43,696 nucleotides of DNA from Falsiroseomonas algicola. Its GTDB lineage: Bacteria > Pseudomonadota > Alphaproteobacteria > Acetobacterales > Acetobacteraceae. Numbering within the stretch: position 1 is the first letter of the stretch; every line of letters starts with the position of its first letter. Below are positions 1 to 43,696 of the stretch, one piece after another. The stretch lies in NCBI RefSeq assembly GCF_011040385.1, contig NZ_JAAIKB010000026.1, positions 1 to 43,696 on the forward strand, in the 5' to 3' direction. A program made the position numbers and the translations under genes. A model generated the notes under the pieces. The model ran no database searches. It was given only the letters and a program-made list of their open reading frames with translations, and had not been told where the DNA came from.

Positions 1-1
1 C

Positions 2-166
2 AAGCGGCTTGGCCGCCATCGCTGGGTCGTCGAACGCACCCTCGCGTGGATGGCCCGCTTCCGCCGCCTCGTCGTCCAATACGAACGCCGCGAAGACATC
101 CACCTCGCCTTCGTGACCCTAGCCGCCGCCCTCGTCTGCCTCAACCAAATCAACAGGTTCTGTTAG
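2..166 (+). pseudogene. IS5-family transposase, C-terminal fragment
   Basis: The reading frame opens at the window edge and gives the last 54 residues of a DDE transposase. It includes the RHRWVVERTLAW signature, in which the Glu of the IS5 DDE triad sits, and ends in CLNQINRFC followed by TAG. The 5' part lies outside the window, so it may be intact upstream or truncated. It is the first of three unrelated IS pieces packed in 1-1620. Confidence 0.8.
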
Positions 167-230
167 GCGCTCTGAGTTTGTGGCGGCTGGCCGTCGCAGT
201 TTACCGTCTTTGCGCTCGATCTGGCGGCCG

Positions 231-1052
231 TCAGGCAGGCGCTGCCAGCAGCTTCAGTAGGCGGATCGGGTGGTAGGCCGCCACCCGCAGCGTGAAGCTC
301 CATCCGACACGCTCCAGGCCGCGCCGGAGAGTGCGGCGCATGCTGCCGATCTCCTTGCCCCAGCCGAACACCTCCTCGATCCGCTTGCGGATGCGCTGGC
401 TGGCCGCGTAGCCGGGGTGGCGGGTGTTTTGCCCGGCAACCGCCGAGCGGCGGCCGTTCGTGTGCTGCGCCACATGCGGCGTTACCCCAAGGTCGCGCAG
501 AGCCTCCACGAAATTCCTGGTGTCGTAGTTCTTGTCCGCGCCCAGCGTGCTGCGCGGCGCGCGATCCAGCCCCGCCATCATGGTCTTGCCCGCATCCCGA
601 TCGGCGGTGCCGGTCGCCCGTGTTGTGGTGGCCGCCACCACCAGGCCGTGCCGGTTCTCCATCACCACATGCCCGGCATAGCAGAGCTTCGAGGCCTGCC
701 CGTTCGACTTCCGCGCCAGCCGCGCATCGGGATCGATCTTCGAGGCGTGGGTCTCGTTGCTGCGCTTCTCGCTGCGGAAGTCACGCCCGCGGTTCCGGCC
801 TGGCCCGGGCGGCGCGCCCGAGCCGTCCTTCAGCCGGGAGCTCTTCATCGACGCCCAGGCCTCGATCAGCGTGCCATCCACGGAGAAAAGCTCCAACGAC
901 AGCGGCGGCTTCACCTGCGGGTCCGCCAGCACGGCCGCGAAGAACTTGCTCGCCACCTCGCCCCGCAGCAGCCGGTCCCGGTTCTTGGTGAACACCGTCA
1001 CGTCCCAGTCCGGGACGTCCATCGACAGCCCGATGAACCAGCCGAACAGCAT
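231..1052 (-). pseudogene. IS5-type (DDE_Tnp_1) transposase, N-terminally truncated
   Basis: This 273-codon frame begins inside the normal protein at LFGWFIGLSMDVPDWD, a segment that in full-length relatives follows about 80-90 residues of N-terminal domain. The first catalytic Asp is in FSVDGTLIEAWAS, the second region is LGADKNYDTRNFV, and the last has RKRIEEVFGWGK, so the DDE core is present. The missing N-terminus coincides with a junction near 1053-1070, where IS256 sequence starts on the other strand. It is therefore a truncated, probably inactive copy. Confidence 0.8.
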
Positions 1053-1070
1053 GTCCCGCCCATCGAGAGC

Positions 1071-1620
1071 GGTTGGCCCTACCTGTGGCTCGACGCCACC
1101 TATGTGAAGGTCCGCGAGGCCGGGCGCATCGTGCCTGTCGCCGTCACCATCTTGGTCGGCGTCAACGGCGATGGCCGGCGCGAGGGGCTCGGCATGGCGA
1201 TCGGCGCCTCCGAGGCCGATGCACCTCCGCCCATGCCCAGTGGCGCCGCGCCGCCGACCAGTTCCACCCGAATGTGCCCAAATTGGCCGAATTGATGGAC
1301 GCCGCCGAGCATGATGTCCTGGCCTACATGGACTTCCCGCGACAGCATCGCGCCAAGATCCGGAGCACGGATGAGATGGACAAGACTCCTCCAGCGATTG
1401 TTGCTTATCCTTCTCGTGCCAACCTGATCGAGCGCCACAACGGCGAAATCAAGCACCGCACCGATGTCGTCGGCATATTCCCGAACGAAGCCGCCGTCGT
1501 CCGCCTCGTCGGCGCCATCCTCCTCGAGCAGTTCGACGAATGGCCCACACAGCGCGCCCGCTATATGACCCTGGAAACAATCGGATCCGTGAGCGACAAT
1601 CCCGTCGTTAGTCTGCCCCC
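1071..1620 (+). pseudogene. IS256-family transposase remnant (frameshifted, deleted)
   Basis: Two frames together give pieces of a Mutator/IS256 transposase. The first (about 1071-1235) reads WPYLWLDATYVKVREAGR and VGVNGDGRREGLG, around the first catalytic Asp. The second, in another frame (about 1261-1620), carries MDFPRQHRAKIRST, LIERHNGEIKHRTDVVGIFP and RYMTLETI, the C-terminal Glu region. The second catalytic Asp region is deleted and the frames differ, so the gene is dead. The N-terminus is absent. The following 230 bases show no gene. Confidence 0.8.
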
Positions 1621-1853
1621 CCTCAGCCGGATGACGCGGCTGCTGAACCTGCCAAGGATCGCAAGGTCTTCACGACGTGTTGGGACACGACCGGTTCACG
1701 CAACCGGGGCGACTGGAGTTCTCGATGGTAAACCGAGCAAGAGAGAGACAAACCCCGTCCTGGTGGCAGCACGGTGGACGATCCCATCCTAATTCGCGCA
1801 CGACGGACACTGACGCACGCCGCGCAGTGAAACGCTTGTTCGGAGGCGCCGCG

Positions 1854-2696
1854 GTGGATCGGCTGCGACGCTTCGCGGTCAGTCTCTACGCTGCGCCGCC
1901 CGACCTGCCGGTGGCGCGCTTCTGCGCGATGCTAGCGGCGCGCGGGATCGGCGGCATCGGCCTCACCGCGCGCGCGGTGGAGAACCTGGACCCTGAGGCA
2001 CTGGCGCGCCTGCTGCGCGATCACGACCTTCGCGCCACCTCCCTGAACAGCGCCGGCTACGTGCTGCACATCGATCCGGCCGCCGTCGCCGCACAGGCCG
2101 CACTCGACGTGAAACTGCTCGACGCCGCCGCCGCGCTGGATGCGCCCGTCAACGTCATCCTCGGCGGTACGCTGCACGCCGCGGCTCCCGGCGGCGAAGC
2201 GCCGCCGCTACGTGAGGCCTGGCGTCGCGCGGCGGAGGGTTTGGCCCGCCTCGCCGAACACGCCCGCGCCACCGGCGTCCGCCTGGCGCTGGAACCGATG
2301 CACCCGCTCGCCGTCGGCACGAAGGGCTGTATCAACCAGATCTCCCACGTGCGCGCCCTTGCAGCACGGCATCCGGGCGTGGGCCTGACCCTCGACCTCT
2401 ACCATTCCTGGTGGGACGCCGACCTGCCAGCCGCGGTCGCGGAGACGGACGTCCTCGTCGCGCAAGTCTGCGGCCTGGGCGTTCCCGCAGATGGCACGCC
2501 GCCGGTGCGCGCGGAACTGTCCGCCGGCCCATCCGACCTTGCCTTGTTCCTCCGCGACCTCGACGCGGCCGAGTACGCTGGCGCGGTGGAGTATGAGGTG
2601 TTCTGGGAACCAATGGGCCGGCCGGACGCCGACGGCTTGCTCGACCGCGCTACACGCGATTGGCTCGCGCTGACGAGCCCGGCCGCCGCACCGTGA
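1854..2696 (+). CDS. Sugar phosphate isomerase/epimerase family protein (TIM barrel)
   Basis: The product is 280 residues of xylose-isomerase-like TIM barrel (AP_endonuc_2 fold), soluble and probably metal-dependent. Visible landmarks are FAVSLYAAPPDLP at the first strand, LALEPMHP (a metal-ligand Glu is expected in such a strand), LTLDLYHSWWD, which has the Asp/His pair typical of the family, and EYEVFWE near the end. The GTG at 1854 is chosen because GGAGG lies 8 bases upstream; an in-frame GTG at 1827 is an alternative. The next gene starts 13 bases downstream, so the two are probably co-transcribed. Substrate unknown; the Asp/Glu racemase-like enzyme and Bug protein downstream suggest a small organic or sugar acid pathway. 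Confidence 0.8.
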   Translation: MDRLRRFAVSLYAAPPDLPVARFCAMLAARGIGGIGLTARAVENLDPEALARLLRDHDLRATSLNSAGYVLHIDPAAVAAQAALDVKLLDAAAALDAPVNVILGGTLHAAAPGGEAPPLREAWRRAAEGLARLAEHARATGVRLALEPMHPLAVGTKGCINQISHVRALAARHPGVGLTLDLYHSWWDADLPAAVAETDVLVAQVCGLGVPADGTPPVRAELSAGPSDLALFLRDLDAAEYAGAVEYEVFWEPMGRPDADGLLDRATRDWLALTSPAAAP

Positions 2697-2709
2697 AGGA
2701 GCCAGCAGG

Positions 2710-3450
2710 ATGACGCAGAACGACGGCACAACGGGTTCCAACTGGCGTCGTGTTGGCATGCTCATCCCCTCGTCCAACACCTCGATCGAGCGCGAGTACC
2801 CGGCCTGGATGCCGCGCGACCTGTCATTCCATTTCGCGCGCCTCACCCTGACGCGGCTGGATGCAGACGGCATGGGGCAGCAAGCGGCCGATATGCGGCG
2901 CGCGGTCGCCAGCCTGCGCGACGCGCGCGTGCACGCGGTGCTGCTGTGCCAGACCGCGACAAGCTACTGGATGGGCCGCGACTGGGATGCCGCGATCCAG
3001 CGCGAAATGGCAGAGTGGGCAGACGCGCCGTCCCTTACCGCCGCCGCCACCGTGCTGGATGCGTTGGCTGCCCTCGGCGCGAGCCGCATCTGCTTCGCCG
3101 CGCCCTTCCCCGCGGAGATCGGCGAGGCCAGCCTGCGCTATCTGACCGCGTGCGGCATCACCGTCCTTCGCAGCGCCTTCGGCGAGTTGCGGGACAACTT
3201 CGCCATCGCGGAGATGGAGCGTGCGGCGGTGATCGACCTCGCCTTGCGAGCCGATCACCCAGATGCGCAGGCGCTGCTCATGCCCGGCGGCAACATGCCG
3301 TGCCTCGCCCTGGCCGAGGAGATCGAGGCGCGGATCCGCAAGCCGATGGTCTCGACCAACCAAGCGGGTATGTGGGCGCTGCTGCGGCTGTTCGGGATGG
3401 GCAACCGCATTCAGGGCGCGGGGCGGCTGCTGCGCGACCGGCCCGGCTGA
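2710..3450 (+). CDS. Maleate cis-trans isomerase / arylmalonate decarboxylase family protein (Asp/Glu racemase fold)
   Basis: The 246-residue product belongs to the Asp/Glu racemase superfamily. The N-terminal VGMLIPSSNTSIEREY is the characteristic maleate isomerase start, with Asn and Thr holding a carboxylate. Candidate catalytic cysteines are Cys80 in LLCQTATSY and Cys198 in GGNMPCLA, spaced like the Cys pair of maleate isomerase. Length matches the family (about 240-250). AAGGAG 8 bases before the ATG supports the start. It follows the sugar-isomerase-like gene closely and is followed 99 bases later by a Bug binding protein, which suggests uptake and conversion of a dicarboxylate or similar acid. 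The exact reaction (isomerase, racemase or decarboxylase) cannot be decided from sequence. Confidence 0.82.
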   Translation: MTQNDGTTGSNWRRVGMLIPSSNTSIEREYPAWMPRDLSFHFARLTLTRLDADGMGQQAADMRRAVASLRDARVHAVLLCQTATSYWMGRDWDAAIQREMAEWADAPSLTAAATVLDALAALGASRICFAAPFPAEIGEASLRYLTACGITVLRSAFGELRDNFAIAEMERAAVIDLALRADHPDAQALLMPGGNMPCLALAEEIEARIRKPMVSTNQAGMWALLRLFGMGNRIQGAGRLLRDRPG

Positions 3451-3461
3451 GCCGCGCTGAG

Positions 3462-3480
3462 GAGACGCGTTCCGCGTCTC
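3462..3480 (+). terminator. Hairpin after the maleate isomerase-like gene
   Basis: GAGACGCG (3462-3469), a 3-base loop and CGCGTCTC (3473-3480) form a perfect 8-bp stem 11 bases after the stop codon. No T-run follows, so it may be a weak terminator, or an RNA-stabilising hairpin that sets the expression of the downstream Bug gene. Confidence 0.45.
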
Positions 3481-3549
3481 AGCGAGGTAACCCGTTCCGC
3501 GTCCGAGACCATCCGTGCTATTCACTCTTGCATACCGGAGAAAACACCG

Positions 3550-4509
3550 ATGTCGCCCTCGCGCCGCGCCGCCCTCGCCTTGCCGCTCGCCGCACTCGCT
3601 GCCCCTGCGCGCGCGCAATCCTGGCCGACGCGGCCGATCCGCCTGATCATCGGCTTCCCGGCCGGCGGCAGCACGGATCTGGTAGGCCGCGCAGTGGCCG
3701 AAGCCCTGCGCCCGCACCTGCCGCAACCGCTCGTCGTGGAGAACCGCGCCGGCGCCAACGGCGCCATCGCGACGGAGGCCGTGGCGCGGGCTGCGGCCGA
3801 TGGGCACACGCTGCTGATCGCCTCCTCCACCCACAACATCAACCGCCACCAAGTGACGCTGACCTATGACCCGTTGCGGGACTTCGCGGCGGTTGCGATC
3901 CTCTCGCGGCAGGTGATGGCGTTGGCGACCGGCGCCGCCTCGCCCTTCACCGACCTTGCCAGCTTCCTCGCTGCGGCGCGCGCGGCGCCGCAACCGATCA
4001 CCATTGGCGCGACCGAGGCGCTGACCTCCTTCGCTGGCCAGGACCTCGCCCGTCGCGCCGGCGTTCGGCTGGAGGAGGCGATGTATCGCGGCGGTGCGCC
4101 GATGATGACGGACCTGATGGCAGGCCACCTGCCGGTCGGTTTCACCTCCACGGCGACGGCGCTGCCGCTGCTGCCGGGCGGCCGTCTGCGTCTGCTGGCG
4201 GTGACCGGCGCGGCGCGCTCGCCAGCGCTGCCGGATGTGCCGACGGTCGCCGAATCTGGCTTCGCCGGCTACGAGGTTGCCGGCTGGGGCGCGCTACTCG
4301 GCCCCGCCGGGCTGCCCGCGGCGGTGATGGCGCGGCTGCATGCGGCGCTGGGTGCGGCCTTCACCGACCCCGCGCTGCGTGCGCGCCTGGATGCGCTGGG
4401 GCTGGAAGCGGATTTGCGTGGGCCGGAGGACGCGCGCGCTTTTCTGGCAGCGGATGCCGCGCGCTGGGACGCCGCGGCGGCGGAGGGCCTCGTGGGTCGG
4501 ACGGGGTAA
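3550..4509 (+). CDS. Bug-family tripartite tricarboxylate transporter substrate-binding protein
   Basis: The protein has 319 residues with an N-terminal export signal (RR, then an Ala/Leu-rich stretch ending PARAQS, cleavage near residue 22). It then shows the Bug/TctC opening WPTRPIRLIIGFPAGGSTD and later VENRAGANG, both of which bind the carboxylate ligand in this family. Length is normal. The membrane subunits TctA/TctB are not nearby, as is common for orphan Bug genes in Acetobacteraceae and Burkholderiales. GGAG lies 9 bases before the ATG. The neighbours suggest the ligand may be the substrate of the isomerase-like enzymes upstream, which is inference. Confidence 0.9.
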   Translation: MSPSRRAALALPLAALAAPARAQSWPTRPIRLIIGFPAGGSTDLVGRAVAEALRPHLPQPLVVENRAGANGAIATEAVARAAADGHTLLIASSTHNINRHQVTLTYDPLRDFAAVAILSRQVMALATGAASPFTDLASFLAAARAAPQPITIGATEALTSFAGQDLARRAGVRLEEAMYRGGAPMMTDLMAGHLPVGFTSTATALPLLPGGRLRLLAVTGAARSPALPDVPTVAESGFAGYEVAGWGALLGPAGLPAAVMARLHAALGAAFTDPALRARLDALGLEADLRGPEDARAFLAADAARWDAAAAEGLVGRTG

Positions 4510-4751
4510 CTGGCCGCGCCACCTACTCCGTGCGGCTACCACACGTTGTGGCAGCGCCCGTACATGCGTGGATGCGTGCGTCGTGCCCCAGGTGGTGGCC
4601 CCCATCCGCGTCAAGCCAATCAAAAAAGTGGCACCCCTTGCGGCACCCGGAGAGTAGCCTCTCTCGATGTTGATCCGTTGGGGCGTACCTCGGCTTCGAA
4701 TCTCGAGCTCTCCGCCAGGAGCTACGCCCCAGAGAGAGTTGTGTTCTTGGT

Positions 4752-5079
4752 TCCCACCGCTGCTCCAGTCGGACTTCCGGCAAACCCTCTCCACCGCTGT
4801 GCAGACCGCGCGGAAGCGCCTGTCTGGCCAGGGTTCTTGCACGAGGGTTGATGGGTCGAGGCCGGAACGAACGGCCCGAACAGCTCTCTCGACCCCGGAG
4901 ACTCTCCGGACCTTGAGGGTAGCCCGATTTACCCCACAAGCCTTACAACGTTGATCTGCCTTGGATTTGCTGCGCCGACCCACGCCGGGAGTTCGCGGTT
5001 TCCACCGCTACCCGGTCGCTACTTCGCATTTCCCGCACGCTGGACATCAGCGGCGCCGTCCCGAAAGGACACCAGCAGC
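4752..5079 (+). repeat. Dispersed repeat copy A (leader of the 58-codon gene), with three conserved hairpins
   Basis: About 330 bases match 39685-40011 closely, and the core (4765-4961) also matches 6885-7082. Three stems are conserved: GGCCG/CGGCC (4860-4864 with 4872-4876), CCGGAG/CTCCGG (4895-4900 with 4904-4909) and GGGTA/TACCC (4917-4921 with 4930-4934). A minus-strand frame is open through copies A and C, but its substitutions fall in all codon positions and often change residues, so it does not look coding. The element may be a structured RNA, a leader, or a non-autonomous mobile repeat. Nothing was recognised in 4510-4751. Confidence 0.75.
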
Positions 5080-5256
5080 ATGGCCAAGCTCCCTCCCCTC
5101 CCCGCCGCCGGCCGTGCTCCCCAGGGCGGCAACAACGCTGCCGCGGGCAAGACCAACCCGAAGGACGCCCGTGCGGGGTCGAAGAACAGCGGTGACCTCA
5201 AGCAGGGGGGCGTGAACAAGGCCATGCAGGCCAGCCGCAAGCATGGAGATCGGTAA
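5080..5256 (+). CDS. Conserved 58-residue small basic protein (paralogue of 40012-40188)
   Basis: The ATG at 5080 follows GAAAGGACACC. The product begins MAKLPPLPAAGRAPQGG, is rich in Ala, Gly, Asn and Lys, and ends in QASRKHGDR. It has no Cys, Trp, signal peptide or membrane segment and is probably disordered. The copy at 40012 has the same length and differs at only 5 residues, while about a dozen codons differ silently and the stop codons differ (TAA versus TGA). This pattern shows it is translated and under selection. Function unknown; I do not recognise a named family. The upstream 330 bases are duplicated with it. Confidence 0.75.
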   Translation: MAKLPPLPAAGRAPQGGNNAAAGKTNPKDARAGSKNSGDLKQGGVNKAMQASRKHGDR

Positions 5257-5477
5257 GCAGGCGGATTGGTAAGCAAGGGCTTCGCCTAGGCCGCCCGTCG
5301 GCAATGGCGGCCATGCCGTGGCGCCATCCGTCGTCGGCAGGCTATTGCCGGCGCTCTCCGCACCATCGTCTTCCGGCAACCGGGGCACGATCGCATCGCC
5401 GGAGCCGCCCTCTCCACGGCCGGGACTTCGCCCAACCGCGTGCCGGAACATTGATAGTGACCTGCCGTTAGGCCTGG

Positions 5478-6785
5478 ATGACAGAGCAGGCCTGGTTGCC
5501 GGATCCCTACATCCTCGCCCTGACAGGCTTCGGTATCCTCGTCGCGCTGGTCGCGTGGCTCCCCATGGTGCTGACGCGCCTCCCGCTTTCCCTGCCCATT
5601 GTCTGCATTGCGCTCGGCGCCGCGGTGTTCTCCCTGCCGCAGGTCACGATCAGTCCCCTGCCGCTCGACCATCCCGAGATCGCCGAACGCTTCACCGAAT
5701 TCGTCGTGATTATCGCGCTGATGGGCGCAGGCCTGAAGCTCGACCGGATTTTCGACTGGCGCCGGTGGTCGGTGACCTGGCGCCTGCTGGGCGTGACGAT
5801 GCCGCTCGGCATCGCGGCCATCACCCTCCTGCTCGGCTGGGGCCAGGGCCTGCCCTGGGCGATCGCCCTGCTGCTTGCCGCCAGCCTGGCGCCGACTGAC
5901 CCGGTTCTCGCGGCCGACGTTCAGGTCGGCCCGCCCAAGACCGGCGAGGAGGACGAGGTGCGCTTCGGCCTCACCTCGGAGGCCGGGCTGAATGACGGGC
6001 TCGCCTTCCCCTTCGTCCACCTGGCCATCGCCCTGGCCGCGGTGACCGCCACGGGGGAGAATTGGCTCGTCGATTGGTTCACCTACCGCGTGCTGTGGGA
6101 GGTTGGCGCTGGCATTGCGGCCGGCTGGCTGATCGGGCGCGCCTTCGGCTGGCTCACCTTCCACGTTCCCGCCGCCACCAAGCTGGCGAAGACCGGCGAC
6201 GGGCTGATCGCGCTGTCGGCAACGCTGGTGTCCTACGGGCTGACGGAGATCATGCACTGCTACGGCTTCCTGGCCGTCTTCGTCACGGCGCTGACCTTCC
6301 GCGCCTCCCACCGCGACCACGATTTCCATCTCGAGATGCACGAGATCACGGAGCAGATCGAACGCATCGCGATGATGCTGCTGCTCCTGCTCTTCGGCGG
6401 CGCGCTCGTCCGCGGGCTGCTTGCACCGGTCACCTGGACCGATGTCGGCGTCGCCGCCGCGATCCTGCTGGTGATCCGCCCCGTGACCGGCCTTGTCGGT
6501 CTGCTCGCTTTCGGGGCCAGCCGGAGCGAGACGCTGACGCTCGCCTTCTTCGGCATCCGTGGCGTCGGCTCATTCTACTACCTCGCCTACGGTCTCAACC
6601 GCATGGAGGTGGGGGCCTCGGAGCGGCTATGGGGCCTGGTCGGACTGGTCGTCCTGATGTCGATCCTCCTGCACGGGCTGACAGTCACGCCGATCATGCG
6701 GGCGCTCGATCGCCAGCAGGGCCGCGATCCGGATGCGGAGGACGGGACGCCGCCGCCCGGGCTTCAGGGACCCGGGGCTCGGTAA
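5478..6785 (+). CDS. CPA1-type cation:proton antiporter (NhaP-like)
   Basis: The 435-residue polytopic inner-membrane protein has about 11-12 hydrophobic segments. Diagnostic motifs are SLAPTDPVLAADV, whose Asp is the ion-binding residue in CPA1 antiporters, followed by TSEAGLNDGLAFPF, and later FGIRGVGSFYYL. The family exchanges Na+ or K+ for H+ in pH and salt homeostasis. Length fits the short bacterial subfamily without a large cytoplasmic tail. It stands alone between repeat copies A and B; no strong Shine-Dalgarno is visible before the ATG. The specific ion cannot be told from sequence. Confidence 0.9.
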   Translation: MTEQAWLPDPYILALTGFGILVALVAWLPMVLTRLPLSLPIVCIALGAAVFSLPQVTISPLPLDHPEIAERFTEFVVIIALMGAGLKLDRIFDWRRWSVTWRLLGVTMPLGIAAITLLLGWGQGLPWAIALLLAASLAPTDPVLAADVQVGPPKTGEEDEVRFGLTSEAGLNDGLAFPFVHLAIALAAVTATGENWLVDWFTYRVLWEVGAGIAAGWLIGRAFGWLTFHVPAATKLAKTGDGLIALSATLVSYGLTEIMHCYGFLAVFVTALTFRASHRDHDFHLEMHEITEQIERIAMMLLLLLFGGALVRGLLAPVTWTDVGVAAAILLVIRPVTGLVGLLAFGASRSETLTLAFFGIRGVGSFYYLAYGLNRMEVGASERLWGLVGLVVLMSILLHGLTVTPIMRALDRQQGRDPDAEDGTPPPGLQGPGAR

Positions 6786-6884
6786 CGGCCGCTGCCCGGC
6801 GCCGCTGCCTTCCGGTTAATCGGGCATCCCAACGGCGCACAGGATCGAAGCGTCGTACTCCTCCAGCGGATGGGCCGGATCGAT

Positions 6885-7082
6885 CCAGTTGGACCTCCCA
6901 CAAACTCTCTCCACCCTTCGTCAGACCGCGCAAAGGCGCCTGTCTGCATAGGATTTTTGTATGAGGGTTGATGGGTCGGGGCCGGAACGAACGGCCCGAA
7001 CGGCTCTTCGGACGCCGGAGACTCTCCGGATCTTGAGGGTAGCCCGATTTAACCCTCAAGCTTTATAACATTGATATTGCTG
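6885..7082 (+). repeat. Dispersed repeat copy B (no small gene attached)
   Basis: It matches the core of copies A and C from CCAGTTGGACCTCC to about ACATTGAT. The three hairpins are kept: GGGCCG/CGGCCC (6979-6984 with 6992-6997), CCGGAG/CTCCGG (7015-7020 with 7024-7029) and GAGGGT/ACCCTC (7035-7040 with 7052-7057). The last stem uses a longer, shifted pairing than A and C. The similarity stops where A and C continue into the small gene. From 7083 to 7327 no gene or further repeat is seen; base composition drops in GC at the edge of the island that follows. Confidence 0.72.
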
Positions 7083-7327
7083 ATTTTCCTTTGCGACAAG
7101 CTTAGACTGCTTCAACAAGTCGACCGCCTGGCAAAGGGAACTGGAGCACGAAGTTCGTTGCTCACCTACAAGCTTGGTGCCCGGGAGAAGGCCAATCTAC
7201 CGGCCCGCCTTCCCGCTTGGAGGCGCTCGTGACATCGCCTGGGCGGTAGACACCCGGAACGAGACCTTGGTCAGTAGTGCATTCGCCGGTAGGTTGATCG
7301 CGCTGTGCGGTTAGCGAATCGGAGCGA

Positions 7328-8383
7328 ATGTTCATCAGTGCCGACACGCTTGATGACGCTCTTCGTCAGGCATTCACCCGCCTTTTGAGCAGCAAGTCGC
7401 GCACGAGCTCGGGAAAGGGTTTGGCGCGCGAAATCGTCGGTGCGATTTTGAAGATCCGAAACCCTCGTGCTCGCTTCAGCAGAACAGAGAATCGAGCAGT
7501 CTTGTTTAGCTGCCTCGGCGAAACTCTATGGTATCTCTCCGGATCCAATTCTCTCGATCACATCACATACTACATAAAAAAATATCGGGAGCTCTCGGGG
7601 GCAAAGAAAGGCGCAAGACTCGCGAGCGGCGGTTACGGACCTCGCATTTTCGGCACCGCCAATAAAAGCCAGATGAATGCGGCCATACAGTTGATTCGAC
7701 GGAAATTGGCTGATCCGGATGGAAAATCCGATACTCGACAAGCAGTGATTCAAATTTACGATAAACTTGACCTGTTCAAAAATTCTTCAGATGTGCCCTG
7801 CACCTGTACCCTCCAGTTCCTTCCAAGGAGCGGAAGGTTGCATATGGTTGTTCACATGCGATCAAACGATGCCTACATCGGTCTGCCGCACGACGTATTC
7901 GCATTTACGTTCATGCAGGAAATCGTGGCGCGTGACGTGGGTTTAGAGCTCGGAACTTATACACACTCCGTGGGTAGCCTTCATCTCTATGATCAAGATG
8001 AACGCAGGGCGCGCGATTTCCTGGCGGAGGGTTGGCAGTCCCGGACCGAAATGCCCGCGATGCCGATCGGTGATCCATGGCCCGCTATTGACTGGTTACG
8101 AGTAAACGAAGAGGCGATCAGAAAGGGGCGCCTGTCCCCGCTTGAGGCAGATGGTGTTGATCCGTACTGGGTTGACCTGGCGCGACTTCTCCGCATTTTC
8201 GCTTTGATTAATGCAAAGAACCGTCGCGGGATCGTGGAGGAGCAGAAAGCAATGCATAGCGGCGCCTACGCTTCATTCATTCGTCGCAAGGCCCAGGCCC
8301 TAACAGCAGCTTCGGACGAGCCTCAGAAAGGCCTTCCAGGGATCATAGATGGAGGCAGCAACAAGCTGGTGGCAGTGCCGTGA
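7328..8383 (+). CDS. Thymidylate-synthase-fold enzyme, predicted dCMP (hydroxy)methylase
   Basis: The 351-residue product aligns with ThyA through most of its length. Landmarks: ETLWYLSGSNS (Glu65, equivalent to E. coli Glu58), DTRQAVIQIY (phosphate-binding Arg137), DVPCTCTLQF with the nucleophile Cys158 (ThyA Cys146), RSNDAYIGLPHD and GSLHLYDQ (His219, Tyr221). In ThyA the fourth motif reads RSCDVFLGLPFN. The Asn that reads uracil (E. coli Asn177) is Asp189 here, the same change found in T4 dCMP hydroxymethylase and in TS mutants switched to dCMP. The 85 residues after the core are extra. It is AT-richer than its neighbours (for example 7540-7600), a sign of transfer. Its stop overlaps the GTG of the next gene. 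GGAG lies 3 bases before the ATG. A housekeeping thyA is unlikely. Confidence 0.8.
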   Translation: MFISADTLDDALRQAFTRLLSSKSRTSSGKGLAREIVGAILKIRNPRARFSRTENRAVLFSCLGETLWYLSGSNSLDHITYYIKKYRELSGAKKGARLASGGYGPRIFGTANKSQMNAAIQLIRRKLADPDGKSDTRQAVIQIYDKLDLFKNSSDVPCTCTLQFLPRSGRLHMVVHMRSNDAYIGLPHDVFAFTFMQEIVARDVGLELGTYTHSVGSLHLYDQDERRARDFLAEGWQSRTEMPAMPIGDPWPAIDWLRVNEEAIRKGRLSPLEADGVDPYWVDLARLLRIFALINAKNRRGIVEEQKAMHSGAYASFIRRKAQALTAASDEPQKGLPGIIDGGSNKLVAVP

Positions 8384-9324
8384 AGCCTGGGGAGCGTCAA
8401 CGCGGTCTGCGTCTTTCAGCAGAATTGCAGAGGATTGACGCGCAAGTGCAGCAACTGCCGGGCATCCACCCGCCGGGGCACCTCGACTGCCTTGTTGAAC
8501 AGCTCGTCGAGAGCCTGCGGCGCATCGAATTTGTCCACTGGGTTCGGGACAACCTTCACGACCCGCGCCGGATGGATCCACATTCTGACTTATTTGACCC
8601 GTTGAGGGCCGCAGCTTTGCGGCTTCGGCGCGGTGAGACCGACGAGGCGTATTGGCTGACGTTCATCGCCACGCACTTTGGAAAGCATGCGCGAGATGGC
8701 TGGCGCCTGGCCCGCGACGTCTACGGCAAACTAGGCGGACCCGGATTGTGGGACTGGAAAACGATTAGCGCGAACCCCGCTGCATTCCGGGTTTGGTTAA
8801 CTGCTCACGAGAGACGCCTGTCAGGTGGTGACGGCGTCTCACGCCGGTTCAGCAATCACCGAAAGTATGAGAGCCTGAAGGCGTCGTCGGCAGCCGGAAC
8901 CGCGGCTGTGTTCGATTCCTACGTTCAGTGGGTTCGGCCACCACGCACCCACCAGGACCTGATCAGGGACGCCCACAAGCTGGTCGGACAGAATCCGAAG
9001 GAAGTCTTCAATCACCTGTATGTTCAAATGAATGCAGTCAGCCGCTTCGGCAGGCTGGGGAAGTTCGATTACCTCACGATGTTGGGTAAGCTTGGGATCG
9101 CGCCCATCGACCCAGGATCAGCCTATCTAGGTGAGGCCACTGGGCCACTGCGTGGTGCTCGGCTACTATTCACCGGTAATGCACACTCCGCACTCAGCGG
9201 GAAAATTCTCGACCAGAGCTTGCTGACCCTAGACGATCACCTGCAAGTGGGTATGCAAACGCTTGAAGATGCCATTTGTAATTGGCAAAAAAGCCCAGGG
9301 AAATTTATTTCGTTTAAGGGGTAG
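8380..9324 (+). CDS. Putative aGPT-Pplase clade-3-like protein (alpha-glutamyl/putrescinyl-thymine pyrophosphorylase family)
   Basis: The 314-residue soluble protein starts at a GTG overlapping the TGA of the TS-like gene (GTGA), indicating translational coupling. Recognisable stretches are FATHFGKH-like TFIATHFGKH (94-103), RRFSNHRKYESL (155-166), VFDSYVQWV (177-185), SRFGRLGKFDYLTMLGKLG (221-239) and ALCNWQKSP-like AICNWQKSPGKF (298-309). From memory these match the C-terminal pattern of proteins labelled alpha-glutamyl/putrescinyl thymine pyrophosphorylase clade 3, predicted to elaborate modified pyrimidines. That assignment is moderate only; no profile was run. No membrane segment or signal. 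Partnership with a nucleotide C5-modifying enzyme fits the family. Its 3' end overlaps the convergent HTH-protease gene by 11 bases. Confidence 0.6.
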   Translation: MKPGERQRGLRLSAELQRIDAQVQQLPGIHPPGHLDCLVEQLVESLRRIEFVHWVRDNLHDPRRMDPHSDLFDPLRAAALRLRRGETDEAYWLTFIATHFGKHARDGWRLARDVYGKLGGPGLWDWKTISANPAAFRVWLTAHERRLSGGDGVSRRFSNHRKYESLKASSAAGTAAVFDSYVQWVRPPRTHQDLIRDAHKLVGQNPKEVFNHLYVQMNAVSRFGRLGKFDYLTMLGKLGIAPIDPGSAYLGEATGPLRGARLLFTGNAHSALSGKILDQSLLTLDDHLQVGMQTLEDAICNWQKSPGKFISFKG

Positions 9325-10426
9325 CGCTATCGGAGAGGATTGCATCCCAAGAGTATCGCCTCTTTAGATAATTCAATCGATCCTTCCCTAAGCGATTGTG
9401 ATGCTGTAACTGGCCCACGATCATACCTGGCGCGACCTCTGCTCTCCGCGCGAAATCGAAGATGTCCTTCGGCAACGGGCGGAGCGCACGGAACTCTGTC
9501 AGGAGTGCATCGGGGATTAGCAGCCGCGCGGCGAACTCATTCGCTTCAGCCTCCTCCGGTGAGGTGACGTCGCTCCCGTCCTCCAGGAAAAGAGCGTCCT
9601 TTCCGTGCAGAAGCAGGTGACCTGCCTCATGAAAAAAGGTGAACCAAAACTGGTCGTCGGTCCGATAGCGAAAGCTCAGAACCATCAACGCCTTGTCAGG
9701 CGTCAAGAAGCGGGTTGCCCCACTCGCCGGGCAGCCGTTTGGAGTTCGGGCGACAACAACGGCAACGCCGCAATCAGCGCAGATTTTCCGCAGCTTCGGA
9801 AGGAAAACCGAGGGATCCTTGACCCACGTCATGCGCCTGATTTCGTCCAGCTTGGCGCGGAACTTCTCAGGTGCCCATGGGCGACATTCGGCGCGGCCGC
9901 TTACAATCTCTGCCCAACGGAGCCAAGTGCTGACCGCACCCGGGCGGGACTCGAACGCGGATGACATGCGAAAAGCCGCGACTGCAGCCGCACCGCCATA
10001 CTGCCGATGCCAAGCATCGACGTTCGGCACCGCGAAGAACCGGAGGCATTCCGCCAGCTTGTCAGCAAACGTCTCTGTGGCGCGGATCCATCCGAACGCA
10101 GCCATATCGCGTGTCGGTAGCCCCTGTATCCATGCCTTGTCTGCAGCCGCAGTCGCGCGAGAGCCCAGCCTGGCTACGTCGGCGCGGTACTGGGCCTCAC
10201 GGTTGATCCAGAACGTTGCGGATGGACCAAGTGCGCGCTCGAGGCGCTCCGCCAGCGGCCGATCTATTTGAACAAGCCCCCGTGCCAGTTCGTCGGCCGT
10301 AGCGACCGGCGTGCCGATACGCTCCGCAAAATCGACGAGAGATAGCGATCGATGGGCCAGCAACTCCGCGATCGTATCGCCAGGTGGCGAGACCCAGTTC
10401 GGCTCAAATGTCCCAGATTCAGGCAT
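9314..10426 (-). CDS. HTH domain / ImmA-IrrE metallopeptidase fusion (antitoxin-like)
   Basis: The 370-residue protein starts MPESGTFEPNWVSPPGDT and has an XRE-type helix-turn-helix in residues about 15-70 (TIAELLAHRSLSLVDFAERIG), the HigA/antitoxin pattern. The C-terminal half is an ImmA/IrrE-type peptidase with zinc motif FHEAGHLLLHG (HExxH at 266-270) and the downstream EEAEANEFAARLLIP containing the third ligand. Such proteins repress a toxin or regulator and cleave it or its partner on stress. The start overlaps the end of the RelE-like gene by 8 bases, so they form one operon transcribed from the toxin side. An upstream in-frame start at 10489 would overlap the toxin more and has no advantage. 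Confidence 0.88.
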   Translation of the reverse strand: MPESGTFEPNWVSPPGDTIAELLAHRSLSLVDFAERIGTPVATADELARGLVQIDRPLAERLERALGPSATFWINREAQYRADVARLGSRATAAADKAWIQGLPTRDMAAFGWIRATETFADKLAECLRFFAVPNVDAWHRQYGGAAAVAAFRMSSAFESRPGAVSTWLRWAEIVSGRAECRPWAPEKFRAKLDEIRRMTWVKDPSVFLPKLRKICADCGVAVVVARTPNGCPASGATRFLTPDKALMVLSFRYRTDDQFWFTFFHEAGHLLLHGKDALFLEDGSDVTSPEEAEANEFAARLLIPDALLTEFRALRPLPKDIFDFARRAEVAPGMIVGQLQHHNRLGKDRLNYLKRRYSWDAILSDSATP

Positions 10427-10748
10427 GGGGTACCTCGATCGACATAACCTGAACGTGGCTGACCCTTCGCCAGTCAGTCGTACCGTCACTCAACGTGGGG
10501 TTCTTCGCATGGTTGGCGCGAACGACCAGACGGTGGCCGGACGCGATCTCAATCGTCTTGGACCGACCATTGGTCCCTGGAACGTCCCGAGGGTCGCCAA
10601 GGACGAGATCGGAGAGGGAGGTCGATGCACGCAGATCGGCCAAGCGCCGCATCAGCGCCTTGGTTATCTCCGGACCGAATCTCTCCTCCATAAGCTCCTC
10701 GTTCTCGCACAGACTCCGCAGCGTCTTGGTCCGGAATGCGACCTCCAT
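10419..10748 (-). CDS. RelE/HigB-like toxin of type II toxin-antitoxin system
   Basis: The 109-residue product begins MEVAFRTKTLRSLCENEEL, the usual start of HigB-type killer proteins, followed by RRLADLRASTSLSDL and GHRLVVRANH, matching the RelE/ParE fold core. These toxins cut ribosome-bound mRNA. An ATG four codons upstream (10760) is also possible; neither has a strong Shine-Dalgarno. The downstream overlapping HTH-ImmA gene is the expected antitoxin/regulator. The 218 bases up to the next gene (10749-10966) hold no other gene and presumably the operon promoter. Confidence 0.8.
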   Translation of the reverse strand: MEVAFRTKTLRSLCENEELMEERFGPEITKALMRRLADLRASTSLSDLVLGDPRDVPGTNGRSKTIEIASGHRLVVRANHAKNPTLSDGTTDWRRVSHVQVMSIEVPHA

Positions 10749-10966
10749 GCCACTTATCATGGCAGGGGGCCATCCGAGCCAGACGGCGTGTCGGCTTGCG
10801 AGCCTAGGCGCACCGTTCGTGACCTCTCAATGGCAGGAATTGTAACATCGCCGACCGCGCGAGCCCCGCCCGCTGCGCTGCCGGTCAGGCAGCCCTTCGC
10901 AGACGGAAGCAAGCGATACAGGGGCGAATCCGGCAGAGAACCTGCGGGCCACGAGGATCGTCATCG

Positions 10967-11923
10967 TCAGATCTTGAACACCCTCATCGCCTCATCGCCG
11001 TAGTGGTTCATCACCTTCACCGCGATCCGTCCCGACTTCGGCTTAGCAAAATGGCGACTTTCCGTGCGGTAGAGGCTCGCCCAGGCGTCCTCGTCCACTT
11101 CGGCCTTCAGTGCGGTCTTCAGCTTCTCGAAGGGGTCCTTGCCGCCGAGGAAATAGGCGTGGCGGACGAAGAAGCTGTCGCCGTCATAGTCCGTGTCCAC
11201 GAACCAGCAGGCCACATCGTCCTCGACACGGCCGGAGGACCGGACCTCGCCCGTGGTGGGGTCGAAGATGTCCACGCCCTTCAGGCGCACGACGCATGCG
11301 CCATCGGCCTGGTCGAGCGCGATATCCGGCTCGCCGAACACCACGAACAGGTTGCCGCCGCCGGCCTTGTAGGCTTCGGCGGCGCGCAGCTCCTGGCTCA
11401 TGCGCGCTTTCAGCACCACCAGGCGCCCGAGGTTCATGGTGCTGTCGCCCACCTGCGGGTCGAAGGCGAAGCCGCACACGACCATGGCATCCGCCCAGTC
11501 GCGGCATTCGCGCGCGGCCTCGCGCACCAGGTCCGGGCCGACGGTGCCGTATTCGGGGCCGATGACGATGGCGGCGCGCTTCTTCACGCCGGCTTCCTCG
11601 TATTCGCCCTCGGCCGAGACGCGGCTGCCGCCAGGCCAGGGGCGCAGCGTGGCGAAGGTCAGGCGCTCATCCTTCTTCGTGTTCTGCACGCCAGCTTTCT
11701 GGAGGTTAGCCTGGGCCTTCACCTTGTGCTTCGGCGGGGGGACGGGGACGATGAATTCGCTGCGCCGCCGGCCGGAGGCCGGTGTGCCAGTGGGGATGCC
11801 GTTCTCGTCGAGCTCCCAATGGCGGGACGGTTCCGCGAAGGGGCTATTGAGAATCCGGGTGTCGATCACGGGGCCTGTCACGCCCCGAAGATGCCACGGA
11901 CTGTGCCTTCGCATAATGGCCAT
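10967..11923 (-). pseudogene. Chimeric remnant of a type III restriction-modification system (Res N-terminus joined to Mod C-terminus)
   Basis: The open frame joins two unrelated ends. The first about 60 residues (VIDTRILNSPFAEPSRHWEL, then GRRRSEFIVPVP) are the N-terminus of a BPTD_3080-type restriction subunit. From LTFATLRPWPGGSRVSAEG on, it is the C-terminal part of the adenine methyltransferase: VLKARMSQELRAAEAY, NLFVVFGEPDI, CWFVDTDYDGDSFFVRHAYF and KSGRIAVKVMNHYGDEAM. The methylase catalytic motif and helicase motifs are both absent. The frame stays open across the junction, so a product may be made, but neither normal activity can remain. Start uncertain: ATG 11923, or GTG near 11869, where homology begins. 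Confidence 0.65.
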
Positions 11924-11936
11924 GTGGCCGCGGCCG

Positions 11937-12293
11937 TTACTTTCCCGTCCGGTCATTGCCGAACAATTCGCCCTGGCTGCGCCAGCATAGGGGGAATGGT
12001 TCCAACAGGGCGGCCAGGGCGACCGAGGGCATATGCCGACCGTCCAGAGCGTTGGTTACGAGGTCGGGTGCCAGGAGGGTCAGTCGCAGCAGGCTGCCCA
12101 GGTAGCCCCGCTCGATTCGCTCGGTCTCTGCCATCTCGCTGATCGACGCGTATCGGCCCTCGTCCAACAGGCGCTGATACCGAAACCCCCTGGCCAATGC
12201 CTTCACCAGCGCCGGGTCGGCCCGCGTAGCGACCGGCGCCACGCCGTTAGTCATCGGTGTAACCACGGTCTTCCTGCCGGGGCGGTGCCGCAT
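11937..12293 (-). pseudogene. Recombinase-accessory HTH protein, second copy, frameshifted near its start
   Basis: It is a paralogue of 12923-13336, sharing ADPALVKALAR and FRYQRLLDEGRY, and then ISEMA followed by IERGYLGSLLRLTLLAP, a helix-turn-helix-like segment. The intact copy begins MSGAPYMTVRVP. Here a matching start, MSSATSITVRVP, is encoded from 12334 but in another frame, and one missing base near 12295 separates it from the rest. A shortened protein could start at the ATG at 12293. Found typically beside serine recombinases; the role is probably DNA binding or recombination directionality, which is inference. Confidence 0.6.
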
Positions 12294-12497
12294 CGCGGCG
12301 GCACTCGGACCGTGATGCTGGTCGCCGAACTCATGCTGCCTACCTCAGCGCATCCGGCGAGATGGCGGTGAGGTCGCGGATGAGCCCGCCGATGCCGGCC
12401 ACGGCGCAAGTTGACCGGCCACTGTATCTAGGAACACGTCGACCGTTGCAGCGTTGGCACCGCCGGGTGGCAGCCAGAGCGAGGAGGCCTACAGCGA

Positions 12498-12695
12498 TTG
12501 GCGAGACTACTTTGGTCGGCGGGCAGCCTGCTGATTACGTTGGGGATCGCAGCCCTTGTGTTCGGCTGGGATGCGCTGCTGTGGCTGCCAACAGCCGCCA
12601 TGGAGATGGCCGTGGAACAGCCCGAGACCTACGGGCTGATCGCCGGCGGCATCGTACTCATGGTGCTGGCCCGTGTGCTTGGACGGCACGGCTGA
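12498..12695 (+). CDS. Possible small two-helix membrane protein
   Basis: A TTG start 13 bases after GAGGAGG-like sequence opens a 65-codon frame. Hydrophobic segments lie at residues about 6-30 and 46-60, separated by an acidic turn (MEMAVEQPE), and it ends in LGRHG. No homologue is recognised. It lies on the opposite strand between two accessory genes of the recombinase cluster. The composition is membrane-like rather than random, but the rare start keeps confidence low. Confidence 0.35.
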   Translation: MARLLWSAGSLLITLGIAALVFGWDALLWLPTAAMEMAVEQPETYGLIAGGIVLMVLARVLGRHG

Positions 12696-12716
12696 GCGTC
12701 AGAACGCAGGGCGTGG

Positions 12717-12926
12717 TCAGTTCACGGCCGGCATGTAGTGCCTGTCCCCGATCGGCCAGCCGCCGATCTCCTCATCGACCTGCGCCGGCCCCACCCGCAG
12801 CGAGCTCCACCGATACACCCGATCCTTCGGCACATGCGGGCCGACGATGTAGACCTCGACTTCCTCGTCCGCGCAGATGCGGTGGATGAGCCCACGCTCG
12901 TCCATCGTGAAGGTGATGCGCTTCAT
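12717..12926 (-). CDS. Small conserved protein of recombinase cluster
   Basis: The 69-residue product starts MKRITFTMDERGLIHRIC and ends DRHYMPAVN, with an acidic centre (ADEEVEVYIVGPHVP). AGGAG lies 6 bases before the ATG. The ATG overlaps the TGA of the upstream HTH gene (ATGA), so translation is coupled. No catalytic motif is seen. Such small proteins commonly accompany DUF2924/recombinase operons in alphaproteobacteria. Function unknown. Confidence 0.6.
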   Translation of the reverse strand: MKRITFTMDERGLIHRICADEEVEVYIVGPHVPKDRVYRWSSLRVGPAQVDEEIGGWPIGDRHYMPAVN

Positions 12927-13336
12927 TGATGTGCTCCTTGTCGGGGTGATGGTCCTCGACCGAACAACGCTTCCTGCTCGGTCCACGATGTTGGAAACGG
13001 CTCCAGCAATCGCGGCAGGCTCAGGCTCTGCTCCTGCCCGTCCAGCAGCGCCTCCACGATCGCCGGCGCCAGGAGCGTCAGCCGCAGCAGCGAGCCCAGG
13101 TACCCCCGCTCGATCTCCTCCGCCGCCGCCATCTCGCTGATGGACCCGTAGCGCCCCTCGTCCAGCAGTCGCTGGTACCGAAACGCCCTGGCCAAGGCCT
13201 TCACCAGCGCCGGATCGGCCCTGGTGGCGGTGAGCGGCAGGGCTCCCGGCAGCACCGGCGTCACCACCGTCTTGCGCCCAGGCCGATGCCGGATGGTCAG
13301 CGGCACCCGGACCGTCATGTACGGCGCGCCGCTCAT
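12923..13336 (-). CDS. Recombinase-accessory HTH protein (intact copy)
   Basis: The 137-residue protein begins MSGAPYMTVRVPLTIRH. It has a central ISEMA/IERGYLGSLLRLTLLAP segment that reads as a helix-turn-helix, and a C-terminal LLEPFPTSWTEQEALFG. It is co-directional with the serine recombinase upstream, though a plus-strand extensin-like gene separates them. Its stop overlaps the next small gene. The paralogue at 11937-12293 is frameshifted. Proteins of this pattern follow phage-type recombinases in many alphaproteobacteria; a role in excision or regulation is inference. Confidence 0.7.
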   Translation of the reverse strand: MSGAPYMTVRVPLTIRHRPGRKTVVTPVLPGALPLTATRADPALVKALARAFRYQRLLDEGRYGSISEMAAAEEIERGYLGSLLRLTLLAPAIVEALLDGQEQSLSLPRLLEPFPTSWTEQEALFGRGPSPRQGAHQ

Positions 13337-13398
13337 GCCATCCTCCTCCGCATCACTGGTCGAATTCTCTGCGGCAACTGACGCGTTGTCAGAACTTC

Positions 13399-14121
13399 GT
13401 GCCCTCGCGTTGGTACACCGAGCCGCAGCGCCACATCCGCGCCGTGCGCCCGCTGTTCATCATCTCCCTCCTGATCGTCATAGGGATCATCGCCTATCGG
13501 AATCTGCCCCCCGAGTGGGATCCTGCCGTGCCACTTGATCTTCGGGCCGAGCCGGGCCTGATGACGCGCGTCAAGGTCTCGCGGCTCGCCCGCGAACCGG
13601 AGGCATGCTTTGCCGCCTTTGCCGCTTCGGGCATGTTGCTTACCCGGGTTCCAGACCGACCTTCCGATGTATCGTGTGGGATTGAGAACGCCGTGCTGCT
13701 TCCGAGTAGCGTCCGGGTCACGCCGCGTGGTCCCACAGTCACCTGTCGCGTCGCCGCGGCCTGGGCATTGTTCGAGCGCCATTCCCTTCAGCCTGCCGCA
13801 AGGCAGCACCTCGGAACAGAAGTCGTCGGTGTCCGCCATCTCGGCACGTACAGCTGTCGAAATGTGAACAGCGCCGCAGCTGGTCGGCGCAGCCAACACG
13901 CGACCGCCAACGCGATCGACATCGCCGCACTTCTCCTCGGCGATGGTCGCGAAGTTCGACTGGTTCGCGATTGGCATGGCGACGACGCTGAGGCAGCGTT
14001 CCTCCGAGCTATCCGCGACGGCGCGTGCCGATGGTTTCGGGCCGTCCTCAGCCCAGACTACAATGCAGCGCACGCCGACCACTTCCACTTTGACATGGGT
14101 CCGTCGACCGTTTGCCGGTGA
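13399..14121 (+). CDS. Extensin-like (extensin_2) family protein
   Basis: The 240-residue product starts at GTG and has one N-terminal hydrophobic anchor (LFIISLLIVIGIIAY, about 19-33), then the extensin-like C-terminal domain: EACFAAFAASGM, CGIENAVLL, CRVAAAWALFERH, GTYSCRNVN, RSQHATANAIDIAA and HADHFHFDMG. The His, Asp and His-X-His residues suggest a metal-dependent, D-Ala-D-Ala carboxypeptidase-like fold, so cell-wall action outside the membrane is likely. It runs against the flanking recombinase-cluster genes, and so looks like cargo or an insertion between the recombinase and its accessory genes. Confidence 0.85.
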   Translation: MPSRWYTEPQRHIRAVRPLFIISLLIVIGIIAYRNLPPEWDPAVPLDLRAEPGLMTRVKVSRLAREPEACFAAFAASGMLLTRVPDRPSDVSCGIENAVLLPSSVRVTPRGPTVTCRVAAAWALFERHSLQPAARQHLGTEVVGVRHLGTYSCRNVNSAAAGRRSQHATANAIDIAALLLGDGREVRLVRDWHGDDAEAAFLRAIRDGACRWFRAVLSPDYNAAHADHFHFDMGPSTVCR

Positions 14122-14174
14122 TGCCATGGCGACAGGGCTGAACGCTCCAACGCGTCGGTCAGCGAGCGACCCCT

Positions 14175-15509
14175 TCATGCCGCCGCCCTCACCCTACCGA
14201 GGTCCCTGACCAGGCCGGCCAGCCCCTCCACCCGCAGCCTGATGTCAGCGCCCGCCGGCCCAACCACCACCCGGTCCACCAGTGCTCGGACCACCCGTGC
14301 CTGCTCCACCGGGAACAGCTCGCCCCACACCGGCTCCAGCCGCTCCAGCGCCTCCCGGACGTCGCGCTCCGTGATCTCCGGCGCGTCGGCCCTGGCCGCC
14401 ATCCAGGTGCCGACCACGATCTCCGGCTGCCGCAGCAGCGTCCGGACTTGGTCCACCACTGCCGTCTCGATCTGCGCCGCCGATACCCGCCGGACCAGGG
14501 CGCTGCCGGCGTCGGGCTCGGCCTTCAGCACCTGCTGCGCCACGTAGTAGCGGTAGAGCCGGCCATTCCGCCGGCAGTGCGTCGGCGACAGCGCCCGCCC
14601 ATCCAGGCCGTAGATCAGACCCTTCAGCAGCGCCGGGGCATGCTGGCGGTTCTGCGCAGCGCGTGTCCGCGGGCTGGTCTGGAGGATGGCATGCGCCCGG
14701 TCCCAAAGCGCCCGGGATACGATGGCCTCGTGCTCGCCAGGATAGACGTTGCCCTTGTGCGTGGCCTCGCCGACGTAGGTCCGGTTGTGCAGAATCTTGT
14801 AGACGTCACCCTTGTTCAGCGGCCGGCCAGATTTCGCCGTCACCGCCTCCTCCCGCAGCCGGCGCACCGTCTCCACCCCGGACCCAGTCTCGACGAAGAG
14901 CTCGAACACCCGCCGGACCCTGGCCGCCTCGGCCTGGTTCACCACCAGCTTCCTGGCCACCACGTCGTAGCCGAGCGGCACCTTGCCGCCCATCCACATG
15001 CCGCGGGCGCGGGAGGCGGCGAATTTGTCGCGGATCCGCTCGCCGATCACTTCCCGCTCGAACTGCGCGAAACTCAGCAGGATGTTTAGGGTCAGCCGGC
15101 CCATGCTGGTCGTCGTGTTGAAGCTCTGCGTGACGGACACGAAGGTCACGCCATGCGCGTCCATCACCTCCACCAGCTTCGCGAAGTCCATCAGCGACCG
15201 GGACAGCCGGTCGATCTTGTAGACCACGATGACGTCGATCAGGCCCTGCTCGATGTCGCGCAGCAGCCGCAGCAAGGCCGGCCGCTCCAGTGTGCCGCCG
15301 GAGAAGCCGCCATCGTTGTAGTGGTCCCGGACCAGCACCCAACCCTCGGCACGCTGGCTCGCGATGTACGCCTCGCAGGCATCGCGCTGGGCGTCGAGGG
15401 TGTTGAATTCCTTCTCCAACCCCTCATCCGTGGATTTCCGGGCGTAGACGGCGCAGCGACGCTTGGTGACCGTCGACGGCATGGTGTCCGGCAGCTTGCG
15501 GCGGCTCAT
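14175..15509 (-). CDS. Serine recombinase (large, phage/integrase type)
   Basis: The 444-residue protein has an N-terminal resolvase domain with nucleophile Ser26 in VYARKSTDEG, then FSGGTLERPALLRLL, YKIDRLSRSL and LLSFAQFEREVIGERIRDK. A recombinase domain follows (GGKVPLGYDV, TYVGEATHKGNVYPGEHEAI), with a C-terminal region lacking an obvious zinc ribbon. It would catalyse site-specific integration or excision. The ATG overlaps the stop of the DUF2924 gene (ATGA), so they are coupled. The start at 15509 is preferred over longer in-frame extensions that overlap DUF2924. Confidence 0.92.
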   Translation of the reverse strand: MSRRKLPDTMPSTVTKRRCAVYARKSTDEGLEKEFNTLDAQRDACEAYIASQRAEGWVLVRDHYNDGGFSGGTLERPALLRLLRDIEQGLIDVIVVYKIDRLSRSLMDFAKLVEVMDAHGVTFVSVTQSFNTTTSMGRLTLNILLSFAQFEREVIGERIRDKFAASRARGMWMGGKVPLGYDVVARKLVVNQAEAARVRRVFELFVETGSGVETVRRLREEAVTAKSGRPLNKGDVYKILHNRTYVGEATHKGNVYPGEHEAIVSRALWDRAHAILQTSPRTRAAQNRQHAPALLKGLIYGLDGRALSPTHCRRNGRLYRYYVAQQVLKAEPDAGSALVRRVSAAQIETAVVDQVRTLLRQPEIVVGTWMAARADAPEITERDVREALERLEPVWGELFPVEQARVVRALVDRVVVGPAGADIRLRVEGLAGLVRDLGRVRAAA

Positions 15510-16015
15510 ACCCCTTGCCTCCCCTTCAGACCAAAGAAGGTCCAGCCGTTCCAGCGCGTGCCGGTGATGTGCCGGGCGATGGCGGACAGCGACTGGTACG
15601 GCCGGCCCTCGTATTCGAAGTCGTCCGCCCGGACCGTGACCACGTGCTGGACGCCGGCATGCTCCCGGATGAGCCTGGTGCCCGGCAGCGGCCGGCTGTC
15701 GGCGCGGATGCGGCGGAGCACCACGTTGCCGCCATCGAGCTGCTCGCCCAGCGCCTCGAGCCGCGCCCGGGTCTCGGGCTTCAGGCCGCCATAGGCCAGC
15801 TCCTGGACACGGTAGGAAAGCCGGCTGACGAGGTACGGCCGGTTGAAGGGCGGCGGCTCCTTGCCGAACAGCGCGCGCCACTGCGCCTTCAGCTCCGCCG
15901 CCGGCGCCGTCTGGAGGGCTGCCAGGCGGCTCAGCACCTGGTCGCGGGGGATGGCGGGGATGACCGGCGTGGGTGGCGCTGCGGGCGCCTGGGTTGCCCT
16001 GGTGGGGCGCGTCAT
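15506..16015 (-). CDS. DUF2924 domain protein
   Basis: The 169-residue product has a Pro/Ala-rich N-terminal 30 residues. The DUF2924 domain follows: LKAQWRALFGKEPPP, RPYLVSRLSYRVQELAYGGL, and a C-terminal half with GTRLIREHAGVQHVV, FEYEGRPYQSLSAIAR and ITGTRWNGWTFFGL. GGAGG sits 5 bases before the ATG at 16015. This family is almost always encoded just upstream of a serine recombinase and probably assists it or binds DNA; the activity is not established to my knowledge. The 295 bases upstream to 16310 hold no gene but include an AGCGAAGT motif. Confidence 0.88.
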   Translation of the reverse strand: MTRPTRATQAPAAPPTPVIPAIPRDQVLSRLAALQTAPAAELKAQWRALFGKEPPPFNRPYLVSRLSYRVQELAYGGLKPETRARLEALGEQLDGGNVVLRRIRADSRPLPGTRLIREHAGVQHVVTVRADDFEYEGRPYQSLSAIARHITGTRWNGWTFFGLKGRQGV

Positions 16016-16069
16016 CGGGACCTCCTGGTCTTGGGGGTCACACACACGCTCTGCCGGGCGGTGGAGTGT

Positions 16070-16077
16070 AGCGAAGT
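16070..16077 (-). promoter_or_regulatory. AGCGAAGT motif upstream of DUF2924-recombinase operon
   Basis: On the minus strand this reads ACTTCGCT, 55 bases before the DUF2924 start. The same octamer occurs three times upstream of the other recombinase-cluster operon (27046-27097). A shared operator is an inference from position only. Confidence 0.3.
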
Positions 16078-16310
16078 CTCTCCCTGCCCCCCGGCATCCT
16101 GGTCGAACTCCTCGGCAGTGCGGCTTCGTAGCCGCACCAGGCCCGCGGCCAGGATCTGGCAGACCTCGCGGAGGTGGGGCGGGAGGTGGAGCAAGCCCGG
16201 CGCGCTGGATGAATCGGCTCTGCTCATCCGGCGGCCGACCGGCGCCCAGGAGTTGCAGCGAATCGGCCAACGCTGCGGTTATTGACTCCCCGCTGCGCAG
16301 GGCCCGAGGA

Positions 16311-17204
16311 ATGAAACAGCCCATCGACCCATCCCAGCCCAAACGGAAGCCTGAGCGGGGGCAAGGGCGACAAGCCGAAGCTGAGGTCCTGTCGATCGGC
16401 ACAGCCCTCCTGAAATGGTGCCACCCGCGCTTGGTCGCCGCATGGAGCGACGCGTCGCGAGCCCTTGGCGATTTTCGCCTTGAGCGCCGAATTCAAGTTG
16501 AGGCGCCCAGCTCTGCGACCTTGGCGAACGCCGCCGCACTTCAGGCGCTCTGGGAAGCGAACGAGCGCGCCCTCGTCTCGCAGTGTGCGCGGGCCCACTC
16601 GATGCTTGAAAATGATCTCCGTTGGCGGCTGTCGAACCGAACACTCTTCGCGCGGGGCTTCCTCATCCGGGCGGGCGTCGACGCCGGCAGCTTCACGCTC
16701 CCTCACGCACGAGCGGGAGACTTCACTATAGACGCGTTCAGAAGCATCGTAGTTGATGGCGCTGACCGATACCTCGCTGTCGTTGTGGCATGCCAACCGT
16801 TCACCGATCCGGCACCGCCCCAGAGCACAGCCACGCCGCTGGCACCGCCGGACGTAGCGCCAAGAAGTGAAGCACGGCCCGTCGAAGATCTCAGCGATGA
16901 CGACTTGCTGACTATCCTCCAGCGATACCTGGACAGGGTTGCCGCTAGCCCCGACGCCAAACTGAGGGAACCGGGCAAATTCTCGCTGCTGCCGTTCATC
17001 GCCCGAAAGATGCGCGACCGAGCTGCAACGGGCGAACTGCTGACGAGCGTCTCCGAAGAAGCTGACTGGCTTGCAGCCTGGATCGAGCAAAAGGTCGAAG
17101 GACATCCGAAACCCCGGTCGAAGACGATCAGCAAAGTGCTGGGTCGTGAGTACGCGCAGCTGAAGGCGCGATCCAATGCCGCGATTCAGAAATTGAATCG
17201 CTGA
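16311..17204 (+). CDS. Hypothetical protein at head of the phage-like module
   Basis: The ATG at 16311, after GAGGA, gives 297 residues. The N-terminus is basic (KRKPERGQGRQ). Helical regions follow, including LWEANERALVSQCARAHSM, then a Pro/Ala linker near 165-180 and a C-terminal half with DLLTILQRYLDRV, FSLLPFIARKMRD and a basic end (KPRSKTISKVLGREY). No family is recognised; the basic ends suggest nucleic-acid contact. It is divergent from the DUF2924 operon and starts the plus-strand run leading to the terminases, so an early regulatory or replication role is plausible but unproven. The longer frame opening at 15843 overlaps DUF2924 and is rejected. Confidence 0.65.
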   Translation: MKQPIDPSQPKRKPERGQGRQAEAEVLSIGTALLKWCHPRLVAAWSDASRALGDFRLERRIQVEAPSSATLANAAALQALWEANERALVSQCARAHSMLENDLRWRLSNRTLFARGFLIRAGVDAGSFTLPHARAGDFTIDAFRSIVVDGADRYLAVVVACQPFTDPAPPQSTATPLAPPDVAPRSEARPVEDLSDDDLLTILQRYLDRVAASPDAKLREPGKFSLLPFIARKMRDRAATGELLTSVSEEADWLAAWIEQKVEGHPKPRSKTISKVLGREYAQLKARSNAAIQKLNR

Positions 17205-17275
17205 ATCGCGCCGCTGGATCGCGCGTCAGAAATGCCGTTCCGCTGCTGCCAGACCTCAGGTTTGGGAGCATCAGC

Positions 17276-17500
17276 GTGCATTACGACAGGAGCGATCAAG
17301 GCGGGGCGCAGCAGTCGCGTGGCCACCATCTCAAGCAGCACGAGCTCGCCGAACGCTGGAAGGTCAGTGGCCGGACGCTGGAGAAGTGGCGCCAGACGCG
17401 CCGGGGTCCGCCCTACCTGCTGATTGGTGGCGCAGTTCGGTACAGGATCGAGGACGTCCTCGCCTACGAGGCCTCCCGCCTGCAGGAGGCCCTGCGATGA
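17276..17500 (+). CDS. Excisionase/MerR-type helix-turn-helix protein
   Basis: This 74-residue protein, from GTG 17276, carries an HTH_17-like domain: LKQHELAERWKVSGRTLEKW, then RRGPPYLLIGGAVRYRIEDVLAYE. That is the typical order of helix-turn-helix plus wing in excisionase-family proteins. Such proteins direct excision by the recombinase or regulate the module. Its TGA overlaps the ATG of the primase-helicase gene (ATGA), giving translational coupling. Confidence 0.82.
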   Translation: MHYDRSDQGGAQQSRGHHLKQHELAERWKVSGRTLEKWRQTRRGPPYLLIGGAVRYRIEDVLAYEASRLQEALR

Positions 17501-20277
17501 GCAACGCCGCCGCCACGGAGGGCGCCGTCGACGCGGCGCGTCTCTATAGCTTCACCTTCGGCGACCATCAGACCCAGGCAGCCTGGAAGGATGTTCGCTC
17601 CCTCACCTGGCCCGACCTGGTCACGCTGATGACCAGCCACCCTGTCGGCCCCAAGAGCGGGTCTTGCATCGTCCCCGCCCGCTTCCACGGTGCCGCCCGC
17701 AAGAAGACCGAGGCACAGCAGATCGACGTGGCGCTGCTCGACAGCGACGTCGGCCACACGCTGGAGGAGTTGCGCCAGGCCGTCGCTGGCAAGGGCTGGC
17801 GCGCCATCATCACCTCCACCCACTCCCACCTGACGCCGCGGACCAGCAGCAAGCGCGGCGCCTGGGACAAATTCCTGGCCACCCATGGTGATCCAGAGAC
17901 AGCGCCGGCCGCCTTCCTGCTCAGCAAGGGCTACCTGCCGCACATCACCCAGGGCGCGAAGGTCGTCGGTACCACCACGGAGGAGGTGACCTTCGAACAC
18001 CAGCCCTGCCCGAAGTTCCGGGTCATCATCCCGCTGGCCCGGGCGTGGCTCGCCGCCGCCTACGACAGCCAGGCCCAGGCCAACGCCGCCTGGAAGGAGC
18101 GCATTGAGGCGCTGGCGGCCGCCCTCAGCCTGAACCACGACCAGTCCTGCACCGACACGTCCCGGCTCTTCTACCTGCCGCGCCGGCCGCCGGACGGCCC
18201 GCCGCCCGAGTACCTCGTCCTGGATGGCGAGCACTGCGACATCTTCGCGCTGCCGGCGCCACCGCAACCACCCCGTCCCGGCCAGGCTCGACGACGACGG
18301 CTCCGGCCCGATGCCAATACCAAGCTGCTGAAGGCCATGGGGGTCCAGGTCAGTGCCGAGGGCGACGGCGTCACCTTCCAGGACCCGGATACCGGCGAGA
18401 TCGTCGAGCTCCAGGCCTGGGCCAGCCGCGGCGGCGGGCAGTTCCAGCTGCGCAGTGCCCTTCAGGCGCGCAGGCCCGGCGTGTTCCTCGGCAAGGTGGT
18501 GGACGGCGTCAAGCACCACCTCACCTGCGTCAATGCCGACGAGCACAGCAGCACCGACGCCGACACCGCGACCATCGTCATCGACGCCTCGGAGAGCGAC
18601 AGCAAGGGCTTCATCTACTTCTGCCATCACAACCACTGCGTCACCCGCGACAGGCTATACATGCTCCGTCGCATGCTGGAGCAGCGGTGGCTCCTGCCGG
18701 AGGATCTGGAGAACCCGGCCTACTACCTGTCGGGCAAGGCACCGCGCCCGCTGATCCGGTACCTCGCCGGAGATCTGCCCCGGATCGTCGATCAGGCGGA
18801 GCAGGTGCTGGTGAAGGCCGCCGCCGGGATCTATCAGCGCGGCAGCTACATCGTCCGGCCCGGCGTCATCAAGGTGGACGTCGACCAGCGCGGGATCTCC
18901 AGCCTCCGGATCACCGAGGTGCAGGAGATGTCGCTGGTGGAAGAACTGACCCGGCATGCCGACTGGGAGAAGTTCGATGGCCGCTCGGAAAGCTGGGTCC
19001 GCATCGACGCACCCAACAGGGTCGCCAAAGCCTACATCCAGCGGACCGGCCGTCGGCGTCTCCCGGTACTGACCGGCCTCGTGGACGCGCCGACGCTGCG
19101 CAGCGATGGCAGCATCCTGGACCAGGTAGGCTACGATGCGGCGACCGGCCTCCTTTATGACGCCCGCGGGATGCGCTTTCCGGCGATCCCGCGCCAGCCG
19201 AGCAAGGCCCAGGCTGAGCAGGCACTGGCGACGCTCGCTGAGCTGCTGAGCACGTTCCCCTTCGTCGACGAGGCCAGCCGGTCGGTGGCGTACTCCGTCA
19301 TCCTTACGGCCTGCATCCGGCGGTCGCTCCCGACAGCACCGCTGCATGCCTTTACGGCGCCGGTCGCCGGCTCCGGGAAGTCCACCCTGGTCGACCTAGC
19401 GAGCATCATCGCCACGGGCCGCGATGCCAGCGTGATCTCCCAGGGCAAGAGTGAGGAGGAATTAGAGAAGCGCCTCGGCGCCCTGCTGCTGGCCGGTGAC
19501 CTCATCATCGCCATCGATAACTGCGCGCACCCCATCGACAGCGAGTTCCTGTGTTCCATGCTGACGCAGGCCAAGGTGCGACCGCGCATCCTCGGTCGCT
19601 CAGAGGCGCCGGAGCTGCCCGCAAACGGCCTGATCACCGCGACCGGGAACAATCTAGTGCTGGTTGGCGACCTCACGCGGCGCGCGATCATCTGCACGTT
19701 GAATCCAAAGGTGGAGCGGCCCGAACTGCGGGAATTCGATCGCAACCCAATGACGACGGCTCGGGAGAACCGCCACACCTACCTCGCCGCGGCCCTCACC
19801 GTCTTGCGCGCCTACCACGTCGCGGGCAGGCCGGATCAGCCGCCAGCGCTTGGATCCTTTGAGACCTGGAGCGGCTGGGTCCGCGGCGCGCTCCTGTGGC
19901 TTGGCCTAGCTGACCCGGTCAGCACGATGGAGGAACTCCGGGAAGAAGACCCGCAGCTGGAGGCCCAGATCACCGTCCTGAGCCACTGGGCTTCGGTGAT
20001 CGGCAGCGCCCGCACCTCGACCCGCGCCATCATCGAGCGCGCCACACAGCCGGCGTCGACAGGTGCGGTGTTCGGCATGGGCATCCGCGTCGAGTACCTG
20101 TACCCCGACTTCCGCGAAGCACTGCTCGCCGTGGCTGGCGATAACGGCTCGGTCAATGGGCGCAGGCTCGGCAAATGGATCAAGAAACACGAGGATCGCA
20201 TCGTCCAAGGCATGCGGATCGTCCGTTGCGGCTTCCTCGAGGGCACGATGACGTGGCGGCTCGAACAGAAGGAGTGA
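17497..20277 (+). CDS. Phage-type primase-helicase
   Basis: The 926-residue protein has an N-terminal archaeo-eukaryotic-primase-like region: IDVALLDSDVGHT carries acidic metal-ligand candidates, and later come IITSTHSH and TSRLFYLPRRP. A middle region follows, then a P-loop ATPase with AGSGKST (Lys628), an IIAIDNCAHP Walker B-like strand and ITATGNNLVLVGDLTRRAI, with an Asn sensor and Arg finger-like pair. It fits self-priming replication of a phage or plasmid-like element. ATG 17497 overlaps the HTH gene stop; the longer frame from 17386 overlaps that gene and is rejected. The primase assignment is less certain than the helicase part. Confidence 0.78.
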   Translation: MSNAAATEGAVDAARLYSFTFGDHQTQAAWKDVRSLTWPDLVTLMTSHPVGPKSGSCIVPARFHGAARKKTEAQQIDVALLDSDVGHTLEELRQAVAGKGWRAIITSTHSHLTPRTSSKRGAWDKFLATHGDPETAPAAFLLSKGYLPHITQGAKVVGTTTEEVTFEHQPCPKFRVIIPLARAWLAAAYDSQAQANAAWKERIEALAAALSLNHDQSCTDTSRLFYLPRRPPDGPPPEYLVLDGEHCDIFALPAPPQPPRPGQARRRRLRPDANTKLLKAMGVQVSAEGDGVTFQDPDTGEIVELQAWASRGGGQFQLRSALQARRPGVFLGKVVDGVKHHLTCVNADEHSSTDADTATIVIDASESDSKGFIYFCHHNHCVTRDRLYMLRRMLEQRWLLPEDLENPAYYLSGKAPRPLIRYLAGDLPRIVDQAEQVLVKAAAGIYQRGSYIVRPGVIKVDVDQRGISSLRITEVQEMSLVEELTRHADWEKFDGRSESWVRIDAPNRVAKAYIQRTGRRRLPVLTGLVDAPTLRSDGSILDQVGYDAATGLLYDARGMRFPAIPRQPSKAQAEQALATLAELLSTFPFVDEASRSVAYSVILTACIRRSLPTAPLHAFTAPVAGSGKSTLVDLASIIATGRDASVISQGKSEEELEKRLGALLLAGDLIIAIDNCAHPIDSEFLCSMLTQAKVRPRILGRSEAPELPANGLITATGNNLVLVGDLTRRAIICTLNPKVERPELREFDRNPMTTARENRHTYLAAALTVLRAYHVAGRPDQPPALGSFETWSGWVRGALLWLGLADPVSTMEELREEDPQLEAQITVLSHWASVIGSARTSTRAIIERATQPASTGAVFGMGIRVEYLYPDFREALLAVAGDNGSVNGRRLGKWIKKHEDRIVQGMRIVRCGFLEGTMTWRLEQKE

Positions 20278-20643
20278 TGCGCCGTCACGCGCTGAACTAC
20301 GGCGCGCTACGGCAACCCGGTGGGTTAGGTGGAAGTCGGTCGGTGTTTCTAAGCAAGGCATGGAAAGTGGCAGACAGGTACATCACTATGTGTGTGTGCA
20401 TGTGTGTTGACAGTTTCATGAGTAGGGCTGGAAACACCGATCGGAATCAACCGAACCCACCGCCACGATCGCAGACACGCGCTTCACGCCGGCGACAGGC
20501 TCGGAACAGTTCTTGGTAAATTACTGCACACATCGTAGTCCTACGTATCCCATCGCAAGAACGTCGCGTTGAAGTCGTGATTCCTGCTCGTGCATTCTGT
20601 GACGCACGCGGCGCCGACCTCGCGCTGCGGCGAGAGGCGCAGG
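20278..20643 (+). other. Intergenic region with GT-rich stretch, no gene
   Basis: No supported coding frame is present. A TGTGTGTGTGCATGTGTG stretch (about 20390-20406) leads straight into TTGACA (20407-20412), a possible -35 hexamer, but no convincing -10 is visible at 17 bases. It may hold the promoter for the methyltransferase-terminase genes or an origin-like element; neither is shown. Confidence 0.4.
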
Positions 20644-21894
20644 ATGACCACGAGCCACTGTTTCCCTGCCTACAACACCGCCCGCGTCGCCGACCTGGTG
20701 CCGTATGCGAGGAACGCGCGCACGCATAGCGACGCGCAGGTGGCGCAGATTGCCGCGTCCATCCGCGAGTTTGGCTTCACCAACCCCATCCTCGTCGATG
20801 GTGAGCGCGGCGTCATCGCCGGCCACGGGCGCCTGCTGGCCGCGCGCAAGCTCGGCATGGCGGAAGTGCCGACGCTGGAGCTGGGCCACCTGAGCGCCGC
20901 ACAGCGCCGCGCCTATGTCCTCGCCGACAACCGCCTCGCGCTCTCCGCCGGCTGGGACGAGGCGATGCTGCGGCTGGAGCTGGGCGACCTTCAGGCCGAG
21001 GGCTTCGATCTAGCGCTCACCGGCTTTGACCGCGACGAGATCGTAAAGCTGCTGTTCGACGAACGCGGTGGCCTCACGGACCCCGACGCCGTGCCGCCGG
21101 TGCCCGAAGCGCCCGTCAGCCAGGCTGGCGACGTCTGGCTGCTTGGCCGGCACCGCCTCATCTGCGGCGATGCCACCAACGCCGGCACCGTGGAGCGCGT
21201 GCTCGCCGGCGTCCGTCCGCATCTCATGGTGACCGACCCGCCTTACGGCGTGGAGTACGATCCGGCCTGGCGGAATTCGGCGCTCGCCGGCAGCAAGACC
21301 GCTCGTACGGGCAAGGTACTGAACGACCACCGCGCTGACTGGCGCGAGGCCTGGGCGCTGTTCCCGGGTGATGTTGCGTATGTCTGGCACGGTGGCCTGC
21401 ACGCCACCACGGTCGCCGAGAGCCTCGTCGCCTGCGGCTTCGACATCCGGGCGCAGATCGTCTGGGCGAAGGATCGCCTGGTGCTGGGGCGCGGGCATTA
21501 TCATTGGCAACATGAACCCTGCTGGTACGCCGTCCGCGGTACCGGCCATTGGATGGGCGACCGCAAGCAGACCACGCTCTGGCAGATCGCCAGCACCGGC
21601 CAGGATGCCGAGACGGTCCATGGCACCCAGAAGCCCGTGGAGTGCAGGCGCCGGCCGATCGAGAACAACTCCAGTCCCGGCCAGGCGGTCTACGAGCCCT
21701 TCTCCGGCTCCGGCACCACGCTGATCGCCGCCGAGATGACCGGGCGCGCCTGCTACGCCGTGGAGCTCTCGCCGGCCTATGTCGATGTGGCGGTGCTGCG
21801 CTGGCAGGCCTTCGCCGGGCAGGCAGCGTTGCTCAGCGGCGACGGACGCAGCTTTGCCGAGATCGCTTCCGCCCGCGCCGCGGAAGGTACCTGA
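20644..21894 (+). CDS. ParB-like domain / DNA (N4/N6) methyltransferase fusion
   Basis: The 416-residue product starts with a ParB/Srx-like nuclease-fold domain (DLVPYARNARTHSDAQVAQI, then GFTNPILVDGERGVIAGHG, about 14-110). The methyltransferase follows, with catalytic TDPPYGV (Asp198-Tyr201) and the AdoMet motif EPFSGSGTTLIAAEM near the end. The target is adenine N6 or cytosine N4. This fusion is frequent in phage genomes, beside terminase. GGCGCAGG precedes ATG 20644; the frame from 20590 lacks support. It is followed 2 bases later by the small terminase. It probably protects or marks element DNA. Confidence 0.88.
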   Translation: MTTSHCFPAYNTARVADLVPYARNARTHSDAQVAQIAASIREFGFTNPILVDGERGVIAGHGRLLAARKLGMAEVPTLELGHLSAAQRRAYVLADNRLALSAGWDEAMLRLELGDLQAEGFDLALTGFDRDEIVKLLFDERGGLTDPDAVPPVPEAPVSQAGDVWLLGRHRLICGDATNAGTVERVLAGVRPHLMVTDPPYGVEYDPAWRNSALAGSKTARTGKVLNDHRADWREAWALFPGDVAYVWHGGLHATTVAESLVACGFDIRAQIVWAKDRLVLGRGHYHWQHEPCWYAVRGTGHWMGDRKQTTLWQIASTGQDAETVHGTQKPVECRRRPIENNSSPGQAVYEPFSGSGTTLIAAEMTGRACYAVELSPAYVDVAVLRWQAFAGQAALLSGDGRSFAEIASARAAEGT

Positions 21895-21896
21895 TC

Positions 21897-22271
21897 ATGT
21901 CCGGCACCACCTACCAGCCGACCGAGGAGCAGCGGCGCACCGTTCGGGCCATGTCGGGCTACGGCATCCCGCAGACCGACATCGCCACCATCCTCGAGAT
22001 CGACGCCAAGACACTGCGCAAGCACTTCCGGCGTGAGCTCGACCGCGGCTCCATCGAAGCCACGACCAAGGTGGCGCAGACGCTGTTCAGTATGGCCACC
22101 TCCGGTCAGAACACGGCGGCGGCGATCTTCTGGATGAAGGCCCGCGCTGGCTGGCGCGAGAAGCAGGAGATTGTCCTCTCCACCAAGCCGGTGATCGAGA
22201 TGACGGACGAGGAACTTGCGCAGGAGATCGCGCGGGAACGCACTGCGCGCCTGACGATCGATGGAGATTAG
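21897..22271 (+). CDS. Putative terminase small subunit
   Basis: This 124-residue protein has an N-terminal helix-turn-helix (EEQRRTVRAMSGYGIPQTDI, ILEIDAKTLRKHFRRELDRG), then QTLFSMATSGQNTAAAIFWMKARAGWRE, a pattern seen in small terminase-like proteins. The end is acidic (EMTDEELAQEI). It overlaps the large terminase start by 11 bases and follows the methyltransferase by 2 bases, so it belongs to one operon. Its expected role is recognition of element DNA for packaging. Confidence 0.75.
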   Translation: MSGTTYQPTEEQRRTVRAMSGYGIPQTDIATILEIDAKTLRKHFRRELDRGSIEATTKVAQTLFSMATSGQNTAAAIFWMKARAGWREKQEIVLSTKPVIEMTDEELAQEIARERTARLTIDGD

Positions 22272-23721
22272 CCCAGCCGCCCTACTCGCCCAGCGCCGCG
22301 CGCTTCGCCGGGATTTCGGCCTGTGGTGCGAGCACGCCCTGGCACCCCAGGGCTTTGTGCCGGCGGCGCATCACCGCCTGCTCATCCGAGAGCTTCAGGC
22401 GGTGGCCGATGGTCGGCAGGATCGCCTCATGGTGTTCATGCCGCCGGGGTCGGCGAAGTCCACCTACACCTCGGACCTCTTCCCCGCCTGGTTCCTGGCC
22501 CAGGGCGCCGATCGCCGCGTCATCGCCACCAGCAACACCGCCGACCTCGCCGGCGCCTTCTCCCGCCGCGTCCGGGGCCGCATCCGCAGCCATGGCCTGG
22601 CGCTGGGCTACAGGCTGGAGCGCGAGGCCGAGGACCTCTGGACCACGACGAATGGCGGCGAGTACCGCGCTGCCGGCATCGGCGGGGTCATCACCGGCCT
22701 GCGTGCCGACCTGGCGCTGATCGATGATCCCGTGAAGTCGCGCGAGGAGGCGGACAGCGAGGTCCGACGGAACCGGGTCTGGGAATGGTTCCAGGATGAC
22801 CTCCGCACGCGGCTGAAGCCTGGCGCATCCATCGTCGTGGTGCAGACGCGCTGGCATGAGGACGACCTGGCAGGCCGGCTGCTGGAAGCGCAGCGCGGCC
22901 AGTGGCGCGTGGTGTCGCTGCCGGCGGAAGCCGAGGCCGACGACCCGCTGGGCCGGGCGCCCGGCGAGATGCTCTGGGGCGATGACGGGTACGGCTATGC
23001 CGCCTCGCTCGCCCGTGTGAAGGCCGAGGCGAGCACGCGCAGCTGGTCCGCGCTCTACCAGCAGCAGCCCGTGCCCGACACTGGCGACTACTTCCGGCGG
23101 GAATGGCTGCAACTGGCGGACCAGCTGCCGGACCAGGCCACGATGCGGATCTACGGCGCCTCGGATTACGCGGTCACGGCGAATGGCGGCGACTACACCG
23201 TCCACGTCGTGGTCGGCATGGACCCGCAGGGGCGGCTCTGGTTGCTGGACCTCTGGCGCGGCCAGGCGGCGTCCGACATCTGGATCGAGGCCTTCTGCGA
23301 TCTCGTGCGGCAGTGGCGTCCGATCGGCTGGGCGGAGGAGACGGGGCAGATCCGCGCCGGCATCGGGCCCTTCCTCGGGCGCCGCATGAGGGAGCGGCAG
23401 GCCTATGTCGCACGCCAGGCTTTCCCGACCCGCGGCGACAAGGCGGTGCGGGCGCAGTCAATCCGAGGCCGCATGGCGCTGGAGGGGCTGCACGTGCTGC
23501 GGCAGGCGCCGTGGCGGCAGGCCTTCGAGGCGGAGCTGCTGACCTTCCCTGCCGGCAAGCACGACGATCAGGTCGATGCGCTCGGCCTGGTCGGACAGCT
23601 GCTGGATCGGATGGTATCGGGCCGGACGCCGCGGCACGAGAAGGTGGTACCGATCGACCGATGGGCGCGGGCCTTCGATCGGGATCGCGATGGATCAGTC
23701 AGCGGCTGGAAGGTCGCGTGA
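22261..23721 (+). CDS. Phage terminase large subunit
   Basis: The 486-residue protein has the packaging ATPase in its N-terminal half: MPPGSAKSTYTS as Walker A (61-70), ATSNTADLAGAFSRRVRGR, LALIDDPVKSREEA as Walker B, and VVVQTRWHEDDLAGRL as coupling motif. The RNase H-like nuclease is in the C-terminal half, with Asp in YGASDYAV, WAEETGQI and AGKHDDQVDALGL. Length is normal and all key residues are present, so it should be active. It ends the module; where a portal gene is expected there is a perfect hairpin and then a minus-strand gene. Confidence 0.92.
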   Translation: MEISPAALLAQRRALRRDFGLWCEHALAPQGFVPAAHHRLLIRELQAVADGRQDRLMVFMPPGSAKSTYTSDLFPAWFLAQGADRRVIATSNTADLAGAFSRRVRGRIRSHGLALGYRLEREAEDLWTTTNGGEYRAAGIGGVITGLRADLALIDDPVKSREEADSEVRRNRVWEWFQDDLRTRLKPGASIVVVQTRWHEDDLAGRLLEAQRGQWRVVSLPAEAEADDPLGRAPGEMLWGDDGYGYAASLARVKAEASTRSWSALYQQQPVPDTGDYFRREWLQLADQLPDQATMRIYGASDYAVTANGGDYTVHVVVGMDPQGRLWLLDLWRGQAASDIWIEAFCDLVRQWRPIGWAEETGQIRAGIGPFLGRRMRERQAYVARQAFPTRGDKAVRAQSIRGRMALEGLHVLRQAPWRQAFEAELLTFPAGKHDDQVDALGLVGQLLDRMVSGRTPRHEKVVPIDRWARAFDRDRDGSVSGWKVA

Positions 23722-23731
23722 CGGCGGCGCC

Positions 23732-23775
23732 CCTGTTCACCACCGACCTACGACAGTTGGTCGGTGGTGAACAGG
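23732..23775 (+). terminator. Perfect 17-bp inverted repeat after the large terminase
   Basis: CCTGTTCACCACCGACC (23732-23748), a 10-base loop and its exact complement (23759-23775) lie 10 bases after the stop codon. No T-run follows. The strength of the stem suggests a terminator of the packaging operon; a recombination or end site of the element is an alternative. Confidence 0.65.
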
Positions 23776-23798
23776 TTGGTGCCAAACGCTCCGCAGGC

Positions 23799-24521
23799 TC
23801 ACTGGACCGTCGAAGTCAGCAGGAACTCGCTAGCGATTAATGGCGCCACCGCAAAGATCTGCATCTCAGCATCCAAGATGGACTTAGGCGCCGTCGACGC
23901 TGGGAGCGCGACCATGGCTCGGAGGAGTTGCAAGTATTCAATGTAGCCGGACCAATCGGCTTGGAGATGCGTCTTACGTCGGCACGTCCTCAGTCGGATA
24001 GCGGCTGGTCTTATCACGCGACTCTGGCTCTGCGGCATCGCAAACGCGCGCTGGTCCCCGAGGTGAGAAAGTACACAGTTCAACGCTACGGCTGTCCGTG
24101 CGTCATAGATCGCGTGCTCACCAGGGCGCGCAAGCGCGATGACCTTGCTCCAGCTGGAAACGCCCTCGGTACCCTGGCTGGCAATGAAGGAGGCGATGCT
24201 CGCGTCGTCGAACGCTTTCAGGCGATGAGCATAGCCATCGAGCTTGGCAGCGTGATTTCGCTTTATCCCGCCCCACTCCACGATGATCCAAGCGATCAGC
24301 GACCTACGAAGATCTGGGTTGCCACCACGAAGGTGCGGCGAGATGATTTCGCGCAGTTTGCGATTGAAGGCGCTGGAGTCTTCCGGCGCCGAAGCGAGAT
24401 CGATTTTCTCGGACAATGCAACCAAGCGCTGCCGGGCTATCGGGTTGAGCTTCCAATTGTAGCTCGCCGGCCTGTCAATCTGAGACCAGATCTTGGCAAC
24501 TAACCCCGCCTCCCATGACAT
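23799..24521 (-). CDS. Hypothetical protein, orphan accessory gene
   Basis: The 240-residue frame from ATG 24521 begins MSWEAGLVAKIWSQIDR and contains KLNPIARQRLVALSEKIDLA, WIIVEWGGIKRN and SSWSKVIALARPGEHAIYDARTAVALN. The last stretch (Ser-Ser-Trp-Ser-Lys, then Tyr-Asp-Ala-Arg) looks like a conserved active or structural site, reminiscent of helix-hairpin-helix glycosylase-like proteins, but I cannot name a family. GC is lower than in neighbours, consistent with recent acquisition. It lies directly behind the packaging module on the opposite strand, a position where phages and satellites often carry accessory or defence genes. An upstream start at 24575 is possible. Confidence 0.55.
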   Translation of the reverse strand: MSWEAGLVAKIWSQIDRPASYNWKLNPIARQRLVALSEKIDLASAPEDSSAFNRKLREIISPHLRGGNPDLRRSLIAWIIVEWGGIKRNHAAKLDGYAHRLKAFDDASIASFIASQGTEGVSSWSKVIALARPGEHAIYDARTAVALNCVLSHLGDQRAFAMPQSQSRVIRPAAIRLRTCRRKTHLQADWSGYIEYLQLLRAMVALPASTAPKSILDAEMQIFAVAPLIASEFLLTSTVQ

Positions 24522-24634
24522 CGGCCAACCCCGCCTGCACCAATCCGCGACCCGAACTGCACAGCAGCTCAGCATCGCTCATTACGATATTGCAGTATTG
24601 GCGCCTTCGCTAGACGCTCTGGGCATGATGAGCC

Positions 24635-25165
24635 CTACGCCCCGATCCGTCCTGCCATCGGCACCACCATCCCATACGGCAGCGGCGGCAGCTTCCCGCC
24701 CACCGCGGCTTCCACCAAGTCTCGGCGCCGCCATGGATCGCCACCGAAGGGCATCTCCCGCGGCGCCCGGAAATGCCTGGCCGCGAGAGTTCGTGCCCCA
24801 TCCTCGTCGGCTGCGCTGACGAAGCAGGGACCGGCGTAGCGGCTGGCCAGCCAGTCAGCATGCCAGCGCCGATCGGGATGGGGTGTGAGCCGGAAGGTGA
24901 CTGGCTGCCCCACGCCATGGTCAAGCCGCCCCTTGCCGGCGGGTCGCGCCGGCGCCGAAGCAAGAGCGTCGAGCGCTTCACGCAGATGCGGCCGGGGCAG
25001 CGCCGGAAACACGGCGAGCGCCAGCTGACGGGCCGACTCCAGCGCATCCGCCGGGGTCGCGCCCGCGGCCAGGGCGGCATCCCGCGCCGTCCTGATGGCG
25101 TGCCAGACCACCGGCGAGATCAATGGCGGCGCGCGGTGCGCCGGAGGGGTCGATGGATCCGGCAT
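24635..25165 (-). CDS. Hypothetical protein of resolvase cluster
   Basis: The product has 176 residues from ATG 25165 (AGGAAG 7 bases upstream): MPDPSTPPAHR, then a helical region (WHAIRTARDAALAAGATPADALESARQLAL), and a C-terminal half with ADWLASRYAGPCFVSAADEDGA and a Gly/Pro-rich end. No family recognised. It is co-directional with the resolvase 76 bases upstream and may be transcribed with it. Confidence 0.6.
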   Translation of the reverse strand: MPDPSTPPAHRAPPLISPVVWHAIRTARDAALAAGATPADALESARQLALAVFPALPRPHLREALDALASAPARPAGKGRLDHGVGQPVTFRLTPHPDRRWHADWLASRYAGPCFVSAADEDGARTLAARHFRAPREMPFGGDPWRRRDLVEAAVGGKLPPLPYGMVVPMAGRIGA

Positions 25166-25241
25166 GATGCGTCTTCCTGGGCTCAGGGAGCCCCAGAACA
25201 AAAACAGAACTCGCGATCAATGGCAAGCGCAGCGTGATGTC

Positions 25242-25940
25242 CTATGCGCCGCCGCTCCGCGCCATCACCCGCGCCACCGTCGTATGAGTCCAGGCACCCC
25301 TGCCCTGCGGCGTCGGCACCCCGCGCTCATTCAGCGCCCGCGCCATCGCCGCCTGACCCTCGACGCCCTCGGCCCGCAGCCGCTCCACCTCTAGCACCAG
25401 CCGATGCGCCGCCCGTTCTGCCGTCTCTCGCCGCGCCAGGGCGGCCGCAGCGGCGTCGGGTCCGGCAGCTGGCCGGTAGCCCCGGTCGCCGCCTAGCAGC
25501 CGCCCACGGGCCTTGGCGGCGGCCAGAGCGGCCCTGGTCCGCTCGGCGATCAGCTCCCGCTCCTTCTGCGCCATTGCCGCATACACCCGCATCATCAGGT
25601 CGTCCGCGCCCGGCATGTCTGCCGCCCGGATTGAGACGCCGTCCTCCAGCAGCTGCGACAGCGTATGGGCGCGGCGGGTGATCCGATCGAGCCGCGCCGC
25701 CACCAGCACTGCGCCAAGCTGCCGGCACCGCGTCAGTGCCGCCTGGAAGCCCGGCCGGCGGTCGTCCTTGCCGCTGGCGATGTCGGAATACTCGGCGACC
25801 AGGAACCAGCCCTGGCTCGCCGCGAAGGCGCGGACGGAGGCGGCCTGCGCCTCCAGCCCGAGCCCACTCTGCCCCTGCTCAGCGGTAGAGACCCGGTAGA
25901 GCCCGACCGCGTAGCGCGGCGCCGCAGCACCAGGCCGCAT
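25242..25940 (-). CDS. Serine resolvase/invertase family recombinase
   Basis: The 232-residue protein has the resolvase catalytic domain with Ser18 in VGLYRVSTAEQGQSG, then ASGKDDRRPGFQ, VAARLDRITRR, YAAMAQKERELIAERTRAAL and KARGRLLGG. A C-terminal helix-turn-helix segment (ALNERGVPTPQGRGAWTHTT) follows. The size is that of resolvases rather than large integrases. The ATG overlaps the stop of the DUF3489 gene by one base, so they are coupled. It is the second, unrelated serine recombinase of the region (the other is at 14175-15509). Confidence 0.92.
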   Translation of the reverse strand: MRPGAAAPRYAVGLYRVSTAEQGQSGLGLEAQAASVRAFAASQGWFLVAEYSDIASGKDDRRPGFQAALTRCRQLGAVLVAARLDRITRRAHTLSQLLEDGVSIRAADMPGADDLMMRVYAAMAQKERELIAERTRAALAAAKARGRLLGGDRGYRPAAGPDAAAAALARRETAERAAHRLVLEVERLRAEGVEGQAAMARALNERGVPTPQGRGAWTHTTVARVMARSGGA

Positions 25941-26692
25941 CAGCCGGCCTCGGCGATGCGGTAGATGCTGTAGGAGCCCTTCGCGCCGGTGTTGTTCGGC
26001 CCGACCTGGCGCACCCGCTCCATGACCTCCACCGCGATGCCCTGGCGCTTCTTGATGCCGGCGAAGAACCCCCGGACCGTGTGCTGCTGCCAGCCGGTCG
26101 CCTCCATGACCTGGGCGATCGTGGCGCCCTCCGGCCGGCGCAGCAGGGCCAGCACCTGCTCCTGCTTCGTGCCTTGGCGCGGTGCGCGGGGAGCGCCTGG
26201 CTCGCGGGCCGGTCGGGCGGGCTTACCGGCGACGGCAGCCTGGAGCGTGGCGATGGCGACCTCCAGCGCGCCGGGACTATCGCTGCGGGTCTCCCAGGCG
26301 GCCCGGACGGCTGTGGCGGCGTTGCGCACGCCGCTGGGGCGCTGATGCGTGGACACGGTCGCCAGGGACTCTGTGGGCGCCGTGTGGGGCGGTGTCGCCT
26401 CCGCCGCGCCGTCGCGGCCGCCGGGGGCCTCAATGGCCTGTACGGCCGCCGTAGCGGCTTCTGCGGGCCCCTGCGCCACAAGACGATAGGTAACCGGCCC
26501 GGCCTCAGTAATCCAGGCGTCGCGCTCGTCGGCGGCATCAACTTCCACCGCCTCGATCAGCGCCTTCGCGAGCAGGCTCTTGCGGACCGCCTCGCGGGCA
26601 GCGGTCGGCAGCTTGGCGGGCGGGATGGCAAGCCGCATCGGGTGCGTCGCCGCCGCGGCCAGGATCTGCGTCTGCGTGTCGGAGAGCTTCAT
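25940..26692 (-). CDS. DUF3489 domain protein
   Basis: This 250-residue protein begins MKLSDTQTQILAAAATHP with an N-terminal winged-helix-like region (RLAIPPAKLPTAAREAVRKSLLAKALIE). A long Ala/Pro/Thr-rich linker follows, then the DUF3489 C-terminal domain: KQEQVLALLRRPEGATIAQV, TGWQQHTVRGFFAGIKKR and SIYRIAEAG. Two DNA-binding-like domains joined by a flexible linker suggest a regulator or recombinase helper. The start is chosen at the ATG that begins the conserved region; an upstream extension to 26722 is possible. It overlaps the resolvase start. Confidence 0.87.
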   Translation of the reverse strand: MKLSDTQTQILAAAATHPMRLAIPPAKLPTAAREAVRKSLLAKALIEAVEVDAADERDAWITEAGPVTYRLVAQGPAEAATAAVQAIEAPGGRDGAAEATPPHTAPTESLATVSTHQRPSGVRNAATAVRAAWETRSDSPGALEVAIATLQAAVAGKPARPAREPGAPRAPRQGTKQEQVLALLRRPEGATIAQVMEATGWQQHTVRGFFAGIKKRQGIAVEVMERVRQVGPNNTGAKGSYSIYRIAEAG

Positions 26693-26787
26693 CGTCGGGG
26701 TCCTCGTGCCGCACCCGACCATCCGGGTGCTACGAGCCCGAGCCCCGCAGGCCTGGCCTGTCGGGGCGTGGCGGGGTCAGCGCCGCG

Positions 26788-27012
26788 TTACGGCGCGTAT
26801 CCGCCGCGCCGAAAGTGCTGGTCAGCAATGTCCTTCAGCTTCGCAGTGGCGTCGGCGAGCCAGGCCGCCTCGCCCCAGAGCACCGCATCAGGGTCGGCGC
26901 CGAAGTGGTCCGCGCTGGCCTGCTGCAGCTCGCCGAGCACCGCGTCGAACTCCGCCTTCCTCGCCATGAAGGCGTCGAGGCTGCGCTGCTGGTTGGCTTC
27001 CTGCTTCGTCAT
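26788..27012 (-). CDS. Small hypothetical protein at head of resolvase operon
   Basis: The 74-residue product MTKQEANQQRSLDAFMARK ends with DIADQHFRRGGYAP, is mostly helical and acidic, and has no membrane segment. GGAG lies 7 bases before ATG 27012. The gene is 95 bases upstream of the DUF3489 gene and co-directional. Its promoter region holds three copies of the AGCGAAGT octamer. Function unknown. Confidence 0.6.
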   Translation of the reverse strand: MTKQEANQQRSLDAFMARKAEFDAVLGELQQASADHFGADPDAVLWGEAAWLADATAKLKDIADQHFRRGGYAP

Positions 27013-27045
27013 CGCCGTCTCCGTCTCGCTCTCCGCGTGACGGAC

Positions 27046-27097
27046 ACTTCGCTCTACGGCGCGCGGTAGCCAAGCGAAGTCTGGAGCCAAGCGAAGT
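27046..27097 (-). promoter_or_regulatory. Cluster of three AGCGAAGT/ACTTCGCT octamers
   Basis: ACTTCGCT occurs at 27046-27053, and GCCAAGCGAAGT twice at 27069-27080 and 27086-27097 (17-base spacing between the two direct copies). They lie 34-85 bases upstream of the 26788-27012 gene. A single copy is upstream of the other recombinase operon (16070). A repressor site of the element is plausible. The rest of 27013-27233 shows no gene. Confidence 0.4.
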
Positions 27098-27233
27098 TAG
27101 TTTAGCGCGGATCCCCTCGGCAGCCCGCCTCTAGTTGTCTCAATGCCAGCCTGTCGGGTCGCCGCCAGGCGCGGACAGCGTCTATTGAAGGGGCAACATC
27201 CTGCAGCTGAAGGCTCCTTTCGAAGATCTTGCC

Positions 27234-27839
27234 TCACAGCCGCCGAAGCCGCTCCATCAGTCTCACAAGGTCAGCCAACGACTTTGTGCCCATCTTCTGC
27301 ATCACCGCGCGCCGATGGATTTTCACCGTGATTTCGCTCAAGCCCAGTTCCCACGCGACCTGTTTGTTCATCAGCCCACGCACGATCAGGCCACCGACCT
27401 CCTTCTCTCGCGGTGACAACGTCGCGTAGCGGGACTGCACATCCATCACCTCCCCGTTTGAGGCTCGACGCTCTCGATCGCGCTCGAGCGCCACCTCCAC
27501 GGCGGCCAGGATGTCAGCGTCCCGGAAGGGCTTTGCCAGGAAGTCTACGGCGCCGGCCTTCATGGCGCGTACCGACATGGGGATGTCGCCATGTCCCGTG
27601 ACGACAATGGTCGGAAGGGTGATCCCGAGCCCATTGAACTGCGCATGAAGGTCGAGGCCGTCCATGTCTGGCAGGCGCACGTCAAGAATCAGGCAGCCCG
27701 GCCGATTAACATCCCGCTCCTCGAGAAAGGACGCGACCGAGGCGTAAGCCACCGCATCTAGCCCCGTGGAACGGAAGAACCGCACAAGCGCATCACGAAG
27801 CGAGGCATCGTCCTCGAGTATGTGGATCAACGGTTCCAT
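27234..27839 (-). CDS. FixJ-family response regulator
   Basis: The 201-residue regulator has an N-terminal receiver domain ([11 protein letters not shown]; phosphoacceptor Asp53 in [23 protein letters not shown]; Lys in FLAKPFRD) and a LuxR-type helix-turn-helix from about 139 ([36 protein letters not shown]). It binds DNA on phosphorylation. It starts 2 bases after the stop of the histidine kinase gene and is the last gene of a four-gene two-component operon. Confidence 0.95.
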
Positions 27840-27841
27840 GG

Positions 27842-29026
27842 TCAGGGTGCCGCCGGCAGCACAACGTGGAAGATTGCGCCGCCTGCGTCACCATTCGTCA
27901 CCCAGATGCGCCCGCCATTTGCCTCCGTGCACCGCCGGCAGATGGCGAGACCCACCCCCAGCCCGCCATCCTTCGTCGAGTAGAAGGGTTCGAAGATGCG
28001 GGTCAGCTGCGTCGCGGAGATGCCTGGCCCGCTATCGGCGACCTCGATGAGAACGCCATCGTCATGCGGGCACAGGCGAAGCACGACGTCCCGTCTGCCA
28101 AACGCCCCTTCAACGGCTTGCGCCGCGTTGCGCAGCAGGTTCACCAGGATCTGGCCGAGCTGGACGGGGTCTGCCAGAATCCTGGGAGTAGTGGCGGCTG
28201 CCTCCAGGTGCAGCTCAGCCCGCGCGGCGCGCATGTCGTGCTCGACCAAGCGGGTTGCGTCGTCGGCGGCGCGCCGTGCATCCACCGCAAGGGGCCGAGC
28301 CATGCTCCGTGATAGCAGAAGACGCGTGCGGTCGACGACGTCACGTGCGCGCAACGCATCTTCAATCAGCGCCACGATGGCTGCATCGGCTTCGGCGATA
28401 TCAGGGTGGAGGCGACGAAGCCAGCGCAACGCCGCCTCCGCATTGGTGACAACGGCGGCCAGGGGGTTCTTGACTTCATGGGCGATCGCCGCCGTCAGCA
28501 CATCGACGGCCGATGTCCGGAACGCGCGGTAACCCTCGCGCTCGGCCTCCGCCAACCGCGCCTGATCCGCCTTGTAGTCCGTGATATCTGCTACGCAGAC
28601 GAGCAGCCGCGCGAAGTCCGCCTCCCGCACCGGAAGCTTCGCCATGACGAGACAGTCCCGCAGCGCTCCGTCGGCGCGCCTGACATGACTCTCGACGCGC
28701 AGGAAACTGTCGCCGCGCGCCAGGGCCGAAACCCACGCAGTGAAGGTCTGCGCCGAGAATGGCACGATATCGGCTAGCCATCCGATCAGCGCGTGCCGGT
28801 GCGTGACACCCATCAGTTGCAGCGTGGCCTGATTGACATCGGTGATCCGCACGGTGCCGTGCAACCTGCTCAGCAACGCCGGCTCCTCTGCCAGTCGCGC
28901 GAGGGGGTCGTGACCTGCGGCCCGCATCGCCCCCAGTGCGGCACCCACGGCCGACCAATCCTCCTCCCAGATGGAGATGCCCGTCCGGTCCAGCGTATCG
29001 GCGAAGGGTGGCCGGGCGTTGTCCAT
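27842..29026 (-). CDS. Histidine kinase, soluble, PAS-containing (first of two paralogues)
   Basis: The 394-residue protein has no membrane segment. It starts with a short [14 protein letters not shown] motif also found in the other kinase (29408-30901), then a PAS-like sensor ([11 protein letters not shown] to [11 protein letters not shown]). The phosphoacceptor is His183 in [12 protein letters not shown], and the ATPase domain has N, G1 and G2 boxes ([26 protein letters not shown]). The arrangement resembles FixL/DctB-type kinases. Cytoplasmic signal unknown. It is followed immediately by the FixJ-like regulator, its likely partner. Confidence 0.93.
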
Positions 29027-29031
29027 CGTCG

Positions 29032-29403
29032 TCAGCCGGTCTCGTCGAGCGCTTCGGTCAGGCAGCGCAGGATGGCCTCGGAATCGAAGGGCTTGCTGAG
29101 GAAGCAGCGCGCGCCATCGGCCATGGCCTGCTTGCGGATTGCCTCCTCAGGAAATGCTGTCACGATGATGACGGGAAGGTGAGGATACCGGGCTCGAACG
29201 GCGCGCTGCAGGTCGAGCCCGCTCATTCCGGGCATCTGGATGTCGGTGACGAGGCAGTCTGGCGGTGTGGGGTCGGCATCGGCAAGGAAGCTCGGCCCGT
29301 CGGCGAAAAGCTGAACAGTGTAGCCGACCGATCGGAGAAGACTGCGCAACGCCATCCGTATGCCCTGGTCGTCATCCACCACGGCGATCACACGGGCGTC
29401 CAT
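29032..29403 (-). CDS. Single-domain response regulator
   Basis: This 123-residue receiver domain has no output domain: VVDDDQGIRMALRSLL, phosphoacceptor Asp54 in LVTDIQMPGMSG, VTAFPEEAIRKQA and Lys in FLSKPFDSE. It lies 4 bases after one kinase stop and 5 bases before the next kinase start. It may pass phosphate between the two kinase systems or act as a phosphate sink. The ATG at 29403 follows directly; the upstream extension to 29514 overlaps the kinase and is rejected. Confidence 0.92.
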   Translation of the reverse strand: MDARVIAVVDDDQGIRMALRSLLRSVGYTVQLFADGPSFLADADPTPPDCLVTDIQMPGMSGLDLQRAVRARYPHLPVIIVTAFPEEAIRKQAMADGARCFLSKPFDSEAILRCLTEALDETG

Positions 29404-29407
29404 CACC

Positions 29408-30901
29408 TCAGCCCTGCACCGGCAAGGTGAAGTGGAAGGTCGTGCCTTGCCCCGGCGTGCTGTCGGCCCACAGCCTTCCACCGTGCGACTCGATGCAGTT
29501 GCGACAGATGGCAAGGCCCATCCCCATGCCGCCGGGTCGCGTGGTCTGAAAGGGCATGAAGATACGCTCCATCAATCCGGCGGCGATGCCGCAGCCGCAA
29601 TCCTGCACGTCCACCTGCACGGCCTCGGCCGCCGCATGCAGCCGGATGGTCAGGTCCCGGGGCCCGGGAACCTCTGACATCGCCTGTGCGCCGTTCAGCA
29701 GCAGGTTCACCAGTACCTGCTGGATCTGCACGGCGTCCGCGGAGACACGTGGCAATCCGGCATCGGCATCGAAATGAACGGAGATGCCGAGCTCCCTCAT
29801 CTCTCGGCCGACCACCATGATGGCATCACGCGCTGTCTCCGCTAGATCCACGAGTCGGCGGTGGCGGGGTGTGTTGCTAAGAAAGGAACGGGTGCGCGCC
29901 ACCACGTCGCGTGCCCGCGTCGCCTCCTGCATCAGTTGAGCGATCGCGGCCTCGGCCTCCGCGATCTCCGGGACCGGTCGTCGCAGCCAGCGCATGCAGG
30001 CTTCTGCGTTCAGCACGATGGCGGAAAGGGGAGAGTTCACCTCATGCGCGAGGGAAGCCGTGAGCGTACCGACGGTGATGACGCGCGACGCGCGCGCCAG
30101 TTCGGTCTCCGCGGCCACTAGGCGCGCATGGGATGCCTTGTAGCCGGTGATGTCGATGGCGGTGACGATGATGTGGCGGAACCCATCGAGGTCGGATGGC
30201 AGTTCGGCGGCGAAGAGTGTGTCGATCACGCTGCCATCCGGCCGCGTGATGTGGGCTTCCGATCGGAACACCGGCGCGCCGGCCGCCAGCGCCACCAGCC
30301 ACTGCACGAACGTCTGGTCGGTGTCCGGCAGGATGCGGTCGAGCGGACCGATGAAGTCGGCGGGGCTCCGCGCCCCCATCATCTGCACGGTGAAGGCGTT
30401 GACGTTGCGGATCGTCACCTGCCGGCGCAGCGCGCGCAGCGCGTCCGGATGGGCGGTGAAATGGGTCTGCATGTCGTGGATGCCGGCGCGCTTGAGCGCG
30501 ATGATCGCCTGCGCAACGGGGCTCCAATCCTCCTCCCAGAGGGAGACGCCAGCGCGTTCGAAGATCGCCAGCGCGCGCCTCTCCGCCCGGACCAAGCGAA
30601 GAGCAAGCAGCCCGGATCCTGCCAGCGCCAGGCAGACGGCAAGGACGCCGACGACGATGGCTGGCAGATGCCAGGCGCCGGGCGCGTCATCGCCGGCCAG
30701 GCCGAGCAGATAGCCCCCAACGGCCGCGGCCAGGACAAAGCCAAGCGCGACGAGACCCAGAGCGGTAAGACGCCCCGGCGCCCGCCGGGCAGCACTGGCC
30801 CAGGCCGGCATTCCGGTGGACGGCGTGCCGCCTTCCGCAGGCGCCGCGCCCGGCTGCCCCGGCCACAGCGAAAAAACGGGCTTCGCTGTCTCGGCCCGCA
30901 T
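29408..30901 (-). CDS. Membrane histidine kinase, PAS-containing (second of two paralogues)
   Basis: The 497-residue protein has two N-terminal membrane helices (about 45-68 and 80-100), then the VSLWEEDWSPVAQAI motif shared with the other kinase and a PAS region (VNAFTVQMMGA to AIDITGYKASHA). The His-box is SLAHEVNSPLSAIV, and the ATPase domain has NLLLNGAQAMSE, DCGCGI and GMGMGLAICR. AGGAGA 7 bases before ATG 30901 supports this start over a GTG six codons upstream. It is the first gene of the kinase-regulator-kinase-regulator operon. Signal unknown; a membrane or periplasm-adjacent stimulus is possible. Confidence 0.93.
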   Translation of the reverse strand: MRAETAKPVFSLWPGQPGAAPAEGGTPSTGMPAWASAARRAPGRLTALGLVALGFVLAAAVGGYLLGLAGDDAPGAWHLPAIVVGVLAVCLALAGSGLLALRLVRAERRALAIFERAGVSLWEEDWSPVAQAIIALKRAGIHDMQTHFTAHPDALRALRRQVTIRNVNAFTVQMMGARSPADFIGPLDRILPDTDQTFVQWLVALAAGAPVFRSEAHITRPDGSVIDTLFAAELPSDLDGFRHIIVTAIDITGYKASHARLVAAETELARASRVITVGTLTASLAHEVNSPLSAIVLNAEACMRWLRRPVPEIAEAEAAIAQLMQEATRARDVVARTRSFLSNTPRHRRLVDLAETARDAIMVVGREMRELGISVHFDADAGLPRVSADAVQIQQVLVNLLLNGAQAMSEVPGPRDLTIRLHAAAEAVQVDVQDCGCGIAAGLMERIFMPFQTTRPGGMGMGLAICRNCIESHGGRLWADSTPGQGTTFHFTLPVQG

Positions 30902-31006
30902 GGGGACGTCTCCTTCCACCTCCAGGCCCAGGGGGACCGCTGGAACGCCAGCCTAGGCCTTGCGGTGCTTCCAGCAAGACCGCTTCTGCCCCTTCAGGTC
31001 CCAGAT

Positions 31007-31030
31007 CGCCCTATACCTTCGTATAGGCGA
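31007..31030. promoter_or_regulatory. Palindrome CTATAC-CTTC-GTATAG between kinase operon and AraC gene
   Basis: CTATAC (31011-31016), loop CTTC and GTATAG (31021-31026) are extended by TCGCC/GGCGA with one unpaired C. It lies about 105 bases upstream of the kinase operon start and 65 bases after the AraC-type gene stop. It could be that gene's terminator or an operator for the kinase operon. Confidence 0.4.
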
Positions 31031-31094
31031 CAGCCAGGTCAGAGCCTTGGCAGGTTCCTGGCCCATGTCCGCAGTGGAAGCAGGCCTGGAGGCT

Positions 31095-31637
31095 TCAAAT
31101 GGCAGCAGCGTGCCGGCGCCGCCATGCGCTCGGGCTGCTGCCCGTCGCCTGGCGGAAAACACGCGACATGTGTGCCTGGTCGGCCAGGCCGCACGCCAGC
31201 GCGATCTGGGCCAAGGGCTCAGACCCCTCCAGCATCATGCGCTGCGCCTGCTCGACCCGCATGCGCAGCAGATAGCCATGTGGCGTCTCGCCGAAGCTCG
31301 CCTTGAAGGCTCGGGTGAAGTAGCTCGTGCTCAGCCGGACCGCCGAGGCCAGGTCCTCGACGCGCAAGGTCTCATGCAGGCTCACCGCGACGAGTTCGCG
31401 GACGCGGCGCTGCTGCCAGGGCGCGAGGCAGCCTGCACGGGCGGCCTGCGGCGCAGCCGTCACGGGGCGCAGCAGCGCCGTGGCGCGGGCGAGCAGCCCG
31501 CGAGCCGCAACGATGTCCCGGCCCATCTCATGGTCGGCGCGTTCGAGCAGATCGGCCAGGATCGCGGTGGCCAGATGCGGCGGCCCGCCCGGCGTAGTGC
31601 CGGCGGAGACACTAATGGGCTGGTGCTGGGTCTGCAT
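31095..31637 (-). CDS. AraC-family transcriptional regulator
   Basis: The 180-residue protein has a helical N-terminal part and the AraC DNA-binding domain (about 78-176): VAVSLHETLRVEDLASAVRLSTSYFTRAFKASFGETPHGYLLRMRV as first helix-turn-helix, then LAQIALACGLADQAHMSRVFRQATGSSPSAWRRR as the second. It lacks the usual large effector-binding cupin domain. It lies 129 bases downstream of the Bug gene on the same strand and may regulate it or neighbouring genes. Confidence 0.92.
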   Translation of the reverse strand: MQTQHQPISVSAGTTPGGPPHLATAILADLLERADHEMGRDIVAARGLLARATALLRPVTAAPQAARAGCLAPWQQRRVRELVAVSLHETLRVEDLASAVRLSTSYFTRAFKASFGETPHGYLLRMRVEQAQRMMLEGSEPLAQIALACGLADQAHMSRVFRQATGSSPSAWRRRHAAAI

Positions 31638-31766
31638 GGCTCGATTCCTTCCTTATCTCGGCGGTGCCCAATGGGCCAGGGCGACCGTGGAGGGAAAGTT
31701 GCCGGGCCAAGCCTGCGCAGCGTGAGTGAAGGCTTGCGAAGATTCGCTGCGCTGCCGCTGGCCGGC

Positions 31767-32714
31767 CTAGGGCGAGATCATGCCACGCCAACGCTCCACT
31801 TCCTGCATCGCGAGATCGGCAAGCTGCGCTGCACCGCCCGGCATCAGCGCCGCGCCCAGCGCCACCAGCGCGGCATCCAATGCCGGTTCCTGCTTCGCTG
31901 TCCGCATCGCCTCCTCCAGCCGGCGGGCGACAGCGTCGGGCAGCCCGGCCGGTGCGAAGATGCCGCACCACCCCTGCACGCGCACCGCCGGCCATCCCAG
32001 CTCCGCCGTCGTCGGCACGCCAGGCAGCAACGCTGCCCTTTCCGGGGCCGTGACAGCGAAGGGCCGCAGCACGCCATCCTCGATCTGCCCGCGGAAGATG
32101 CCGGGGTGGTAGAAGATCGCATCGACGCGGCCGGCCAGCAGGTCGGCGACCGCCTGCGCGGGGGCGTTGTAGGGCACGTGCTCGACCTGGATGCCGGTGG
32201 CGCGAGCGAAGAGGATCATGGCGAGGTGCGCCGTAGTGCCCGTGCCGGTGGATGCGAAGGAAACCGACCTGCGCCTGCCTGCCGTGAGCAGGGCGTTAAG
32301 ATCCGTGAATCGGTCGCTGCGGGCGAGCAGCACGTTCGGCGTCTCCGCATAGGGCGAGATCGGCCTGAAGTCGCGCAGCGGATCGAAACCCTGATCGGCA
32401 TAGAGGCTGGCGTTCACGCCATGCGTGCCGATCGTGCCGAGCAGCAGCGCATAGCCATCCGCTGGGGCGCGGGCGACCGTGACAGCACCGAGATTCCCGC
32501 CGGCCCCACCGCGATTATCCACCAGCACCGGCTGGTCAAGCGCGTCGCCGAGCGGGCCGATGAGCCGGCGCGCGAGCGTGTCCACGGTGGTGCCCGCTGC
32601 GAAGGGCACGACGAGGCGGATGGGGCGCGATGGCCAGCTTCCCTGGCCGAGGGCGGGGCGGGACAGCACCGCACCGAGAAGGCCGGCGGCAACGGCTCTG
32701 CGGCTGGTCGACAT
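31767..32714 (-). CDS. Bug-family tripartite tricarboxylate transporter substrate-binding protein
   Basis: The 315-residue periplasmic protein has an N-terminal export signal (MSTSRRAVAAGLLGAVL, cleavage near ALGQGS at about 23), then WPSRPIRLVVPFAAGTTVDT and VDNRGGAGGNLG, the Bug ligand-binding loops. Length is normal. It is the second Bug gene in this window, only distantly like the one at 3550. It is divergent, with 83 bases between, from a large winged-helix/STAND regulator that may control it. Confidence 0.92.
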   Translation of the reverse strand: MSTSRRAVAAGLLGAVLSRPALGQGSWPSRPIRLVVPFAAGTTVDTLARRLIGPLGDALDQPVLVDNRGGAGGNLGAVTVARAPADGYALLLGTIGTHGVNASLYADQGFDPLRDFRPISPYAETPNVLLARSDRFTDLNALLTAGRRRSVSFASTGTGTTAHLAMILFARATGIQVEHVPYNAPAQAVADLLAGRVDAIFYHPGIFRGQIEDGVLRPFAVTAPERAALLPGVPTTAELGWPAVRVQGWCGIFAPAGLPDAVARRLEEAMRTAKQEPALDAALVALGAALMPGGAAQLADLAMQEVERWRGMISP

Positions 32715-32797
32715 CGGTCGCCTCCTGTCGTCCTAGCCTGTAGCACGGCGCCGCAGCGCATCGCACACCAAACCATCGCGACGGGCGAGCCTGCCAC

Positions 32798-35605
32798 ATG
32801 GTGCTGATGGCCGACCTCGTGACCACCGCCCCGATCTGGACCTTCGGGACTTTCCGTCTCGACATGCAGCAGCAGGCCCTCTTCGATGGCCAACGCCGCG
32901 TGCGCCTCGGCGGCCGGGCCTTCGACATCCTGCGCGCACTGGTCGAGCAATCGGGAGAACTGATGACGCGCGATGCGCTGGAGGCGCGCGTCTGGCCCGG
33001 CGTTTTCGTTGATGACAGCACGCTGCGCGTTCACGTCGCCGCGCTGCGCAAGGTGCTCGGTGCGGATGATGCCGAGCGCCGCTACATCGTGAATGTCCCT
33101 GGCCGCGGGTATGTCTTCGCCGCGCCGGTGCAGCGGATCGATGGCCCGGGCGCGGCGCTGCCGGCACCCCGCCCGGCCGAATCCCGCCTTCCGCCAACGC
33201 TGGTTCGGATGCTGGGGCGGGAGGACACGCTCCGCGACCTGGCCGCGCAGATGGCGCAACGCCGCTTCATGACGATTGTCGGCCCGGGGGGCATGGGGAA
33301 GACCACGCTGGCCGTCGCGGTGGCGGAGGCGTTGTCGGAACGCCATGGGCAGGATGCCCGCTTCGTCGATCTCGCCCCGCTGTCCGATCCCGCGCATCTC
33401 GCGACGGCCATTGCCGGCACGCTCGACGTGCCGCTGCCGAGCGGGGAGGCGCGCGACCTGGTGGCTGCCCTGCGTGGCCGGTCGCTGCTGCTGGTGATCG
33501 ATAACTGCGAGCATCTGGTGGATGCCGCGGCCACGCTGGCGGAAACGCTGCTGGCTGGCCTGCCAGGCCTGCGGCTGCTTGCCACCAGCCGCGAACCGCT
33601 GCGCGCCAGCGGCGAATGGGTGCATCGGCTGTCGCCGCTGGCGCTGCCGCTTGCGGGGCCTCTAACGATGGCGGAAGCCATGCGCCATGCAGCCGTCCAG
33701 CTCTTCCACGAAAGGGCGGCGGCCTGCATGGATGGCTTCGCGCCGGGTGACGCGGAAGCGCCGCTCATCGCCGCCATCTGCCGCAGGCTGGAGGGCATTC
33801 CGCTGGCGATCGAACTGGCCGCGCCGCGGGTCGAATTCCTCGGCCTCGCCGGCCTGGCTGAAGGCCTCGACGACAGCCTGTCCTCACTCGCGGCGGGCCG
33901 GCGCACCGCGCTGCCCCGCCACCGCACGCTCCGCGGCACGCTGGACTGGAGCCATGCGCTGCTGGAGCCCGCGGAACAGGCGCTGCTGCGGCGCCTCGCC
34001 GTCTTCCGGGGCAGCTTCACCCTGGCGGCCGCGCATGACGTGGCCGGCGGCCCGCAGGCCAACCGGGGCGACACGATGGAAGGGCTGGCGAGCCTCGCCG
34101 CCAAGTCCCTGTTGTCCGTCGACATCAGCGGCGAGGTGCCGCGCTACCGGCTGCTCGCGATGACGCGTGCCTATGCCGCGGAGAAGCTGGCCGCCACGGC
34201 GGAGGAGCCCGAGGTGGCGGCGCGCCATGCCCGGCTCTGCCTCGCCACGCTGGTCGGGGCCGAGCGGGACTGGGAGGTGCTGGAGCGGTCGGCCTGGCTG
34301 GATCGGCACGCCGCCTGGATCGACGACGTCAGAGCCGCGCTCGACCGCTGCTTCGCCCCGAACGGCGCGCTGGAGACGGGTATTGCGCTGGCCGCCGCCT
34401 CGGCGCCGCTCTGGTTCGCCCTGTCGCTGGGCCAGGAGTTTCGGGCCCGCGCCGAGGAGGCGCTGGCCAGACTGCCGCACACCGCGCTGCGCGGCAGCGA
34501 GGTGGAACTCACCCTCTGCCTGTCAGCCGGCGCCGCCATCTTCAACACGCGAGGCCCCACGCCGGAGATGGCGACGCTGTCCGCCCGTGCGCTGGCGCTG
34601 GCCGAATCGCTCGGCTCCACCCTGCATCAGCTCCGTGCCCTCTGGGCCCTGGCACGGGAGCGGTATGTCCAAGGCGACTACCACGGTGCCCTCGGCTTCT
34701 GCGAACGCTTCGCGGCCGTCACCGACGCCTGCGGCGACATCCCGGAAACGCTGGTCAGGGACCGCATGATGGGCCTCGGCCTGCACCTGGTGGGCCGACA
34801 GGCGGAGGCGCGGCGCTACGCGGCGCGCACCCTGGGCCATCCGGCGGAGGCTTTCCGCAACACCCACAAGAGCTTCCACGAATACGATAACCGCGTCGCC
34901 GCGCGCTCCCATCTATCCCGCATCCTGTGGATCCAGGGCGAGCCTGACGCGGCGGCGGCGATGGCGGCGGAGGGGGTCGAGCAGGCGCAATCCCTCGGCT
35001 ACCCGCCACCGCTCTGCTACCTTCTGTCGTTTGCCGCCTGCCCGATCGCCTTCTGGAACGGCGACTTCAGCGCAGCGGCAGACTATGTGTCGCTGCTGCT
35101 CGACCAATCCGCCAATCTCAGCTTCGGCTACTGGGAAGGCTGGCGTCGCCTCCACGGCCAGGTGCTGGACTTCGCACGCGCCGATGCGGACACGCGGCCG
35201 AGGATCGCCATGCAGTTGCGGAGCCTGCCGTTGGGCGCACTCCAGGCGGACCTCCTCGGCACCTTTGATCCGCTTCTTGCCTCGCCACTGGCCCTTCGGC
35301 GCGCGGCAGAGCATGGGGATACCTGGTGCGGCCCGGAGATCCTGCGCGGCGAGGCGCTGGCGCTGCTGCAGCGGGGCGACGGTGCGGCGGCGGCGGAGAC
35401 GCTGCACCGGGCCCTGGAACTGACGCGACGGCAGTGCGCGCTGGGCTGGGAGCTGCGCGTCGCCACCAGCCTCGCGGAGCATGACCTGCCGGGCGAACGG
35501 CGCCGCGCGGCACTGGACCGGCTAGAGGCGGTGCGCGCCCGCTTTAAGCAGGGCGTCGCCACCGCCGATCTCCGCCACGCCGACGCCCTGCTCGCCGCGC
35601 CGTGA
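32798..35605 (+). CDS. OmpR-type winged-helix / STAND-type ATPase transcriptional regulator
   Basis: The 935-residue protein starts with a Trans_reg_C winged helix (FRLDMQQQALFDGQ to YIVNVPGRGYVFAAP, about 18-110) without a receiver domain. A P-loop NTPase follows: VGPGGMGKTTLA at 161-172, LLLVIDNCEHL as Walker B, LLATSREPLR, then RLEGIPLAIELAA, the GxP motif of AP-ATPase/STAND proteins. The C-terminal 450 residues are helical repeats, TPR-like (for example ALARLPHTALRGSEVELTLCL). The architecture is that of CadC/AfsR/MalT-like sensors, where ligand binding to the repeats triggers ATP-dependent oligomerisation. It is divergent from the Bug gene. Starts at 32798 and 32807 are both possible. 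The last 84 bases overlap the convergent membrane gene. Confidence 0.9.
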   Translation: MVLMADLVTTAPIWTFGTFRLDMQQQALFDGQRRVRLGGRAFDILRALVEQSGELMTRDALEARVWPGVFVDDSTLRVHVAALRKVLGADDAERRYIVNVPGRGYVFAAPVQRIDGPGAALPAPRPAESRLPPTLVRMLGREDTLRDLAAQMAQRRFMTIVGPGGMGKTTLAVAVAEALSERHGQDARFVDLAPLSDPAHLATAIAGTLDVPLPSGEARDLVAALRGRSLLLVIDNCEHLVDAAATLAETLLAGLPGLRLLATSREPLRASGEWVHRLSPLALPLAGPLTMAEAMRHAAVQLFHERAAACMDGFAPGDAEAPLIAAICRRLEGIPLAIELAAPRVEFLGLAGLAEGLDDSLSSLAAGRRTALPRHRTLRGTLDWSHALLEPAEQALLRRLAVFRGSFTLAAAHDVAGGPQANRGDTMEGLASLAAKSLLSVDISGEVPRYRLLAMTRAYAAEKLAATAEEPEVAARHARLCLATLVGAERDWEVLERSAWLDRHAAWIDDVRAALDRCFAPNGALETGIALAAASAPLWFALSLGQEFRARAEEALARLPHTALRGSEVELTLCLSAGAAIFNTRGPTPEMATLSARALALAESLGSTLHQLRALWALARERYVQGDYHGALGFCERFAAVTDACGDIPETLVRDRMMGLGLHLVGRQAEARRYAARTLGHPAEAFRNTHKSFHEYDNRVAARSHLSRILWIQGEPDAAAAMAAEGVEQAQSLGYPPPLCYLLSFAACPIAFWNGDFSAAADYVSLLLDQSANLSFGYWEGWRRLHGQVLDFARADADTRPRIAMQLRSLPLGALQADLLGTFDPLLASPLALRRAAEHGDTWCGPEILRGEALALLQRGDGAAAAETLHRALELTRRQCALGWELRVATSLAEHDLPGERRRAALDRLEAVRARFKQGVATADLRHADALLAAP

Positions 35606-36076
35606 CACGAAGCCGCGCCAGGTGACACGGCCCAGGATCAGGAAGCCGGCCAGCAGCGCAACCTGCGTGCCCACGAAGGCGGGCTCCGTCTGCGTCGGAG
35701 CCAGCAGGGAGAGGCTCGGGAATTTCTGGAACATCTGCACCACGGCCACGAAAAGGTTGAAGTACAGCGCGGCCGCGGCGCCGACGATGAAGACGCCGCG
35801 CCAGGCGCCGCGCAGACCTGATGCGTAAAGCGCCCAGGCGCTGGCCAGCAGCGCCAGCATGGTCAGCACGCCCACCACCTGCGCCGGCGTGATGCCGGAG
35901 GGGAACATGAAGCCGCTCAAAGCGGACAGCGTGGTGGTCAGCAGGAAGGCCGCAGTCCAGCGCGGCAGCCAGTGACCGCTGAGAAGCGCGCCCTGCACCA
36001 CCAGCCCCGTGCCGATGCCGGCCAGGCTTACCCCGATGTGCAGCGCCGTGAAGACCTCGAAGGATACGCCAGGCAT
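35522..36076 (-). CDS. Four-helix integral membrane protein, unknown function
   Basis: The 184-residue product begins MPGVSFEVFTALHIGVSLAG and has four hydrophobic segments (about 8-28, 36-58, 65-86, 92-112) plus a shorter one near 130-150. GGGAG lies 7 bases before ATG 36076. No catalytic motif is seen. Its 3' end runs 84 bases into the convergent STAND regulator gene, so either the overlap is real or the C-terminus has been extended by loss of an earlier stop. Longer starts (to 36235) are Arg/Ala-rich and unlikely. Confidence 0.72.
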   Translation of the reverse strand: MPGVSFEVFTALHIGVSLAGIGTGLVVQGALLSGHWLPRWTAAFLLTTTLSALSGFMFPSGITPAQVVGVLTMLALLASAWALYASGLRGAWRGVFIVGAAAALYFNLFVAVVQMFQKFPSLSLLAPTQTEPAFVGTQVALLAGFLILGRVTWRGFVSRRGEQGVGVAEIGGGDALLKAGAHRL

Positions 36077-36361
36077 GATCGCACTCCCTTGTTGCGCTGC
36101 CCCCGTATGGGCAGCCATGGCGCCATCATGGCTTTGCGTGGCGCGACCCCGCTTGGCGTGGCGTAGCGGCCTTGGCGAAATGCGCCGTGCCGCGCGAGGG
36201 GCGGGGACGGCGGCACGGTCCAAACCGCGAGCCATTCATGCAATCGTCAACAGGGTGGCGCTGCGATGGTTTGCCCCGTCGCGACACGGCCGGAAGGCCA
36301 TGGCGGGACGCCCAGAAACCCGGGTGAGCCGCACGGCGCCCGACATCGCGGAGACCAAGCC

Positions 36362-36901
36362 ATGACCAGCCGACCGATCCTCCCGCGCATCGCTGCCGCC
36401 ACGCTCGGCCTCGCCGGCCTCGTGCTGACCGCGGGCGGCGCCGCGGCGCAGAACACCAACTGCATCGACACGCTCGCCGCCATGCCCGGCGCCTCGCGTT
36501 TCGTCGATGTCGCCGTGCGGACCCATGTGGCGCAGGACCTGCGCGAGGTCGGCCCCTTCACCATCTTTGTGCCGACGGACGACGCCGTCGCGAAGGTGGC
36601 GCCGGGGCTTGCCAATGTCGTCTTCCCCGGCCAGACGAGCGGCGAACGGACGGCCGATCCGGTCGTCGGCCCGGCGGTCATCAACGCGCATATCCTGCCG
36701 GGTCGCTACACCTCCTCCTCGCTGCGGCCGGGGGAGAGTGTCACGATGCGCACGCGGGCCGGCACGCAGCTGACCATCGCCAATGAGGGCGGTGCCTATG
36801 TGCTCACAGCCCCGAACGGCCAGCGGGCGGTGGTGACGCTCGGCGACCGCCTGTGCTCCAACGGCGTCGTGCATGTGATCGACACAGCGCTCGTGCGCTG
36901 A
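36362..36901 (+). CDS. Secreted fasciclin (FAS1) domain protein
   Basis: The 179-residue protein has a signal peptide (MTSRPILPRIAAATLGLAGL, cleavage near GGAAAQN at about 29) and one FAS1 domain: NCIDTLAAMPGASRFVD, VGPFTIFVPTDDAVAKV (the H1 motif), INAHILPGRYTS (YH-like motif) and NGVVHVIDTALV (H2 motif). FAS1 domains mediate adhesion or extracellular matrix interaction. Two cysteines could form a disulfide. A strong hairpin follows the stop, so it is probably monocistronic. Nothing else is recognised in 36077-36361. Confidence 0.92.
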   Translation: MTSRPILPRIAAATLGLAGLVLTAGGAAAQNTNCIDTLAAMPGASRFVDVAVRTHVAQDLREVGPFTIFVPTDDAVAKVAPGLANVVFPGQTSGERTADPVVGPAVINAHILPGRYTSSSLRPGESVTMRTRAGTQLTIANEGGAYVLTAPNGQRAVVTLGDRLCSNGVVHVIDTALVR

Positions 36902-36911
36902 TCCGGAAGCC

Positions 36912-36937
36912 GCCGCGCCGTCGAACAGCGGCGCGGC
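36912..36937 (+). terminator. GC-rich hairpin after the fasciclin gene
   Basis: GCCGCGCCG (36912-36920), an 8-base loop and CGGCGCGGC (36929-36937) make a perfect 9-bp stem 11 bases after the stop codon. No clear T-run follows. Confidence 0.55.
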
Positions 36938-37000
36938 GTCGTCTCGACCCGAGCCAGGGCCCGGCGCCCATCGCCGCTTACCCAGCGGGACCAGGCCCCA

Positions 37001-37660
37001 ATGAGCATGGCCGCCACCCCCAAGATCCTGACACCGCTGACGCTGGGCGCCATGCATCTCTCGCACCGCGCGGTGCTGCTGGCCCACACGGTGCCGGCCG
37101 CGCTGGATCGGCACGCCAGCCTGCGCGCCGGCGGCGTCATCATCGCAGCCGGCCAGGATTGGGCCGGCGCCGCCGCCGCGGTGCACGCAACAGGCAGCCA
37201 CATCGTCGCCGCCCTTCCTGCCGAAGGGGCGGCGCGCCTGGCAGCCGCTGCCATGGATGGCGGCTGCGACGGGCTTGAACTGGACTCCGCGGGCCTGACG
37301 CCGGCGCGACTGCTGCCCATCCTCGATGACGCCATTCGCCGCTGGGGTCCCGCCCGGCTGGCCGTGCGGTTGCCCGGCAGCGGTCAGCGCGCGGCTTTCG
37401 ATGCCACGGCTGGCCTGCTCGCGATCCTGAACGAGCTGGAACTGGGCTTCGTGCATCTGCCGGATCCGCCGGCCCATGGCGAGGCGCGCCAGCGGCTGCG
37501 GTCGGTGTTCCGCTGGCCCATCATCGCATCCGGCGCATTGGCGGCCGCGGAGGCCGCGGGCCTGGTGGAGAGCCGTTGGGCCGACGCGATCGGTTTCGAC
37601 GCCGATGGCGAGTTGCCGGAGGCACTGTCCAGCAGCAAGCCCGCGGGCCGGAGGCGCTGA
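37001..37660 (+). CDS. Shortened Old-Yellow-Enzyme-like TIM-barrel protein
   Basis: The 219-residue protein reads like a condensed NADH:flavin oxidoreductase. ILTPLTLGAMHLSHRAVLLAHT matches the OYE N-terminus, GGVIIAAGQ the next strand, GCDGLELDSAGL the VELHGAHGYL strand, and DAIRRWGPARLAVRLPG, ELELGFVHL and FRWPIIASGAL later strands. Normal OYEs have about 360 residues. Here the loop with the substrate-binding His pair and the R-x-D-E-Y-G-G segment are missing, and the C-terminal FMN phosphate region is changed. The frame is open throughout, so it may be a diverged, non-catalytic or flavin-free derivative. Confidence 0.65.
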   Translation: MSMAATPKILTPLTLGAMHLSHRAVLLAHTVPAALDRHASLRAGGVIIAAGQDWAGAAAAVHATGSHIVAALPAEGAARLAAAAMDGGCDGLELDSAGLTPARLLPILDDAIRRWGPARLAVRLPGSGQRAAFDATAGLLAILNELELGFVHLPDPPAHGEARQRLRSVFRWPIIASGALAAAEAAGLVESRWADAIGFDADGELPEALSSSKPAGRRR

Positions 37661-37684
37661 CGAACGCGCCCCCGGCACCATCCT

Positions 37685-38488
37685 TCAGGCCGGAAGGCGA
37701 TAGCGCGCCGCAGGGTGGCGCCGCGAGAGGTCGGGCGCCATCGCCTGACGTGCAGCAACCAGCGCCGCCCAGAGACCGGCATCGGGCAGTGACGGGATGG
37801 TCACCAGCTCGCCCTGGTCCAGCCCGACCAGGGCGGCTGACACCATCTCCTCCGCCTCCATCACCATCTCCGGGTCGAGGCGGTTCGCATCATGGCCCGC
37901 CCTTTCGAAGATCTCGGTGCGCGTCAGGCCCGGCATCACCGCCTGCAGGCGCAGGCCGCGGCCCGCCGTCTCGCCGGCCAGGGACTCGGTCAGCGCCAAC
38001 ACGAAGGCCTTGCTGGCTACATAGGTGGGCGGGAAGACGCCCGGGTTGAGCGCGACCACGGAAGCGATATTGACGAGCGTGCCGCCGCCGCGCCCGATGA
38101 AGGCCTGCGCGGCCGCCAGCGCTAGGCGGTGAAGGGCGGCGACGTTCAGGGCCAGCATGCGATCGAGTTGCCGAAGGTCCGACGCCAGTGCCGGCCCGGT
38201 CGGCCCCAGCCCCGCATTGTTCACCAGCATACGGATGGCGGAATCCGACTGCACGCGATGTTCCACCGCCGCCAAGCCTTCTGCTTCCGTCAGGTCAGCC
38301 ACCAAAACGTCCACCATCACACCGGCCTCGGCGCGCAGGCGATCGGCCAGCGCGCGCAGCCGTCCCGCATCGCGTGCCACCAGGAGCAGGTCATGGCCAC
38401 GGCGAGCGAGCAGGGCCGCGTAGGTTGCGCCGATGCCAGAGGAGGCGCCGGTGATGAGGGCAGTGCCCCGTTTCTCCTGATGATCCAT
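37685..38488 (-). CDS. Short-chain dehydrogenase/reductase (SDR) family protein
   Basis: The 267-residue classical SDR has nucleotide-binding [14 protein letters not shown] (12-25), [10 protein letters not shown] (90-99), and catalytic Ser143, Tyr156 and Lys160 (in YVASK). Cofactor preference is probably NADPH, as an Arg follows the second strand ([10 protein letters not shown]). Substrate unknown. It is divergent from the alpha/beta hydrolase with a 252-base gap. ATG 38488 is chosen because homology begins there; the frame upstream to 38581 is not conserved-looking. Confidence 0.92.
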
Positions 38489-38740
38489 GCTGTCAGCTCC
38501 CATTCCAAAGGATCGCGGCGCCATCACATGGCACCGCGCGAAGCATGGCGAGGTACGGTAGCCGCGGCTTGCATGAGGCATCCTGATTTGCCGTTAGCCG
38601 CCGCCTGGCATGCGACAACACGGCGGCAACTTCCGACATGTTCGGGAGGTCCTGAGCAAGCGCTCCCCTATGCCCCTGCAACATGCTGTCGCCACGCGCC
38701 GGGACGTTCCGGCCGGGATGGGAATGAGGAGCACCTGCCG

Positions 38741-39571
38741 ATGCCTACGATCACGACGCGCGATGGCACCGAGATCTTCTACAAGGACTGGGGCCCGAAG
38801 GACGCGCAGCCCCTGGTCTTCCATCACGGCTGGCCGCTGAGCGCGGACGACTGGGACGCGCAGATGACCTACTTCCTGGCCAAGGGGTTTCGCGTGATCG
38901 CCCATGACCGCCGCGGCCATGGACGGTCCAGCCAGGCCTGGCTCGGCAACGAGATGGACACCTACGCCACCGATGTGGCGACCCTGGCGGCAACACTCGA
39001 CCTCCAAGGTGCCGTGCATATCGGCCATTCGACCGGCGGCGGCGAGGTGACGCGCTACGTCGCCCGCCATGGCGGGAGGCGCGTCGCGAAGGCCGTGCTG
39101 ATCGGGGCGGTTCCGCCCATCATGGTCCGCTCCGCCGCCAATCCGGGTGGCTTACCCATCGAGGTGTTCGACGGGTTCCGCGCAGCGCTCCTTGCAAATC
39201 GCGCGCAGTTCTATCGCGACGTGCCCGCCGGCCCGTTCTACGGCTTCAATCGGCCCGGTGCCGCAGCCAGCCAGGGGGTAATCGACAATTGGTGGCGCCA
39301 GGGAATGATGGGCGGCATCAAGCCCCAGTATGACTGCATTCAAGCCTTCTCCGAGACAGACTTCACTGAGGACCTGAAGGCGATCGCCGTGCCGGTGCTG
39401 CTGCTGCACGGCGACGACGACCAGATCGTTCCCTATGCGGACTCGGCGCCGCTCGCAGCCAGGCTGATCCGCGACGGCACCCTGAAGACGTATCAGGGTC
39501 TCGGCCATGGGGTGTGCACCATGAACGCGGATCTGGTGAACGCGGATCTGCTGGCCTTCATCCAGCGCTGA
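38741..39571 (+). CDS. Alpha/beta hydrolase, non-haem chloroperoxidase-like
   Basis: The 276-residue soluble enzyme has oxyanion-hole [12 protein letters not shown], nucleophile Ser97 in GHSTGGGE, acid Asp in HGDDDQIVP (225-227) and His256 in [10 protein letters not shown]. The sequence pattern is that of cofactor-free haloperoxidase/perhydrolase and esterase relatives. ATG 38741 follows GAGGAGCACC. The physiological role is probably ester hydrolysis or peracid formation. A strong hairpin after the stop suggests a single-gene transcript. Confidence 0.93.
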
Positions 39572-39587
39572 GCCTTCGGTCGGCGCC

Positions 39588-39615
39588 GAGAGGCGGTTGT
39601 CGCAATCCGCCTCTC
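39588..39615 (+). terminator. Hairpin after the hydrolase gene
   Basis: GAGAGGCGG (39588-39596), a 10-base loop and CCGCCTCTC (39607-39615) form a perfect 9-bp stem 16 bases after the stop codon; no T-run follows. Confidence 0.6.
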
Positions 39616-39684
39616 ACCAACGCCGCCTGCAGGCGATGCCGCGGCGGTCTACGCAATGAGCCCAGAGAACTTCATTCCCCGGTT

Positions 39685-40011
39685 TCCACCGCTGCTCCAG
39701 TCGGACTTCCCGCAAACCCTCTCCACCACTGTGCAGACCGCGTAGAAACGCCCGTCTCGCCACGGTTTTGGCGCTAGGGTTGATGGATCGAGGCCGGAAC
39801 GAACGGCCCTAACAGCTCTCTGGACGCCGGGGACTCTCTGGACCTTGAGGGTAGCCCGATCTACCCCACAAGCCTTACAACGTTGATCTGCCTTAGCTTT
39901 GCTGCGTCGACCCACGCCGGGATTCTGCGGTTTCCACCGCTACCCGGTCGCTACTTCGCATTTACCGCACGCCGGACGCCGGCGGCGCCGTCCCGAAAGG
40001 ACACCAGCAGC
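39685..40011 (+). repeat. Dispersed repeat copy C (leader of the second 58-codon gene)
   Basis: It matches copy A (4752-5079) over its whole length and copy B over the core (39697-39895). Hairpins: GGCCG/CGGCC (39792-39796 with 39804-39808), CCGGGG/CTCTGG (39827-39832 with 39836-39841) and GGGTA/TACCC (39849-39853 with 39862-39866). In the second stem both changes relative to A and B give G-U pairs in plus-strand RNA, so pairing is kept in that strand but not in the complement. Confidence 0.75.
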
Positions 40012-40188
40012 ATGGCCAAGCTCCCTCCCCTCCCCGCCGCCGGCCGTGCGCCCCAGGGCGGCAACAACGCCGCCCCCGGCAAGGCCAACCCCAAGGACGC
40101 CCGCGCGGGCTCCAGGAACAGCGGTGACCTGAAGCACGGCGGCGTCAACAAGGCGACCCAGGCCAGCCGCAAGCACGGCGATCGGTGA
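40012..40188 (+). CDS. Conserved 58-residue small basic protein (paralogue of 5080-5256)
   Basis: It has the same start context (GAAAGGACACCAGCAGC before ATG) and length as the copy at 5080. It begins MAKLPPLPAAGRAPQGG and ends TQASRKHGDR. Residue changes relative to the other copy are Ala22Pro, Thr25Ala, Lys35Arg, Gln42His and Met49Thr; most other differences are third-base. Net charge is strongly positive, so RNA or DNA contact is conceivable. Function unknown. It is not part of an evident operon. Confidence 0.75.
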   Translation: MAKLPPLPAAGRAPQGGNNAAPGKANPKDARAGSRNSGDLKHGGVNKATQASRKHGDR

Positions 40189-40434
40189 CGGCCGACCAGA
40201 GCCCTGCCCGGCTTAGACAGCTCGCTGTTCGGCGCGGTCTCGCCATGGCCGCCAGCCGCGACGCCATGGCAACACCGCTAGTCAAGACGGACGGTGCGAT
40301 TTGGCCATGAAGGGGAAGACCAGCGGGGCGCACTGTCGCCGAAGGCATGGACCGCCTTCCTGTCACGGACCCACGACTTCTTCGGCCGCCATTCGCAGGA
40401 CAACGGCATGCTGGCTGACGTGCTCCCCGCTTTC
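40189..40434 (+). other. Gap before the IS3 fragment; possible protein-gene debris
   Basis: No complete gene is seen. A plus-strand frame around 40294-40450 reads SPKAWTAFLSRTHDFFGRH and looks protein-like, but it has no start or recognised family and is cut by the IS3 end near 40435. It is probably the remnant of a gene interrupted by the insertion. Confidence 0.35.
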
Positions 40435-40860
40435 CTACCGCGGATAACTTGGACCCGTTCTTCGTTTGCCCCTGGTCGGGGCTGTGGTGGATCGGGCCGA
40501 GGGCGCGGAGCCCTCGAGTAGCGCAGCGCCCTCGGCCCGATCCTTCGCGCGGGCGCTGTGTCTCGCAAACTCCTCCGGCGTCAGGCCGCCGAGGCTGCCG
40601 TGGGGCCGGACCCGATTGTAGTCCTCGCGCCAGGCCTCGATCAGCCGACGCGCCTCGCTCAGCGAGCCAAACACGTGCTCGTTCAGGCATTCGTCCCGCA
40701 GGCGGCCGTTGAAGCTCTCCACGAACGCATTCTGCTGCGGCTTGCCCGGCGCGATGTAGTGCCATTCGACGCCGCGCTCCTCCGCCCACCGCAGCACCGC
40801 CACCGAGGTCAGCTCCGTGCCGTTGTCGCTGACGATCATCGCAGGCAAGCGCCGCTCGGC
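40435..40860 (-). pseudogene. IS3-family transposase (OrfB), C-terminal part, interrupted by IS66
   Basis: Reading from 40860 down: [19 protein letters not shown] (second catalytic Asp), [28 protein letters not shown] (catalytic Glu) and [23 protein letters not shown]. This is the integrase core of an IS3 OrfB. The upstream part, with VVDTSISGARVVRELERL, lies at 43629-43696 and beyond. An IS66 element separates the two. Apart from the insertion the reading frame is intact. Confidence 0.9.
40853..40860. repeat. Left 8-bp target-site duplication of IS66 (CGCTCGGC)
   Basis: CGCTCGGC directly precedes the element's first base at 40861 and recurs directly after its last base (43621-43628). Joining the flanks with one copy restores the IS3 frame ([12 protein letters not shown]). 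Confidence 0.92.
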
Positions 40861-40963
40861 GTATTCCTCCGGTGAGGGCCGCCTTCCGGCGCGGGGGTGA
40901 ACCTGCCTTCTGATCTTATCGACGCTCGTAAGAGTGTTGCTAAGGACGGAGCGGGTTGGCGGC

Positions 40964-41365
40964 ATGGAAATCATCAGCGGCGTCGAGCGTCGGCGCCGAT
41001 GGCGTGTTGAGGATAAGCTGCGGATCGTCGCTGAGGCTGAACGGCCGGGGGCGTGCTTCGCGGAGGTGGCGCGGCGGCACGAGGTGAGCCGGAGCGTGCT
41101 GTGGTCCTGGCGCAAGGAGGTTCGCTCAGGCGTCCTGGTGGCGGAGGAGACGCCGTCCTTCATGCCGGTGCAGATCGCGCCGGAGCGGACATCGATGGCA
41201 GCGCCGCCATCGGCCGGGATCACTGCACCGCGGCCTGCGGCCGATGCGTCGGTCGAACGCGACGACCGCATCGAGATCGTGCTGGCCGACGGCACGGCGG
41301 TGCGGGTCCCCGAGACGGTCGGCACCGCAGCCCTTCGTCGTGTGCTGTCGGCGCTGCGCGGATGA
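40964..41365 (+). CDS. tnpA: IS66 TnpA-like accessory protein (helix-turn-helix)
   Basis: The 133-residue protein starts [18 protein letters not shown], with an N-terminal helix-turn-helix of the IS3 Orf8 type ([21 protein letters not shown]). The C-terminal part ends [18 protein letters not shown], as usual for IS66 TnpA. It probably binds the element ends. Its stop overlaps the tnpB start (ATGA). Confidence 0.9.
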
Positions 41366-41709
41366 TCCCGGTCCCCTCCGGCGTCCGCGTCTGGCTGGCG
41401 ATGGGTCACACGGACATGCGCCGCGGCATGCAGTCCCTTGCGCTGCAGGTGCAGCAGACGCTCGGGCGCGATCCCCATGCCGGCGATCTCTTTGTTTTCC
41501 GAGGCCGCAAGGCTGACCTGGTCAAAATCATCTGGCACGACGGGGTCGGCATGTCGCTCTACATGAAAAGGCTGGAGCGCGGTCGCTTCATATGGCCCTC
41601 GCCGACGGAGGGCTGCGTGGCGATCTCCGGCCCACAGCTGGCCTACATGCTCGACGGGATCGACTGGCGGAACCCGCAGCGAACTTGGCGGCCCGAGGTC
41701 GCTGGATAG
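41362..41709 (+). CDS. tnpB: IS66 TnpB accessory protein (IS66 Orf2)
   Basis: The 115-residue protein has the IS66 Orf2 signature: [40 protein letters not shown] and [16 protein letters not shown]. Full length. Required with TnpA and TnpC for IS66 transposition; biochemical role unknown. It overlaps tnpA by 4 bases and is followed 63 bases later by tnpC. Confidence 0.95.
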
Positions 41710-41772
41710 ACTGTCGTCGCAGCGAATTTCGGCTTCCTGCCGCGGGTCGGGTGTGATTCGATCCTCGACGTG

Positions 41773-43359
41773 ATGCCCGCGCCGGACAGCACCGCCGACG
41801 ACCTCGCCGCCCTGCAGGCGGCGCTTGCGGCCGAGCGCCTGGCACGACAGGAGGCCGAGGCGCGGGCGACCGGCGCCGAGGCCATGGTGGCGCACCTCAA
41901 GCTGCTCATCGCCAAGCTCAAGCATGACAAGTTCGGCGCCTCCTCCGAACGCGGGCGCAAGCTGATCGACCAGCTTGAGCTGGAACTCGGCGAGCTCGTC
42001 GCCGCCGCCAGCGAGGATGCCGCCAAGGCCGAGGCCGCCGCGGGCAAGGATAAGCCGTCCACCGGCACGTCACCACGCCGGCATCCAGTCCGCACTTCGC
42101 TGCCGGAGCACCTGCCGCGCGAGCGCGTGGTGATCGCCGCGCCCTCCGCCTGCCCGTGCTGCGGCGGCAAGCTCTCCAAGCTTGGCGAGGACATCACCGA
42201 GACGCTCGAGGTTGTGCCGCGGCAGTGGAAGGTCATCCAGACCGTCCGCGAGAAGTTCTCCTGCCGGTCCTGCGAGACCATCACCCAGCCGCCCGCGCCG
42301 TTCCACCCGATCGCGCGTGGCCGCGCCGGTCCCCAGCTGCTGGCGATGATACTGGAGGCCAAGTTCGGCCAGCACCTGCCGCTGAACCGCCTCTGCGAAA
42401 CCTACGCCCGCGAGGGGATCGAACTCAGCGTCTCCACCGTCGCAGACTGGGTCGGCGCCTGCACCGCCGGCCTGGCGCCGATTATGGCGCTGATCGACGC
42501 CCATGTCCTCGCCGCCGCGCGGCTGCACGGCGACCACACCACGGTGCCCGTGCTGGCCCGCGGCCGCACCATCGTCGGCCGGGTCTGGACCTATGTCCGC
42601 GACGACCGGCCCTTTGCCGGGCCGGCACCGCCCGCGGCGACCTTCCGCTACTCCCGCGACCGCACCGGTGAGCATCCGCAGCGGCACCTCGCCGGCTACG
42701 CGGGCATCCTGCAGGCCGATGCCTATGCCGGGTTCAACGAGCTCTACGCGCCCGACCGAAAGCCAGGCCCGATCACCGAGGCCGCCTGCTGGGCGCATGG
42801 AAGGCGCAAGCTGTTCAAGCTCGCCGAGGTCGCCCGCGCCCCGCTGGCCGCCGAGGCGGTCCGGCGCATCGACGCCATCTTCGCGGCAGAACGCGCCATC
42901 AACGGCATACCCGCCGAACAGCGCCTTGCCGTGCGGCAGCAGCAAATCGCACCCCTCGTCACCGACCTCGAGACCTGGATGCGCGAACAGCGCGCCCGCA
43001 TGTCCCGCCACGCCGAGGTGGCCAAGGCGATGGACTACATGCTGACCCGCTGGGACGCCTTCAGCCGCTTCCTCCACGACGGGAAGATCTGCCTGACGAA
43101 CAACGCAGCCGAGCGACAGCTCCGTGGCGTAGCCCTTGGCCGGAAGGCATGGATGTTCGCCGGCTCCGATCGCGGCGGCGAACGTGCCGCGGCGATGTAT
43201 TCGCTCATCGCCACCGCCAAGCTGAACGACGTCGATCCCCGCGCCTGGCTCGCCGATGTGCTGGCCCGCATCGCCGACCACCCGGCGTCGCGCCTGCACG
43301 AACTGCTGCCCTGGAACTGGAAGGCAGCGCAGGCCAGACCCGCCGCCGAAGCCGCCTGA
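41773..43359 (+). CDS. tnpC: IS66 family transposase TnpC
   Basis: The 528-residue DDE transposase has an N-terminal coiled-coil ([20 protein letters not shown]) with [16 protein letters not shown], a zinc-binding region ([30 protein letters not shown]) and the catalytic core: [11 protein letters not shown] (first Asp), [13 protein letters not shown] (second Asp) and [20 protein letters not shown] (Glu). All residues are present, so it should be active. A GTG three bases upstream is an alternative start. Confidence 0.95.
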
Positions 43360-43361
43360 CC

Positions 43362-43568
43362 GTGGCCGCCCCAGGCGTCGTCTTCACCATCGCCCGCGCC
43401 GCCGAGATGCTCGGCGAGACCGTTGATCTCCTCGACGAGATTGCCGACCAACTCGAGCCCGAGGACGGCTGCCTCTGGATCTACGACACCAACGAGCACG
43501 CCACCCTGGGCTTCACCGAGCGCGGCATCGAAAGCCTCAAGGAACTAATCGCCGATCAGAAGCGGTGA
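43362..43568 (+). CDS. Small accessory protein carried in IS66
   Basis: The 68-residue frame starts from GTG 43362, two bases after the tnpC stop. It includes FTIARAAEMLGETVDLLDEI, DQLEPEDGCLWIYDTNEH and FTERGIESLKELIADQ; it is acidic and helical. It lies inside the element before the right end and is a recurring extra gene of some alphaproteobacterial IS66 elements, as far as I recall. Function unknown. Confidence 0.72.
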   Translation: MAAPGVVFTIARAAEMLGETVDLLDEIADQLEPEDGCLWIYDTNEHATLGFTERGIESLKELIADQKR

Positions 43569-43620
43569 CCAGCCACCTCGTACCAGTGCTCAGCACCCGC
43601 GGCCTTGGCCGGATGGATAC

Positions 43621-43628
43621 CGCTCGGC
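43621..43628. repeat. Right 8-bp target-site duplication of IS66 (CGCTCGGC)
   Basis: Identical to 40853-40860 and directly after the element's terminal GGATGGATAC. Confidence 0.92.
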
Positions 43629-43696
43629 CACCAAGCGCTCCAGCTCGCGCACCACCCGCGCGCCGCTGATCGAGGTGTCCACCACCGTCGCCAGCG
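43629..43696 (-). pseudogene. IS3-family transposase (OrfB), upstream part of the interrupted gene
   Basis: On the minus strand this reads LATVVDTSISGARVVRELERLVA, the segment that precedes the SDNGTEL motif in IS3 OrfB. It continues beyond the window edge. Together with 40435-40860 it forms one gene once the IS66 element and one target copy are removed. Confidence 0.85.

Follow-up and report, generated by a model that had tools for sequence, protein, structure and literature searches.

We identified in the genome of Falsiroseomonas algicola a module of four genes that recurs with the same order in bacteria of several phyla. A gene encoding a protein with the thymidylate synthase (TS) fold is followed by a partner of aGPT-Pplase clade 3 (aGPT3), and this pair faces a gene for an HTH domain fused to an ImmA/IrrE peptidase, itself preceded by a small HigB-like gene (TS > aGPT3 > < HTH-ImmA/IrrE < small HigB-like gene). 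We tentatively read the set as a mobile module for cytosine-nucleotide modification coupled to a pair of the abortive-infection type, which would act in three steps; as a whole, we hold this scheme to be slightly short of evenly probable. The window, i.e., the whole stretch of DNA that was analysed, has 43,696 nt (F. algicola, GCF_011040385.1, NZ_JAAIKB010000026.1, positions 1 to 43,696, forward strand) and encodes the module as follows:

7328..8383, + strand: ORF1, TS-fold pyrimidine nucleotide hydroxymethylase-like protein, predicted substrate dCMP (351 aa)
8380..9324, + strand: ORF2, aGPT-Pplase clade 3 / amino acid:DNA transferase-like protein (314 aa, GTG start)
9314..10489, - strand: HigA-type HTH fused to an ImmA/IrrE (M78) zinc peptidase (391 aa as listed)
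10419..10760, - strand: small protein, possibly HigB/RelE-like (113 aa)

ORF1 and ORF2 overlap by four bases (GTGA, 8380-8383), and both this overlap and the ORF coordinates were exactly as given in a first-pass annotation of the same DNA. The HTH-peptidase gene is convergent with the pair; homologues suggest that it starts at about 10426, and the small gene lies 5' of it, the two overlapping. The region had been described as an island of lower GC content, and it is one: the kilobases between 7 and 10 kb have 53, 60 and 57% GC, against 62.5-73% in the other full kilobases of the window. Third-position GC is 0.58-0.73 in the four module genes and mostly 0.7-0.9 in the surrounding ORFs. The R-M debris reported nearby is also real. 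Rfam matched no RNA element between 4.5 and 12.5 kb up to an E-value of 0.5, and no tRNA was found in the window as an insertion site. Downstream of the module, the window encodes a terminase, a ParB-methylase and resolvases.

The four genes are strongly linked. ORF2 was sought in one genome of each species, which yielded 80 loci, and their neighbours were searched with profiles of the window's own families; loci were counted as having room when 1.5 kb was available upstream or downstream. The TS gene was upstream of aGPT3 in 75 of the 76 genome loci with room (74 by script, plus L022, whose TS is visible and was affected by the reading of ORF ends), the exception being a Bacteroidetes MAG (L053). 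The co-occurrence of the two genes elsewhere, set beforehand as the test of their pairing, was thus passed. The HTH-peptidase gene was downstream in 73 of the 75 genome loci with room (absent in L053 and L078), on the opposite strand in 72 of them and on the same strand in L015. On plasmids, six regions were opened from the eight records found, and all six had the same order; in one of them (L002) the TS was flagged by the script for an ORF-end reason and is present in the annotation. The fourth gene emerged from an all-against-all comparison, which found a related ORF in the window and in 78 of the 86 loci from plasmids and genomes. By profile, it adjoins the peptidase gene in 73/73 genome loci with a peptidase and room beyond it, most of the sequences of these loci having also been used to build the profile.

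Viral-classed contigs gave the same picture. The reverse query, with the TS profile, found 42 loci, of which eight are members of the module's clade (at least 46% identity; one is identical to the TS of the window and two are near-copies of each other). All eight have aGPT3 and the HTH-peptidase, and seven have the small gene, the eighth locus being cut off where its contig stops. The other 34 TS-like loci have neither aGPT3 nor the peptidase nor the small gene within flanks of up to 5 kb. In the 26 loci (25 contigs) found with ORF2, the TS was present in 21/21 and the peptidase in 23/23 with room. Finally, over 79 loci the three large proteins show correlated distances (r 0.88-0.91), the best of 500 permutations reaching 0.14. 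The unit is made of four genes. The first-pass annotation was right that TS and aGPT3 form a linked pair and that a toxin-antitoxin stands beside it; it took the pair for the whole unit and the toxin-antitoxin for a mere neighbour, and the latter is a conserved part of the module.

Toxin-antitoxin pairs commonly ride on mobile DNA. The HigB-like/HTH-ImmA pair might thus be an addiction module or regulator only, stabilising a housekeeping or self-marking modification operon of a mobile element, and the module or parts of it do occur on the six opened plasmid copies and on 25 viral-classed contigs. We regard this as quite unlikely, since conservation of the toxin-antitoxin half is about as strict as that of the enzymes, with which it co-varies, where addiction genes would be expected to swap more often. 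Nor is there support for a shared operator: the promoters of the TS gene and of the small gene had a 10-mer in common in 9/75 loci, against 9-18 in 20 shuffles.

ORF1 matches PF00303 (E 2.4e-18), and its best match in the PDB is the CMP 5-hydroxymethylase MilA (5b6d, E 3.7e-44), the best thymidylate synthase being at E 7.8e-14. The catalytic Cys158 and the LPHD motif with Asp189 are present as previously noted. In a MAFFT sequence alignment, Asp189 falls at the position of Asn177 of thymidylate synthase (EcTS), Asp179 of T4 gp42 and Asp186 of MilA, which at this level bears out the placement proposed earlier. According to the MilA study (PMC5175136), Asp186 is associated with cytosine substrates and Ala176 and Lys133 confer the preference for ribose; the A176S/K133R double mutant lost the use of CMP, with dCMP use slightly affected. 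ORF1 has Ser179 and Arg137 in place of the Ala/Lys pair, corresponding to the deoxy-type Ser169 and Arg123 of T4 gp42, and with Asp189 they make up the deoxy-cytosine set of that enzyme (MAFFT). The signature of hydroxymethylation, as set out in PMC6400193, comprises an acid at the third position before the catalytic Cys, together with a Ser and, two residues on from it, a Tyr. ORF1 has the acid (Asp155, T4 Asp145) and the Tyr (Tyr103), and a Gly (Gly101) where dCMP hydroxymethylases have Ser or Thr (T4 Ser94). The same Gly is found in 17 of the 20 phage TS-like proteins of our tree set, and the column is insecure because MilA has Thr or Gly there depending on the alignment.

These residues favour the dCMP-type TS-fold enzyme suggested by the first-pass annotation, and a dCMP substrate with a hydroxymethylation reaction is their likely meaning. 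In the first step of our scheme, ORF1 would use methylene-THF to turn dCMP into 5-hydroxymethyl-dCMP; in our judgement, it probably does. The residues were counted in 108 TS-like ORFs, i.e., the best per fetched locus with the window included, a set that also comprises near-identical and viral-contig copies. Cys158, Ser179, His219, Tyr221 and Tyr103 are present in 108/108, Asp189 in 107 (all but the broken copy of L011) and Gly101 in 103. There is an acid at C-3 in 100 ORFs (51 Glu, 49 Asp), and Arg137 in 90, the other 18 having Lys.

Public records annotate the TS proteins of the module as thymidylate synthases, and ORF1 shares PF00303 and the catalytic Cys with ThyA. That it would be a standard thymidylate synthase with an unrelated gene next to it is nevertheless barely credible, given that Asp replaces Asn at the base-reading site, that an acid replaces the Leu three before the Cys, and that the linkage to the module partners is strict. 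The host genome also encodes one ThyX and no second PF00303 protein, so that ORF1 is probably not the host's source of thymidylate.

A tree was built from a chosen subset of 48 rows. In it, the 24 proteins of the module group as a single clade (support 97/92) with MilA as its sister (87/85), and the clade excludes the 20 phage rows; the deeper joins are unsure because of long branches. MilA is also the closest solved sequence, and ORF1 has the equivalent of its Asp186, all of which recalls the CMP hydroxymethylases MilA and BcmA and the nucleoside product that the first-pass annotation had envisaged. A MilA-type natural-product pathway is however highly improbable, because Ser179 and Arg137 are of the dCMP type instead of the ribose-preferring Ala/Lys pair, and because no nucleoside cluster was seen and no biosynthetic neighbours recur among the gene clusters listed. 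ORF1 resembles T4 gp42 and its phage relatives in the Cys, the cytosine-reading Asp, the deoxy-type Ser and Arg and the acid three before the Cys. It differs from T4 gp42 in being cellular, in forming its own clade, in the Gly at the Ser94 site, in being alignable with MilA up to residue 287, and in its linkage to aGPT3 and a toxin-antitoxin-like pair.

The partner belongs to aGPT-Pplase clade 3, as had been proposed: ORF2 matches PF18746 (aGPT-Pplase3) with E 1.5e-106 (356.3 bits, curated cut-off 25), and the two motifs on which the proposal was based, SRFGRLGKFDYLTML and CNWQKSP, are present. The clade was reportedly defined in Iyer 2013. ORF2 also matches PF18724 (amino acid:DNA transferase; E 2.4e-73, 247.1 bits, curated cut-off 26.2). 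The structural model of ORF2 has a pLDDT of 97, and its closest match is the phage 5-PmdU glycinyltransferase PUGT, ahead of HhH DNA glycosylases and of an enzyme of nucleotide salvage; PUGT is top both in Foldseek (prob 0.82 and 0.63, with the 48 other rows listed below 0.1) and in VIA. The likeness to phage amino acid:DNA transferases is therefore one of Pfam family for gp51 of phage M6, which is PF18724 too and whose FG...F and E...C.W motifs align with those of ORF2, and one of fold for PUGT of PaMx11. By sequence, our own profile of the ORF2 family (A3) gave no significant match to ten phage M6 proteins with HMMER and HHalign, the PDB sequence relatives of ORF2 included nothing convincing, and tblastn of ORF2 against 50,697 phage records gave no match at E 1e-3. 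Our literature search found no paper on PUGT.

In the second step, ORF2 as an aGPT3/ADDT-like enzyme would act on hydroxymethyl-cytosine, at the level of the nucleotide or of DNA, as its family and fold suggest. It would most likely couple an amine or amino acid to it, and would be kin to the phage enzymes that join glycine to an activated 5-methyl carbon. We judge that ORF2 is such a transferase with about even confidence. It could instead be an N-glycosidase releasing a base: like MilB in the case of MilA, it would free 5-hydroxymethylcytosine from the nucleotide, or, like Brig1, it would cut modified cytosine out of the DNA of invading phages, with the TS-fold enzyme making or mimicking the substrate. 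By our judgement this is rather unlikely, as the best fold match is a transferase (PUGT) and PF18724 covers ORF2. Moreover, no more than 33 of 55 sequences have an acid in the column of D244, which we take, from a motif and not from structural superposition, to be that of the HhH-GPD catalytic Asp.

Phages M6, ViI and phi W-14 use a kinase to activate the base, which in their case is 5hmdU in DNA. We searched for this 5-hmdU DNA kinase (PF18748) in 25 module-bearing genomes, namely the host and those of 24 of the 80 loci; unlike in the phage pathway, it was found in 0/25 (assemblies that may be incomplete), while the phage M6 positive control was detected. This counts against a simple phage-style DNA hypermodification, another of the earlier suggestions, and the coupling by ORF2 would proceed without the phage activating kinase.

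The other half of the module recalls PD-lambda-2. The HTH-peptidase matches PF06114 (E 6.9e-10) and the structures of HigA and IrrE, its best PADLOC match is PD-Lambda-2_B (PDLC03982, E 1.6e-21), and the HExxH motif is intact in 79/79 HTH-peptidases. The small protein matches phrog_3066 ('toxin of TA system') with E 3.5e-5, and its model (pLDDT 86.7) has a strand, three helices and three strands, an order that we presume to be compatible with HigB/RelE. No Pfam, NCBIfam or PDB sequence match confirmed HigB/RelE for this protein. Over 57 small proteins, NCBIfam and Pfam gave scattered single or double matches only (best E 0.039 and 0.0031). PD-lambda-2, as described in PMC9519451, has three parts, of which one (A) is HigB-like and another (B) joins a HigA-like HTH to a peptidase; B is toxic alone and rescued by A, and protection is by abortive infection. 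The module shares with it the match to component B and a small toxin-antitoxin-like gene upstream. It differs in that PADLOC models do not match the small gene, the candidate for component A (the HigB-like toxin), and in that two nucleotide enzymes are here convergent with the pair. For component C, which PD-lambda-2 needs for defence, PADLOC gave no match to ORF1 or ORF2. By analogy, in the third step the convergent HigB-like/HTH-ImmA-IrrE pair may be the sensor or toxic arm, which infection, or interference with the modified product, would release so that growth stops. Whether the module has a role in defence, with the toxin-antitoxin-like arm triggered in infection, seems to us evenly balanced.

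The enzymes of base hypermodification are known mainly from phages, where they serve to evade restriction. Here, bacteria of several phyla retain a related enzyme pair, on plasmids as well as on chromosomes, and these enzymes are tied to a toxin-antitoxin-like pair resembling a proven phage-defence system. A more specific version of our scheme is possible but doubtful: a bacterial immune module in which cytosine hypermodification made by the cell, built by a kinase-independent transferase of glycosylase fold, would be read by, or would guard, the HigB/HTH-ImmA pair, without a restriction enzyme. If true, the scheme would link nucleotide chemistry to abortive infection in a new way, assign PF18746 a function and perhaps uncover a novel modified cytosine; being short, the set of genes can be cloned in one piece. 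DefensePredictor places aGPT-Pplase among the domains of predicted, unvalidated defence systems, and a different system, containing a TS domain, was validated (PMC13092281); those candidates share with our module at least the aGPT-Pplase domain. Our literature search found no description of the four-gene arrangement, the clade 3 accounts likeliest to mention it (Iyer 2013, Burroughs 2015) lying outside its scope.

By record title, the 80 loci come from seven phyla: Pseudomonadota, by far the most frequent, Myxococcota, Acidobacteriota, Gemmatimonadota, Planctomycetota (with a contig that stops short of the expected position of the peptidase gene), Actinomycetota and Bacteroidota. The module was found in 0/58 relatives of the host, 14 of them congeners, and in 0/384 other genomes drawn from its class. 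Pseudoroseomonas cervicalis (L008) has a 97% copy, and the copies of Roseicella (L009) and of a Roseomonas gilardii plasmid are more distant. The module is thus a rare, patchy and probably mobile cassette. It might also be prophage cargo or the remnant of a phage DNA-hypermodification operon, considering the phage-like and mobility genes downstream in the window and an IMG/VR viral contig (L116) that has an identical TS gene and begins at that gene. This is very unlikely: ORF2 lacks a counterpart in the phage records searched, the TS clade stands apart from phage TS in the tree, and frames look interrupted in only two of the 80 genome loci (L011 and L037).

Some loci have accessory genes. A 268-aa protein, encoded mostly between TS and aGPT3 in 10 loci, had no convincing relative among PDB sequences, and PADLOC matched none of nine accessory and small proteins. 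The motif GLNPS suggests that the accessory protein may resemble UDG, a likeness that no tool confirmed. DUF4031 is encoded mostly before the TS in nine loci (Pfam E 2.9e-26, one member scanned). Past the small gene, 23 loci encode a MazG-like protein (Pfam MazG 21.5 bits for a cut-off of 22, one member scanned), a likeness that points to nucleotide metabolism.

Two further families accompany the module formed by the TS-fold gene (TS), its aGPT-Pplase clade 3 partner (aGPT3), the HTH-peptidase gene and the small HigB-like gene. They are listed here by their positions in loci fetched around homologues in other genomes, plasmids and viral contigs:

L021:7219-8004 and L015:7204-8004, plus 8 further loci: 268-aa family
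L056:10422-10799, plus 22 further loci: MazG-like small protein

The 268-aa family lies in the interval between TS and aGPT3 in most loci, and its motifs GLNPSNREFVD and NHNIQSSFGV are strongly conserved. The motifs are reminiscent of UDG-like enzymes, and the family, otherwise unclassified, is a putative relative of these. The MazG-like protein is found in 23 loci on the far side of the small HigB-like gene; the two members scanned matched two PHROGs of unknown function (E ≤1e-47).

The module genes also occur on viral contigs. An IMG/VR contig (L116) begins at the first base of a TS gene identical to that of the window, and the 118.6 kb contig IMGVR_UViG_3300025711_000239 carries two distinct aGPT3 loci (L103 and L104). 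Some copies look disrupted: profile hits were spread across several frames for both TS and aGPT3 in L011, and for TS in L037. The HTH-peptidase was not found near the aGPT3 genes of L053 and L078, nor was TS near that of L053 (Bacteroidetes). These two loci possibly represent a different system, or distant partners may have been missed.

In the window, the surroundings of the module include the following features:

4764-4955 and 6884-7075: 192-nt direct repeat, 83% identity
10967-11956, minus strand: 329-aa ORF with matches to ends of R-M models
11937-12293 and 12923-13336, minus strand: two look-alike small ORFs with a common 174-nt repeat
14175-15881: serine recombinase
20590-21894: ParB/DNA methylase ORF
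22261-23721: terminase large subunit
25242-25940: serine recombinase

In the 329-aa ORF, residues 32-94 align with the beginning of a 970-position BPTD_3080-type restriction enzyme, at positions 2-63. A type III methyltransferase model of 983 positions is matched over its C-terminal end, positions 720-983, by residues 83-329. The ORF is apparently what is left of a large R-M type gene, the two ends remaining after loss of the middle. The repeat common to the two small ORFs has 82% identity and lies close to a recombinase gene; no Pfam match was found for the ORF at 11937-12293. The mobile-element genes listed lie within 14175-26722. The 192-nt repeat flanks on both sides a Na/H exchanger gene directly ahead of the lower-GC island (7-10 kb), and the ORF at 39883-40188 is a look-alike of that at 4951-5256.
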